51,057 nt of DNA from a virus. Positions 1-51,057 of the stretch are shown in pieces. The notes under the pieces are model-generated. The model saw only the letters and a program-made list of their open reading frames with translations. It was not told where the DNA came from and did not search any database. Made by a program: the position numbers and the translations under genes. Position 1 is the first letter of the stretch; the number at the start of each line of letters is the position of its first letter. The stretch covers positions 1 to 51,057 of IMG/VR virus record IMGVR_UViG_3300021960_010990. One strand, given 5' to 3'.

Positions 1-250
1 TCTGTTGTCCCTTACCACCCGAGCGTATGGATGTGATGGATGAATTAGTGTTTAATAGATCACCTATCACAACCGAGTTGTTATTGTTTTTGGGGAAAAC
101 TGTGTCCACGTTCACAGTGTAGGTGCTGAGTCCTGTCGGATACAGGAAATAGATCGGTATGGTTATTTCAAGCTCGGCTTTGGCCGAAAAAGGAAATATA
201 ACCGCCAGCCAGATGATTAAGATTTTTATAATTAGGTGTTTGTATAGCAT
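1..250 (-). CDS. Secreted/periplasmic protein, C-terminus cut by window edge
   Basis: An ATG at 250 (reverse strand) opens a frame that stays open to base 1, giving 83 visible residues. The N-terminus is a clear signal peptide: MLYKHLIIK, then a hydrophobic stretch (ILIIWLAVIFPF), then SAKA as a likely signal peptidase I site before ELEITIP. The rest is polar, with no recognised domain. The start lies 83 bases inside the end of the upstream DUF6580-type gene, so the two are probably co-transcribed. Export is predicted from sequence. Function is unknown, and the missing C-terminus may hold the identifying domain. Confidence 0.6.
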   Translation of the reverse strand, partial: MLYKHLIIKILIIWLAVIFPFSAKAELEITIPIYFLYPTGLSTYTVNVDTVFPKNNNNSVVIGDLLNTNSSITSIRSGGKGQQ

Positions 251-653
251 GTTTTAATATTATATAGAATAATATCGTGCTTGTCAATGTGTTGGTAAAA
301 AACGGAATAGCCATGACATAACAGTTGATGAGTCCTTGCAGATCATAACCATACCAACCACTGGTCCATACACCAAAGTTAGTAATCAAGAAAAATATCA
401 CGCTGGAAACAATCGGTCCACGTCCGAAGTAGGCAATTAAAAATAGAGAACCATACACCCAAGCCATGAAACTGTGCCAACCTAATATCATGTCTGTGAA
501 CATGTACACCAATAACGCCGGCAACAGAGTATAGTGTCCCCCCAAACTGAAGATGGCCAACACAGGAGTGAAATTAGGAGGATGTGGTAAAAATCGTGAC
601 ACCAAGATGAGGAATAAAAGGAAAATCTGTATGTGATTGATTTTGTTCAGCAT
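168..653 (-). CDS. DUF6580-type multi-pass membrane protein
   Basis: 161 aa, strongly hydrophobic, about five membrane segments. The N-terminal block with RFLPHPPNFTPVLAIFSLGG and the following LLVYMFTDMILGWH segment match what I know of the DUF6580 family (putative ECF S-component-like transport proteins). The family end is probably near residue 135. The last roughly 25 residues are polar and overlap the next gene, so they may be a read-through tail. The start sits six bases after a TACAAT -10 box, which predicts a leaderless mRNA. The substrate cannot be inferred. Confidence 0.7.
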   Translation of the reverse strand: MLNKINHIQIFLLFLILVSRFLPHPPNFTPVLAIFSLGGHYTLLPALLVYMFTDMILGWHSFMAWVYGSLFLIAYFGRGPIVSSVIFFLITNFGVWTSGWYGYDLQGLINCYVMAIPFFTNTLTSTILFYIILKHAIQTPNYKNLNHLAGGYISFFGQSRA

Positions 654-659
654 TGTCTA

Positions 660-688
660 ATTGTATTAGGTATATGTCCTGTTGTCAA
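660..688 (-). promoter_or_regulatory. Sigma70-type promoter for the DUF6580 gene
   Basis: Reverse strand: TTGACA (688-683), 17-base spacer, TACAAT (665-660). Only six bases separate the -10 box from the ATG at 653, so transcription should begin at or next to the A of ATG. The -35 box lies back to back with that of the rightward promoter. Confidence 0.7.
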
Positions 689-693
689 TAATC

Positions 694-722
694 TTGACAG
701 ACGACTCCTAAAATTGTATATT
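694..722 (+). promoter_or_regulatory. Sigma70-type promoter for the oxygenase operon
   Basis: TTGACA (694-699), 17-base spacer, TATATT (717-722). The ATG of the first operon gene is at 736, so the leader would be only about 6-8 bases with no Shine-Dalgarno. Together with the reverse promoter it forms a compact divergent unit in which the two -35 boxes are five bases apart. Confidence 0.7.
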
Positions 723-735
723 ATAAGTACCGATT

Positions 736-1350
736 ATGTACAGCGATCTTTTATCTTTTGGCGACGTCATCAAACTCGATTACTACGTCGAATGCCATAA
801 GCTATTAGAGGAAATAGAACCGTTCGAATGGCTGAGATACAACCCAAGGAAACCCATTCCAAGGCATGGACTGAGCGTTACCAGTCTCAATGGAACCAGA
901 GATGGCATAGATTTAGATTCGTTGTATGAGTACAACAAGGAAAACAACACGAATTACACAGAGCTCGATTTCAAGACCAAAACCGATGTCTATCATGCGA
1001 GCGAGGAAACAAGAAAGGCAGTAGAACCGTTCGACGCCGAAATTTCACGCACCCATTTTTTGAAATTGGATGCTGGTGGATATTTTCCCGCCCACCGCGA
1101 TTGGAGACATTTGGAACAGCAGACAAGTTTCCGAGTTTTAGTTCCTATAAAGAACTGCAATCCCCAAGACATGTACTTCATATATGATGGAAAAATACTA
1201 AATTTCCAGCACGGTTTTCCTTATTTTGTGAACACAAACAAGGAACACTGTCTGTTTTCGCTCTCAGGAAATAGTATTATGTTGGTACTTAATGTAGAGT
1301 GCAATTCAAAAACGTTAAATACAGTTATAGGAAGGATGGCATCAAGATGA
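736..1350 (+). CDS. 2OG-Fe(II) oxygenase, aspartyl hydroxylase-like
   Basis: 204 aa, first gene of the rightward operon. The metal-binding pattern of the double-stranded beta-helix oxygenases is visible: H120-x-D122 in FPAHRDW, and a distal H171 in NKEHCLFSLSG followed by a final hydrophobic strand. R133 (SFRVLVPI) sits where aspartyl/asparaginyl hydroxylase-like proteins have a conserved basic residue. These enzymes couple 2-oxoglutarate decarboxylation to hydroxylation of a protein or small molecule. The substrate is unknown. It overlaps the desaturase by four bases (ATGA). Fold is fairly sure, sub-family less so. Confidence 0.65.
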   Translation: MYSDLLSFGDVIKLDYYVECHKLLEEIEPFEWLRYNPRKPIPRHGLSVTSLNGTRDGIDLDSLYEYNKENNTNYTELDFKTKTDVYHASEETRKAVEPFDAEISRTHFLKLDAGGYFPAHRDWRHLEQQTSFRVLVPIKNCNPQDMYFIYDGKILNFQHGFPYFVNTNKEHCLFSLSGNSIMLVLNVECNSKTLNTVIGRMASR

Positions 1351-2021
1351 CAACATGGTTTATAGTAATATTATGTGGAATAGTATGGTCTCAGATAATT
1401 TCTCACTGGGGAGCATCTATCCTACTTCACAGACATTACTGTCACAAGCAATTTAGAGTACCCGGATGGTTTGAAACCATTGGGTTGGCCATGCTGATGA
1501 TCGCTTGTATCAGAACACCGATAGGTTGGATAGCATCACACAGGATGCATCATGTCCATTCGGATACAGAACATGATCCCCATTCTCCTAAGTTTGTAGG
1601 CTTTTGGAAAGTGCTTTCAACGACATGGGAAATTCCAAACATACCTCCAAGATACGCAAGAGACTTGTACAAGAATCCTAAGCTTGTTTTTTGTCATAAT
1701 CACTGGGGTAAAATTTTAATCGGAGCCAATGTTATCAGCTTTCTAATACATCCATACTTTTGGGTGGCATTTTGTGTTGTTCCTTTCATATTTGCAAAAA
1801 TAGGTTTTGGACTTTTGAACACAGTGGGCCATTCCAAAGGACCAAGCAATGTGCCTTGGCTCAATCTGTTTATCGCTGGTGAAGGATATCATAAAAATCA
1901 TCACGAGAATTTCAGAAGAGTAAGATTACACAAATGGGACACGGGTGGATGGATAGCAGAAAAATTTTTCAAAAACTATGGACAAAAAAGAGACACTTCT
2001 AAGTCAGTCGTTAGCAGTTAG
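1347..2021 (+). CDS. Fatty-acid desaturase (acyl-CoA/acyl-lipid Delta9 type)
   Basis: 224 aa from the ATG at 1347, which overlaps the previous stop as ATGA and has GGAAGG about ten bases upstream. An upstream in-frame ATG at 1299 is less likely. Three histidine boxes of membrane di-iron desaturases are intact: H28RHYCH33, H65RMHH69 (followed by VHSDTEHDPH, typical of stearoyl-CoA desaturases) and H182KNHH186 in GEGYHKNHH. Hydrophobic segments lie between them. It would introduce a double bond into acyl chains in the membrane. It is shorter than most bacterial family members (about 300 aa). An electron donor is not encoded nearby. Confidence 0.88.
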   Translation: MTTWFIVILCGIVWSQIISHWGASILLHRHYCHKQFRVPGWFETIGLAMLMIACIRTPIGWIASHRMHHVHSDTEHDPHSPKFVGFWKVLSTTWEIPNIPPRYARDLYKNPKLVFCHNHWGKILIGANVISFLIHPYFWVAFCVVPFIFAKIGFGLLNTVGHSKGPSNVPWLNLFIAGEGYHKNHHENFRRVRLHKWDTGGWIAEKFFKNYGQKRDTSKSVVSS

Positions 2022-2763
2022 AACTTTTCCACTCAACGAAGTCAAACAGCTGTGTGATAATTTTTCTATCGAACATCATCATGAAGTTGCAAAACCAAAA
2101 TCTAATATAGTCGATTGGCTCGCGCCGATGGTGGACCTTTCAGAATTTAAACATTTCTATCCGGCCAACGGAGTCACGGAAGGTTTGAACTATTGGATGA
2201 TGCAGGAATCGAGATCGATTCAAGTCAAGGACGGAGAGTATGCCTGGGTGGAGGGCAAGCAAGAAGGTGATGTTCATTACATCAGTTGTCCCAGTTCAGT
2301 TGACGGAAATTTTTGCGAAATCCCCACAGACAAACCAGTGGTTTTAGATTTGGCATATATTGGCTCCACTAAGATCGGCAAGTTAGATATACCAAAGAAC
2401 GTAGAAAAAGTTTTCTTTTCATTGAGCAAAAGTTTCGGATTAAGAAACTATAGGATAGGTTATTACTGGTCAAGAAGAGCCGATCCTATGTTGGAAAAAT
2501 TGATCTACTCTGCAAAGTATTACAACTATTATTCATTCGCATTGGGTGAAAAAATAATAGACCAATTCCCCATTGATTTCGTGCATGGCAAATTAGGCCA
2601 TATTCAGCGAGACCTTTGCAAAGAATTGGACCTAAATCCCAGCGATTCATTATGGTTGGCAACCACTACAGATCAAGCATATAATAAGTTTAAGCGAGGA
2701 GACACGAATCGTGTTTGTTTAAGCGGTTTGATAGAAAAAGCATATTATGATAAATCCATTTAG
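1978..2763 (+). CDS. Miniature class I/II aminotransferase-like PLP protein
   Basis: 261 aa. The heart of a fold-type I PLP enzyme is visible: D124-L-A-Y127 (the D-x-A-Y that contacts the PLP ring), then SLSK151SFGL and R159-I-G-Y (Schiff-base lysine and phosphate-contacting arginine). ANGVTEGL near residue 63 resembles the TNGATEA cofactor loop. The protein is about two-thirds of the usual length of roughly 390 aa, and most of the C-terminal small domain looks reduced. The start overlaps the desaturase by 44 bases. It could be a real transaminase or a related PLP enzyme, or a non-catalytic derivative. The key residues argue for PLP binding. Confidence 0.65.
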   Translation: MDKKETLLSQSLAVRTFPLNEVKQLCDNFSIEHHHEVAKPKSNIVDWLAPMVDLSEFKHFYPANGVTEGLNYWMMQESRSIQVKDGEYAWVEGKQEGDVHYISCPSSVDGNFCEIPTDKPVVLDLAYIGSTKIGKLDIPKNVEKVFFSLSKSFGLRNYRIGYYWSRRADPMLEKLIYSAKYYNYYSFALGEKIIDQFPIDFVHGKLGHIQRDLCKELDLNPSDSLWLATTTDQAYNKFKRGDTNRVCLSGLIEKAYYDKSI

Positions 2764-3571
2764 ATCGATTGAGTCTATAGTAGGACTTTCTGATACACAG
2801 TTATTAGATTTGGCCAATACAATACACAAAGAAGGCGTAGCGGTTTTTTATGATCAAAATTTAACTATGTCCGACCTTGTAGAAGTTTGTAAAAAATTCG
2901 GCGAGTGCGAAACCCCCAATCTTTTCATGAATCCCAAGGAGCATCCAGAAATTTCTTTGGTGACAGGAAAACGCAAGGATGACGGTCAAAAAATAGGAAT
3001 GTTTGGAGACACGGAATTGGGCTGGCATTCGAACGGAAACTCGAGGCACTTGATTGATAAAATTCTCATAAGTTTGTATTGCGTTGAGGAAGACATCAAC
3101 ACCACCCTGAGCGTGTGTCACACTTCCAAACCTTTTTATGACATGAGCCAAGATGAACAGGAGTATTGGAAGTCCATCAAAATAAGGTTAAAATTTGTTA
3201 ACAACACAGTGTACAGTCTTGAAGAAGGTGACCCTGAACTGGAATTCATGAGCAAGCACAAAGGAAGCATCAGGAAGTTGGTCGATCAACACCCGCACAC
3301 TGGAGATTTTTATTTCTATTTTCCATATCACTTCATAATCGGAGCCTGGGAAGGATCTAAAAAAATTGATCATACAGAATTAGTAAACAAATTGATGCCC
3401 AAAATATTCCAATCCAGATATCAGTATCATCATATATTCAAAAAAGGAGATCTGTTGTTGATGGATCAGTTTACAAGTTTACACAGACGCACTCCGGTAA
3501 TGGACAAGGAAAGATTGTTATGGAGAGTGGCCAGCGATTTCAAAAGGATACATGATGAACAAAAATCTTGA
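2747..3571 (+). CDS. TauD/TfdA-like 2OG dioxygenase with an H-x-N metal motif
   Basis: 274 aa, in the size range of TauD/TfdA enzymes. The first metal motif is W-H94-S-N96 where the family normally has W-H-x-D. The distal part is family-like: MDQFTSLH246RRTP, then R260 in RLLWR for the 2OG carboxylate. The change of the acidic ligand to asparagine is the odd point, because it would weaken iron binding or open the iron site as in halogenases (which carry A or G there). It overlaps its neighbours by 17 and 20 bases. The superfamily is fairly secure. The reaction is unknown. Confidence 0.7.
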   Translation: MINPFRSIESIVGLSDTQLLDLANTIHKEGVAVFYDQNLTMSDLVEVCKKFGECETPNLFMNPKEHPEISLVTGKRKDDGQKIGMFGDTELGWHSNGNSRHLIDKILISLYCVEEDINTTLSVCHTSKPFYDMSQDEQEYWKSIKIRLKFVNNTVYSLEEGDPELEFMSKHKGSIRKLVDQHPHTGDFYFYFPYHFIIGAWEGSKKIDHTELVNKLMPKIFQSRYQYHHIFKKGDLLLMDQFTSLHRRTPVMDKERLLWRVASDFKRIHDEQKS

Positions 3572-4133
3572 AAGATATCTGTACAGAGCTCAGTTCATAA
3601 CACCCCAGAAGGCGGACGAGGTCAGGAATGTTTTAGACACAGAAACAACTTGGGTGAACTTTGACTACAAAGGACCTGAGAATATCTGTGTGCAGGATAA
3701 TCCTCAGATTCCATACCATGTCACCGAATTGGGTCTTGAACATCAGATGACAAAATATTTAGAAACTCAAATTGACCGTGTTGTGGATGATTACATACAC
3801 AACTATCTACAAGATATCACTTGGTTCACTTATTGGAATGGCAAGACACGATTCTATTATATTAGATATCCAACCGGGTCTGATGGAATGGGAACCCATG
3901 CGGATCACGTGAGGAACATATTCGACGGAACCAGGAGGGGAATTCCAACTCTGACTGTGCTTGGATCATTGAGTGACGAGTACGAAGGAGGAGATATTGT
4001 GTTTTGGCAAGACACACCCAAAAGATTGAAAAAAGGTGAAGTTTTTATCTTTCCTTCTATTTTCCTTTATCCGCATGAAGTAACTCCTATCACCCAGGGC
4101 ACACGATACTCATTCGCTGTTTGGATATGGTAG
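3552..4133 (+). CDS. Prolyl 4-hydroxylase-like 2OG-Fe(II) oxygenase
   Basis: 193 aa. All P4H-type residues are visible in order: YPTGSDGMGTH116-A-D118H (iron), YEGGDIVFW (the GG(E/D)-hydrophobic strand), H175 in LYPHEV and R185 in GTRYSFAVWIW (2OG salt bridge). This is a complete catalytic set, so the protein is probably active. Family members hydroxylate prolyl or other residues in proteins, or free small molecules. It starts 20 bases inside the previous gene and ends overlapping the methyltransferase start, consistent with translational coupling. Confidence 0.82.
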   Translation: MMNKNLERYLYRAQFITPQKADEVRNVLDTETTWVNFDYKGPENICVQDNPQIPYHVTELGLEHQMTKYLETQIDRVVDDYIHNYLQDITWFTYWNGKTRFYYIRYPTGSDGMGTHADHVRNIFDGTRRGIPTLTVLGSLSDEYEGGDIVFWQDTPKRLKKGEVFIFPSIFLYPHEVTPITQGTRYSFAVWIW

Positions 4134-4771
4134 ACAAGAACATTCCATGGCCCACGATAAATGACCAAACCTCTGAGTTTGTGAATGTGCCTCTTATAGA
4201 AAATTACAAATTCAAGGACATGTGGTACCTTGACACAGAGCAAGCCAAACCTTTGTTCGAAAAACAAGCAGACATCATCATACAAAAACAGTGCAAGGGA
4301 ATAGTAGATGTGGGGTGCAGACACGGCCCCGTAAATGCTATACTGCACGAAAAGGGTTACACAGATTACAGATACATGGGATTTGACACATCAGTCGAGC
4401 CCATAGAGTTGGCCAAACAACAATGGATACAGTTTCCAAACATAGAATATAGGAATGTGTCATGGAATGACAAATCTAAAATCACAGTGGACTTTGATGT
4501 TGATCAAGTCATATGGAGTGGTGTTTTGATATACCAGCCGGACGAGCACCATCAAGTTTTCCATGATATCACTGTTGATTTATATAAAAGTAAAAATGCA
4601 ATCATAGCTGAAGTATATCATGATCAGAAATACAAGGAAGACAGGCTCCTATTAAATACCATTACACACGAAATGGATCAATACTCGCAGAGATACTCAC
4701 AGGTTGATCAAACTCTTTTGGATTGTGAAATATTTTCCGGAAGGAGACTTGTCCTTGACATTACGATATAG
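4127..4771 (+). CDS. Class I SAM-dependent methyltransferase-like protein
   Basis: 214 aa from the ATG at 4127 (an in-frame TTG at 4121 is possible). Motif I for S-adenosylmethionine binding is seen as IVDVGCRHGPVNAIL, followed by the acidic end of strand 2 in YMGFDTSVEPIELAK and a motif IV-like VDQVIWSGVLIYQP. This is the Rossmann-like layout of small-molecule O- or N-methyltransferases. No target-recognition domain for DNA is evident. The start codon overlaps the preceding stop, and a 46-base gap follows, the first in the operon. Confidence 0.72.
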   Translation: MVDKNIPWPTINDQTSEFVNVPLIENYKFKDMWYLDTEQAKPLFEKQADIIIQKQCKGIVDVGCRHGPVNAILHEKGYTDYRYMGFDTSVEPIELAKQQWIQFPNIEYRNVSWNDKSKITVDFDVDQVIWSGVLIYQPDEHHQVFHDITVDLYKSKNAIIAEVYHDQKYKEDRLLLNTITHEMDQYSQRYSQVDQTLLDCEIFSGRRLVLDITI

Positions 4772-4817
4772 AATAGAAAAAAGAAAAGTTGACGTCAGCA
4801 AGCGGAAGTATGTCAAC

Positions 4818-5534
4818 ATGGACCCTCACAACGATCGACCAGATTACGATCATCTCCAAATCCATGATCAATATGTTGGTTACAAAGACGCATTCTACAC
4901 TCCGATCGATATGCCTAAGATTGATGTCGATCTCGATCATATAGAATCACTTTGGTCAGACCCAAGCATGGAAAAAGGAACAACTGCCGGCACCATCGCT
5001 GTGGGCAAAGTTTTGTTTTTAAAAATGAACATGTTCACATATGTGGATGGCAACCCGCCTTGGTATGCATGGGCAAAAAGTGAAATACCGCACATATGTG
5101 ATTTCATCGACCAACTGCCTTTCAAATCTATAAGACAGTGTGCGTTTGTGCAACCACCCGACGTTACACCGCCACACTATGATGAGCCATTGACTATGAC
5201 TCCACATCTCAGAGATAGTGCTCCGTCACAATACAGGATAAGGTGGAGCAAAGTTACAGACAAAGATAATGAGATATTTTACATGAGCAAGGATTCCGGA
5301 GCAACCAAAATTTACCCTGTGCTACCAGATGAAACCAACACATACGTTTATGATGGTTCTGTGTGGGAACATGGCACTGATCGTGGATTTAAAATGAGCG
5401 AAAGAGCATTAATTGTCATGTCGGGGATACTGGATATCCCAAGGCATCATGCTCTGTTAGAAAAATCTATGGACAAATACAAGGATTATGTTTTGTATGA
5501 CAAAGAATTCGAACATACCATATCTCAAAGTTAA
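4818..5534 (+). CDS. Putative 2OG-Fe(II) oxygenase (H-Y-D...H type)
   Basis: 238 aa from the ATG at 4818, preceded by a GGAAG ribosome-binding site. The frame is open further upstream to a TTG at 4704, but that would overlap the methyltransferase heavily. Candidate iron ligands are H120-Y-D122 in VTPPHYDEP and H185 in VWEHGTD. R196 (SERALIVMSG) would bind the 2OG carboxylate. The spacing fits the double-stranded beta-helix fold, but overall similarity to a named family is low. Read as a member of the operon's oxygenase set. Substrate unknown. Confidence 0.55.
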   Translation: MDPHNDRPDYDHLQIHDQYVGYKDAFYTPIDMPKIDVDLDHIESLWSDPSMEKGTTAGTIAVGKVLFLKMNMFTYVDGNPPWYAWAKSEIPHICDFIDQLPFKSIRQCAFVQPPDVTPPHYDEPLTMTPHLRDSAPSQYRIRWSKVTDKDNEIFYMSKDSGATKIYPVLPDETNTYVYDGSVWEHGTDRGFKMSERALIVMSGILDIPRHHALLEKSMDKYKDYVLYDKEFEHTISQS

Positions 5535-6213
5535 TCTCACAGTTCCGGTTTTAGATATTTGCGATGAAGCAAGTCATTTGCTTGAAAACAGAATGTATGA
5601 GCCTCATAGATCGGATGATGGTCGTGGTTGGAACGTGTTTACTCTTTATGGTGAGGGAGAGTACATAACGATTGGCGGCAATTGGGGAGATCCTGCAAAA
5701 TATCATTGGACTGACCTTGCAAAAAAGCACTGTCCAAAAACTATCGAGTGGTTACAAAGTTTGCCATACACAGAAATTTATAGAGCAAGATTTATGTTTT
5801 TGGAGCCGGATGGACACATCAAGATACATCACGACAAAGAACCCAACGAGATTTTAGGACACACAGTCGTCGACGATGCCATGAACATAGCAATCAAACA
5901 TCCGCAAGGCTGTTACATGAGGCAGGTGTACAAGGATCATTACAATGAAGTACCTTTTGAAAATGGCGCCGCATTTTTCTTCAACAATAGATACTTCCAT
6001 TATGTACACAATAACAGCAATGAAACAAGGATCCATATGATCATCCATGCAAAATGGTTGCCCTTAAACACTGAATACACTAAAATCAAATTGTTAGAAA
6101 AGAATTATTTAGATCACGACGAATTCGCATATTCGAACAACCCATGGAACAACAAGGAAGCATTAGATGAAAAAATCTCAGCATATACACCAGACCTGTC
6201 TTATTGTTGTTGA
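5488..6213 (+). CDS. Aspartyl hydroxylase-like 2OG-Fe(II) oxygenase
   Basis: 241 aa. H114-H-D116 in HIKIHHDKEP is the first metal motif. The distal block YFH171YVHN175....R181IHMIIH follows the H-x-V-x-N-x5-R-x-H-hydrophobic pattern of aspartyl/asparaginyl beta-hydroxylase-like proteins closely. The start at 5488 overlaps the previous gene by 47 bases, and an alternative ATG lies three codons in. The gene is next to other oxygenases in the same operon but shows no obvious recent duplication with them. Confidence 0.65.
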   Translation: MFCMTKNSNIPYLKVNLTVPVLDICDEASHLLENRMYEPHRSDDGRGWNVFTLYGEGEYITIGGNWGDPAKYHWTDLAKKHCPKTIEWLQSLPYTEIYRARFMFLEPDGHIKIHHDKEPNEILGHTVVDDAMNIAIKHPQGCYMRQVYKDHYNEVPFENGAAFFFNNRYFHYVHNNSNETRIHMIIHAKWLPLNTEYTKIKLLEKNYLDHDEFAYSNNPWNNKEALDEKISAYTPDLSYCC

Positions 6214-7405
6214 AAACTTAAACCAACAAGGAGACCATTTCGAAATCGGTGCTTGCCAAAATTATACCAGCAGTATGATTTATGAACTCCAAACCAAAGT
6301 TCCGGAGATGGCCATATACACTGTTGCTTCATATGATGAGGCCATGACCCATTTTGATAAGCACAAATATGTTTTCGTTTCTTCGATCGGAAATTACATA
6401 GAGTGGTACAACTTCAGTTACATCATTGACAGGATGGCCCAAGAAAATCTTGCATTGGTTGGACACATATTACACAAGCGTGGATATTATGAAATACATG
6501 ATCAAGTTTTTGTGATTGATTCAGAAAAATGGAAGCAGGCCGGCAGTCCGCACATTAGAAAATCCGTCAAAGACAAAGCATGTGCTATTGAGAGAGATCC
6601 CGGAAACATTCACCACGATTACACACCAAAGTGGATCAAGGCGGATCAGAATTCACTTGCACAACCTTACAATATTCCTGTGGATGGCATGTTCCTTGGT
6701 TCTCAATTGATATCGGAGTTCGCCCATCAAAAACTGAACATGTCTGCATTCAACAGCCTTGAAAGAAAACACAAGTATTATCTATATGGAGGGACAGAAT
6801 GGTTTTATCCGGCTCTGTTCATGACAGAAAGTTATGCATTTTGTAACGAACCTTTAGAGAAGATGGCGGATGAAATGCCCACTGATGTTGAACAGTACTT
6901 TGGCATAGCCAGTCCCTACTATATATTGGCACTGTCATACAAAAATCCCCAATGCAAGGATTGGCAAATCTTTGACAACAGCCACATACAATTATTATAT
7001 TGCAAATGGGTATTAGAAAAATTGCCAACATTCGGATATGATGTCAAACACACACTTTCCGCATTTCTGAGAGAATATCCTTGGATCAAATCTAAAGATT
7101 TTGAAGCCATCGACACAAACCCATATTTGGAAAAAATTATCAATTACATTCAACGCATGGTCAAACCCTACGACTTGGGTAGCGTGAATTATATAGAACA
7201 AAATATATGGGTGGATCAAGAAATTAATATTTTAAACAAGCCGACCTTGGCCTACACGTCAAACGTTTTTAGATACCAGCCCGCTAGCAAATGGATGCCA
7301 CTGTCAAAACAAAAACAAGCAGAAATAAAATTTTTAAATATTTTAAAAAGCAATCCCAATGTTCATACCATTGTGAATGATATGAAAACAGAAAGGATCA
7401 AATGA
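6167..7405 (+). CDS. Uncharacterised 412-aa protein in the oxygenase operon
   Basis: I do not recognise this protein. It is soluble, rich in aromatic residues, and has no signal peptide or membrane span. An N-terminal alternating hydrophobic pattern (TCLIVVE; AIYTVASYDEAM; YVFVSSIGNYIEWYNF) suggests a Rossmann-like or glycosyltransferase-like alpha/beta fold. A later segment, HDQVFVIDSEKWKQAG, vaguely resembles glycosyltransferase-type domains. It starts 47 bases within the preceding gene and ends with an ATGA overlap with the SGNH hydrolase. Its place in the operon suggests it works on the same substrate as the oxygenases. Confidence 0.6.
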   Translation: MKKSQHIHQTCLIVVENLNQQGDHFEIGACQNYTSSMIYELQTKVPEMAIYTVASYDEAMTHFDKHKYVFVSSIGNYIEWYNFSYIIDRMAQENLALVGHILHKRGYYEIHDQVFVIDSEKWKQAGSPHIRKSVKDKACAIERDPGNIHHDYTPKWIKADQNSLAQPYNIPVDGMFLGSQLISEFAHQKLNMSAFNSLERKHKYYLYGGTEWFYPALFMTESYAFCNEPLEKMADEMPTDVEQYFGIASPYYILALSYKNPQCKDWQIFDNSHIQLLYCKWVLEKLPTFGYDVKHTLSAFLREYPWIKSKDFEAIDTNPYLEKIINYIQRMVKPYDLGSVNYIEQNIWVDQEINILNKPTLAYTSNVFRYQPASKWMPLSKQKQAEIKFLNILKSNPNVHTIVNDMKTERIK

Positions 7406-8220
7406 TGCAAATACACTGTTTTGGAGATTCTAATGTATGGGGAGATGAGCAACCAAACTGCACTATAGGTGTAGATTCACAACCCAGCAAGACTACTTTT
7501 CCTTATTACCTTGCAAAAAAGTTCAACATCGAGACTGTGAACAATCATGCTGTGTCGGGAGGATCTTTGCAGTTGGTTTGTGACAGTGTGCTTTTTAATT
7601 TTTTACCTAAGAAATTTCCGTTGGATGACATCATCATTGTCTATCTACCCAACTGCTCTAAATATTCGTTTGTGACAAATGATAGAAAAGAATATAATAA
7701 AATCCGGGATATCATAAGATATCGATTAAGATCATGTGTGTATGATAATGATCTTAAGAAGGACACGGTCGAATGGATGATGCGACACATGTGGCATGAA
7801 CAAGCATTGTATTACAACGTCATCAAGCATGTTACAACCATCGATGTGTTCCTTAAAGACTATAAAAATGTTTTCTATTTTTGGAACACAAGACATCATC
7901 ACAGTAATTTTAGAAAAGGCCAAGACGGGTTGGATTCTGAATTAAATTTTAGGAATGCTTGGTTCCCCACTGACGATCTTGCAGAACCGTTCATAGGAAA
8001 TAGCGTTTTTGACAGCGATATTATAGAACATCATGATCCATTATTCGAAAACATAGCCAAACGCACAGTTGATTGGGATATTTTATCAGTATTCGATAGG
8101 ATAAGCGACCAATTAAATGTACATAAATACAAACAGAAGCATCATGCACCACAGGTTCATGAGCATTATGTTGATACATTTTTGTATGAACATATTAAGG
8201 AGAAAATGAATGTCGATTGA
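7402..8220 (+). CDS. SGNH/GDSL-type hydrolase-like protein
   Basis: 272 aa. The N-terminus IHCFGDSNVWG is the block I GDS(N) motif with the candidate nucleophile S10. NHAVSGGSLQ supplies a block II-like glycine, and the C-terminal APQVHEHYVDTF may carry the block V histidine. Family members are serine esterases or acyl hydrolases acting on lipids, acetylated sugars or peptidoglycan. A block III N is not certain (LPNCSKYSF). GAAAGGA precedes the start, which overlaps the previous stop by ATGA. It ends with an 11-base overlap with the next gene. Confidence 0.6.
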   Translation: MMQIHCFGDSNVWGDEQPNCTIGVDSQPSKTTFPYYLAKKFNIETVNNHAVSGGSLQLVCDSVLFNFLPKKFPLDDIIIVYLPNCSKYSFVTNDRKEYNKIRDIIRYRLRSCVYDNDLKKDTVEWMMRHMWHEQALYYNVIKHVTTIDVFLKDYKNVFYFWNTRHHHSNFRKGQDGLDSELNFRNAWFPTDDLAEPFIGNSVFDSDIIEHHDPLFENIAKRTVDWDILSVFDRISDQLNVHKYKQKHHAPQVHEHYVDTFLYEHIKEKMNVD

Positions 8221-8806
8221 AAGTCCTATTGTTAACGATTATGTGATCGAGTTACCACAACTTATAGATTTATTGCCGACTCCGGCAGAAGTACTCGCAA
8301 TGAAATCTGCCAAGGTTGATGTGGTTGATCCGGAATACACTTCTGCATGGGATGGCCAAAGATGGTATTTGATCACCGACAACTCAAAAAGCGAAACGGT
8401 CATCAGCAAGTTTAATTCTGCACACATGACAGCTTATCCTGAAGTATGGTTAGTAGAAAAGGAAGCAGACAAATGGGTACGCCCACACATCGACACAGAC
8501 AGATTGGTTGTTTTAATTTACCCAATTGTTCCTTCATCTTACGATATCCAATTCACCGATAAATGGGAAGGCGACAACAATTTCTTTTTCAGATCATATG
8601 AGAACACAACTCCATATGAGTATAATGTTTTGCACACCCATACCTACACGTGTCCTACTCTTTTGAACAGTAAAATTCCACATTGTCTACCATCCACGGC
8701 TGCCAAAACAACTTTCCAAATTTCCTTGTATTTTGGTTACGATGATTGTTCTGACTGGGCAGGGATAGTCAACACTTACAACAGCGGTGGGTTGATCACA
8801 CTTTAA
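8210..8806 (+). CDS. Putative 2OG-type oxygenase, paralogue A
   Basis: 198 aa, preceded by an AAGGAG ribosome-binding site inside the upstream gene. Opens NDYVIELPQL and shares with the next gene the blocks W(V/L)(R/K)PH-x-D (H93, D95) and CPT-x2-NS-x3-HC (H158), then FQIS. The two histidines and the aspartate give an iron-binding facial triad at plausible spacing. The usual distal arginine is replaced by lysine or threonine around 166-167. It is about 25 residues longer than its paralogue, with an insertion around residues 115-140. Oxygenase fold is an inference. Confidence 0.5.
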   Translation: MSIESPIVNDYVIELPQLIDLLPTPAEVLAMKSAKVDVVDPEYTSAWDGQRWYLITDNSKSETVISKFNSAHMTAYPEVWLVEKEADKWVRPHIDTDRLVVLIYPIVPSSYDIQFTDKWEGDNNFFFRSYENTTPYEYNVLHTHTYTCPTLLNSKIPHCLPSTAAKTTFQISLYFGYDDCSDWAGIVNTYNSGGLITL

Positions 8807-8813
8807 TTTTTCT

Positions 8814-9332
8814 ATGTACAATGATTTTGTCATAGAACTGCCCCAACTTTCAAATTTATATGACGAACAAAAGCTTTGGCAAGCCTGTCAGTCCAACCCC
8901 AGCCATGACAACAAAAATTATGGAGTGAAATGTTGGGAAGTGCCTTGCGATCAACCAGAAGTCAAACACATCTTTGATTTGATCAATCAGGACATCATGA
9001 CTCAACCATTGATTGGTTGGTTGATGTACAAGTACAAAGATGAGTGGCTGAAACCCCACGTCGATGTTGGCAGAGATGCGATATTGATGTTCCCCATACA
9101 GCCGAAAAATTACACCATATCTTTTTTAGACAACAAAGAAGACATGAATACGATATACGAACACACATATGTCTGTCCTACCATCGTGAATTCCAATGTT
9201 TTGCACTGTGTGTACGACAAGGGAATAGAAAGAAAATTCTTTCAGATAAGTTTCTCTTTTGACAATTGCACCTGGGATGATGTTATAAAATATGTTTACG
9301 ATGGAAAATTATTACATAAAACTCTACAGTGA
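8814..9332 (+). CDS. Putative 2OG-type oxygenase, paralogue B
   Basis: 172 aa, seven bases after its paralogue. It begins YNDFVIELPQL, nearly identical to the start of paralogue A, and keeps H82-x-D84 (LKPHVDVGRD), H131 (VLHCVYDKG) and R140 before FFQISFSF. The arginine position matches a 2OG-binding residue and makes B the better candidate for an active enzyme. The pair arose by tandem duplication followed by strong divergence. Confidence 0.5.
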   Translation: MYNDFVIELPQLSNLYDEQKLWQACQSNPSHDNKNYGVKCWEVPCDQPEVKHIFDLINQDIMTQPLIGWLMYKYKDEWLKPHVDVGRDAILMFPIQPKNYTISFLDNKEDMNTIYEHTYVCPTIVNSNVLHCVYDKGIERKFFQISFSFDNCTWDDVIKYVYDGKLLHKTLQ

Positions 9333-9894
9333 TAACCCAGAAGCACATCGCTCCCTGATTGAAGACTTCAGACAAAAAACATTTGATGAAGGAAGCACCA
9401 GCCTATCTCATAAGAAATACAACTGTGATGACCCCAACATAGAAACATGGATGTTCTTTGTGGACGATAAACTGGCATCCATCAGTGCCGCGGAAAAGTC
9501 ACACTACACAAATGATCCTGATATTGCTGTTAGGGTTTGCAGATATCACATCCTAAAACCATATAGATTCTCTCATGCTGGTTTGATCATGGGCGAGAAA
9601 CAAGTGCAGTGGGCAAGACAAAAAGGATTCCAAATACTTTACATCACTCATGACATAACCAATAGGGCAATAAATCGTCTGTACCAAAGGAAGCGTAAAA
9701 TGACCGTGCCGACATTTCATCGACACACAAACAGTGAATGGTACACTTCGTTAGAGGTTGAAAAGGATTTTCTGTTCAAGACGGGTGATCTTTTGCAGTA
9801 CGTTTACAGCATAAGACTTCAGGACAGTGGTTTCGAGTGGCGTCCAGAGTCATCATACATACTTTACCAAAAACACGACGGTGAAATTTATTAG
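9301..9894 (+). CDS. GNAT-like N-acetyltransferase
   Basis: 197 aa from the ATG at 9301 (an in-frame ATG at 9292 is equally possible). Core elements are strands WMFFVDDKLASISAAE, then RVCRYHILKPYR, then AGLIMGEKQVQWARQKGF with the basic/glycine acetyl-CoA loop region, then LYITHDITNRAINRLYQR, which resembles the GNAT motif B (N-x2-A-x2-L-Y). The acetyl-CoA loop is not canonical, so activity is uncertain. This is the last gene of the rightward operon. Its stop codon touches the inverted repeat around tRNA-Arg. Confidence 0.55.
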   Translation: MENYYIKLYSDNPEAHRSLIEDFRQKTFDEGSTSLSHKKYNCDDPNIETWMFFVDDKLASISAAEKSHYTNDPDIAVRVCRYHILKPYRFSHAGLIMGEKQVQWARQKGFQILYITHDITNRAINRLYQRKRKMTVPTFHRHTNSEWYTSLEVEKDFLFKTGDLLQYVYSIRLQDSGFEWRPESSYILYQKHDGEIY

Positions 9895-9985
9895 TGATTG
9901 GTGGGCCTTAAAGGATTCGAACCTTTGGCCTTATCTTCCGCAAAGATACGCTCTGTCCAACTGAGCTAAAGGCCCACCAATCACT
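9893..9985. repeat. 17-bp perfect inverted repeat enclosing tRNA-Arg
   Basis: The arms 9893-9909 and 9969-9985 are perfect reverse complements. They contain the seven-base acceptor stem of tRNA-Arg, its ACCA end, and six more bases on each flank. In the leftward transcript the 5' leader can therefore pair with the CCA end and trailer. In the rightward transcript the same repeat forms a long hairpin directly at the stop codon of the GNAT-like gene, and may mark the operon's 3' end. Confidence 0.85.
9899..9975 (-). tRNA. tRNA-Arg (anticodon GCG)
   Basis: Full cloverleaf on the reverse strand: acceptor GGGCCTT/AAGGCCC, D arm GCTC...GAGC with A20, anticodon stem TATCT/AGATA, loop TTGCGGA, T arm with TTCGAAT, encoded CCA. 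C35, G36 and A20 are arginine identity elements. Anticodon GCG should read CGC and CGU. Bacteria normally use an ACG tRNA for these, so G34 is unusual. Confidence 0.9.
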
Positions 9986-9992
9986 GGAACGC

Positions 9993-10082
9993 TGGCGGAA
10001 GGACTGGGATTAGAACCCAGGAAGGAGTTGCCCCCTTGTCGGTTTTCAAGACCGGTGCTTTCAACCACTCAGCCATCCTTCC
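9993..10082 (-). tRNA. tRNA-Ser (anticodon TGA)
   Basis: A 90-base class II tRNA on the reverse strand: acceptor GGAAGGA/TCCTTCC, anticodon loop CTTGAAA giving TGA, a long variable arm (AAGGGGGCAACTCCTT), T loop TTCTAAT and encoded CCA (9993-9995). It reads UCN serine codons, mainly UCA. It lies 17 bases upstream of tRNA-Arg in the same transcript. Confidence 0.93.
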
Positions 10083-10173
10083 GAATAGATCAAGCACTTT
10101 TTTGCTGGGTGCAAACACCAAGCCCGGTCTCTAAAAACACAGTGTGAGACCTCTATGTGCTTATTTTTTAGTA
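10083..10173 (-). other. Non-coding spacer with two hairpins in the tRNA operon
   Basis: Between the 92-aa membrane gene and tRNA-Ser. Two inverted repeats are visible: GGTCTC (10126-10131) with GAGACC (10146-10151), and an imperfect GCTGGGTG/CACCAAGC hairpin around 10104-10123. Neither is followed by a U-run in the direction of transcription. They may be processing signals between the mRNA and the tRNA, or nothing. Confidence 0.35.
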
Positions 10174-10452
10174 TTATAACACAAAAAGTTGATACAAAGC
10201 AATTATATTCATTGTCGAGAACCATCCCGTCAGTACAACTATCCAAGCCGCTTTTCTCATCACAGCCGCTACTAAACTTGTGACACTGCCTAAAAAATAG
10301 AATGGCACGAATATGTCGGGCCTTGGTGCCAAAACAGTGTAAGTCAATATTGCGGATCCTGTCATCACGCATATGGCGGAAAACATTTCAATCCAAAATG
10401 CTGTGGGATTGGATGTGTAAGATTCCTTCCAGAATTTTATAATTTTATTCAA
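10174..10452 (-). CDS. Small membrane protein (92 aa)
   Basis: Three hydrophobic segments are visible (FWIEMFSAICVMTGSAIL; FVPFYFLGSVTSLVAAVM; AAWIVVLTGWFSTMNIIAL), with a short charged N-terminus. I recognise no named family. It overlaps the upstream 70-aa gene by eight bases and is embedded in the tRNA operon. Candidate roles such as membrane modification during infection cannot be decided from sequence. Confidence 0.65.
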   Translation of the reverse strand: MNKIIKFWKESYTSNPTAFWIEMFSAICVMTGSAILTYTVLAPRPDIFVPFYFLGSVTSLVAAVMRKAAWIVVLTGWFSTMNIIALYQLFVL

Positions 10453-10657
10453 AGTATTTTTTTATTATTTCAAGTTGATCATCATATTCTGCTATGACTT
10501 TGAGTTCTTTTTCGATTGCCTCTAACACGTCAGGATGTTCTCCAACTCCTGCCGAGTTTTTTAGATACACTTCAACATTCATTGCATGTTTGGCTATGTG
10601 TCCTTTGGCGTGTTCTTTGAGAGCCTGTATCATATTTTCTCTGTTATACATTTTCAT
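10445..10657 (-). CDS. Small conserved phage protein (70 aa)
   Basis: A compact, charged, mostly helical protein beginning MKMYNRENMIQALKEHAKGH. I recall very similar small proteins of unknown function in T4-like marine phages, which supports its being real. AAAGGA lies just upstream, and a second in-frame ATG two codons in is possible. It is placed directly after tRNA-Ala. Function unknown. Confidence 0.75.
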   Translation of the reverse strand: MKMYNRENMIQALKEHAKGHIAKHAMNVEVYLKNSAGVGEHPDVLEAIEKELKVIAEYDDQLEIIKKYFE

Positions 10658-10672
10658 TTTATTTCCTTTTGT

Positions 10673-10748
10673 TGGTGGAGGATAGCGGGATCGAACCGCT
10701 GACCTCCTGAATGCAAATCAGGCGCTCTCCCAGCTGAGCTAATCCCCC
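10673..10748 (-). tRNA. tRNA-Ala (anticodon TGC)
   Basis: 76 bases on the reverse strand: acceptor GGGGGAT with one G-T wobble, D arm GCTC/GAGC, anticodon loop TTTGCAT, T loop TTCGATC, discriminator A and encoded CCA. It reads GCN alanine codons, mainly GCA. Five bases separate it from tRNA-Thr. Confidence 0.95.
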
Positions 10749-10753
10749 AACGT

Positions 10754-10829
<76 letters not shown>

Positions 10830-10830
10830 A

Positions 10831-10890
10831 TTAATCACAGTAACCGTCGTCTTCGATGACAATGATTTCTGGTTTTTTTACTGTGTTCAT
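10831..10890 (-). CDS. Possible 19-aa leader peptide ahead of the tRNAs
   Basis: ATG at 10890, TAA at 10831-10833, encoding MNTVKKPEIIVIEDDGYCD. The start lies eight bases after the TATAAT of a consensus promoter, so its mRNA would be leaderless or nearly so. The stop is two bases from the tRNA-Thr 5' end. It could be a real micro-peptide, a translated leader that affects tRNA processing, or chance. Confidence 0.4.
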   Translation of the reverse strand: MNTVKKPEIIVIEDDGYCD

Positions 10891-10898
10891 GTTATGAT

Positions 10899-10927
10899 AT
10901 TATATATGAGAATTGTGGGGGTGTCAA
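10899..10927 (-). promoter_or_regulatory. Consensus sigma70-type promoter of the tRNA operon
   Basis: Reverse strand: TTGACA (10927-10922), 17-base spacer, TATAAT (10904-10899), all consensus bases. The -35 box falls within the loop and descending arm of a GC-rich hairpin at 10917-10936. Confidence 0.85.
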
Positions 10928-10936
10928 CGCACCCCC
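10917..10936. terminator. GC-rich hairpin at the end of the queuosine transporter gene
   Basis: Seven-base stem GGGGGTG (10917-10923) / CACCCCC (10930-10936) with a six-base loop, eleven bases after the transporter stop. In the leftward direction no U-run follows, so it is a 3'-end stabiliser or weak terminator rather than a classical one. It overlaps the next promoter's -35 box. Confidence 0.5.
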
Positions 10937-10946
10937 TGATTGATTG

Positions 10947-11558
10947 TTATTTTAGTTTTTTTGCGATTGCTTTAAGCAACACACCATATGCTGGTAGGAA
11001 CACAATTAATCCCACCACAATCTTTGTGAGCGTATTGTTGAACGCCACTGGTCCCACCCATGGTTGCGGATAAAACGCTGTGTAAAAGAAAGTGTAGGTG
11101 TCAATGATGTTGGCCACGATGGTTGATAGTGCTGGTGCAGCCCACCATGCTTCTGTCCATCGTTCTCTGATGTGCTGGAACACATACACGTCAAGCATTG
11201 TGCCCACTGCGTAAGCAGTACCTGATGCGATACCCACTCTGTATGCGTGTTCGTCACCGAGTGCTAACAGCACTAACACTGAAGCCACGATGGCTGGAAT
11301 GATGGCAAGTGCCACGACAGCTCTGCCGGCCTGCTTGCCAACCAATCTAACTGTCAAGTCGGTCGCTACTACGACAATCGGAAATGTGAACGCCGCCGCA
11401 GCTAATGGAAATTCTCCGAACAACGGAAGATCCGCTCCTGGAAACAGATTAAATCTGATCGTAACAAGATAATTCGACACCGCAATAACCAGCGTGTGTA
11501 AAATTACTAAGTTTCTCACAAGTGTCTTATCAACACCTGATAACAATTTACTAAACAT
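10947..11558 (-). CDS. yhhQ: YhhQ/VUT-family queuosine precursor transporter
   Basis: 203 aa with about six membrane segments. The family signature is clear: FPIVVVATDLTVRLVGKQAGR (the TDL...G...AR block), YAVGTMLDVYVFQHIRER and the polar helix PALSTIVANIIDTYTFFYTAFY. VUT-family proteins import queuine or 7-deazaguanine precursors, used in bacteria for tRNA queuosine and in some phages for DNA base modification. GAGGAG lies eight bases before the ATG. No queuosine biosynthesis genes and no Q-type (GUN) tRNAs are in the window. I saw no preQ1 riboswitch in the 80 bases upstream. Confidence 0.85.
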   Translation of the reverse strand: MFSKLLSGVDKTLVRNLVILHTLVIAVSNYLVTIRFNLFPGADLPLFGEFPLAAAAFTFPIVVVATDLTVRLVGKQAGRAVVALAIIPAIVASVLVLLALGDEHAYRVGIASGTAYAVGTMLDVYVFQHIRERWTEAWWAAPALSTIVANIIDTYTFFYTAFYPQPWVGPVAFNNTLTKIVVGLIVFLPAYGVLLKAIAKKLK

Positions 11559-11641
11559 TAATGTTCTCCTCTATTTTGGATACAAGTATTTTAACAAATT
11601 ATTTGATAAAAGTCTACAAATTGAATTAAAAAAATTGTGGA

Positions 11642-11821
11642 TTAATAGTGGTGATATGGAGTAAAACGAGATGCGTCTAATACTTTGTGATCAAGTCTGT
11701 AAGCACCTATATGGTAGGATTCTTGGCGTGTTTTTTGTTGTTTTTTACGGCGTAGAGCACGAAGATAGAGTCTTGACACTCTAAACATCGTTGCCCATTC
11801 TTTCACGTCGTATAGCATCAT
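11642..11821 (-). CDS. Basic mini-protein (59 aa)
   Basis: The ATG at 11821 directly follows the stop of the previous mini-gene (TAAATGATG). The product, MMLYDVKEWATMFRVSRLYL and onwards, is very basic in the middle (RALRRKKQQKTRQE) and ends in an aromatic tail PYHHY. It may bind nucleic acid. No known family recognised. Last gene of the leftward mini-gene chain. Confidence 0.55.
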   Translation of the reverse strand: MMLYDVKEWATMFRVSRLYLRALRRKKQQKTRQESYHIGAYRLDHKVLDASRFTPYHHY

Positions 11822-11962
11822 TTAGTAGATGCCTTTTCTTGCGAGTTCACGCTGTCTTGCTTCTAAATCGTAGATGTCTACTGACTGAGCAAGATATGAT
11901 TCCACCCAATCACGTTTGGATTGTGGAGTGAACCATTCGAGTATTGCTCTGAGAGTTTTCAT
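11822..11962 (-). CDS. DUF3563-like small protein (46 aa)
   Basis: MKTLRAILEWFTPQSKRDWV, then ESYLAQSVDIYDLEARQREL, ending ARKGIY. The pattern AYLAQ(S/A)-D-x-x-DLE-x-R-x-REL is that of DUF3563, a short protein family I know from alpha- and betaproteobacteria. Its presence hints at a proteobacterial, perhaps alphaproteobacterial, host lineage. The start overlaps the previous stop by one base (TAATG). Function unknown. Confidence 0.65.
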   Translation of the reverse strand: MKTLRAILEWFTPQSKRDWVESYLAQSVDIYDLEARQRELARKGIY

Positions 11963-12162
11963 TATGCTACTTCTTTCATTGAGTCAAGGTGATTGGGGAA
12001 TCTGCCTTGTTTTTGATATGTTGAATACGCCCACTGCCAATCAGTTCCGTATTCTGTCCTGCAAAAATTGATAATGTTTTCGTTGTTATCACTAAAAAAA
12101 CTATTGATAAAACGAGTAAACTGACCAAGACTTCTTGCAGTATGTTCAAATGCTTTGTACAT
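11962..12162 (-). CDS. Hypothetical 66-aa protein
   Basis: Begins MYKAFEHTARSLGQFTRFIN and has one cysteine, many aromatic residues and no membrane span. The start at 12162 follows AAAGGA closely and abuts the preceding 18-codon frame (TAAATG). Not recognised. Supported by its place in a chain of directly abutting frames. Confidence 0.6.
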   Translation of the reverse strand: MYKAFEHTARSLGQFTRFINSFFSDNNENIINFCRTEYGTDWQWAYSTYQKQGRFPNHLDSMKEVA

Positions 12163-12219
12163 TTATTGTCCTTTCTTTCCATTAATAAAATCTAATTCGT
12201 CTGTTGTGTAAATCCACAT
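12163..12219 (-). CDS. Possible micro-protein (18 aa)
   Basis: ATG at 12219, TAA at 12163-12165, product MWIYTTDELDFINGKKGQ. It starts one base after the previous stop (TAATATG) and its stop directly precedes the next ATG. The AAAGGA within its last codons serves the next gene. Its reality rests only on this packing. Confidence 0.35.
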   Translation of the reverse strand: MWIYTTDELDFINGKKGQ

Positions 12220-12220
12220 A

Positions 12221-12316
12221 TTAGTAAACGTATTTGAACGCCTTGTCTGTGTTTTTTTCAGCACCAATTCTGTGTAACTTTTGAATTGATGTTAGTAATT
12301 TGAATAATAATTTCAT
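12221..12316 (-). CDS. Possible micro-protein (31 aa)
   Basis: ATG at 12316 with AAAAGGA seven bases upstream. The product is MKLLFKLLTSIQKLHRIGAE followed by KNTDKAFKYVY: short, amphipathic and basic. First frame of the leftward mini-gene chain. The good ribosome-binding site makes it plausible. Confidence 0.45.
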   Translation of the reverse strand: MKLLFKLLTSIQKLHRIGAEKNTDKAFKYVY

Positions 12317-12451
12317 TGTCTGTCCTTTTTTATTGTGTTTAAGTCAATACTAATTTATGACAGAAAAATCATAAAATACAGTGTTAATACAATGGGTCAG
12401 TTGTGCAAAAAAAACACTGTTGGTTGTGCATGACGGATAATTATTTTGCAC
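12317..12451. promoter_or_regulatory. Divergent intergenic region with inverted and direct repeats
   Basis: Separates the leftward mini-genes from the rightward sulfotransferase. ACAGTGTT (12378-12385) and AACACTGT (12413-12420) form an inverted repeat. TTGTGCA occurs twice as a direct repeat, and TTTTGCACA once inverted just before the sulfotransferase start. These could be operators. No consensus promoter is obvious on either strand. Confidence 0.35.
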
Positions 12452-13078
12452 ATGGCATATAGAATCAAGGACAAACTCACATTCATCCATCTTCCAAAGA
12501 ACGCTGGCACATCAATCAGCCGATGGATAGAACAAAATACCAATTATCAATATGATGGTCAGAGGCACCAACACATTTCTGCTTTACCATTGGATTGGCA
12601 AGACAATGTTTTTTGTGTGGTAAGGAACCCTTATCAACGAGCGGTATCTTGGTATTACTTTGTCCAACAGATGCTGGATAAAAAAACCAAAAGAAAAACT
12701 AATTTGTCTTTTATAGAACCACAGTTAGAAATTTTATCAGAAGGTTTTGAACAGTTTGTATCGGTTTACTTTAACTATGTGTTCAGCAAAAGCAAATTCA
12801 GGAACGCTTCTCATGTCATGACCCTTAAAAGTATTGCCCAATCAAATTTTGTTGGCGATGACTTCAAAGGTATTGCAATTAGATATGAAAACATACACAA
12901 GGATTGGAAAATTATCCAGGAGATTGTTGGTTGTCATGTGCCTTTACCTGTGACTAACATCACAAATTATGGCAACACATTTAGATGGAAAAAACTGTAC
13001 AATGAAAATTCATACAGGGCAGTGTCGAGATTGTTTGAGAAAGATATCAAACAATTTGGCTATTCCTTTACAGATTAG
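12452..13078 (+). CDS. Sulfotransferase-family protein
   Basis: 208 aa from the ATG at 12452. It shows the two PAPS-binding elements of the family: the 5'-phosphosulfate loop FIHLPKNAGTS (residues 11-21) and the 3'-phosphate motif VVRNPYQRAVSWYY (57-69). The histidine-rich RHQHISA segment between them fits the usual catalytic region. It would transfer sulfate to a carbohydrate or other hydroxyl acceptor, possibly on the host surface. It is the only rightward gene in this stretch and converges on uvsY with an 11-base overlap. Confidence 0.8.
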   Translation: MAYRIKDKLTFIHLPKNAGTSISRWIEQNTNYQYDGQRHQHISALPLDWQDNVFCVVRNPYQRAVSWYYFVQQMLDKKTKRKTNLSFIEPQLEILSEGFEQFVSVYFNYVFSKSKFRNASHVMTLKSIAQSNFVGDDFKGIAIRYENIHKDWKIIQEIVGCHVPLPVTNITNYGNTFRWKKLYNENSYRAVSRLFEKDIKQFGYSFTD

Positions 13079-13523
13079 CGTCTTCCATGCCAGCAACTCT
13101 TAGCTTGACTATGTTGGTGATGTGCCACTGTTTTTGATCCAGTGCTTTGATCACACCCAACCACTTGTTGCGTAGCAGTGCCCATTCGTTGACGATTGAT
13201 TCGTAATCGCACACCTCATCTTCGCCTTCTGCGTATTTTTCAGCATCGCGTGACGTCAGTGCTCGTTGATAGTTTTCCAAATACTTTTTGTAGTGTTTGG
13301 TCTTGAGTTTGCGTAATTGTATTTCGAGATGTTTGAGGATTCCCTCTATCTCTTGCAGTTGACGGAATCTTGATTCCACCACGCCCGGCATTGCCGCTGA
13401 TTGTTTTTCCAGATTACCGTGAAGTTTTACTTCTGCAGAGGCTTTGTCAAGTTCTGCTTCATAATAAGCAATCGCATCTGGTATTTTAGAAATGTCCTGG
13501 GTTACTTGTGAGAACCAGTTCAT
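13068..13523 (-). CDS. uvsY: UvsY-like recombination mediator
   Basis: 151 aa against 137 in T4. Predominantly helical and charged, with a coiled-coil-like centre (LQEIEGILKHLEIQLRKLK) and the C-terminal block NEWALLRNKWLGVIKALDQK, then WHITNIVKLRVAGMED, which I recall from UvsY of T4-like marine phages. UvsY loads UvsX on gp32-coated single-stranded DNA during recombination-dependent replication. Two genes downstream of uvsX, which supports the call. Its start overlaps the previous stop by ATGA. Confidence 0.75.
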   Translation of the reverse strand: MNWFSQVTQDISKIPDAIAYYEAELDKASAEVKLHGNLEKQSAAMPGVVESRFRQLQEIEGILKHLEIQLRKLKTKHYKKYLENYQRALTSRDAEKYAEGEDEVCDYESIVNEWALLRNKWLGVIKALDQKQWHITNIVKLRVAGMEDANL

Positions 13524-13741
13524 GCATCCTCGTAGTCTTCTTGATCTTCTTCGATGTCAAGGTTGTAGCGTATTGCTTCATCCAAATCATCATCGTGGCC
13601 TAAAAGTTCCTTCAGTTCCTCATCGTCGACACCATTGTCCATGGCAATGTCCACGAATTTTTCCGCCACTACAGATTTATCTTTGGCTGGAACGTAGGCT
13701 TTTATCAACCCCCAAACATCAATCAACATCTGTGTCTCCAT
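13520..13741 (-). CDS. Small acidic protein between uvsX and uvsY (73 aa)
   Basis: Begins METQMLIDVWGLIKAYVPAK. The C-terminal half is very acidic (EELKELLGHDDDLDEAIRYN, DIEEDQEDYEDA). The ATG at 13741 lies 23 bases within uvsX. A second in-frame ATG at 13729 is possible, and a TTG at 13753 is unlikely. Its fixed position between recombination genes suggests a helper role, but no family is recognised. Confidence 0.65.
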   Translation of the reverse strand: METQMLIDVWGLIKAYVPAKDKSVVAEKFVDIAMDNGVDDEELKELLGHDDDLDEAIRYNLDIEEDQEDYEDA

Positions 13742-14804
13742 CGTCAGTATCAACAGCAGTTTGTTCTGCTTGCTCCTTTGTAATCGAATTACTTACCTCA
13801 GACATGACAATTTCTAAGTTGTCCTTGCCCCAGTTTTTTCTGTAATCCAATATTTCCTTTCCGTCTGCTGTTATATATTTCAATCTGTTGCCTGACTGTG
13901 AAATAAGGCCTTTTTTCTCGAATAGATCTAATAGTCCTGAATATGGATCCATGCCTGTTTCATAAGGAATTTTTAACTGCACTCCTTCAAATGGTTTTGC
14001 AAAACGAGTCTTCATGACCTTGCAGGCTGAACGAATACCTCTCACGTCAGTGACTTTGTTGCCGTCTTCATCTTCTTTGAGTTTTAATTTTTTCATTGCT
14101 ACCACAATTGATGATGCATAAATGAATCCTTGCCCGCCTGATATCTTGTCATCTGGGTCAAACATGTCCTGTGATGCATATGTATGATTAGTTGCCACCA
14201 TGCCCACATTGTAGGAACCAAACATGTTCACACAGTTACGAACTAGTGCTGTGAGTGCCTTGGGTTTTCTACCCAGATCGCCCTTCATGTCACCTTTTTC
14301 AAACTGATCAACGTCCGTTGGGGTCAGCATCATGCCCAGTGAATCTAAAACAAATAATACTTTGGGTCTTTCCTGTGGATCTTTATCACCATAATCTGCC
14401 TTGTACTCTTTCATGAAGTTTGATATGGTCTTTGCCACATCATCGATCATGCTCATGCCTAATCTCAACAGTTTGTCTTCGGATGTGTCCACGCCTATCG
14501 CTTGTAGCCATGCTTCGTCCAGTGCATTTTCTGAATCAATCAGGATCACAAAAATATCATTCTTTTGTGCTTCTCTGATGATGTTACCGGAACAAATATA
14601 TGATTTGCCAGAACCAGATTCGCCGGCAAACACAGTTACTTTGCCCAAGGGAATGCCCTTGTTGAAATCACCTGATATCAAGTAGTTCAGTGCATAATTG
14701 CCTGTTGAAATCCAATCTGTTGGATCGTTGAATCCTATTCCAAGTCCATCGATCGATTTTGTGATAGACTTTCTAAATTTTGTTACATCAAACGGTTTGA
14801 CCAT
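13719..14804 (-). CDS. uvsX: UvsX RecA-like recombinase
   Basis: 361 aa (T4 about 390). The Walker A motif GESGSGKS is at 61-68. A FVILIDSENALD strand follows, then the Walker B region VLFVLDSLGMM and a MVATNHTYASQDMFDPDDKI loop, with SGGQGFIYASSIVVAM typical of phage RecA homologues. The C-terminus is acidic. It catalyses strand invasion for recombination-dependent replication and repair, working with UvsY and gp32, both encoded next to it. AAAGGA precedes the ATG, downstream of its own consensus promoter. Confidence 0.95.
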   Translation of the reverse strand: MVKPFDVTKFRKSITKSIDGLGIGFNDPTDWISTGNYALNYLISGDFNKGIPLGKVTVFAGESGSGKSYICSGNIIREAQKNDIFVILIDSENALDEAWLQAIGVDTSEDKLLRLGMSMIDDVAKTISNFMKEYKADYGDKDPQERPKVLFVLDSLGMMLTPTDVDQFEKGDMKGDLGRKPKALTALVRNCVNMFGSYNVGMVATNHTYASQDMFDPDDKISGGQGFIYASSIVVAMKKLKLKEDEDGNKVTDVRGIRSACKVMKTRFAKPFEGVQLKIPYETGMDPYSGLLDLFEKKGLISQSGNRLKYITADGKEILDYRKNWGKDNLEIVMSEVSNSITKEQAEQTAVDTDDGDTDVD

Positions 14805-14823
14805 GTGTTAATTCCTTTTGCTT

Positions 14824-14852
14824 ATTATATGTGATTATCATAAATGTGTCAA
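14824..14852 (-). promoter_or_regulatory. Consensus sigma70-type promoter of uvsX
   Basis: Reverse strand: TTGACA (14852-14847), 17-base spacer, TATAAT (14829-14824). The leader to the ATG at 14804 is short (about 12 bases) and holds AAAGGA. It begins one base from the hairpin at 14854-14871. Confidence 0.88.
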
Positions 14853-14853
14853 T

Positions 14854-14871
14854 GGGGGCATTTCTGCCCCC
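14854..14871. terminator. GC-rich hairpin after gp32, abutting the uvsX promoter
   Basis: Stem GGGGGCA (14854-14860) / TGCCCCC (14865-14871) with a four-base loop, seven bases after the gp32 stop. No U-run follows in the leftward direction. It probably stabilises or partly ends the gp32 mRNA. Arrangement mirrors 10917-10936. Confidence 0.55.
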
Positions 14872-14878
14872 TATGGTA

Positions 14879-15859
14879 TTATGACTTTTGTTGTCTTGCT
14901 CTGATCATCGCAAGGATGTCTTCTGCTTTGGAATTACCACCACCGGTTGGTGCTGGTGCAGTTTCTTGCTGTGGAGCAGGCTCGGGTGTCGCAGTCACAG
15001 TTGGTTGTGCAGTTTGAGTTTTCACTGCTTCTCCTTGTGGAAGTGCTGTGGTTCCACTGCCTGTGGCAGGTGCTTTTAATCCTGCTGGTCTAAAGTATTG
15101 TGAATACTTTTCTGCGTCATAGGGCTCACCATCCACTGATGCCCTGAACATCTCTTCCATGACCTTGATTTCAACTTCTGTTGGTTTCTTGGGTAGGAAG
15201 TCGGATAGATCATACAATCCGTGTGTGCCGATAGCACCATTCTGTTCTTCGGTCAGTGGAGACGTTTTTCTTGACCATTTGGATGTTGAGTAATCCGCAT
15301 AACCACCTTTTGTGGTCTTGTTGATTCTGAAGTCAACTCCTCTGGTGTAGTCAGTCGGTAGATCCTCCATCTCAGGATCCATCAGTGCAGATTTTATTAT
15401 ATTGAAAATCTGTGGACCAATGATGAAACGTCTGATTGGATTTTCTGGAGTAGCATCTTCCTGCAGTGGAGATGATACCACGAAACCTTGGAATATGTAC
15501 GAACGCTTCTTCCAATACTTTCTGCCCAAGTCTTCCAATGATTTGTCTTTGAACCATTGTCTCACTTCTGCGAGAATTGGACATGCATCACCATACATTT
15601 CCATACAAGGCACTTGTACCTGTACGGGACCTGATGAAGCATCACCCTTCACAGAGTTGAATGGTAATTTGATCATTGCTCGCTCTGTCCAAAAGAATGT
15701 GTTGTTCTTATCACCGTCTGGTAAAAAACGAATCACTGCTTCTGAATTTTCTGGGATGTTCCAGTGTGGATATATTGCGTTGTCTCCAATTTGCCCTTCA
15801 CCTGATGGTTTAGAGTTTTGAGCTTGGAGTTTTGCTCTTATTTCTGCCAGTGTTGCCAT
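14879..15859 (-). CDS. 32: gp32-like single-stranded DNA-binding protein
   Basis: 326 aa (T4 gp32: 301). The N-terminal basic region ATLAEIRAKLQAQ, the core block with WKKRSYIFQGFVV and RRFIIGPQIFNII, and a linker plus C-terminal tail follow the gp32 plan. In T4 the core holds zinc through one His and three Cys. Here only C-x6-M/G-x-C (VPCMEMYGDACPIL) remains: the third cysteine is leucine and no histidine lies at the expected place, so zinc binding is probably lost. The C-terminal tail is unusually rich in A, P, T and Q. GGAGG precedes the start. Confidence 0.9.
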   Translation of the reverse strand: MATLAEIRAKLQAQNSKPSGEGQIGDNAIYPHWNIPENSEAVIRFLPDGDKNNTFFWTERAMIKLPFNSVKGDASSGPVQVQVPCMEMYGDACPILAEVRQWFKDKSLEDLGRKYWKKRSYIFQGFVVSSPLQEDATPENPIRRFIIGPQIFNIIKSALMDPEMEDLPTDYTRGVDFRINKTTKGGYADYSTSKWSRKTSPLTEEQNGAIGTHGLYDLSDFLPKKPTEVEIKVMEEMFRASVDGEPYDAEKYSQYFRPAGLKAPATGSGTTALPQGEAVKTQTAQPTVTATPEPAPQQETAPAPTGGGNSKAEDILAMIRARQQKS

Positions 15860-15910
15860 AATGTTAGCCTCCTTTGTTGTTGCCTATAGTTGTGTATCAC
15901 TGTAATGCAT

Positions 15911-15940
15911 ATTATATACGCATCACCATTCTTTTGTCAA
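15911..15940 (-). promoter_or_regulatory. Consensus sigma70-type promoter of gp32
   Basis: Reverse strand: TTGACA (15940-15935), 18-base spacer, TATAAT (15916-15911). The 5' leader is about 45 bases and ends in a strong AAGGAGG site before the ATG at 15859. This is the only sigma70-type promoter here with a long leader, consistent with translational control of gp32. Confidence 0.88.
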
Positions 15941-15943
15941 GAA

Positions 15944-18007
15944 TTATTTTAAGCCTGATAATCTTAGGATATCGTTGATGGATTCTTGGTATGGATCCTT
16001 GGCTTCTGCGCCACATTTCACACACTTGTTACCATAATGGAATCCACTGTCTTCACCTTGGGATAATGTATCTGTCAGTGCGGCAGACCCTGTTTCACCG
16101 TCTGCTACCAGATCTTCATTGTCTGCTTCCCATTCGTCAATGTATTCTTGTGCGTCTTTACGACTCATTGAAAATTCATTTTCTGTGCCACATTTTTTAC
16201 AGTTCCAGGTGTATCCATAGATTTCGCCTGTGCCTGGGTAAACGGCATCTACATCATCTTCTTTGATGCCTTTGGGTCCATCATAGTATCTTAACACGTC
16301 AGCAATTTCTTCTACTTCGTCCCCATGTGGAATGTAGCCAAAGATTTTTTCAAGATCTTTAAGGAAAGCATTTGTGATAGGAAATTCATCTGGGTTATCA
16401 TGCACCTGTTCCATACTTAAATCACCTAACGCATCATCTCCATATTTGTCAGCATATTTTTTTACTTCACCTGCTTCGATTGAGTCAGTTGGCACCCCAG
16501 TATTCAAATGATTCTCTAAGAAACCTGCTGGCAGTGGGTCGCCATTGTCGGCTTCGTATTTTTTATACTTGTTGGCCCAGGCTTTGATTTGTGCTTCTTT
16601 GTCTGCACCCAGTTCTTCTTTGAAATGACTTTCTCCCTCAGAAGGATTAGATTTGGCAAACTTCTTGAGTGCCTTGACAGCATCACCAAATGTGCATTTG
16701 TCGTCAACTCCGCACATAGGCCATACAGTTTTGGAGCCATATACCAAATCAGCATCATCAAAGTAGACATAAGCACTTTCAGGAAATCCTGCCGCTTTTC
16801 TAAGTGCTTGAGTTATATGTGGTTGATAATAATTTCTCATGAGCGATGGCATTGGGGTATCCTTAACATCACTTATTCTAAAATTCCAACCGTTGTCAAT
16901 TTCTTTGGGTGATTTTTTGCTGACTGGGAGTTCATCATACATATCTGACAGTTCATCTTGAAGTGCTGTGTCTATGCCATATTTCATTTCGCCTTTGACT
17001 TGCCTTATCATAGAAAAAAGATCTCTCAAACGTTCTTGATACATCTTTTTGTCATCTAAATCCTTGGCATTAGTCCACATTGATTTGTAACCTTCATATT
17101 CTTTCTCCAGTTTAGCTAAAACCTGTTTGTCTGCGTTATCTAATTGGTATGCTTCTTTGACGCCTTTGATTTTTGCTGTGGCGGCCTTGAATTGTTGGTA
17201 GAGTGTTTTGATCTGTGGTGCAATGTTCTTGTCCACTCGAAGTTCACTACCTTGTCCACCAAATCCACCTGCTGAGTTAATAGCATCTGTGACCAAGTCC
17301 CAAAACTTGCTGTAATGATCAGGCATGTCTGCTTGTTCTAAATATTGCACAAGGTCTCCATATGAGAACATGTCATCTTCTGACAGAGCTTCACCAGCCA
17401 TTATGGTTTGATAAATGTCTTTCATGTTCCACAGTGCGGCATTTGCCAATGCTGTTTGATCTTCACCTTCATTGTGATCATAGGGGTTGTCATCAATGCC
17501 TGTGGCTCTTCTGGTCTTGCCTTTTTTGCCCACTTGCACAACACCTGTGCTCATGTCATCTTCTGTGGTAGATTCTTCCAATTTGAAAGCACCTTTGTCA
17601 ATCAACTGTGCCACTGCATCGTCTTCAATGTCAAAGTGCATGTATTCTTCATCCTGCATGCCCTGTTCTGAAAAGTCAATGTCTTTGTTTGCAATGCCCA
17701 GATAATCAGCAATCTGCACACGAGTCACATCATCTGTATACATCTTCCATGTGCCTGCATTGTGGTAAACTAACAGTCCACCGTTGCCATAACTGTAAGG
17801 ATCTTCATCATCTTGTTCGTCATAGATGGCTATCTTCATCTTGGTGACATTAAATTTTTTGGGCAGTTCGCCTGCATCTGCCCACAGTGTCTTGTCCTGT
17901 GTGGGCATCACTTCAAGTGCGCCAGGTGTGTGAGTGTAGTGGCCGTCTGGAAATCGTTTGGGTGCTTCTGTGACTTCTAATTGGCCGAAAAATTCAAATA
18001 ATTTCAT
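15944..18007 (-). CDS. Large uncharacterised protein with C-terminal zinc ribbons (687 aa)
   Basis: It begins MKLFEFFGQLEVTEAPKRFP, similar in style to head-targeting leaders of T4-like internal proteins. The body is acidic and largely helical (ALWNMKDIYQTIMAGEALSE; EKEYEGYKSMWTNAKDLDDK). Near the C-terminus are two CxxC pairs, WNCKKCGTEN and NKCVKCGAEA, which could form one zinc ribbon. It ends YQESINDILRLSGLK. Two bases separate it from the upstream gene and it probably shares that gene's late promoter. A virion or capsid-internal protein is my best guess. Not recognised by name. Confidence 0.6.
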   Translation of the reverse strand: MKLFEFFGQLEVTEAPKRFPDGHYTHTPGALEVMPTQDKTLWADAGELPKKFNVTKMKIAIYDEQDDEDPYSYGNGGLLVYHNAGTWKMYTDDVTRVQIADYLGIANKDIDFSEQGMQDEEYMHFDIEDDAVAQLIDKGAFKLEESTTEDDMSTGVVQVGKKGKTRRATGIDDNPYDHNEGEDQTALANAALWNMKDIYQTIMAGEALSEDDMFSYGDLVQYLEQADMPDHYSKFWDLVTDAINSAGGFGGQGSELRVDKNIAPQIKTLYQQFKAATAKIKGVKEAYQLDNADKQVLAKLEKEYEGYKSMWTNAKDLDDKKMYQERLRDLFSMIRQVKGEMKYGIDTALQDELSDMYDELPVSKKSPKEIDNGWNFRISDVKDTPMPSLMRNYYQPHITQALRKAAGFPESAYVYFDDADLVYGSKTVWPMCGVDDKCTFGDAVKALKKFAKSNPSEGESHFKEELGADKEAQIKAWANKYKKYEADNGDPLPAGFLENHLNTGVPTDSIEAGEVKKYADKYGDDALGDLSMEQVHDNPDEFPITNAFLKDLEKIFGYIPHGDEVEEIADVLRYYDGPKGIKEDDVDAVYPGTGEIYGYTWNCKKCGTENEFSMSRKDAQEYIDEWEADNEDLVADGETGSAALTDTLSQGEDSGFHYGNKCVKCGAEAKDPYQESINDILRLSGLK

Positions 18008-18009
18008 CT

Positions 18010-19569
18010 TTATTTTTCTCCTCCGAACGCATCTTGATAATCTGAACGTTCAATCTGTTCGTCTTCTAATAAAAAGTCTAAAGCCGTTGTGTGGGCATTG
18101 ATCCATGCCTCAAACTGCTCTGATTCATCTTTGTATTTTCTTTTGTATGCCTTGGCCAATTTGCCTTTGGCAATGTCTTGGCCTTTTATGTTTTTGAATG
18201 CTTTGATGTCTTCCGGAGATTTTCTAACTTCACTCTTGTGTGTGTCATCTATTTTAATTCTTTTCATGTCCTGCAAATACTTGTTTGCTAATTTGATCGC
18301 AGTGCCTTTGAGTTGTTTCAATTCAGGATTTGGTTTGTTGAAAAGTTCTCCTGCGTTTGAAATTTCTTGATCCATGTCTGAAGCAAAGTTGACAATCGCA
18401 TCATCTTCCGGGTTGGCAGAAAGAAATCTTGTTGCTATGTCACGCATGATGGCTGACAATTTTTGATCAGTGTCTTTCATCTGTGCTCTTTGATTGTTGA
18501 TGAATTCGTCGTATGAATCATCCTTCTTGAGGATCAATTTAGAATCTGGATTGTTGACCCATGCATCGACATACGATTTGTATCTTGTGGATGCCTGTGG
18601 CAGTTTCATCACATCTGGTTCGTCCATCTGTGCTGTGGCGTCATCTGGCTTCAATTCGGAAATTGGTAAATGCTTGAACGCATCCATGATGGAATCGTCA
18701 AATGTTTCTTTGGTGAATTTTTGTTTCAGTTCGTTGATTTGTTCTTCGGACAAGTCTGTCACTGCAGAATTAAGGTCTTCCAGCGTTGACTCGTATGTGT
18801 GAGATTTTGAAAGCTGTGCAAGAATTCTTTTGTTTTCGCCAATTTTATTTTTGGCCGCTTCTATGTAAGGAGCAGTGGTCTCATCCAACAGTCCTTGCCT
18901 GATGGTGTATTGGCTTAAATTTCTTAATGCTTTGATCTCGTCAACTTTTGCGACTATGGACTCGCCCACTTCGTCGTATGGGTTTCCGCCCTTGGCCACG
19001 TGCATCATCATTGCTCTGGCGCCTTGCAAATAGTTGTATGGGAAACGGAATCTCTCACCCTGTGCATTTTCTATGAATATGCATTCGATGTTTCTCGATC
19101 TCGCTCCCGGTATGGTCTCATCCACCTGCTTGGTGTGGCGGATAATCATCTTGGTTTTGTCTAATTTGTCGTATGATGTCTTGGGTGTTCCGTGCATTTT
19201 GCTTTCCTGTACTGTATTTACTTGAGAAAGGAACTCAAAGTCCCCTTGTTCTAAGTCGACTTTCTCTATGTCTTGGGGTTTAAATCCTATGTTGTGTTTG
19301 ATTGCAAATTCACGCATGAAACGAGCAAAGTCATACCATTCCTGCTGTTGTGCTTGTTCTATAGAGTCTGTGAGTGATTTGTTGTAGATTAGGCGTAAAT
19401 TTTCTTCATCTATGCTGATCGAAACAGCATTGTCGTTCCAATCAAACTTGAAAAATCTTGCTGATTGTGGGTCTGTCGTGGTTTGAGCCTTGTTATCGCC
19501 CAGTGTCAGGTTAGAAAATCTGCTTTTTAGTTCGTCGAAAAGGTCCTGTGCAACTACATTAAGATCCAT
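18010..19569 (-). CDS. Uncharacterised late protein next to terminase (519 aa)
   Basis: Begins MDLNVVAQDLFDELKSRFSN. I recall similar proteins with conserved blocks around SKMHGTPKTSYDKL, ARSRNIECIFIENAQGERFR and FPYNYLQGARAMMMHVAKGG in T4-like marine phages, annotated as hypothetical or structural. The N-terminal half is mixed alpha/beta, the C-terminal half charged and helical. TAAATA lies five bases before the start codon, so it is a late gene and its mRNA should be leaderless. A virion role is inferred from context. Confidence 0.65.
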   Translation of the reverse strand: MDLNVVAQDLFDELKSRFSNLTLGDNKAQTTTDPQSARFFKFDWNDNAVSISIDEENLRLIYNKSLTDSIEQAQQQEWYDFARFMREFAIKHNIGFKPQDIEKVDLEQGDFEFLSQVNTVQESKMHGTPKTSYDKLDKTKMIIRHTKQVDETIPGARSRNIECIFIENAQGERFRFPYNYLQGARAMMMHVAKGGNPYDEVGESIVAKVDEIKALRNLSQYTIRQGLLDETTAPYIEAAKNKIGENKRILAQLSKSHTYESTLEDLNSAVTDLSEEQINELKQKFTKETFDDSIMDAFKHLPISELKPDDATAQMDEPDVMKLPQASTRYKSYVDAWVNNPDSKLILKKDDSYDEFINNQRAQMKDTDQKLSAIMRDIATRFLSANPEDDAIVNFASDMDQEISNAGELFNKPNPELKQLKGTAIKLANKYLQDMKRIKIDDTHKSEVRKSPEDIKAFKNIKGQDIAKGKLAKAYKRKYKDESEQFEAWINAHTTALDFLLEDEQIERSDYQDAFGGEK

Positions 19570-19574
19570 AACAC

Positions 19575-19580
19575 TATTTA
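19575..19580 (-). promoter_or_regulatory. T4-type late promoter core (519-aa gene)
   Basis: TAAATA on the reverse strand, then five bases (GTGTT), then ATG at 19569. With the T4 geometry (element centred about ten bases before +1), transcription starts on the A of ATG. Confidence 0.7.
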
Positions 19581-19581
19581 C

Positions 19582-21168
19582 CTACAAACCGCTTATCAAT
19601 ATAGGCATTGGCATTGTGATTTCCTCCGCTGAATCACGCAATCTTTCGAACAATTTTTGATCCCAACTGCTTATAGTTGTGGCCATACGCACTGCTAACA
19701 GCGTAGACATCACTAAATCGTCGTGCTCTCCTGGTTTGGCTGAGAAAGAATTGCCACTGGCCACGAAATTCTTGAGTTCGCTGACGAGATTCTTAGACTT
19801 TATGGTCATGGAATCGTTTTCCACCATCTGTTTGAGTTTGGCACATGCACTGACCTTGCTGATGTGCGTGGTGTTGTAGCCTTTACGGAACCTTCTCACG
19901 TGTCCTTTTTTGATGGTCTCTGACAGGAACTGTCCGGGTATGTTTTCTTCACCCATGTCTGATATGGCCACCAATCCCGCTTCACCTATAGAATTGTTTT
20001 CTATAGAATAATAGATTTCCGGTTGTACTATTCCTTTGCTTCTAAGATCATCTGCTATGTGTTCTATTATTTGACGCAGTATCCTTACCTGTCCTTGGAT
20101 GGGAGTGGCGTTGTGTTGCCATTCTGCTATCTGTTTCATCTCGGGCAACTGAAACACTTCTATGGCGGCATTGTCGCCACCAGTCCCCATTGCAGGATCC
20201 AATGACACGATGTATGCTTTGCCCTTTGCCACCTTGTCATACCATCTCACGTGTCCATGTCTCTCCAAAGGCTCTATGCCTTCCAGTTCTGCGAGTTTGA
20301 TCGGCTTTATGAGTGTTTCATCGTATATCAAAAATTCACAATCGTGTTCTCGTCTAAATCTTTCTTCGCCTATCCTTGCTCGCTCTTCCTTGGCCCATTG
20401 TTCTGTACGTTCAGGGTGCTCACGCCAAGAAGCCTTGAACGCCGCGAATCCGTTTTTGCCCACAGGTTGCTCGTTGCCATATTCATCCAATCTCTTGTTG
20501 GCTTCCTTCCATATCAGTGCGAATTGATCTTCGTCTGAGTTGGGGGTGGATGTGATGATACACTTACCACCAGTCGACAGTGTGGGTGCCAATGAAGTCC
20601 AAAACTCCCTGGCTTTGGTTGGTGGATTAACGAATGCGAACTCGTCACAGTATATCACAGACAGTGACATACCTCTACCTGTATTTTCTGTTGTGGTGGT
20701 CGCTTTGATCCTTGATCCGTTGTCAAACTCTAAGGTGTTCCTATTGTATGAATAAGCACCTGCTCGCAAAAAGTCTGGCAGTGCTTCATAGGTGTATCTA
20801 ACTCTGTTCATGATGTCTTGGGCACCTGTGAACTTGTGAGCGGCGATCAGTATCTGTGAGTCAGGCACGAACATGGCGTACCACACAAGATATGCGGCCG
20901 CACAGGTTGTCTTGCCTGTTTGTCTGGGCAACATGGCGATGGCGAATCTGTTGTCATGATATGTCTTTATGAGACCTTCTTGATATTCGAACATGTCAAA
21001 TTTCATCGACCCTTTGGTGGGGTGTTGTATCATGCAATAATTTTTACAGAAGTAGAGGGGACCATTCTTTGGATCCATGCACTTGTTGAGTTCAAGGATT
21101 TCTTTCTCAGTAAATTTTACACGCTGGTGTGCTTTTTTGGTGAGATTGCCTTGTAAACTTTGCGCCAT
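19582..21168 (-). CDS. 17: Terminase large subunit (gp17-like)
   Basis: 528 aa (T4 gp17: 610). The ATPase domain has Walker A PRQTGKTT at 81-88, Walker B VIYCDE (D175, E176) and a coupling motif ITSTPNS at about 206. The RNase H-like nuclease domain has D324 (VSLDPAMGTGGD), E390 (YSIENNS) and D483/D484 (EHDDLVMSTLL). It drives ATP-dependent packaging of DNA into the prohead and cuts concatemers. TAAATA lies five bases before the ATG. The small subunit is encoded two genes upstream. Confidence 0.97.
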   Translation of the reverse strand: MAQSLQGNLTKKAHQRVKFTEKEILELNKCMDPKNGPLYFCKNYCMIQHPTKGSMKFDMFEYQEGLIKTYHDNRFAIAMLPRQTGKTTCAAAYLVWYAMFVPDSQILIAAHKFTGAQDIMNRVRYTYEALPDFLRAGAYSYNRNTLEFDNGSRIKATTTTENTGRGMSLSVIYCDEFAFVNPPTKAREFWTSLAPTLSTGGKCIITSTPNSDEDQFALIWKEANKRLDEYGNEQPVGKNGFAAFKASWREHPERTEQWAKEERARIGEERFRREHDCEFLIYDETLIKPIKLAELEGIEPLERHGHVRWYDKVAKGKAYIVSLDPAMGTGGDNAAIEVFQLPEMKQIAEWQHNATPIQGQVRILRQIIEHIADDLRSKGIVQPEIYYSIENNSIGEAGLVAISDMGEENIPGQFLSETIKKGHVRRFRKGYNTTHISKVSACAKLKQMVENDSMTIKSKNLVSELKNFVASGNSFSAKPGEHDDLVMSTLLAVRMATTISSWDQKLFERLRDSAEEITMPMPILISGL

Positions 21169-21173
21169 ACTAA

Positions 21174-21179
21174 TATTTA
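21174..21179 (-). promoter_or_regulatory. T4-type late promoter core (gp17)
   Basis: TAAATA, spacer TTAGT (five bases), ATG at 21168. The predicted mRNA is leaderless. Confidence 0.7.
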
Positions 21180-21192
21180 CTTGATAAAACTA

Positions 21193-21756
21193 TTAGGACT
21201 TTTTGTTTGAAGCAACAGGAGAAGCAGTTTCTTCTTTGCCCATTTCAACGATTTTACCGTCACCTTGGACATCTTCTCTGCCTGAGTCTTTTCTACTTTT
21301 TACCAATTCTTTGAACAGACTCATGTTGTATTCATCACCATACAGAGGTTTACCGATCGCTGTGTCATCTTTGTACTCTGGATCTGTTGACAGTTTGGTC
21401 ACATATTCTCCATCATCCGATGACTCAGTTTCTGTAGGGTCTGCAGGATGTTTCACTCTGATATGATCTTGCGGAATGCCAAATGTATCTGATATCAATT
21501 GTTCCAGCATCTGATGTGAAATAGGGTAAGCCGCTTCGATGTCGAATATGCTGACTTCCTGATTTTTCAAACGCGGAAACTCGTGTGGGTGTTCTTGCAC
21601 TGGTGTTGTAGTTAACTTTTTGAAACTAACAGTTTCATACTTTTTCATCATTTCCTTGAGTTTGTTCTCAAACTTTTCTGGTAATTCGCCAGCAATTTTG
21701 ACTCTGGCCATGTACGTTTTAGTTGATTCTGCAAGGAATTCTTTGAATGTTTTCAT
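21193..21756 (-). CDS. Late protein with a capsid-targeting-like N-terminus (187 aa)
   Basis: The N-terminus MKTFKEFLAESTK closely resembles the capsid-targeting sequence of T4 internal proteins (MKTYQEFIAEA). The remainder, YMARVKIAGELPEKFENKL then IFDIEAAYPISHQMLEQLIS, forms a small alpha/beta domain, followed by an acidic low-complexity part and a tail. It resembles small proteins I recall beside terminase genes in T4-like marine phages. A head-internal or head-assembly role is inferred. TAAATA lies eight bases before the start. Cleavage by a gp21-type protease after the leader is possible. Confidence 0.65.
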   Translation of the reverse strand: MKTFKEFLAESTKTYMARVKIAGELPEKFENKLKEMMKKYETVSFKKLTTTPVQEHPHEFPRLKNQEVSIFDIEAAYPISHQMLEQLISDTFGIPQDHIRVKHPADPTETESSDDGEYVTKLSTDPEYKDDTAIGKPLYGDEYNMSLFKELVKSRKDSGREDVQGDGKIVEMGKEETASPVASNKKS

Positions 21757-21763
21757 TGTAACT

Positions 21764-22258
21764 TTATTTATCGTCTTTGTTAGCTGCGAGTATCTGTTTT
21801 ATAAGCTCGTTGCGATCCGCTATTACACTGCCTGTGCCAGTAACCACTTCTTCGTCCGGTTTTCCTTGATCTAACTTCATTTTTTTGAGTTGCAGTTCGA
21901 TCATTTTGAGTTTTTTGTCCACTTTGATGTTTTTGGCATTGATGGCATTGCTCATCATTGAAGATGCAACTTCCATTATTCTGCCCGCTAAACGTGGCTC
22001 TATGTTCATGCCCAGATCCATTAGATCCTTGTATGACTGATATGATTCTTCCGCGTACTTGTCTATCTCTGAATCTTCTGCCAAACCGTCTACTTGTGGT
22101 AGGGCGGCATCTATCTTGTCAAGACTTAACTTTTCCTTGATGAGAGCATTTGCTTCGCTGTCATTTTTTTGTTCCTGTTCCTGTTCCAACTTTTCCCTGA
22201 AACTCTCAGTATCATCAGTTGTTTCAAGATCAAATATTTCTTCTAACTTCTTTGTCAT
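21764..22258 (-). CDS. 16: Terminase small subunit (gp16-like)
   Basis: 164 aa, the same length as T4 gp16. An acidic N-terminal third is followed by the core SYQSYKDLMDLGMNIEPRLA and GRIMEVASSMMSNAINAKNI, the central oligomerisation helices of gp16-type proteins, then a basic helix (VDKKLKMIELQLKKMKLDQG). It recognises the packaging substrate and stimulates gp17. Upstream sequence AAGTAATAGT before the ATG is only a weak match to the late promoter, so it may be read from further upstream. Confidence 0.85.
   Translation of the reverse strand: MTKKLEEIFDLETTDDTESFREKLEQEQEQKNDSEANALIKEKLSLDKIDAALPQVDGLAEDSEIDKYAEESYQSYKDLMDLGMNIEPRLAGRIMEVASSMMSNAINAKNIKVDKKLKMIELQLKKMKLDQGKPDEEVVTGTGSVIADRNELIKQILAANKDDK
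21765..21770 (-). promoter_or_regulatory. T4-type late promoter core (187-aa gene)
   Basis: TAAATA, spacer of eight bases (AAGTTACA), ATG at 21756. It lies inside the last codons of the gp16-like gene. The expected leader is about three bases. Confidence 0.6.
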
Positions 22259-22262
22259 ACTA

Positions 22263-23129
22263 TTACTTAACCTTTTTAAAAAAACACATCAGCAATCCCA
22301 TTTTGATCTTCCATGGTTTATTTTCAATTCCTTGGTTGGTTGCGTGTAGTTGGAAGCAATCGAACACCATGGGACATCTTGGTTTCCATTCTACCGTCGA
22401 TTCTTCGGTGAGACCTGTGAGCCTTTGGTATGGAGTGTAGTTAAGATACTTACTCCAGTGGCCGGGGTCGTAAGGTTTTAAATTCTGCTCAGCAGTTTGT
22501 TTGCCTTGCAGTGTTTCGAAATTTATTTTCGAATAATCCGTGATGATTGGATAATCTGCATCGCCAACATTTTCTGCTCCATGATTGTAAACACTGAACC
22601 AACTGATATGCCTCTGTTTGAAAAACACCACATGGTTGTCCACCACAGGAGAAATCATCAACGGAATCACTATGTTGCGCCATGGCACCCATTTCCTGTC
22701 TTCATGGTCGTAGGGGAATTTTTCGAATGTGGAAGTCCAATCTTTTTTCCTTATGCTGTCATTGTGCAGTCCGTACTGCTCGGGTGTGATGAAATAATTG
22801 CCCTTAACCACAGGACTGTCTCCACTGCCCGGCAAAATTTTTTCGAACTTGTCTGCAAACTTTTCGTAGACTCCCCGCAAGTTTCCGCTCACAAAAAATG
22901 TGCCATTGGGATTTATCCTCAATTTCCTGCACTTGGAAAAAGCAAATCCTTGCATCCATTGGATTTCTTGTTCATCGAACATCTCATCATGACATTGTGC
23001 TGGAGCAAAGTTTTGTCTAATCTGCTCTGTCACATCTTCACGCTCTATGTCGGTGAGATAGCGACCATGATTTTGTGTGTAATTGATGTGTTGTTCTAAA
23101 TCTTGCTGTGTGTTCAGTTCTATGTTCAT
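22263..23129 (-). CDS. Putative 2OG-Fe(II) oxygenase, tandem copy 2
   Basis: 288 aa from the ATG at 23129 (MNIELNTQQ). The frame is open further upstream but that part lies in the neighbour. It is a diverged tandem copy of the next gene, exactly the same length. Shared blocks are FITP(E/D)QYGLHND (H-x-D), VFFKQRHI-x-W and VFD-x-FQLHATN (distal H), followed by a basic strand. The H-x-D...H layout suggests the 2OG-Fe(II) or phytanoyl-CoA dioxygenase fold. The role is unknown. Its site between gp16 and the head-completion nuclease makes virion or late function likely. Confidence 0.6.
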   Translation of the reverse strand: MNIELNTQQDLEQHINYTQNHGRYLTDIEREDVTEQIRQNFAPAQCHDEMFDEQEIQWMQGFAFSKCRKLRINPNGTFFVSGNLRGVYEKFADKFEKILPGSGDSPVVKGNYFITPEQYGLHNDSIRKKDWTSTFEKFPYDHEDRKWVPWRNIVIPLMISPVVDNHVVFFKQRHISWFSVYNHGAENVGDADYPIITDYSKINFETLQGKQTAEQNLKPYDPGHWSKYLNYTPYQRLTGLTEESTVEWKPRCPMVFDCFQLHATNQGIENKPWKIKMGLLMCFFKKVK

Positions 23130-23995
23130 TATATTTTTCTGAGGAAACACAACAACAGTCCCATCTTTAGAGTCCATTGTTGATCTTTGAATCCCTTGTT
23201 GGTTGCGTGTAGCTGGAATGCGTCGAACACTATGGGGCATCGTGGCTTCCATTCACATGTGAGTTCAGGTTCCAATCCGGCCAATCTTTCATATGGAGTG
23301 TAGTACAAATAATCATCATAATGTGCCTTGTCATATGGTTTAAGATTGTCCTGTCCCGATTGCTTGCCTTCGGGCGTGTAAAAGTCTATTGTTGAATGGT
23401 CGTCGACGATCTTGTATGTCGTTGCAGACGTCATTCTGTTGCCATGATTGTAGACGTGTGACCAATCTATGTGCCGTTGTTTGAAAAACACAGCATGGCT
23501 TGTGATGTTTGGTCTGGTGACAAATATAGGTATTATCACATTGCGCCATGCCACATATGATCTCTGTGGATCATCTATGGGCAACCATCCCAGGCCTTCT
23601 TCCCAGTCTTTTTGCCTCATGCTGTCGTTGTGCAATCCATATTGGTCTGGAGTTATAAAAAAATTACCTCCCACAATTGGTGATTTGTCTGCACCCGGCA
23701 GTATCTCATCTATTTTTTGTTTGTATTTTTTGTAGATGCCCTCCATGTTACCAAATATGAAAATCGTTCCGTTTGGGTTGTGCCTTACGTGTGAGCATCT
23801 TGAAAACGCAAACCCATACATCCATTCTATTTCCTCTTGCGTGAACATCTCGTCGAATGCTTGTGCTGGTTGGATGTTTTCCGCCACATTTGATATGACT
23901 TCAGGGCGCCTAATATCTGTTAAAAATTCTGTGATATCTTTGCGATAATTTCTGTGTGATTTGAGGTCTTCTTGCGAATTTATTTTTACAAACAT
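23129..23995 (-). CDS. Putative 2OG-Fe(II) oxygenase, tandem copy 1
   Basis: 288 aa from the ATG at 23995 (MFVKINSQED). The same blocks as its neighbour are kept: MYGFAFSRC, NGTIFIFGNM, FITPDQYGLHND (H-x-D), AVFFKQRHIDW, YYTPYERLAGL, CPIVFDAFQLHATNKG (distal H). Stop and next start overlap by one base (TAATG), so the pair is translated together. Conservation of all putative iron ligands in both copies suggests both are active. No substrate can be inferred. Confidence 0.6.
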   Translation of the reverse strand: MFVKINSQEDLKSHRNYRKDITEFLTDIRRPEVISNVAENIQPAQAFDEMFTQEEIEWMYGFAFSRCSHVRHNPNGTIFIFGNMEGIYKKYKQKIDEILPGADKSPIVGGNFFITPDQYGLHNDSMRQKDWEEGLGWLPIDDPQRSYVAWRNVIIPIFVTRPNITSHAVFFKQRHIDWSHVYNHGNRMTSATTYKIVDDHSTIDFYTPEGKQSGQDNLKPYDKAHYDDYLYYTPYERLAGLEPELTCEWKPRCPIVFDAFQLHATNKGFKDQQWTLKMGLLLCFLRKI

Positions 23996-24003
23996 ATTAT
24001 TAA

Positions 24004-24426
24004 TTACTTGAACATGTCTGACTCTGTAATAACTCTGAAACGTATTCCTTTGCCCTTGGCCCACTTGTTGGCGGCCTCCCATTTGGCTCTGTTCACGATG
24101 TAAGCCGCTTGGTTTTGTGAATTCTTGCCTATGGATTCCATTTTTGCTTGGTTGTTGGGCTTTACTTCGATGAGTTCGGCAACTTGTTGTTGTTTTTTGT
24201 TGTTGTACACTATGAAGAAATCAGGAACATAGATGGTGTTCTTGCCGGTCAATGGATTGCGATATGGAATCTGTATGGATTCAGATGCCCACTGTGTGAT
24301 GGAAGGATTGTTGTCACAGAATCTCATGAATGCCCATTCCCAGGACGATCTGTATCTCGGAGTTCTCTTGCCGACGTATTTGTCGGGATTACTCATCTCG
24401 AACAAGCCATTCGCCCAACGTCTCAT
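24004..24426 (-). CDS. 4: Head completion nuclease (gp4-like)
   Basis: 140 aa (T4 gp4: 150). The nuclease-like core is visible: RYRSSWEWAFMRFCDNN (first acidic residue), then PDFFIVY and ELIEVKP, giving the E...D...E-x-K pattern of TnsA/PD-(D/E)xK-type enzymes, as in gp4-type head completion proteins. These act after packaging to ready heads for tail joining. The start is one base after the stop of the upstream gene (TAACATG). Located between oxygenases and tail-tube genes. Confidence 0.8.
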   Translation of the reverse strand: MRRWANGLFEMSNPDKYVGKRTPRYRSSWEWAFMRFCDNNPSITQWASESIQIPYRNPLTGKNTIYVPDFFIVYNNKKQQQVAELIEVKPNNQAKMESIGKNSQNQAAYIVNRAKWEAANKWAKGKGIRFRVITESDMFK

Positions 24427-24427
24427 G

Positions 24428-24832
24428 TTACACCTTTATGTTGCGTTGTACTTGGCTCAGTGATTCTCTGGCTGATTTGAATCCTAACACTGACGTTTTG
24501 AATCTGTTAAGGTTTAAGATTTCCGCTATGATCTCGTTCAACTCCAAGGTAGTGGTTTTTGCAAGTTGATCGATGATCTGGAACACTGGAACATTGTCCA
24601 CCCTTGCTTGTCTAAGGATGATGTACGCTATGCTTTCTGCACTAACTTGTGCGAAACCCTTGTTTACGAAAAAACCTTTGACTGCATCATACTCTCCCGC
24701 CGCGAAAGAAAACCTATCACCGTTGAAACCTGATATGTAATCTATCAATGATTGTGGATCATTTTTTTGCACACCGAGATTTGTGGGTTTGAGCGAGTTG
24801 GTCGATGCCTGTGAGTTTTTGTATATGGCCAT
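24428..24832 (-). CDS. Conserved late protein of unknown function (134 aa)
   Basis: Begins MAIYKNSQASTNSLKPTNLG and contains LGVQKNDPQSLIDYISGFN and EIIAEILNLNRFKTSVLGFK. I recall homologues next to gp4 and tail-tube-like genes in T4-like marine phages, without an assigned function. Helical, with no signal peptide. Start and upstream stop overlap by one base (TAATG). A structural or tail-assembly role is inferred from position only. Confidence 0.65.
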   Translation of the reverse strand: MAIYKNSQASTNSLKPTNLGVQKNDPQSLIDYISGFNGDRFSFAAGEYDAVKGFFVNKGFAQVSAESIAYIILRQARVDNVPVFQIIDQLAKTTTLELNEIIAEILNLNRFKTSVLGFKSARESLSQVQRNIKV

Positions 24833-26193
24833 TATGATATTACCTGTGTTGATATGATTTGATCATACAGTTCTTGGTCTACGTTGTATGAAATTATTCC
24901 GTTCTCTGCCAACTTGACTGCATCTGCGATTGCCTGATTTTCGTACACACTTTTCTGTGCGTTGGTTAGTTTGCTCCACTCGGTGTCCACTTGATCCAAG
25001 TCCAAGTTGTTCTGTGATCTGAATGAATAAAATTTTGTAAACTTGTCCTTGGCCTGTGTGTCTAAATTGAGATACTGACTGATCTGTTGTGGAGTCAGTT
25101 TGATCTGTGATTCTTTCACTGCCAACTGTGTGCCCAGTGTTTCCACTGCTTTGACTTTTTGTTGTTTGTTGGATCCCAATGGTAAACCCTGTGTGGTGCT
25201 GTTGAGCTGTGCTTCGGCTGATTTGCTTCTCTCGTTTTGAGGGAAACGGATGCCCGGCTTGGATGTTGCTCCCAGATTGGATCCTGTTTTTTTAATTGAT
25301 TCTTTTGCGATGCCGATGATCTCTTCTTTGGCTCCCTTGATTGCTCTGCCCGATTTTAATTTTTGGTATACGTTACCAGCTGCCAATGCGGCGCCTAAAA
25401 TATTTCCTTCTTTCAACAATCCCAAAGCCGAACCCGCACTGCCTAACAATCCAAATATAGAATTTGCACCTCCCTTGTTGGGTGATGGTGATCGATCGTA
25501 ATGGAATGTTGCGAATCCTTGAGGATTATCTCTGCTGACTGCCCCCGCTTCCACTTTGACTCCGCTGTATGATATAGAAAATGTGTGTTCTGACAATCCC
25601 GCCCCATCTGATTGATCCATGGTGCCATTGTTGTAATCTGTGATGATGGGATTCATCATTTTGTACTGCGTGAATCTTTGTCGGTTCATTTGGTATATGG
25701 AAATAGAATTGAAGAATGGTTTATCATTTGCTATAGCTCGACCCCAGGTGTTGTTGCTGGAATAATTTTCACTGAAGGAACCATTTTGTCCTTTGTAAAT
25801 GTTGTCCGCTATGTTTGTGTCAGCATAATAGTGTCCATAATAGTTTTTGAAGAAAGCAACAGCAACATCTCCCATGTCGTCATGTAGGGTGATGTTCACT
25901 GGTTGATAACTAACTCCCGTGGTTACATAATTTTTGTAGTTGTAGGAATTCCTCATTTCAACATTGAACGAATACTGTGGTAGATCACACCTTTTCACAA
26001 TCATGCCTAATTCATTTTTTTGTGAACCGCTCAACGAGTTGCCTGCTGAAAATTCAAACACAACATGGTAAAGGAATTTAGACTTGGGTGCTAATCGGAA
26101 AAGATCATCCGTGTACAGCCTCGCCGCGTGTTGGTAATCCTTGAGGGTGTCACCGCCCAAGAGGTTCTGAAGGAAATTATTACGCCAGTTCAT
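24832..26193 (-). CDS. Tail-tube-initiator-like baseplate protein (gp54-like)
   Basis: 453 aa. It begins MNWRNNFLQNLLGGDTLKDY. The first roughly 230 residues carry the gp19/gp54-type tail-tube fold pattern (LYHVVFEFSAGN, MIVKRCDLPQYSFNVEMRNS, VSYQPVNITLHDDMGD, SISIYQMNRQRFTQY). A glycine/alanine-rich hinge (FGLLGSAGSALGLLKEGNIL) follows, then a helical C-terminal part. It would be the baseplate protein on which gp19 polymerises. T4 gp54 is 320 aa, so the C-terminal part is extra. TAAATA lies seven bases before the ATG. Confidence 0.65.
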   Translation of the reverse strand: MNWRNNFLQNLLGGDTLKDYQHAARLYTDDLFRLAPKSKFLYHVVFEFSAGNSLSGSQKNELGMIVKRCDLPQYSFNVEMRNSYNYKNYVTTGVSYQPVNITLHDDMGDVAVAFFKNYYGHYYADTNIADNIYKGQNGSFSENYSSNNTWGRAIANDKPFFNSISIYQMNRQRFTQYKMMNPIITDYNNGTMDQSDGAGLSEHTFSISYSGVKVEAGAVSRDNPQGFATFHYDRSPSPNKGGANSIFGLLGSAGSALGLLKEGNILGAALAAGNVYQKLKSGRAIKGAKEEIIGIAKESIKKTGSNLGATSKPGIRFPQNERSKSAEAQLNSTTQGLPLGSNKQQKVKAVETLGTQLAVKESQIKLTPQQISQYLNLDTQAKDKFTKFYSFRSQNNLDLDQVDTEWSKLTNAQKSVYENQAIADAVKLAENGIISYNVDQELYDQIISTQVIS

Positions 26194-26200
26194 ACTGTTG

Positions 26201-26206
26201 TATTTA
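26201..26206 (-). promoter_or_regulatory. T4-type late promoter core (gp54-like gene)
   Basis: TAAATA, spacer CAACAGT (seven bases), ATG at 26193. The expected leader is one or two bases. Confidence 0.68.
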
Positions 26207-26227
26207 TTGGACTAAAAAGAGAGGGTA

Positions 26228-26848
26228 TTAAGAACCTGTAGCCGCTGTTCCGATAGCTCTTGCTACTGCTGAACCAATACCTGTGCCTCTTGGAGTTTGG
26301 ATCGCATTGTCATACTTGATCGACATTGTGATCTGCACTGGTTCTGAAGTTGCGTAAGCCAAAGTACCATACTGTACATTTTCAAGATAACAACCATACA
26401 GTTCAAAAGTTTCTAATATGTTTGGAGTGTTGGCACCGTTGCCACCATCCAACACTTCAACTCTTGAAGTGAATTTGTAATCTCCTGCCGCTGCCGCACT
26501 TGACTGTTCGAAGAAATCGAACTGTTTCTGTAACTGCTCGCCAGTAAGTTTTGATACTTCGTTGTTTACATCGTCTCTCACGTTGAGTGTGATAGGCTCC
26601 CATGTGTGTTTGCCCGCCATGTAAACTCTCGAATTGTAAGCATCGATAGTGATAGGATCAAAAGATATGTTTGGTCTTGTGATGTCAACCACTTGCTTTG
26701 TTAACTCAGATCTAGGAGTTGAAACACCAAAGTTTTCAAGAACCACTCTGAATCTATATTGAAGTTTTGGCATTAGCAAGCCTTGTGAACTTGCTGATTG
26801 ATCACTTGCTAGTGGTACTGTAAATTTTGATAGTGTTGATACTGCCAT
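26228..26848 (-). CDS. 19: Tail tube protein (gp19)
   Basis: 206 aa (T4 gp19: 163). Core strands of the tube fold are seen: KLQYRFRVVLENFGV, TKQVVDITRPNISFDPITID, ITLNVRDDVNNE, ILETFELYGCYLENVQYG, EPVQITMSIKYDNAIQ. It polymerises into the inner tube of the contractile tail. AGGAG lies upstream, and TAAATA sits 22 bases before the ATG, so unlike its neighbours this highly expressed gene keeps a proper leader and ribosome-binding site. Confidence 0.92.
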   Translation of the reverse strand: MAVSTLSKFTVPLASDQSASSQGLLMPKLQYRFRVVLENFGVSTPRSELTKQVVDITRPNISFDPITIDAYNSRVYMAGKHTWEPITLNVRDDVNNEVSKLTGEQLQKQFDFFEQSSAAAAGDYKFTSRVEVLDGGNGANTPNILETFELYGCYLENVQYGTLAYATSEPVQITMSIKYDNAIQTPRGTGIGSAVARAIGTAATGS

Positions 26849-26870
26849 TTTGTTTTTCTCCTAGTACGAA

Positions 26871-26876
26871 TATTTA
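26871..26876 (-). promoter_or_regulatory. T4-type late promoter core (gp19)
   Basis: TAAATA followed by 22 bases that include an AGGAG ribosome-binding site, then ATG at 26848. The expected leader is about 17 bases. Confidence 0.72.
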
Positions 26877-26908
26877 CTATTCATTATTTCCTTTTTTAAC
26901 TTATACCT

Positions 26909-29900
26909 TTAAAGGCCTAACTCCGCTATCTCGCCTGTGTTCTTCAATCTAACTGGTATGTAGATGAATTCAACTGCTTTTACAGGTTCAATCGCAACAT
27001 CAATATACAGTTCGTTTCTGTCAATTCTTGATGGTGTGTTGTTTGTTTCATCACACACCACAGCAAAGTCGTATAAAGCTCTCTGTGCTGTGAGTTCTAA
27101 GAAGAACGATTCGATAGCTTGCTTGACTTCGTTTCTTGTCAGTGCGTCATTTGGTTCAAATATGAACGGACGAGTTATTTTGTCCAACTGCAATCTAACA
27201 AACGCAACCAATCTTGCTACATTGATTCTATCCAATGCTGAAGCAGTCAGTTGTCTTGTCTTTTGACCAAAGTTTAACAAACCTGCGCCTGTCACGAATG
27301 AAATCGGATTGATATGCACAGAGTACAATGAGTCTCTTAAGCCTTCTGACACTGCTGTTGTTGTGAATTCGCCTTCCGCATCGATGTAACCCACTGATGA
27401 AGCGTTGTCGATCACACCACGTCTTACACCTGCTGGTGCAAACCATGGAAATGCCACTTGATCATTCAGTGCGATTGTTCTCAACATCATGTGTGATGGT
27501 GGAACAGCAACTGATTCTCCTGTGAGATCTGTTGTGAACCCTGATGGATAAAACACACCTGTGAATGAGTTGGTTGTCAATAAACCATCTTCACCGTTGT
27601 CTGCCGCACCCGCTGAGTTATTTGCCCAGTTTGTTACCGCAGTCGAGTTTGGTGCTAATCTGAATGGTGAGTCACCTACCACGAACGCAGTTTCTTTTCT
27701 GTCTGCGTTTAGCGTTTCAAGGTTTGAAATCAGTTCTGGATAACCAGGAGCTGCAAGTAGATTGAATTCTCTTTGCTCTTCTCTCAACTCTGTGGTTGAT
27801 TCCACAGTCGATTTCATCGCCTGCACGATCATATTTCTCTGTGCTTTTCTGCCCATGTATGGTGAACCATCGTTCTTCAAACCTGATGCAGTGATCCATG
27901 CATCCTTTTCACTTGGTAGTGTTGGGTATGTGGTTGTGTCTGCAAAGTTAGTTCTTGTGAACCAATTTTTGACGAATTTCTTGACATTGTAACCTGATCT
28001 TCTTAGGTTGAATCCAAGCATGCCTTTTGGATATAATGCTGGATCTGGCTTGTCTATGTCAACATATGTTGAAGTCAACAAGTCTGTGATCAATGATTCT
28101 TTTTGCACAACATCGAGCGTGCCGTTCACATGATAACGGAAATCAGCGAAAAGTATGCCATCCTGAGATGTTTGATCTGAATTATCAATCAACACCCATT
28201 CTTGTCCATTCAACTGTGATGAATCGTATCTGTAAATCTTTGGATAGTTTTCCAAATCTGCAGTGTCTAACCATAAATCACCATCAACAAGTGCTGTACC
28301 GTCTGACTGCAGAGTTGGCTCTGTGGCAGAAATGATTGGACCTTTTGGATCTGTGTTCGATAGGTCAAATCCCCTCGCATCTGATGATACGTTTTGATAA
28401 CCAGTCCATGCACTTCCATTGTGGATCAAGATGTCCACTTCGTCAACTGTGGTGTTGTACCATGATTGACCGCTTGCTGGATCTTTGGTTGGTTCTGTTG
28501 TGGATTGGATTGCTGTGAATGTTGTTCCAGAGTCTGGTCTGTTTTCAACAGGTGCCCAGTTTGATGCAACGAATGAGTATGAACCGCCCAGTATGGTTGA
28601 GAAATCATCCTTGTCTCCAGCTGGAGCTGTGTAAAGATTTGCGATCTTCTCTTGGGATAGATCTGAATTACCACCATATGAGTTAGCATATGTGGAATTA
28701 AATCCTAAGTCGCTCATCACTGTGTCGTTGTCTGTGAAATAGATGTTACCACCCTTGGCATGTTTCAGTGTGATTCTCTTTGTGTTTGAATCATATGAAG
28801 CAGTGATGTGTTGGAATCCCGCAGCTGATACAGCCGCTACGAAATCGTCCGCATCTGTGGCTGAACTGCCTATGGAAACAGTTTTTTCGTTTAATTTGTT
28901 CGATGCTGTGTTTGAAGTTGCAGAACTATCGATCGTTGTTTCAGCCATTTTGATTGTGACAGTGCCACCATTTGTAAATGCAGATGACTTTGTAGCAATC
29001 TTATTGGATACTATCTGAGTTGATGAACCAACACCAACCGATCTTTTCCATAACACATAATCAATTAACTCGCCCGAATCTGCTGTTGAATCATCCCATT
29101 CTGACTCACCTGAGTTGACTTGAACGAAGTGGCTGTTTGTTGTTAGATTAGAACCACCGCCGATTTTGTCCAACTGTTGTAGTGCTTGCTCTTGTGTCTT
29201 GTACACAGGAGCTGAGTATGATTCGAACACGCCTGTGGTCGAGTTGTATTTTTTGAGTGAAATAGATGCGCCCGAATTAGGCTCTGTTGTTTGGATCCAA
29301 ATCGAACCGGTTGGTCTTGATCTTGAATCGCTTGATCTAAATCCATGATCTTCTGTGTGCTGACCGATGAACACTTTCGGGATGTAGTATCTGCCCGATG
29401 TGATACCAAGCAGTGAACATCCGTCCACTGTTGAGTCACCAACGCTTGTGATTATGATCGAACGAGCCACAGCGGCTGTCGAAGAGTCATCACCTGTTGC
29501 GAGTGGTATCGCGTAAATTTCTAATTTGCCATCTACCGCCGCAGCTGCCACGCCTGAAATTCCCGCAGAGTTGATCGCTGATGCGGCTGTGGTTACTGTT
29601 TGGCCTAACACAACATTAGCACCGTTGATGTTGATGGTAGCATCTGACAGTGAAGGATTTGTTGCTGTGCCTTTGATGGTTGGGTGTGCTGATGACCATG
29701 ATGCATCTTTTGTTGCAGATGAAGCTGATCCAACCTGCACCCATGTGTTCGAACGAGTTTTGTAATACAATCTGTTGTATGGATTTGTTGCCACCACGGC
29801 ATAATCACCGATAGCACCTTTGGTTGTCTTTGGTGCGTTTCCTGTCACATCATCTGTTGAAGTGATGTAGATAGGAGTCTTGACAGTGAATGACTGTGTT

Positions 29901-30355
29901 GAAGAATTCCATTCTTTGATGCCCCATGATGAAGAAGCAAGATCTAACCAATAGAATCCATCATTTGGTGTGCCACCAGGTGCACCAGCTGAACCCTGTA
30001 GGTCTGCTAGATCAATGTTTGCTCTGATCACGTAAGCACGATTGGCTATTCCAAGAAAGGAGTAAGCGGCTTGGAGTCCATATTCGTTGAGTTCGTAACC
30101 TTGAATAGGTGTGCCCGAAGCATCTGTGTAGAAAGTTGGTGTACCGAATGTTTGGGTCAACTCTCTCTGTGATGATACGAGGTAAATTTCGTTTGCGTTT
30201 GTTGACAGCGTGCCTGCCGCTGTTCCTGTTCCTGTGCCTGATGTTTTGTTTTGAGCAGTCGCTACTACTACGAGAGGTACCGCTCCAGGAATTCCGGGCA
30301 CATAGAATGATTCATCTATTACGGAAACCTGTACTCCTGGTGATGTTAAAGCCAT
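26909..30355 (-). CDS. 18: Giant tail sheath protein (gp18)
   Basis: 1148 aa, far longer than T4 gp18 (659). The N-terminus ALTSPGVQVSVIDESFYVPG, the segment TQTFGTPTFYTDASGTPIQG, and the last roughly 350 residues (RAPAPGYPEL region, AFPWFAPAGVRRGVIDNA, LNFGQKTRQLTASALDRINV, VKAVEFIYIPVRL) are clear contractile sheath elements. The centre, roughly residues 130-730, is insertion: several W/Y-rich modules (GFYWLDLASSSWGIKEW; GSIWIQTTEPN; GQSWYNTTVDEVDIL; GDLWLDTADLENYP) and two flagellin-like INSA/GVAA segments. AGGAG and a late promoter precede it. Confidence 0.95.
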   Translation of the reverse strand: MALTSPGVQVSVIDESFYVPGIPGAVPLVVVATAQNKTSGTGTGTAAGTLSTNANEIYLVSSQRELTQTFGTPTFYTDASGTPIQGYELNEYGLQAAYSFLGIANRAYVIRANIDLADLQGSAGAPGGTPNDGFYWLDLASSSWGIKEWNSSTQSFTVKTPIYITSTDDVTGNAPKTTKGAIGDYAVVATNPYNRLYYKTRSNTWVQVGSASSATKDASWSSAHPTIKGTATNPSLSDATININGANVVLGQTVTTAASAINSAGISGVAAAAVDGKLEIYAIPLATGDDSSTAAVARSIIITSVGDSTVDGCSLLGITSGRYYIPKVFIGQHTEDHGFRSSDSRSRPTGSIWIQTTEPNSGASISLKKYNSTTGVFESYSAPVYKTQEQALQQLDKIGGGSNLTTNSHFVQVNSGESEWDDSTADSGELIDYVLWKRSVGVGSSTQIVSNKIATKSSAFTNGGTVTIKMAETTIDSSATSNTASNKLNEKTVSIGSSATDADDFVAAVSAAGFQHITASYDSNTKRITLKHAKGGNIYFTDNDTVMSDLGFNSTYANSYGGNSDLSQEKIANLYTAPAGDKDDFSTILGGSYSFVASNWAPVENRPDSGTTFTAIQSTTEPTKDPASGQSWYNTTVDEVDILIHNGSAWTGYQNVSSDARGFDLSNTDPKGPIISATEPTLQSDGTALVDGDLWLDTADLENYPKIYRYDSSQLNGQEWVLIDNSDQTSQDGILFADFRYHVNGTLDVVQKESLITDLLTSTYVDIDKPDPALYPKGMLGFNLRRSGYNVKKFVKNWFTRTNFADTTTYPTLPSEKDAWITASGLKNDGSPYMGRKAQRNMIVQAMKSTVESTTELREEQREFNLLAAPGYPELISNLETLNADRKETAFVVGDSPFRLAPNSTAVTNWANNSAGAADNGEDGLLTTNSFTGVFYPSGFTTDLTGESVAVPPSHMMLRTIALNDQVAFPWFAPAGVRRGVIDNASSVGYIDAEGEFTTTAVSEGLRDSLYSVHINPISFVTGAGLLNFGQKTRQLTASALDRINVARLVAFVRLQLDKITRPFIFEPNDALTRNEVKQAIESFFLELTAQRALYDFAVVCDETNNTPSRIDRNELYIDVAIEPVKAVEFIYIPVRLKNTGEIAELGL

Positions 30356-30379
30356 TTTTGTTTACTCCTAAGTTATGAA

Positions 30380-30385
30380 TATTTA
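30380..30385 (-). promoter_or_regulatory. T4-type late promoter core (gp18)
   Basis: TAAATA, then 24 bases including TAGGAGT, then ATG at 30355. The expected leader is about 19 bases with a ribosome-binding site. Confidence 0.72.
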
Positions 30386-30438
30386 TTACCATTGGGCTGA
30401 TTATTAGACATTTTTAAAGAGCGATGAAAAGGTTAGCA

Positions 30439-30444
30439 TAAATA
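30439..30444 (+). promoter_or_regulatory. T4-type late promoter core (zinc/HNH-like gene)
   Basis: TAAATA on the forward strand, spacer of five bases (TATGC), then a GTG start at 30450. The spacing supports the GTG start. Divergent to the gp18 promoter. Confidence 0.6.
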
Positions 30445-30449
30445 TATGC

Positions 30450-30818
30450 GTGTTTAATGGCAACGGAAATCGAAGACCACTCTGTAAAGAATGCAACAGC
30501 AAGCCCGCGGCCTACAATTATAGGCGTGGTGACAAAATCTATTACAGGAAAAAATGTGATGCCTGCATAAGGCAGTCATCCAAGTCCACCATCACAACTC
30601 CGGCTTGGCAGAGGGCGGGTTACTCCAAAAAGAAATCGTGTGAGATGTGCGGCTTCAATGCCCAACATCCATACCAATTGGATGTGTACTATGTTGATTC
30701 CAACATGAACAACAACAATACCAATAATCTAAAGACTGTGTGTGCTAACTGCAACAGATTGATGCATGCTAAAAAGTCCGGGTGGCGCCAAGGTGATTTG
30801 ACTGTAGATCATCAATAG
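30450..30818 (+). CDS. Zinc-binding HNH-like protein with altered active site (122 aa)
   Basis: GTG start at 30450, product MFNGNGNRRPLCKEC and onwards. Eight cysteines form two CxxC...CxxC sets: C12/C15 with C36/C39, and C64/C67 with C98/C101. The second set frames the pattern LDVYYVDSNMNNNNTNN then LKTVCANCNR, which is an HNH-endonuclease layout except that the usual His-His after DV is Tyr80-Tyr81. I recall related proteins in T4-like marine phages. It may be a catalytically dead, DNA- or protein-binding derivative. It converges on gp1 with a 50-base overlap. Confidence 0.7.
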   Translation: MFNGNGNRRPLCKECNSKPAAYNYRRGDKIYYRKKCDACIRQSSKSTITTPAWQRAGYSKKKSCEMCGFNAQHPYQLDVYYVDSNMNNNNTNNLKTVCANCNRLMHAKKSGWRQGDLTVDHQ

Positions 30819-31401
30819 CACGATGCACTTTTCTTTTTAATTTTTCCACATCATCGTTGTTTAATATTTTGAAGTTGAAATTGGTGTGAGCCCATGCCCA
30901 TTCCGACGGGTGTATGCCTGTGGGAGGTATGCCTTGATCCTTGTACAGATCAAACCATTCAGGGTTTTCACCACGCTTGATGCGCCACACTGTGCCGCCT
31001 ATGGATTTTATCATGTTGACTTCGTTGGGGAAGCGTGTGTCGGGAACCACCCAATTGGTCACAGGGTTGTGTATGAGTGTTTTTTTGACCAAACTCACCC
31101 ATATGCCATCATAGAAACCATGACGCATGCATTCTGTGCCGAACACCTGTAGCACATGCCTTGGAGTGATGTCCTTGTTCATCTCTTTGGACCAAAATGT
31201 GTCGGGTGTTTCTCGCCATGCTCTGCCTTCTTTGGTGTCACCTTCCAGCAGATGTCTGGGCCAGTCGAACATCTCCGCCACAGCGTCCTTGAGCTTGTCT
31301 GCGAATGATATTTTTTTGAATCCGTACTCTTGGACTAATATGTCGGCCACGGTGCCTTTGCCCGAGCCTATTAAACCGCAGATGCCTATGACTTTACCCA
31401 T
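30769..31401 (-). CDS. 1: Deoxynucleoside monophosphate kinase (gp1-like)
   Basis: 210 aa (T4 gp1: 241). P-loop GLIGSGKGT at residues 9-17, then ISFADKLKDAVAEMFDWPRH (substrate lid typical of phage dNMP kinases), ITPRHVLQVFGTECMRHGF and WVVPDTRFPNEVNMIKSIGG. It phosphorylates dNMPs to dNDPs for phage DNA synthesis. Six bases lie between a TATAAT box and the ATG, so it is probably transcribed early to middle and leaderless, unlike the late genes around it. The 3' end overlaps the convergent zinc/HNH-like gene. Confidence 0.9.
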   Translation of the reverse strand: MGKVIGICGLIGSGKGTVADILVQEYGFKKISFADKLKDAVAEMFDWPRHLLEGDTKEGRAWRETPDTFWSKEMNKDITPRHVLQVFGTECMRHGFYDGIWVSLVKKTLIHNPVTNWVVPDTRFPNEVNMIKSIGGTVWRIKRGENPEWFDLYKDQGIPPTGIHPSEWAWAHTNFNFKILNNDDVEKLKRKVHRAIDDLQSNHLGATRTF

Positions 31402-31407
31402 AGCACA

Positions 31408-31436
31408 ATTATACGATCTTTTTTAGCCGATTACAA
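31408..31436 (-). promoter_or_regulatory. Sigma70-type promoter of gp1
   Basis: Reverse strand: TTGTAA (31436-31431), 17-base spacer, TATAAT (31413-31408), six bases (TGTGCT), ATG at 31401. It overlaps the last codons of gp13. Confidence 0.6.
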
Positions 31437-32208
31437 ATGATAATGGAGTGCCGCCCTCGGAATAATTGCCTATTTCCGATTCCAGTTTTTCCATTTCGTT
31501 GAGTCCTTCGTTTTTGAGAGTGTCACCATTCAGTTGACCGCCACCCTGTGGACCTGCAATGGTTGAAAATTTAGAACGGGCCTCGCCCAGTGTGAACTTG
31601 CTCACAGCCAGTGTGTATTCTCTGATCCATGGTTTTGCATAGATGTCTTGTAGCAGTATGAAGTCTGGTCTGTAGTTGGATTGTGATAACAGCACAGTTT
31701 CTCGAGATCTCTGTCTTCTGTGTATGGTTAATCTTCTTGTGGGTTGATCGAAGTGAAAATTGATGAATCCACCAAACATCCTCATCACCAATTCCTGATA
31801 ACCAGCAAACATGTCATAAGTTGCCAATCCGCCAATTCTACCTGTTTGTAATAGATATATGTTGGTGTAGGCCAATTCAAAAGGATCAAAGGAAGTACCG
31901 CCTTCTGACGAAGAAGCACCGCCCACTGTTCTGCGATAGATTTGGTTGACACGGATCACTTCCGACGGCAGTGTGTACACAGACTGATCTGGTTGTAGTT
32001 CAAGAAAACCATATGATTCTTCTATAGAATTAGATGATCTCTGACGGAACTTGTCCACAGCGGAGGTGAATGCCATCTCCAAGTGTTTGACGTCGAGTTC
32101 CACTTCTATCATGCCATCGCCCAAACGAGTCTTGACATAGTCAAAAATCTCTTGTTTTGCTTTAATGGTGTCTTGATCCGTGATCGTGTTGTTGACTGTG
32201 TCTACCAT
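31423..32208 (-). CDS. 13: Neck protein (gp13-like)
   Basis: 261 aa (T4 gp13: 309). Conserved blocks that I recall from gp13 of T4-like marine phages are present: VDKFRQRSSNSIEESYGFLE, VYTLPSEVIRVNQIYRRTVG, LVMRMFGGFINFHFDQPTRR, YAKPWIREYTLAVSKFTLGE, ARSKFSTIAGPQGG. It forms part of the head-tail neck with gp14. TAAATA lies six bases before the ATG, back to back with the promoter of gp14, which is transcribed in the opposite direction. Confidence 0.85.
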   Translation of the reverse strand: MVDTVNNTITDQDTIKAKQEIFDYVKTRLGDGMIEVELDVKHLEMAFTSAVDKFRQRSSNSIEESYGFLELQPDQSVYTLPSEVIRVNQIYRRTVGGASSSEGGTSFDPFELAYTNIYLLQTGRIGGLATYDMFAGYQELVMRMFGGFINFHFDQPTRRLTIHRRQRSRETVLLSQSNYRPDFILLQDIYAKPWIREYTLAVSKFTLGEARSKFSTIAGPQGGGQLNGDTLKNEGLNEMEKLESEIGNYSEGGTPLSFVIG

Positions 32209-32214
32209 ACTATG

Positions 32215-32220
32215 TATTTA
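32215..32220 (-). promoter_or_regulatory. T4-type late promoter core (gp13)
   Basis: TAAATA, spacer CATAGT (six bases), ATG at 32208. Leader expected at about one base. Confidence 0.7.
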
Positions 32221-32226
32221 ATCCAA

Positions 32227-32232
32227 TAAATA
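32227..32232 (+). promoter_or_regulatory. T4-type late promoter core (gp14)
   Basis: TAAATA, spacer GTTAAA (six bases), ATG at 32239. It forms a mirror pair with the gp13 core, six bases apart. Confidence 0.7.
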
Positions 32233-32238
32233 GTTAAA

Positions 32239-33387
32239 ATGCCAAGATTATCACTTTACAAACCCGAGAAGGGAAATGACTACAATTTCATGGATCGTGT
32301 GATTGCAGAACGCTTCCAAGTGGGTGGCACAGATGCTTATATTCACAAGTACATTTCACCTGTAGATCAGGGCGAACTAAACGATGCCACACAGCCACAG
32401 AGATCGGGAGATTCTCTCAATGAATTGGCCATCCAGGATCTGTTGTTTTTGGAAAACAGAGATCGCAAGTATGATCCAGATGTCTACAAGGGCAGGGTTA
32501 TCTACAATGTGCAGGACATAGATTTTGATCTGTCACAGTTTGGACTGTTTTTACAGAACGATCAACTGTTCATGCTGTTCCATTTGAACGACACCGTGGA
32601 CATGTTGGGAAGGAAGTTGATGGCGGGAGATGTCATCGAACTGCCACACCTCAAGGACGATTTTTCACTGGACGAGACCGACACCGAAACACTCAAAAGA
32701 TATTACGTGGTGGAAGATGTTTCCAGGGCATCGGAAGGTTTTTCACAAACTTGGTATCCACACCTGTTGAGAGCTCGTGTCAAGGGCATCAAGGACGCAC
32801 AGGAATTCAGAGACATACTTGGCGACAAGGATGAGAACACCCATCAAAAAACTCGTGACACAGATTTGGCCATCAACCAAGCCATCATCGATCAGGCAGA
32901 GTCAGACGCACCCAAGTCTGGATACAACACCAAACCATTACATGTCATGCCAACCGACGAAGAGGGCAAGGTGGCGTTGGTCACTGTGGACGATGACATG
33001 CTCACAGACACAGGTCACATCAATGTGGACAAAGTTTACCAAACACCCCAGGCCAACGGATACTTGGAGGGATACCTCACAGGAGATTCTATACCGGCCA
33101 ACGGTGAAACCTACACAGCTGCCACTTCATTCCCTGCCAATCCCACAGAAGGCATGTTTGTGTTGAGAACGGACTATTCACCAAACAGATTGTTTAGATT
33201 CGACGGAAGAAGATTCGTGAAAATAGAGGACAATGTGAGACAGACCATGACACAAAACAACACACGCAACACTCAGAAGACTGGATTCATCAACAACACC
33301 AACACAACCACCCTCAAGGATGGTTCATCAACAACACCAGAGAGAGTGGCGCTCAGCAAACTGTTGAAACCTAAGGCGGACAACTAA
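32239..33387 (+). CDS. 14: Neck protein (gp14-like)
   Basis: 382 aa (T4 gp14: 256). The N-terminus PRLSLYKPEKGNDYNFMDRV then ERFQVGGTDAYIHKYISP, and the core VYKGRVIYNVQDIDFDLSQF, LFLQNDQLFMLFHLNDTVDM and KRYYVVEDVSRASEGFSQTW, are typical of gp14 in T4-like marine phages. The C-terminal roughly 150 residues are polar and N/T-rich, with an FRFDGRRFVKIED module, and may be an extension. It completes the neck with gp13. Its stop overlaps the ATG of gp15 by one base. Confidence 0.85.
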   Translation: MPRLSLYKPEKGNDYNFMDRVIAERFQVGGTDAYIHKYISPVDQGELNDATQPQRSGDSLNELAIQDLLFLENRDRKYDPDVYKGRVIYNVQDIDFDLSQFGLFLQNDQLFMLFHLNDTVDMLGRKLMAGDVIELPHLKDDFSLDETDTETLKRYYVVEDVSRASEGFSQTWYPHLLRARVKGIKDAQEFRDILGDKDENTHQKTRDTDLAINQAIIDQAESDAPKSGYNTKPLHVMPTDEEGKVALVTVDDDMLTDTGHINVDKVYQTPQANGYLEGYLTGDSIPANGETYTAATSFPANPTEGMFVLRTDYSPNRLFRFDGRRFVKIEDNVRQTMTQNNTRNTQKTGFINNTNTTTLKDGSSTTPERVALSKLLKPKADN

Positions 33388-34868
33388 TGCAACATTTCTA
33401 TGACGCCCAGATAAGAAGATACATCCTGCAGTTCATCCGCATGATGTCGAATTTTTCTTATGTGACAGGTAAAAATTCCAAGGGTGCTTCGGAGACACTG
33501 CAGGTTCCGGTCAAGTACGGAGACATGAGCCGACAGGTGGCGCAGATCATCAAGAAGGGATCCGAGAACACACTGATAGCGGCTCCCCAGATTTCATGCT
33601 ACATCACTGGATTGACGTATGACAGACCAAGGATGCAGAATCCCTATCATGTGGATAAGAAACACATCCGTGAAAGAGAATATGATGCCACCACAGACAC
33701 CTACACTGGTGCTCCCGGTGAATCCCACACCATTGAAAGAATCATGCCCACACCATTTGAAATAACTTTCAATGCAGACATATTCACCACCAACACAGAT
33801 CAAAAATTGCAGATACTTGAGCAAATACTTGTGTTATTCAATCCCGCACTGGAACTGCAAACCACAGACAATTTTTTGGATTGGACTTCACTGTCATTTG
33901 TTGAACTAACCAATGTGAACTTTACTTCACGTGCAATTCCACAAGGCATAGCAGATGAAATTGATGTGGCCACACTGACATTCAGGACGCCCATATGGTT
34001 GTCACCACCTGCCAAACTCAAAAAACTGGGAGTGATAGAAAAGATCATCGCCAGCATATACGACGAGGACGCAGGAGTCGTCGACGTGCAGGGCATCCTG
34101 GGAGAATCGCTGTTGTCCAAACAGTACGTCACCCCGGGTCAGTATGCTGTGCTGTTGATAGGCAACAGGATGACACTGTTGGGCACCAATCAGAAATCCG
34201 GAGGCCATGCCACCAACACACTCAACAAGGCATTCGAATCCCAATCACAGTATGGCAACAAAACCAATTGGCTCAAATTAGAATCATTGTATTCCAAAAC
34301 CATCACCGGCGGGCTCACCCAGGTCAAACTGCAACAGAGCGCGACCGCTGTGAATGGTGATGACATCATCGTGGAGGTAACCGGCACCTGCGCCATAGAT
34401 CCACAGGACGAGTACACCCTGTTGTTCACCGTGGACCAGGACACAGTGCCCACCAACACCATAAATGCTGTGGATGCCGTGATAAATCCACTCACATTCA
34501 ACCCAACAGGAGTTGCCAATGGCACCAGATACCTGTTGACAGAATCCATCGGTAGCGCCAAGGATGATTCCACACAGAACACGGGACCATCTGCTTGGGG
34601 CAATCTTATTGCAAGTGCCAACGACATTGTAGAAAAGGTTGGGGGTGTATGGGTGGTGGACTTCAACACTGATTTCGACGATGGATCCACGCAGTTGCGT
34701 AGGGGAGGATTGGATTCTTCTTCTGTGGGGGACAGCACATTCAGGACAGTACACTATGTCACCAACGTGACCACAGGTGTGCAGTACAAATGGTTACCAG
34801 ATGCCGGCTATTGGGTTAAATCCTTCGAAGGTTTTTACCAGCCAGGAACTTGGTCCATCCAGTTCTAA
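33387..34868 (+). CDS. 15: Tail sheath stabiliser / tail completion protein (gp15-like)
   Basis: 493 aa (T4 gp15: 272). The N-terminal roughly 230 residues hold the gp15 blocks: QHFYDAQIRRYILQFIRMMS, LQVPVKYGDMSRQVAQIIKK, PQISCYITGLTYDRPRMQNP, QKLQILEQILVLFNPALELQ, TFRTPIWLSPPAKLKKLG. The C-terminal half (from about 240) adds a beta-rich region ending in YKWLPDAGYWVKSFEGFYQP. The N-terminal part caps the tail tube and sheath at the neck. The C-terminal part is additional and could decorate the neck. Confidence 0.85.
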   Translation: MQHFYDAQIRRYILQFIRMMSNFSYVTGKNSKGASETLQVPVKYGDMSRQVAQIIKKGSENTLIAAPQISCYITGLTYDRPRMQNPYHVDKKHIREREYDATTDTYTGAPGESHTIERIMPTPFEITFNADIFTTNTDQKLQILEQILVLFNPALELQTTDNFLDWTSLSFVELTNVNFTSRAIPQGIADEIDVATLTFRTPIWLSPPAKLKKLGVIEKIIASIYDEDAGVVDVQGILGESLLSKQYVTPGQYAVLLIGNRMTLLGTNQKSGGHATNTLNKAFESQSQYGNKTNWLKLESLYSKTITGGLTQVKLQQSATAVNGDDIIVEVTGTCAIDPQDEYTLLFTVDQDTVPTNTINAVDAVINPLTFNPTGVANGTRYLLTESIGSAKDDSTQNTGPSAWGNLIASANDIVEKVGGVWVVDFNTDFDDGSTQLRRGGLDSSSVGDSTFRTVHYVTNVTTGVQYKWLPDAGYWVKSFEGFYQPGTWSIQF

Positions 34869-34883
34869 TCGATAAAATATAGT

Positions 34884-35306
34884 ATGAGTGAAATCACAGC
34901 CACAGGTTGTTTGTTCTACGCCAAAACCACCAAAAGATTCCTGTTCCTAAATCGCCTGCTCAAACAGAAGGGCACCTGGGGCATGGTGGGTGGCAAATCA
35001 GTGGCCACCGAAACACCTTGGCAGGGATTACAGCGAGAGATAGTGGAAGAAGTTGGACATCAACCCAACATACAAAAGACCATTCCGCTGGAACTGTTCA
35101 TCAGCAAGGACACTCGCTTCAAGTTCCACACCTTCGTGTGTGTGGTTGACCAAGAATTCATCCCCAGATTGAACGGGGAACACTCGGGTTACGCTTGGGT
35201 GTCCATCAATTGTTGGCCACAACCTCTGCATGATGGTGTGAGGAAAACTCTCCAAAACAAGAGCATAAAAACAAAACTTCAAACTATATTGGATCTGATC
35301 GTTTAG
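34884..35306 (+). CDS. Nudix hydrolase
   Basis: 140 aa. The Nudix box is complete from G37 to G58: G-x5-E43-x7-R51E-x2-E55E-x-G (GGKSVATET, PWQGLQREIVEEVG). A preceding TWGMVGGK strand and later FKFHTFVCVVDQEF complete the fold. It hydrolyses a nucleoside diphosphate linked to another group, for example oxidised nucleotides, ADP-ribose, NADH or an RNA cap. ATAAAATA, a weak late-promoter match, lies four bases before the start. The stop overlaps the convergent gene by four bases (TTAG). Confidence 0.88.
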   Translation: MSEITATGCLFYAKTTKRFLFLNRLLKQKGTWGMVGGKSVATETPWQGLQREIVEEVGHQPNIQKTIPLELFISKDTRFKFHTFVCVVDQEFIPRLNGEHSGYAWVSINCWPQPLHDGVRKTLQNKSIKTKLQTILDLIV

Positions 35307-35521
35307 GGTCTAAGAACAACTGGTGCTTGTTTGGGTCCTTGACCGGGTGCTTTGTAGTCAGCGATGGTGCCACCGTCTGTGACCCATTCTGCAACGATGG
35401 AATCGTCTGAGGCGACCACTGTTCTTTTCAATCTGCCCGAGTCCTGATATGCTACTTTTACTGAGGAAGCATCTGATTCATACTGTACGCCAAGTATCTG
35501 TGTTTTTGATGTGAGTGACAT
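35303..35521 (-). CDS. Small hypothetical late protein (72 aa)
   Basis: MSLTSKTQILGVQYESDASS and onwards. It looks beta-rich (VKVAYQDSGRLKRTVVASDD; SIVAEWVTDGGTIADYKAP) and ends in a proline/glutamine tail. TAAATA lies five bases before the start codon. It may be a small tail or fibre accessory. No family recognised. Confidence 0.6.
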   Translation of the reverse strand: MSLTSKTQILGVQYESDASSVKVAYQDSGRLKRTVVASDDSIVAEWVTDGGTIADYKAPGQGPKQAPVVLRP

Positions 35522-35526
35522 ACTAC

Positions 35527-35532
35527 TATTTA
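35527..35532 (-). promoter_or_regulatory. T4-type late promoter core (72-aa gene)
   Basis: TAAATA, spacer GTAGT (five bases), ATG at 35521. Predicted leaderless. The first bases of the motif overlap the stop of the fibre gene upstream. Confidence 0.68.
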
Positions 35533-36975
35533 TTAATCTTCGATCAGTGTTCTCAACAATTTAATGTCTGAACCTGTGGCCTGAGCAGATCCTCGCAATC
35601 GCACATTGCCTGCATCGATGTCCACAGAAAATGTGATCAGATCGTTGTTGCCTGTCTTCAACAGTGAATACTCTGCAATTTGCACATTAGTGCCATCGTG
35701 TAGCACCATGATCTCACCGGATTGATATTCGGATGTTGAAGTATTTTTAATTCTGTAAACATATTTGGCGGCCCTGTATGTAGTTGCGGACCAAGTGTCT
35801 ATGTCCTCCACAGCAGAATCCACTTGTGTGTTGTTGATCTCTGACAGTTGAACATTGTTGATTGACACTGTGCCATTCACTGTGAGTCCATCTGTTTCGA
35901 TGGAATCATTGATCCTCACAGAAGCAGAATCACCCGAAGCGATGGTGTTGACCAACAGTGTGCCATTGGGGATGGAAATACCACCCGACACAGTGGTGAT
36001 CAATCCCGGACTGACCAGGCCACCGTGATACAGTTCTGTGGCGCCACCGTGACCCGCTGTGACAAATGTCTGAGTGCCGTCATCGTTTTGTAGCGAAATG
36101 TTTCTGCCTCGCACATACACTTCTCCGGATGTGCCTGCCTTGGTCAAGTACACATCTGTGCCATCGTGTGTGAGAGTTAGGTCTGCTGTGGAATCTCCTG
36201 ATCCAATGGTGATGGTGCCATTGCTGGTGAGGTCGATGTTGCCACTCAGTTGGATGTCGTCTGCTTGGATATCTGTGGCCTGTAAGGGTGCTGTGATTGA
36301 CACTGCTGATGAATCATTGGAGCCAATTTGATTCACAGTGATATCACCGAAAATTGATGTTCCAGAAGATTCAATGTTAGCAACCAGTGTTGCCACAGAT
36401 GAATCGGTGATAGATGTTGCTGTGCCTACTGATGTTGTTAAAACTGCTTTGAATTTGTCATCACCCTCATTCCAATACAGTGCGGCGTTGTTGCCTGCAG
36501 AACCACGTTCGATCATGATACCCGAATCCACATCAGCACCACCTGAATTTGTTTCGGACAAAATTAATAATGGATCCGAAACAGTGATGTTGGTCGAATT
36601 GACAGAAGTTGTTGTGCCCGAAACGGTCAAGTTGTCAACTTGTATGTTGCCCGCTGTGATTGTGCCCGATGTGGTTAAGTTTTCATTGTCGAATGATATA
36701 GTTCCAGATGAATCTGTGATGGATCCGTTGCTTATTGTTAGATTTACAACTGATAGTGTACCAGCCACTTGCAGAGTTGAATCCAATTGTACGGGTGATT
36801 TGAAACTCACTGCTGTGGAATCATCTGCTGAAATTTCGTTGACTTTGAGTCGAGCTGAGGCTACCACAGCACCAGTGCCCGCGGGATTCAGTGTCAAATC
36901 TTCGTTGGAATTTGTGGTGATGGTGTCTGCGTATATGATACCTCGTGAAGTCAGATCGCTCGTGAATATGGGCAT
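35533..36975 (-). CDS. Tail fibre-like protein (480 aa)
   Basis: Starts MPIFTSDLTSRGIIYADTIT. It is built from short beta repeats rich in G, S, T, D (ISNGSITDSSGTISF; GNIQVDNLTVSG; LLILSETNSGGADVDSG). It shares long cassettes with the 2252-aa gene: SETNSGGADVDSGIMIERGS and GGATELYHGG...VSGGISIPNGTLLVN. The C-terminal block DSAVEDIDTWSATTYRAAKY to the end is also shared and probably forms a distal or trimerisation domain. This pattern is typical of fibre and appendage proteins in T4-like marine phages. TAAATA lies five bases before the ATG. Confidence 0.75.
   Translation of the reverse strand: MPIFTSDLTSRGIIYADTITTNSNEDLTLNPAGTGAVVASARLKVNEISADDSTAVSFKSPVQLDSTLQVAGTLSVVNLTISNGSITDSSGTISFDNENLTTSGTITAGNIQVDNLTVSGTTTSVNSTNITVSDPLLILSETNSGGADVDSGIMIERGSAGNNAALYWNEGDDKFKAVLTTSVGTATSITDSSVATLVANIESSGTSIFGDITVNQIGSNDSSAVSITAPLQATDIQADDIQLSGNIDLTSNGTITIGSGDSTADLTLTHDGTDVYLTKAGTSGEVYVRGRNISLQNDDGTQTFVTAGHGGATELYHGGLVSPGLITTVSGGISIPNGTLLVNTIASGDSASVRINDSIETDGLTVNGTVSINNVQLSEINNTQVDSAVEDIDTWSATTYRAAKYVYRIKNTSTSEYQSGEIMVLHDGTNVQIAEYSLLKTGNNDLITFSVDIDAGNVRLRGSAQATGSDIKLLRTLIED
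35885..36190. repeat. Fibre cassette C, copy 1
   Basis: Encodes GDSTADLTL...GTDVYLTKAG...GGATELYHGG...VSGGISIPNGTLLVN...RINDSIETDG. The matching stretch is 44330-44640 in the 2252-aa gene. Its end (SVRIND-x-IETDG) also appears at the right edge of the window. Homologous at the protein level over about 100 residues, with long near-identical DNA runs. Confidence 0.75.
36427..36690. repeat. Fibre cassette A, copy 1
   Basis: Encodes the TAGNIQVDNLTVSGTTTSVN...SETNSGGADVDSGIMIERGS...NEGDDKFKAVL unit. Further copies lie at about 40990-41255, 43575-43840 and, more diverged, 50755-50950. DNA identity with the 41-kb copy is high over the whole unit. Confidence 0.8.
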
Positions 36976-36980
36976 ACGAG

Positions 36981-36986
36981 TATTTA
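36981..36986 (-). promoter_or_regulatory. T4-type late promoter core (480-aa fibre gene)
   Basis: TAAATA, spacer CTCGT (five bases), ATG at 36975. Predicted leaderless. Confidence 0.7.
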
Positions 36987-36993
36987 CCGCTTT

Positions 36994-37536
36994 TTATGGT
37001 TTGATTTCGACGAGGTTAAATTTATACTTTTTGCCGTTGCGATTGTTGATGATGAACAGATCGTCCGCGCCTTCTTGGATGGTCCAATGGCCTTCTTCGT
37101 TTCTGAGATGCAAGTCTGAGGTGTACACGTTGGCGAATCTCAGTGCATCCGATCCCAAATTGATGGTTGCATTGGCATCGGGCAGGATGTCTTGTGTGAT
37201 TTCAATCTTGCCGGTGCCGTTGGGTGCTATGATGAGATTTTCATTGGTACCCACTGTGCTCAGTGTGGTATTATCGATTTTCATGGATCCCGCTTGTAGC
37301 GTGCCATTCACATCCAGTGTGGCCGAAGGTGATGCTGTGTTAATACCTACTTGGGCAGTATCTGGAAATAGAATAAGATCTGAAGTATTATTGGTTGATA
37401 ATTGATTGGCATTGAACGTTAGATTGTCTACATGCCACTGTGTGACGGCGTTTTCATTGGAAATCCCGGCCGATAATTTGGCTTCTGTGATAGCTGCATC
37501 TGTGATAACACCTGTTGTGACTCTTCCTATTGCCAT
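36994..37536 (-). CDS. Tail fibre-associated protein (180 aa)
   Basis: The N-terminus MAIGRVTTGVITDAAITEAK resembles that of the 2252-aa fibre (MAIGRITGQML), suggesting a shared attachment motif. Repeats such as AQVGINTASPSATLDVNGTL and LIIAPNGTGKIEITQDILPD follow. The C-terminal part (NLGSDALRFANVYTSDLHLR then HWTIQEGADDLFIINNRNGK) looks like a compact tip domain. Structural role inferred from these repeats and context. A full TATAAATA late promoter precedes it. Confidence 0.7.
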   Translation of the reverse strand: MAIGRVTTGVITDAAITEAKLSAGISNENAVTQWHVDNLTFNANQLSTNNTSDLILFPDTAQVGINTASPSATLDVNGTLQAGSMKIDNTTLSTVGTNENLIIAPNGTGKIEITQDILPDANATINLGSDALRFANVYTSDLHLRNEEGHWTIQEGADDLFIINNRNGKKYKFNLVEIKP

Positions 37537-37543
37537 GTATGAT

Positions 37544-37551
37544 TATTTATA
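37544..37551 (-). promoter_or_regulatory. T4-type late promoter, full TATAAATA (180-aa gene)
   Basis: TATAAATA on the reverse strand, then seven bases (ATCATAC), then ATG at 37536. The expected leader is one or two bases. Confidence 0.78.
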
Positions 37552-37582
37552 CCATTGTATAGACTCGTTGGATAAAATAGTA

Positions 37583-37588
37583 TATAAT
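37583..37588 (+). promoter_or_regulatory. -10-like box of the 116-aa gene
   Basis: TATAAT followed by six bases (ATTAAC) and the ATG at 37595, again predicting a leaderless start. No good -35 box is seen, and an ATAAAATA run ten bases upstream is an alternative late-type element. Confidence 0.45.
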
Positions 37589-37594
37589 ATTAAC

Positions 37595-37945
37595 ATGGCA
37601 GGCGAAAAAGACATAGAATTAGTTTTAGGACTCAGCAAGGATGATCCTCAAACCAAGATCACGTTCACCAAACAGGCCATGGCCGAATATCCTGAACACC
37701 TGCGTGGGTTGACCGTGGAGTACCTAATGGGTGGTGATCCCGAGGGCAAGAAGAAAATGGATCTGCTCTCTAACTTTAGGTCGGAATTAAATTTTTGGTG
37801 CAGGGATAACTGCAAGGGGATCTACAAAATAGAAGAACTGTTCGAGCCCGAAGGTATGAGGGTGTATTTTGTCGAGTTCGACGATGCTGTGGCCTTTGAA
37901 CGAGACCACAACACCGTGACTCCGCCGCCCATGCTTAACGCTTAG
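37595..37945 (+). CDS. Small cytoplasmic hypothetical protein (116 aa)
   Basis: Begins MAGEKDIELVLGLSKDDPQT. The central part (TFTKQAMAEYPEHLRGLTVE; YLMGGDPEGKKKMDLLSNFR) and LFEPEGMRVYFVEFDDAVAF suggest a small alpha/beta domain. The frame is open upstream, but the ATG at 37595 is the first sensible start. It ends with a four-base convergent overlap (TTAG) with the 347-aa gene. Not recognised. Confidence 0.65.
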   Translation: MAGEKDIELVLGLSKDDPQTKITFTKQAMAEYPEHLRGLTVEYLMGGDPEGKKKMDLLSNFRSELNFWCRDNCKGIYKIEELFEPEGMRVYFVEFDDAVAFERDHNTVTPPPMLNA

Positions 37946-38985
37946 GCAACTTCCATTGATATTCTTTTGGCTTTGAACACCGATCCTGGTGTCTGGGCAG
38001 CTCCGTACAAAATCACAGATCCGCCTGATAGTCCACTTGTGAAAGTGATCAAATCATTGTTGCCTGTGTGCACCTTGGAGTATTCTGAATGATATGCTGA
38101 TGAGCCATCGTGAGTGACGATGATTTCACCCGCTTGGTATTCACCCGCACCGGAGTTTTCTATGGTATAGAAATATTTGGCAGCTCTGTACACTGATGCA
38201 CTGAACGAATCTACCTGTTCAACCGCTGAATCAACCTGTGAGTTAAGGATGATTTCTGACACAAGAAATTCTTGTATGGTGTTTCCGTCGATGGATCCTT
38301 CGTACTTGTTGGTCTCTGAGTTTAACCTCAATAAACCTTCATACACCACTGGTCTCTGTGCTGTGGTGCCCGCTGGCACTCTCATGCCCGCATTGGTTTG
38401 TGATGCCAGTGCAAATCCGAACGCTGTGGATGAATCAGTCACTGGTGCCACCAATATGTCGCCGTCCTGGATGTCACCTGTCTGAGCGTCCACGTTGAGT
38501 AGATCATTGATGTACTGGACTGTGTTGTCGTCCACGTATCCTTTGGTCGCTCCATCGGTTGGTTCTGTCGGAGTTCCGATTTCTTGCAGTCTTGCACCGT
38601 TGAACGTCAACCCTGTTGAGTCTGCCACTATGCCACCGTTTGATATCGTGACTCCAGCCGCACTGAAGTCTCCACTCACCCTGACGTCTGTGTTGATGTC
38701 GATGCCTGTGGAATCCAATTGGCCTATGGTGTTTACCTGTAGTATCGTGGTCACTGAAAGAGTGTCTGGCACTACAACCACACCTGTCGTGGAGTCTACG
38801 ATCAAATTACCGGAAACTGTTGTGATGGTGTTGTCTGTGGCCGCACCTACTGTTACGTTACCTAATTGGGAACCTTCTGATGCCACAGTACCTGTGAATG
38901 TGGCTGTTCCCCCCGAAACGGTGATGACGTTGGCTACATCGCCGATGTCAAGACCATTCTTTATTCTGAAGTTTTTTGCTGTCAT
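37942..38985 (-). CDS. Tail fibre-like protein (347 aa)
   Basis: Starts TAKNFRIKNGLDIGDVANVI after M, a leader found in fibre proteins of T4-like marine phages. Beta repeats (VTVSGGTATFTGTV; GNVTVGAATDNTITTVSGNL) are followed by ARLQEIGTPTEPTDGATKGY, the VATKGYVD-type motif of phage fibres. The MRVPAGTTAQRPVVYEGLLR module is shared with the 2252-aa protein. The C-terminal DSAVEQVDSFSASVYRAAKY block is the same domain as in two other fibre genes here. A GGGGAT site precedes the start, in a 35-base leader region. Confidence 0.75.
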   Translation of the reverse strand: MTAKNFRIKNGLDIGDVANVITVSGGTATFTGTVASEGSQLGNVTVGAATDNTITTVSGNLIVDSTTGVVVVPDTLSVTTILQVNTIGQLDSTGIDINTDVRVSGDFSAAGVTISNGGIVADSTGLTFNGARLQEIGTPTEPTDGATKGYVDDNTVQYINDLLNVDAQTGDIQDGDILVAPVTDSSTAFGFALASQTNAGMRVPAGTTAQRPVVYEGLLRLNSETNKYEGSIDGNTIQEFLVSEIILNSQVDSAVEQVDSFSASVYRAAKYFYTIENSGAGEYQAGEIIVTHDGSSAYHSEYSKVHTGNNDLITFTSGLSGGSVILYGAAQTPGSVFKAKRISMEVA

Positions 38986-39020
38986 GGTTCACTATCCCCT
39001 TTTGACTTGTTAATTACTTC

Positions 39021-39026
39021 TATTTA
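39021..39026 (-). promoter_or_regulatory. T4-type late promoter core (347-aa gene)
   Basis: TAAATA with 35 bases to the ATG at 38985. The leader contains an AGGGG-type ribosome-binding site. Confidence 0.6.
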
Positions 39027-39031
39027 TTGGA

Positions 39032-42000
39032 TTACTGCACTTCTAAGTGTACACGCTTTAACTTGATCTTTGAGTTGGGTGCTTGTGCAGAACCTCTCAG
39101 TCTAAAGTTGCTGGCGTTGATGTCCACTGAGAACGTGATCAAGTCGTTGTTGCCGGTGCGAGTGATACCAAACTCAGTGATTTGAGCGTTGGAACCATCG
39201 TGTAGCACATGGAGTTGTCCAGTTTGGTACTCTGATGTGTCATCGTTTTCTATCACATAGTGATAGTGTGCAGCTCTGTATGTTGTGACTGCCCATGTGT
39301 CGATGTCTTCTACTGCGGAATCAACATCCGAATTTGTGATAGTTGTGAATCCAGCACCGCCACCAGCTCCGCCTGCGCCACCGTCGAAGCCTTGGATAAC
39401 CACGATCCTTGCTCCTGAGTGTACAGCAGAATCGAATGTGATCGCTGTGGGTGATATGGTGTAGTTCTGAGTTGGTTCTTGTAGTATGTTGTCGATGTAA
39501 ACGATCAGTCCAAGTGCGCCGTTGTTGCCATTGCCCGCAGTCGGATCTGAAATATTAGAGAAGTTGTAAGTTGCTCCGCCGTCACCTGTGAACACATCTT
39601 TGGTGAGTGTTTCTGCACTGCCCGCCATCGCAAATGAGTTCCATGTTGAACCATCTGTCGAACCTTCGTACAATCCTGTCTCTGTGTTGTATCTGATAAC
39701 ACCTGAGTAGATCGGAGGTCTTTGAGCAGTTGTGCCCGCTGGTAATCTCATACCAGTCACCATCTGTGATGATACTGTGAACACGTTGGATGAATCATCG
39801 TTTACAACAAGGATGTCGCCATCTTGTTTGGAAGCTGAATCAACATCGCCGATGTCATTCAATGAAGCCACTGATGAAGCAGAAATTTGTGTGTCAACGT
39901 ATGCTTTGATACTCTGCTGTGTAGCAAGAGCAGTTGCTGAATCAGATGACATTGTGTCTTCATCAAGTATAGCATTTACAGAAATACCATTTGAAATTGT
40001 AAAGTTTGTGCCAACATCCAATGCACCATCCACATTTAATCCATCATTGATCACAACTGCTGTTGAATTTGATGATGAAATTATATTTGTTACGATCGAT
40101 AATGTTGTCAGTTGGTCGATGCCATCTAAGTTGATGTTATTGAATCCAATCGTGCCATCTGTATCTGTGATTTGACCATCTGTGATTGATAATGTACCAA
40201 CATCAAATTGATTTGCTGTGATAGTACCACCAGTTGCTGTGATATTACCTGTGGTGTCTAAGTTTTCGTCACCAAAGTCAATGGTGCCTGATGTTGATGT
40301 AATAGAACCGTCACCGATTGATACATCGCCAAATGATGAACCAGAACCTGCTGATACCGTGCCACCATTTACAACAATGTTGCCAGATGACTGTATGGTC
40401 GAAGTCTGTAGAGGTGATGTGATCGATACAGCAGTTGAATCTTTTGCGCCAATTTGATTGACTGTGATGTTGTCATTCAATGCCGCTGTTACGCCATTGC
40501 CTGCCACTGTGAGTGTGATCGAATCACCTGATCTAAATTCTAAATCTTGATCACCTGCTAAATTTACTGAACCTGCGTTGGAAGCTGAGTCACCTAATGT
40601 TATAGTTCCGCCTGCGTTGGCAGCCACATAATCGATAACAGCCGCAACAGTTGGAATTGATGTGTCGTTGTCTGATGAAGCAAGTCCTTCGCCCTCGGTC
40701 ACTATAGCTGTGCCGGCAAAGTCTGCCACTTCCAAGTTGGTGATAGAGTTGCCTGTGCCATTTGCGTCGAATGTTTTGTTAGTAAATGTTAAAGTGTCAG
40801 AAGCAATGTTGGCATCTTGAGCATCAACATATGCTTTTATGCTCTGTTGTGTGGCAAGTGCTGTTGCTGAATCTGATCCAAATGCATCTTCGTCCAATAT
40901 GGATGATACAACCACTGACTCCGAACCAAATACTAAACCACCAATGTTGACAGTTGCGTAGGATGAGTCAGTTACTGATGTAGCTGTGCCTACAGATGTT
41001 GTTAAAACTGCTTTCCATCTGTCATCACCCTCATTCCAATACCAAGCCGCATTGTTGCCTGCAGATCCACGTTCTACTAATATACCTGAATCCACATCTG
41101 CTCCACCTGAATTTGTTTCAGAAAGGATTATTAATGGATCTGACACAGTGATGTTGGTCGAATTTACAGAAGTTGTTGTGCCTGACACAGTCAAGTTGTC
41201 AACTTGTATGTTGCCCGCTGTGATTGTGCCCGATGTGGTTAAGTTCTCATCGTTGAAACTGATTGTGCCGGATGAATCTGTGATCGAACCATCAGCAAGT
41301 GTCAAGTTGCCTACAGTTGATCCTGTGGCAGCTGAGAATGTGCCTGACATGGTGACATTGCCAACCAATGTAGAAGCACCTGACACTTGTAGTGTGCCAT
41401 CAATTTGAGTAGCACTGGTGATTGATACAGCTGATGAATCCTTAGCACCAATTTGATTGACTGTGATGTTGTCATTCAAGTTGAATGTTACACCTGTGCC
41501 AGCCACAGTTGGAGTGATAGAATCGCCTGTTCTGAATTCTAAGTCATTTGTGCCAACAGCCACTGTGCCTGTGTTGGAAGCGGAATCTGAAAAACTAAGA
41601 TTTGTGATGGATGATGTCTGTGAATCAACATATGATTTTGTAGCAACATCTGATGCTTGAGTCGGATCTGCAACATCTGTGAGTTGCATCTGACCAAAAT
41701 TTAATTGTGTAGAATCTGTTGAAGTTATCACATTGCCAGCGATTTGTACAGAACCAATTGTTGCTGAACCGTTTACATCAACATTGCCTGATGTTTGAAT
41801 TGATGTTGCTTGTAATGGTGATGTGATTGAAACTGCTGTGGAGTCTTTTGCACCGATTTGATTGACTGTGATGTTGTCATCTAAATTTAGAGTGAGTGTG
41901 TCTGCTGACACAGTTGAATTTAATGAATCACCGCCGGCGATCTTGAATGTTTCGCCCAATGATACCGCTGTGCCTGTGGAATCATCACCTACCAGTGTGA

Positions 42001-45000
42001 TGGTTGATGTTGCCAACTTGGCGTTGGTGATGCCAGCGTCTTTGACTCTGAGTGTGTCTGCATTGATTTCAATTGTGGAATCGTCAACATTCACAGACAG
42101 TTCGTTGCCTGATTTGGCTAAACCAGCGCCTGCTACAATTTGACCAGCACCAGAGAATTGAACAAATATAAAGTTGTCTGAACCAATTGTGGTAACAGTT
42201 TCTGTTTGAACAAAACCAGCGTCACCGAATAGTGTGCCTTCTTGGACGAACATGAAGTCACCACCAGCTGCTTCTGCTGGAGTGTCCATGTCTGTGGCAC
42301 GAGTTAATACAGTGCCGCCTGTGGCCCAAGTGTAAACACCGTTGTGTGCTTGGTTGGATTCGTCTTTGACTATGATTCTGTCACCGTTCTGTAGTGTGTA
42401 ACCATCCAGTGTGGTCAGTGCTGTGGACAGTGTGAGTGTGGCTCCAACACCTGATGAGCCGTTGTCATAAGTGACTGTGTCTGATGTTAGAGTTGTTAAT
42501 GAATCTGTGGTGGCTGCTTTGGCAGGAGCATGAACATGAAGTCCTTCTGCCACCGCATCAACATATGCCTTGATCGACTGTTGAGTTGCTAAAGCAGTTG
42601 CTGAGTCTGAAGCAAAGTTATCTTCGTCTAAAATTTGTGTGACTGTGACACCCTCGTTGAATCCGAAATTACCGTTTACTTGTAGTCCGTCATTAACTGT
42701 GACTGCTGTGGAATCATCTGATTCAATGGTGTTTACTTTGACAGTTTGGAAATCACCTGTTGTGGCAGTCAATGAGTTGATGCCTGCTATGTTAGATGAG
42801 CCGTCTAATACCAGTGCTTTGTTGGCAGCTGCTGTGCCGTCTGTGATGCCATCTAATTTTTCCAAATCAGTTTCGTTTAGATCAGCGCCACCAATTATGA
42901 ATGAAGTGCCTGCTGTGATCGAACCTGATGATGAAACATTACCAACCAGTGTAGAAGCACCTGACACTTGTAGTGTGCCATCAATTTGAGTAGCACTTGT
43001 GATTGATACAGCTGATGAATCTTTTGCGCCAATTTGATTGACTGTGATGTTGTCATTAAGTGCGGCAGTCACACCGTTTCCTGCCACTGTGAGTGTGATT
43101 GAATCACCCGATCTTAGTTCTAATGCTTGATCACCTGATAGGCTCACTGCACCTGCGTTGGAAGCCGAATCTCCTAAGTTTAGCGTGCCACCTGCGTTGG
43201 CAGACACATAATCTATGACAGCCGCTGTGGTCGGAATTGATGTGTCATTGTCTGATGAAGCAAGTCCTTCCCCCTCAGTTACTATAGCTGTGCCAGCAAA
43301 ATCCGCCACTTCCAAGTTGCTGATTGAATTACCTGTGCCATTTGCATCAAATGTTTTGTTTGTGAATACCAGTGAATCAGAAGCGATGTTGGCATCTTGA
43401 GCATCAACATATGCTTTGATCGATTGCTGTGTGGCAAGTGCTGTTGCTGAATCTGATCCAAACGCATCTTCGTCTAATATGGATGATACAACCACTGACT
43501 CCGAACCAAATACTAAACCACCTGCGTTGATAGTCGCGTATGCGTCGTCTGATATGTTAGTTGCTGAACCTGTAGAAGTAGACAGCACTGCTTTGAATCT
43601 GTCATCTCCTTCGTTCCAATAAAATACTGCGTTGTTGCCTGCCGAACCACGTTCGATCATGATACCTGAATCCACATCGGCACCACCCGAATTTGTTTCA
43701 GATAGGATCAACAGTGGATCTGACACAGTGATGTTGGTCGAATTTACAGAAGTTGTAGTTCCTGACACAGTCAAGTTATCAACTTGTATGTTGCCCGCTG
43801 TGATAGTTCCTGTTGTGGTTAAGTTCTCATCGTTGAAACTGATTGTTCCAGATGAATCTGTGATTGAACCGTCTGCTAAAGTTAAATTGCCTACTGATGA
43901 TCCTGTGGCAGCTGAGAATGTGCCTGACATGGTGACATTGCCAACCAGTGCAGATGTGCCTGAAACTTGTAAGGTGCCATCCACTTGTGTGTTGGATGTG
44001 ATTGATACAGCTGATGAATCTTTTGCACCGATCTGATTGACTGCGATGTTGTCATTTAGGGCAGTGGTTACTCCATTGCCTGCCACTGTCATTGTGATGG
44101 AATCACCCGATCTGAATTCTAAATCTTGACCACTATTAATATTAACTGAGCCTGCGTTGGAAGCTGAGTCACCCAATGTGATTGTACCGCCTGCCACTGC
44201 ATCAACATATGCCTTGATTGACTGTTGTGTGGCAAGAGCATTGGCAGAATTGGATGCCATGTTGTCTTCGTCGAGTATTGCTGTGATGCCCTGTCCGTTG
44301 GCTATAGTGAATGTGCCACCCACGTCCAATGAACCGTCGACGCCTAATCCGTCATCTATTCTCACAGAAGTTGAATCGCCTGAAGCGATCACATTCACCA
44401 ATAGTGTGCCGTTCGGTATTGAAATACCTCCCGATACAGTTGTGGTTAATGCCGGACCAGCCACGCCACCATGATACAGTTCTGTGGCTCCGCCATGGCC
44501 ACCTGTGATGAATGTCTGTGTGCCATCGTTGTTTTGGATTGAGAAATTTCTTGATCTTATATAAGTTTCACCTGATGTGGCAGACTTTGTGATGTAAGCA
44601 TCGGTGCCATCGAAGTTAACTATGAAATCTGAAGTTGAATCGCCTGAACCGATTGTGATAGAAGCATTGGCAGTCATGTCAATGTTACCGCTCAGGTTGA
44701 TGTCATTGGCGTTCACATCTCCTGTGGTTGTCAGTATTTCATTGCCAAAATTGATCGTGCCTGAAGCAGATGTGATTGAACCACTTGCTAAAGTAATATC
44801 ATTAGCAATAGTTGTGTTGCCAACTAAAGATGAAGTACCAGCCACCTGGAGTGTTGAATCTAATTGAGTTGGTGATTGAATTGAAACTGCTGACGAATCT
44901 TTGGCAGCGATCTCATCCACTGTGATTCTGTCATTGAGAGCAGATGTAACTGTGTTGCCCGACACACTCAATGTCATGGAGTTGCCGGATTTGAATTTTA

Positions 45001-45790
45001 AATTTTCACCCGAGTTAAGATTGACTGATGCAGAGTTGGAAGCATCGTCACCCAATGTTAGTGTGTTTGCGGAACCAACCTGTGAGTCAACATACCCTTT
45101 GGTTGCCACATCTGATGCTCCACTCGGAGTGCCCACACCTGAAAGTGTGTTGCCACCGAATGATATCACAGTCGAATCTAAACCTGTGATCACTGTGCCA
45201 TCAATTTGGATGCCTTCTACAATAACTTTACCTGTGCCTGAAGGTTGCAGTGAAATGTCTGCGTTGGAAGCTGATGTGATCACATTGCCTGCGATCTGGA
45301 TATTTTCTAATGTAAGGTTGTTGGCGTCTAAAACATTTGTGTCAGCGATTCTAAATGCTTTGCCTGATGCTACATTTAGGTGTTCTGAAAAATCCCAAGA
45401 GTCATTGGCATTGCTCCAAAGGATGGTGTGATCCGTGTCACCTTTAAGGATGATACCACCGCCATCTGCTGCCGCATCTGAGGGTGCTTGTCCTGACAGT
45501 GAGTGAGCAAGTTCGATGTTTTTATCATCCACGGTTAAATTGGTTGTGTTGATTGTTGTGGTAGAACCGTTGACAGTCAAGTTTCCTGTGACTGTGAGGT
45601 CTGTACCAATTAAAGCAGAACCAGCTGTTTCGAACTGTACTGTAGGTGAAGCAACACCAATACCAATTCTGTCATTGGTAGCGTCAACTACGAGTAGGTT
45701 GGATTCTCCGCTGGTTGCTATTTTTAAATCTGTGGTGTCGCGGTTGAGCGTAGAGCTCAACATTTGTCCGGTTATTCTTCCTATTGCCAT
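39032..45790 (-). CDS. Giant repetitive tail fibre/appendage protein (2252 aa)
   Basis: The largest gene in the window. N-terminus MAIGRITGQMLSSTLNRDTT, then NDRIGIGVASPTVQFETAGS. The body is made of cassettes: DNLTVSGTTT...SETNSGGADVDSGIMIERGS (two copies), SATALATQQSIKAYVD (about five copies), NDNITVNQIGAKDSSAVSIT (several) and FAGTAIVTEGEGLASSDNDT (two). A distinct central domain with TLDGYTLQNGDRIIVKDESN and THNGVYTW-like sequence (about 42.1-42.5 kb) is common in phage fibres. The C-terminal DSAVEDIDTWAVTTYRAAHY block matches the 480- and 347-aa genes. It probably forms a long trimeric fibre for host binding. Confidence 0.85.
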   Translation of the reverse strand: MAIGRITGQMLSSTLNRDTTDLKIATSGESNLLVVDATNDRIGIGVASPTVQFETAGSALIGTDLTVTGNLTVNGSTTTINTTNLTVDDKNIELAHSLSGQAPSDAAADGGGIILKGDTDHTILWSNANDSWDFSEHLNVASGKAFRIADTNVLDANNLTLENIQIAGNVITSASNADISLQPSGTGKVIVEGIQIDGTVITGLDSTVISFGGNTLSGVGTPSGASDVATKGYVDSQVGSANTLTLGDDASNSASVNLNSGENLKFKSGNSMTLSVSGNTVTSALNDRITVDEIAAKDSSAVSIQSPTQLDSTLQVAGTSSLVGNTTIANDITLASGSITSASGTINFGNEILTTTGDVNANDINLSGNIDMTANASITIGSGDSTSDFIVNFDGTDAYITKSATSGETYIRSRNFSIQNNDGTQTFITGGHGGATELYHGGVAGPALTTTVSGGISIPNGTLLVNVIASGDSTSVRIDDGLGVDGSLDVGGTFTIANGQGITAILDEDNMASNSANALATQQSIKAYVDAVAGGTITLGDSASNAGSVNINSGQDLEFRSGDSITMTVAGNGVTTALNDNIAVNQIGAKDSSAVSITSNTQVDGTLQVSGTSALVGNVTMSGTFSAATGSSVGNLTLADGSITDSSGTISFNDENLTTTGTITAGNIQVDNLTVSGTTTSVNSTNITVSDPLLILSETNSGGADVDSGIMIERGSAGNNAVFYWNEGDDRFKAVLSTSTGSATNISDDAYATINAGGLVFGSESVVVSSILDEDAFGSDSATALATQQSIKAYVDAQDANIASDSLVFTNKTFDANGTGNSISNLEVADFAGTAIVTEGEGLASSDNDTSIPTTAAVIDYVSANAGGTLNLGDSASNAGAVSLSGDQALELRSGDSITLTVAGNGVTAALNDNITVNQIGAKDSSAVSITSATQIDGTLQVSGASTLVGNVSSSGSITAGTSFIIGGADLNETDLEKLDGITDGTAAANKALVLDGSSNIAGINSLTATTGDFQTVKVNTIESDDSTAVTVNDGLQVNGNFGFNEGVTVTQILDEDNFASDSATALATQQSIKAYVDAVAEGLHVHAPAKAATTDSLTTLTSDTVTYDNGSSGVGATLTLSTALTTLDGYTLQNGDRIIVKDESNQAHNGVYTWATGGTVLTRATDMDTPAEAAGGDFMFVQEGTLFGDAGFVQTETVTTIGSDNFIFVQFSGAGQIVAGAGLAKSGNELSVNVDDSTIEINADTLRVKDAGITNAKLATSTITLVGDDSTGTAVSLGETFKIAGGDSLNSTVSADTLTLNLDDNITVNQIGAKDSTAVSITSPLQATSIQTSGNVDVNGSATIGSVQIAGNVITSTDSTQLNFGQMQLTDVADPTQASDVATKSYVDSQTSSITNLSFSDSASNTGTVAVGTNDLEFRTGDSITPTVAGTGVTFNLNDNITVNQIGAKDSSAVSITSATQIDGTLQVSGASTLVGNVTMSGTFSAATGSTVGNLTLADGSITDSSGTISFNDENLTTSGTITAGNIQVDNLTVSGTTTSVNSTNITVSDPLIILSETNSGGADVDSGILVERGSAGNNAAWYWNEGDDRWKAVLTTSVGTATSVTDSSYATVNIGGLVFGSESVVVSSILDEDAFGSDSATALATQQSIKAYVDAQDANIASDTLTFTNKTFDANGTGNSITNLEVADFAGTAIVTEGEGLASSDNDTSIPTVAAVIDYVAANAGGTITLGDSASNAGSVNLAGDQDLEFRSGDSITLTVAGNGVTAALNDNITVNQIGAKDSTAVSITSPLQTSTIQSSGNIVVNGGTVSAGSGSSFGDVSIGDGSITSTSGTIDFGDENLDTTGNITATGGTITANQFDVGTLSITDGQITDTDGTIGFNNINLDGIDQLTTLSIVTNIISSSNSTAVVINDGLNVDGALDVGTNFTISNGISVNAILDEDTMSSDSATALATQQSIKAYVDTQISASSVASLNDIGDVDSASKQDGDILVVNDDSSNVFTVSSQMVTGMRLPAGTTAQRPPIYSGVIRYNTETGLYEGSTDGSTWNSFAMAGSAETLTKDVFTGDGGATYNFSNISDPTAGNGNNGALGLIVYIDNILQEPTQNYTISPTAITFDSAVHSGARIVVIQGFDGGAGGAGGGAGFTTITNSDVDSAVEDIDTWAVTTYRAAHYHYVIENDDTSEYQTGQLHVLHDGSNAQITEFGITRTGNNDLITFSVDINASNFRLRGSAQAPNSKIKLKRVHLEVQ
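40440..41460. repeat. About 1-kb internal repeat of the giant fibre gene, copy 1
   Basis: The run from the NQIGAKDS motif through NDTSIPT, AIVTEGEGLASS, TFDANGTGNSI, QQSIKAYVDAQDANI and ETNSGGADVDSG to the next NQIGAKDS motif recurs at 43020-44040 in the same order. Copies are about 2.58 kb apart and differ mostly by synonymous changes. Confidence 0.8.
43020..44040. repeat. About 1-kb internal repeat of the giant fibre gene, copy 2
   Basis: Partner of 40440-41460, direct orientation. It includes fibre cassette A (about 43575-43840). Confidence 0.8.
44330..44640. repeat. Fibre cassette C, copy 2
   Basis: Partner of 35885-36190, encoding GTDAYITKSA...GGATELYHGG...VSGGISIPNGTLLVN...RIDDGLGVDG. 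Confidence 0.75.
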
Positions 45791-45828
45791 TTTGTATCAG
45801 TTTCCAACTTTAATAACTTTAATAATGA

Positions 45829-45836
45829 TATTTATA
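45829..45836 (-). promoter_or_regulatory. T4-type late promoter, full TATAAATA (giant fibre gene)
   Basis: TATAAATA on the reverse strand with 38 bases (36 or so to +1 removed) before the ATG at 45790. The leader is A/T-rich, with GGAAAC-like sequence and no strong ribosome-binding site. Confidence 0.72.
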
Positions 45837-45860
45837 TATGAGATGACAAATACTTTTAAC

Positions 45861-46187
45861 ATGGAACAAAATTTATTGTTATATGCTGTGAGAATTCCAC
45901 TGCCGGACACCCTGTGCAACAGGCCCTTAGAGGAGTGGAGTCGGCGTCCAGATCTCAATCTCATGCTCAAGGAAACCGTCGATCAGTTGGAGTCCGTGCT
46001 GTTTGATCTGTGTGAACAAAACTTTGTGGTGGCATCCGACGAAATTCAACAAAATTCCATTGAACTACACTTTGAAACACAAGAAGACAAGGCTCGTTTT
46101 CTTGATCAATGGCCTTATGATTATGAAAGGGTGAAACTGAAACGTCCCAAGTATTCGGTGAGTTGGTTAGATGGAGTCGAAGCCTAA
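45861..46187 (+). CDS. Small hypothetical protein among fibre genes (108 aa)
   Basis: MEQNLLLYAVRIPLPDTLCN and onwards, mixed alpha/beta (VDQLESVLFDLCEQNFVVAS; IQQNSIELHFETQEDKARFL). The long upstream open frame is antisense to the fibre gene, so the start is either 45861 or an in-frame ATG at 45843. It converges on the next fibre gene with a 21-base overlap. Not recognised. With the 116-aa gene, one of two small rightward genes placed between fibre genes. Confidence 0.65.
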   Translation: MEQNLLLYAVRIPLPDTLCNRPLEEWSRRPDLNLMLKETVDQLESVLFDLCEQNFVVASDEIQQNSIELHFETQEDKARFLDQWPYDYERVKLKRPKYSVSWLDGVEA

Positions 46188-47123
46188 CATCACCACTATC
46201 CTCGCACCTTGATGTGGTGCTTCTATGGAAGACCCGTCATCTCCACCCGTGAATGATAGAGTAGTGCCTGACAGCGTGTAGTTCTGATCCGGTTCCTGCA
46301 TCACGCCATCCACATACACTATGATGTTGTTTTCATCTGCCGGAGCAGTGGACAACACAAACTGAGTGGACGAACCGTCTCCTAAAAATTGTTCCTTGTT
46401 GATGACAGCAGAACCACCTCCCGCACCGGATGCCATTGAAAAAGAAGTGAATGTGGATCCATCCAGCGAACCTTCGAACAATCCTGTGTCTGTGTTGTAT
46501 CTGATGGTTCCAGCTTCCACAGTGGATCTATCTCCTGTGCCACCGGCCGGCAGTGTGATACCGTCTGTGGTGTCGATCTTTTTGATTTGGTTAACACCCT
46601 TGACGCCGGTGTACCTTCCTCCGGATATGTAGACTGACTTGCCTGTGAACGAAATGCCATTGGGTAGATTGGTGCCAATGAAGTGTAATGTGCCTGCTTG
46701 ATAGTCGAAAAACCATTCGTCGTTGTTGCCCGAACCTGTGGCGAAAACTTGATCACCACCCGTCGCTCCCGCGGCGTCTGATGAAGTGTGGATGTAAACT
46801 TTTACCTGATAGGTGGATCCTTTTTCCGGTGGTATCCAATCTGTCAAACCAGTCTTCCAGGTCCTGTTGGCGGTGGCAGTCAAATCCTGCGTACACTCTT
46901 GGGGATTGGATGTTGGATACACAGTGACGACACCTGATGATGATCCAGGCAGAACTCCCGGAATGTCATTGCCTTCCACCCAAACATTTTCACCTCTCAA
47001 TAAAAGTGGAGATGCGATGGCTTCGTTGGGGGCAAGTTTGTTGGCATTGGTGTCCGTCTTGGCCGCACCATATCCGATCTTCTTCCAAAGGTAGTCAACT
47101 TTTTTAGCGTCGGTGATTGCCAT
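46167..47123 (-). CDS. Tail fibre/adhesin-associated protein (318 aa)
   Basis: Begins MAITDAKKVDYLWKKIGYGA, a leader I recall from structural proteins of T4-like marine phages. The middle has ENVWVEGNDIPGVLPGSSSG and WFFDYQAGTLHFIGTNLPNG. The C-terminal part includes IRYNTDTGLFEGSLDGSTFT, followed by a QFVLSTAPADENNIIVYVDG then VMQEPDQNYTLSGTTLSFTG domain. That last domain also occurs, diverged, near the end of the 2252-aa protein. The start overlaps the stop of the upstream giant gene by one base (TAATG), so the two are probably translated together. Confidence 0.75.
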   Translation of the reverse strand: MAITDAKKVDYLWKKIGYGAAKTDTNANKLAPNEAIASPLLLRGENVWVEGNDIPGVLPGSSSGVVTVYPTSNPQECTQDLTATANRTWKTGLTDWIPPEKGSTYQVKVYIHTSSDAAGATGGDQVFATGSGNNDEWFFDYQAGTLHFIGTNLPNGISFTGKSVYISGGRYTGVKGVNQIKKIDTTDGITLPAGGTGDRSTVEAGTIRYNTDTGLFEGSLDGSTFTSFSMASGAGGGSAVINKEQFLGDGSSTQFVLSTAPADENNIIVYVDGVMQEPDQNYTLSGTTLSFTGGDDGSSIEAPHQGARIVVMLGFDSI

Positions 47124-50100
47124 TATGCGATACTTACAGCTGAGATGCTGTCTCCTGATTGTAGTTTGAATCTCACCAGCACCACATTGCCTGTGGCGTT
47201 GGTGGCGTTCTCGGAACCCAGGGTGAGGGTGAACGAAGCCGCTGAATGAGTGCCTGCTGTGATCCTGTCACCTGATGTGAGGGCACAACCGTTTGATCCG
47301 TTGCCGCCTGAGCCTGTGTTGGCGCCCGGCACACCCGAACCAGCGTAGGTCACTGAAGCATCCAACCAACCGTTGAGGGTTGAAGCAGAATCGATGGCAG
47401 TGCCTGGAGCTGCGATGTACACTCCTCTCAGAGTGCCTGTGAGTGTGATGGTAAAGTTGGCCATGGTGGTTCTTCTGAACGCTATGGTGTAGTATTGGGC
47501 ATTGGTGTCACTGCTTCGATCTGGTCCCACAGGCAGATAACCTGTGGAGTAATCTGCGACGTCGTGTTTGATAGTGCCTGTGGATGTGGTGGATGGTATC
47601 AACATGGCTTCGTCTGTGCCTGCCACAACATCAGCTGATGAACCAGCAAACAGATGTGCTGTGTAAAAATCTGTGCCCGAATTGTAGAGTGGTGTGTCTC
47701 CCACAGATGTGGAAGATGAGTCAGAATAGAATGCTGACGGTCCGTAAACCCTCACAGCATCATCATCGAACCCAGCACCCAATGAATCTGATACCACAAT
47801 ACCACCGTTTTCTAAATTGATGCCTGTGGGTGTTGCTGTGAACACTTGTATTTTGGTGGATGATTCAGAATAGGAACCAGCACCATTACAGTTCTGTGAT
47901 CTTGCTTTGATGGTGCTCACACTGAACATATTACTTGAAGTCAGAGGAATGGTCAAACTGCCCAGTGTGTAGGCAGATGATACACCCGTGTCCGCTATGG
48001 GGATGCCACCACTCAGCATGGTTGATGGATTGTCCACATTGGCGTACGTGAAATCTAAATTGGATATGATCGAACCTGAACCCGATGACACAGTGCCCGG
48101 TTCCACTTCGTGTGGATTGGAAACGTCGGCGTAGGCCTGTCCAGTGAAATTGGCCACTGTGGTACCACCCAGAGTGAGTGAAGGTGAACCTGAGTTGTAG
48201 TAGGGCACGCCCGAAATGTATCTGTATGTGCCGGCCACATTTTCTGTGATCGGACCAATGGTTGTGGTCGGAGTTGCTGTGATGTCATCATACAACACAT
48301 GAACTTCATTGGTGTTGCCTGTGGCAGAATGTTCCAATCTTTCAGCATTCAATCCCACTGTGTACCCTGTGAGTGCTTTGGTTATTTTTGCCGATGCCAC
48401 CAAGTAAAATCTCTGTGGGTATGACGAGTCAACTTGATCATAGTCTTGATTGGCAGTCACCACCAAAGAAGTAAATGTGCCTGTCTCATTTTCTGCGGCA
48501 GTGAATGTTTTTGCTCCATCGGCAGATCCATTTACATTAGCTGTTAGTGTGCCCGAAGCACCGTTGTAAAAATTTGATGCCACAGAAGTGTCTATGGTGC
48601 CGGATGTGTATCTTCTCGCTGTGGTTGTGGCCAACGAATCTCCTGCAGTCAAACTGTTGAGTGATCCTGTGTTGTCATCATATGAGGCACACAGTTTGGG
48701 TGATGTGCCTTGGACAGCGTCAGCAAGGGTTATGGATTTGGTTGATAGATCAGCGGGTGCGGCTGGCACTGCCTTCATGGTCCACACCACAGTTTCTTCA
48801 TCCGATTGATGGAACGTGTCTGGTGTGCCTGTTGCTCTGAAACGAGTGGTGAAAGCACCTGCGGAAGTGCCCGTGAAATTCTTTGTGAGTGTGGCAGCTA
48901 TAGTGCCCGCTGATGCTCCATCTTCTGTGACATGGTATACGTCTGAAGAATCATTAAAGAAATCATATTCATAGTCATCACCGTTCTGAGTGGTATTTGT
49001 AAATGTTGCTGATGCTCTGTTGTTGCCATCCAAGTCTGTGTGATCATACAGCGTGTATTGATTGTCTGAAGAACCCGTTGACACAGTGTCAGATGTGCCT
49101 GCAATGTTGGCTCTAACATCCGCTTCCACTTTGATTATCAGATCAGCAGTGAACGGAGAATTTGAATGTCCGTTGGTGATGGTCAGTGTGGTGGTGTAAT
49201 TCACGGTCAAGCCTTGGCTCTGTCTCAGAGCGGTCAGGTTAAATGTGTTGGTGATGTCAACACCAGTGTCTCCGGCAGACCCTGACCCTATCTGAACAGT
49301 GGTCGCAGGATTGCCTTCGTCAAAATCCCATGAATAGGTGTTGGATCCTGAGTTGGTGTTGAATATGGAATATGATCCTGGTTTTGAAATGGTGTCATTA
49401 TTGAATGTGACCACGAATCCGCCCGTGGCTTGTTCGTTGATGCCTCTGATCACAGAACCATCCACGGAATACAATGGATCGTGTTCGGCATACACATAAA
49501 AGTAACTGGTCGAACTCGACTTGGGCACTTCTGTCGGATTCGCTGTGGAATGAGAAGTCAGGGTCAATCTTGGAGCAAATCTCAGATCGCCATCACCCAC
49601 TAAAGTGGTGGATGAGTCGCCAGCATCTGGTCGGTCATAAGTGTGTGATAGTCTTGCGCCGTCCACACCTCCTGCGTCTCCGTTGGCAGCGATTGTTTCT
49701 GTTACACCATCGCCCCAGTCAATGGTGAATGTGGCAGTGACTCCTGTGGTGTTGGTGGTTGTGTTTTCCAGATACACAGTTGATCCAAGATCACATTTGG
49801 TTATGGCAGAACCTCCCGATGAGGCCGCGTAGATCGAAAATTGCACTGTGGGATTGGCTGTGTATATGGTGATGAAATTTGATTTGGTTTCTGTGGCTTC
49901 TGAACCTGTGCCTTGACCTGATGAATTGTATGCTCGCACTGTGACATCGAATGGTGAACCCACATTGGATGAATATGTGTGAGTGGGTGTGGTATCGGTG
50001 GTTCCGATTGTGGTGGAACCGTCACCCCAAGTGATGTCATACTTGTCGGGATTGCCCACAGTGGTGATCGTGAGAGTGACTATCAATCCAGCACCGCCCA

Positions 50101-51057
50101 CGGTGTTGTCTGCTGTGAAGTCTACGCTTTTTACAAATGTGTTGTTCCTCACATTTTCCAATGCTTCGTTGAGATCATCGATGGAATCTGTCACTGAGTG
50201 GGTTGGTGTGAGAGTTGATATGGCTCCCACAGGAAATGTGGATGAGTCTGTGGGATAACCCAACAGCACGTTGGTTCCCAATAGTCCAGCACCACCCGCC
50301 ACAGCATTGTCAACGTATGCTTTGATCGATTGCTGGGTGGCCAGTGCAGTGTCAGAATTGGAAGACATTGTGTCTTCATCTAAAATTGTGTCAACAGCAA
50401 CTCCACCATCGAATGCAAAGTTTCCTGTCACGATCAAGCCGTCGTTGATAGTGACGGCCGTGGAATCGGTGGATGAAATAGTGTCAACATCTATCGACTT
50501 GTTCAGAGACAGTGAAATGCTATCACCCGAAATCGACGAAGTTATGGAACTGCCACCTGATATCAAGACTGTGTCTGTCTGCAGATCCGCAGTCAATACT
50601 GATGAAGCATCATCAGAAAATTTAATGGTTGTGGACAGTCCAGCAATCTGTGTGTCCACATAATTTTTTGTTGCCGCATCTGATGTGTTGGACGGTTCGC
50701 CCACTCTGACATTGGCCAGTGCTGTGTCTGTGATGGCAGTGTCTGATTCCGACGAAGTTGAAGTGACTGCTTTGAAAACATCTTCTCCTTCGTTCCAATA
50801 GAACACTGCATTGTTGCCGGCAGATCCTCTCTCGATCATTATACCAGCATCTACGTCAGCGCCTCCAGAATTGCCGTTGTTCAATAACAACAATGGATCT
50901 GAAATTTTTGTGTTTGTGGTTTCGATGTATGTGGTCGTGCCTGAAACTGTGAGATCTCCGTCTATGGTGGTGTTACCGGTCACAGCAAGATTGCCATTAA
51001 TGGTTGCACCGTCAGTTTCTATGGCGTCATTGATTCTTACAGATGTCGAGTCTGCTG
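47123..51057 (-). CDS. Giant tail fibre/adhesin with PKD-like domains, 5' end cut by window
   Basis: The frame is open from the right window edge to 47123 (about 1311 codons), so the GTG at 50983 is not the true start. The edge sequence DSTSVRINDAIETDGATING is the end of a shared fibre cassette. Then come cassette A (ETTNTKISDPLLLLNNGNSG), an ALATQQSIKAYVD unit, and PKD-like beta sandwiches (DITWGDGSTTIG...HTYSS; TIDWGDGVTETIA...HTYDR). Further Ig-like beta-rich domains make up the C-terminal half, ending LVRFKLQSGDSISAVSIA. Such domains often bind carbohydrates or extend adhesins. A host-binding role is inferred. Confidence 0.75.
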   Translation of the reverse strand, partial: ADSTSVRINDAIETDGATINGNLAVTGNTTIDGDLTVSGTTTYIETTNTKISDPLLLLNNGNSGGADVDAGIMIERGSAGNNAVFYWNEGEDVFKAVTSTSSESDTAITDTALANVRVGEPSNTSDAATKNYVDTQIAGLSTTIKFSDDASSVLTADLQTDTVLISGGSSITSSISGDSISLSLNKSIDVDTISSTDSTAVTINDGLIVTGNFAFDGGVAVDTILDEDTMSSNSDTALATQQSIKAYVDNAVAGGAGLLGTNVLLGYPTDSSTFPVGAISTLTPTHSVTDSIDDLNEALENVRNNTFVKSVDFTADNTVGGAGLIVTLTITTVGNPDKYDITWGDGSTTIGTTDTTPTHTYSSNVGSPFDVTVRAYNSSGQGTGSEATETKSNFITIYTANPTVQFSIYAASSGGSAITKCDLGSTVYLENTTTNTTGVTATFTIDWGDGVTETIAANGDAGGVDGARLSHTYDRPDAGDSSTTLVGDGDLRFAPRLTLTSHSTANPTEVPKSSSTSYFYVYAEHDPLYSVDGSVIRGINEQATGGFVVTFNNDTISKPGSYSIFNTNSGSNTYSWDFDEGNPATTVQIGSGSAGDTGVDITNTFNLTALRQSQGLTVNYTTTLTITNGHSNSPFTADLIIKVEADVRANIAGTSDTVSTGSSDNQYTLYDHTDLDGNNRASATFTNTTQNGDDYEYDFFNDSSDVYHVTEDGASAGTIAATLTKNFTGTSAGAFTTRFRATGTPDTFHQSDEETVVWTMKAVPAAPADLSTKSITLADAVQGTSPKLCASYDDNTGSLNSLTAGDSLATTTARRYTSGTIDTSVASNFYNGASGTLTANVNGSADGAKTFTAAENETGTFTSLVVTANQDYDQVDSSYPQRFYLVASAKITKALTGYTVGLNAERLEHSATGNTNEVHVLYDDITATPTTTIGPITENVAGTYRYISGVPYYNSGSPSLTLGGTTVANFTGQAYADVSNPHEVEPGTVSSGSGSIISNLDFTYANVDNPSTMLSGGIPIADTGVSSAYTLGSLTIPLTSSNMFSVSTIKARSQNCNGAGSYSESSTKIQVFTATPTGINLENGGIVVSDSLGAGFDDDAVRVYGPSAFYSDSSSTSVGDTPLYNSGTDFYTAHLFAGSSADVVAGTDEAMLIPSTTSTGTIKHDVADYSTGYLPVGPDRSSDTNAQYYTIAFRRTTMANFTITLTGTLRGVYIAAPGTAIDSASTLNGWLDASVTYAGSGVPGANTGSGGNGSNGCALTSGDRITAGTHSAASFTLTLGSENATNATGNVVLVRFKLQSGDSISAVSIA
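50755..50950. repeat. Fibre cassette A, diverged copy 4
   Basis: Encodes TKISDPLLLLNNGNSGGADV, then DAGIMIERGSAGNN...WNEGEDVFKAV. It aligns with the copies at 36.4, 41.0 and 43.6 kb but with more changes in its first part. Confidence 0.7.

Follow-up and report, generated by a model that had tools for sequence, protein, structure and literature searches.

The window analysed here is a 51,057-nt stretch of DNA, positions 1 to 51,057 of IMG/VR record IMGVR_UViG_3300021960_010990, from an uncultured T4-like virus of bacteria. It contains a giant modular tail-fibre-like gene, P0001 (39032-45790, on the minus strand, as are the other fibre-like genes, the repeat features and the UvsX, UvsY and gp32 genes described below), which is a single open frame of 2252 codons encoding 2252 aa. 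Pieces of P0001 match 70 phage records by tblastn, several of which are annotated as tail fibre, with tail fibre-named features of Synechococcus, Pelagibacter and Methylophilales phages among them, and with a query coverage of 4-14% per record for the 40 that were listed out of the 70. Tail sheath, sheath stabiliser, tail tube, head closure and terminase families are all found in the same window and, judged by this gene content, the surroundings of P0001 are those of a T4-type contractile-tailed phage. By homology and by its tail-gene neighbourhood P0001 resembles a modular T4-type tail fibre protein, but no library family recognised it, with no match in PHROG (E ≤ 0.001) or Pfam (E ≤ 0.01). 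Its product is a putative fibre on the virion.

The terminase matched 2533 phage records, all at less than 60% identity, and the best matches among the 12 listed are PA5oct-like Pseudomonas phages at ~55% identity. A scan of genome contigs gave 28 matched stretches, with no relative among them. Elsewhere in the window, genes at 2747-4771 and 12446-13078 match PHROGs for dioxygenase, tRNA methyltransferase and galactose-3-O-sulfotransferase, with a strength that ranges from weak to clear.

P0001 is built of a dozen module types, to which letters were assigned in this analysis using profiles that were seeded with window segments and extended over 275 distinct fibre-type ORFs. The profiles went through two iterations and may have drifted in distant ORFs, where long runs such as A-A-A and T-T-T are called. 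Read in this way, P0001 has the module string N-C-H-F-A-B-K-A-D-F-A-B-C-D-E-F-A-A-D-G-F-A-H-F-A-B-C-D-E-F-A-B-B-A-D-U-T. The G module matches orf22 of PDB entry 9efk (E 1.4e-22). Three other fibre-like genes are present in the window. P0002 (35533-36975; 480 aa) has the modules A-B-C-A-K-A-T, as judged by sequence comparison and profiles, and P0005 (37942-38985), identified by profiles, is a small gene ending in module T. The third, P0003 (47123-51055), is open at the window end; by profiles its N side reads C-H-A-D, and its C side matches phrog_8578, of unknown function. Module T (~95 aa) forms the shared C-terminal end of P0001, P0002 and P0005 and is without a Pfam match; 101 further T calls were made in other ORFs, some of which are probably fragments or profile drift.

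Within P0001 the cassette F-A-B-C-D-E-F-A occurs twice. Copy 1, the C-terminal copy, lies at 40418-41545, and copy 2, the N-terminal copy, at 42998-44125, as delimited by repeat alignment and module profiles. The two align without gaps over 1128 nt at 83.2% identity, in frame and with a spacing of 2580 nt. The original prediction, that 40440-41460 and 43020-44040 encode the same motif series twice with high similarity, is borne out: these blocks are 84.0% identical over 1021 nt, again ungapped, and the full alignment answers the concern that their identity might prove low. In their 375-codon core the copies agree at 327 residues and at 923 of 1125 nt, overall they are identical at 88% of residues, and the longest exact run common to both is 50 nt. 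The best ungapped internal match of the P0001 protein scores 1683, against a shuffled maximum of 74 over 233 fibre-type ORFs shuffled once each. The cassette repeat in P0001 is thus confirmed. Between the copies lies an interval (41546-42997) carrying the modules A-D-G-F-A-H, defined by the repeat alignment and profiles. The F-A pair occurs six times in P0001, and both copies begin and finish with it. All 23 of the internal repeat pairs listed for P0001 have offsets divisible by 3, and with its repeats in frame, the length of the gene could change without its loss. A monomer model of the cassette was of low confidence (pLDDT 61.8, pTM 0.33) and therefore shows no fold.

Internal repeats are common in genes of this type. 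An ungapped diagonal scan of 233 fibre-type ORFs, all of at least 300 aa, five of them from the window and with near-duplicates included (e.g. L021, L029, L033 and L034), found an internal match scoring at least 300 in 57 and at least 150 in 116; since gapped repeats are missed by such a scan, these counts are lower bounds. The P0001 repeat has the highest score of the set, the next being 1603. Examples in other phages include repeats of 90% identity over 272 aa (L126), 89% over 214 aa (L155) and 88% over 164 aa (L085).

The two copies are not recent. Comparison of copy 1 with copy 2 gives dN 0.10 and dS 0.63 (NG86), and 59 of 188 four-fold sites differ, so that the copies appear old and constrained rather than a fresh and unstable repeat. 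As a yardstick we compared the sheath-stabiliser gene of the window with that of L070, the nearest relative compared when contigs of the same phage are set aside, and found 89 of 209 four-fold sites to differ. L069 was left out of this four-fold comparison, where its TAA codon broke the codon alignment, and the dS of this gene was not computable for L071, L072, L074, L085, L126 and L135. If rates are alike and there has been no conversion, the duplication would be somewhat younger than the split from L070. It is far older than strain-level variation, as a sibling contig, IMGVR_UViG_3300044513_003278 (L069), matches window positions 25299-42370 with only 8 mismatches in 17,072 nt. As things stand, the repeat appears to be an old part of the gene that has been retained.

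Divergence between the copies is patchy. Silent differences cluster when measured by the sum of squared runs (P 0.0005), and no significant clustering was found for the longest run of silent differences (P 0.18). The clustering fits past patchy exchange or uneven constraint. The neighbouring gene P0002 also contains part of the cassette: its segment 36398-36720 is 86.8% identical to the copy 1 segment 40962-41284, and at three-way sites 36 join copy 1 with P0002, 26 join the two copies and 17 join copy 2 with P0002. A high-identity island lies in an A module at the end of copy 2 (42933-43059), paired with a partner island in the A module that opens copy 1 (41352-41478). Over these 127 nt identity is 93%, and the flanks are at 63% and 45%. 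The A-module tract, which was chosen by eye, has 9 differences in 126 nt compared with 189 in 1128 for the whole block (Fisher P 0.004).

Such islands were also sought more widely, among the 233 ORFs of the window and 144 loci. All 34 that were found are in frame. Their centres fall in modules A (1), B (4), D (2), K (2), E (1) and U (1), with 23 outside modules. A role for the A module as a general recombination joint found no support, as the only island centred on A is the window's own, which is about what chance would give for its 5% coverage; the test is a weak one, since A makes up only 5% of residues, profiles may drift and the islands are not independent, 11 being from L175. This last is a 177-kb relative contig with two fibre-type ORFs, of 2435 and 2560 aa in the locus, and contributes those 11 of the 34 islands.

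Taken together, these comparisons suggest that the cassette was duplicated in frame within P0001 and then diverged with exchange, a reading to which we give a probability of about three in four. A cassette of ~375 aa would have been duplicated in frame, most likely via recombination between homologous F-A modules at both ends, and the copies would then have diverged under purifying selection, with patchy exchange between them and also with the neighbouring gene P0002. The interval is bounded on each side by a nearly identical A module, which suggests later insertion or exchange through A. The lasting effect would be a longer fibre, with P0001 forming a shaft of repeated modules followed by a C-terminal module common to two neighbouring genes. 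The repeat, its modules, its frame, its divergence and its patchiness are shown directly, whereas how the crossover ran, in which order the steps came and what they did to fibre length are inferred.

To weigh this origin, the copies were compared with 252 external loci (258 were fetched and 6 of the same phage left out) in 14 segments of 150 nt. By an ungapped count of identical letters, in which external matches are handicapped because they are local alignments and can be shorter, the copies beat the best external locus in 13 of 14 segments. At offset 450 the external locus L074 is slightly ahead of the partner copy (112 vs 111), and at offset 375 an external locus leads by local alignment (113 vs 100). 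In 4 of the 14 segments (offsets 0, 375, 900 and 975) one copy has a closer match elsewhere in the same genome than in its partner, and the blocks are therefore mosaics. In L150 the P0002 relative shows 78% identity over 716 aligned nt, beyond which it switches to other modules. The segment matches, the 127-nt island and the switch in L150 favour in-frame duplication followed by exchange. In other observations on this relative, the P0002-like frame continues past module T without a stop, and where L136 1-10565 and L150 682-3408 lie on the same contig the P0002-like gene is ~7 kb from the sheath-stabiliser gene, compared with ~0.7 kb in the window. No single-copy or tandem form of P0001 was found.

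The likeliest alternative is that each block was acquired on its own from a pool of fibre cassettes shared among phages. Fibre modules are seen in other phages in many arrangements, C-D-E is present once each in three other ORFs, and over part of module C copy 1 resembles P0002 more closely than it does copy 2. Among the best 80 of 147 loci in a search with copy 1, and setting the same phage aside, L002 matches residues 1-374 at ~62% identity over the block and has C-D-E-F-A called once, with no B; L182 also lists residues 2-374 in that set, but inside a match of 450 nt. Separate uptake nevertheless sits poorly with the two copies matching each other better than any of the 252 external loci in 13 of 14 segments of the ungapped comparison, and with their sharing 88% of residues compared with 62% for copy 1 and L002. 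We regard it as unlikely, and duplication within P0001 remains the preferred origin.

The original prediction also placed a UvsX/UvsY/gp32 recombination system in the same window, and all three genes are indeed found by PHROG match: a UvsX-like recombinase at 13719-14804 (phrog_97, E 2.5e-69), a UvsY-like recombination mediator at 13068-13523 (phrog_231, E 3.5e-17) and a gp32-like single-strand DNA-binding protein at 14879-15859 (phrog_1192, E 1.6e-66). These are general T4-type equipment, and their presence is therefore no specific evidence for recombination at the repeat. It had further been proposed that the direct repeats allow unequal recombination, so that fibre length could vary between virion lineages. 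As an account of the past the proposal holds up: recombination between in-frame modules is the likely origin of the P0001 repeat, and long-term change of the fibre is supported by the in-frame modules, the clustered silent differences, the 93% island and the differing module strings of relatives. For the present day nothing found supports it: the copies are old, copy 1 and its flanks are unchanged in the one other contig found to reach the gene, and no length variant was seen.

That contig, the sibling, holds copy 1, both flanks and just over half of the interval, and ends before copy 2. From 36782 to 41932 it does not differ from the window, and its four differences within P0001, half of the eight in all, are silent and fall between the copies (41933-42263), near the end of the sibling at 42370. 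Its sheath-stabiliser gene (33387-34868) has a stop at 34292 in place of the tyrosine codon of the window, which may reflect a genuine truncation or else an error of sequencing or assembly. Two exact probes common to both copies (32 and 34 nt, each found twice in the window) were found in one other IMG/VR contig, again the sibling, in a search that may omit records closely similar to the window. Neither a shorter nor a longer form of P0001 was seen, with this single other contig found to reach the gene. Given one contig and the possible omission of near records, the idea of length variation has been weakly tested rather than refuted. More distantly, the sheath-stabiliser protein of L071 is 92% identical to that of the window, and no match in L071 to the fibre region of the window was found past 35521, over ~6.2 kb (blastn, E 1e-10). 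This supports a change of the fibre genes between lineages, and not within the population of the window.

A broader proposal is that the fibre cluster is a self-recombining cassette system, in which the UvsX machinery would duplicate, delete and swap in-frame modules over at least three neighbouring genes, resetting fibre length and specificity between closely related lineages. We consider this somewhat less likely even than separate uptake. More doubtful again is that the repeat is an active contingency locus where frequent recombination varies fibre length between virions. The direct repeats are in frame, as such a locus would have them, with exact runs of up to 50 nt and UvsX, UvsY and gp32 encoded in the window; T4 UvsX has been described as joining matches of 3-4 nt at cut ends (PMC8262927), and in EfV12-phi1 a 1.8-kb segment of the tail fibre has been described as varying in copy number within a population (PMC6365445). 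However, a contingency locus would have near-identical copies, and frequent crossover or conversion should keep them alike, whereas these are old and distinct (83% identity, dS 0.63), and copy 1 with its flanks is unchanged in an independent contig. Least credible is that the second copy is an assembly artefact, a misjoin of strain variants: although copy 2 and its junctions are seen in this window alone, the independent contig ending at 42370, that contig bears out copy 1, the flanks on both sides and slightly more than half of the interval. The copies also differ at 17% of sites with no exact run above 50 nt in common, 55-mers that recur in the window do so only between P0002 and copy 1, and the frame is open throughout its 2252 codons.

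P0001 offers a clear example from nature of how a very long phage fibre can grow, with modules duplicated and exchanged in frame both inside a gene and between adjacent ones. Should the cassettes still be recombining, the length of the fibre and its recognition of hosts could be adjusted without the need for new genes. Related genes often contain repeats of this kind, and laboratory work has already revealed the general mechanism in another phage.

That phage is the Enterococcus phage EfV12-phi1, for which in-frame tandem duplications of 1.8 kb, inside a putative tail fibre gene of 6.6 kb, have been reported in all four coevolved replicates, with long reads revealing mixed copy numbers (PMC6365445). 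P0001 likewise has a kilobase-scale in-frame duplication inside a putative tail fibre gene. The copies described in EfV12-phi1 are tandem, arose in laboratory coevolution and vary in number, whereas those of P0001 are 17% diverged and 1.45 kb apart, with no variation seen. In the gene 37 adhesin of T4, duplications of a small domain have been described (Tetart et al. 1996, as cited in PMC9004378). This too is duplication inside a T4-type fibre gene, but there it concerns a small adhesin domain tied to host range, and in P0001 a long cassette at a great distance from the C-terminus. Domain mosaicism and fragment shuffling have been documented broadly in phage receptor-binding proteins (PMC10684548), and here as well fragments are shared and shuffled among fibre-type proteins; the sharing described in that survey is between otherwise unrelated proteins, and in the present case it is also within one gene and between neighbours. 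Finally, orf22 of PDB 9efk (658 aa, 18 chains) carries the G module at residues 246-389 and the D module at about 472-499, both of which occur in P0001, but it is shorter than P0001 and its module order is different.
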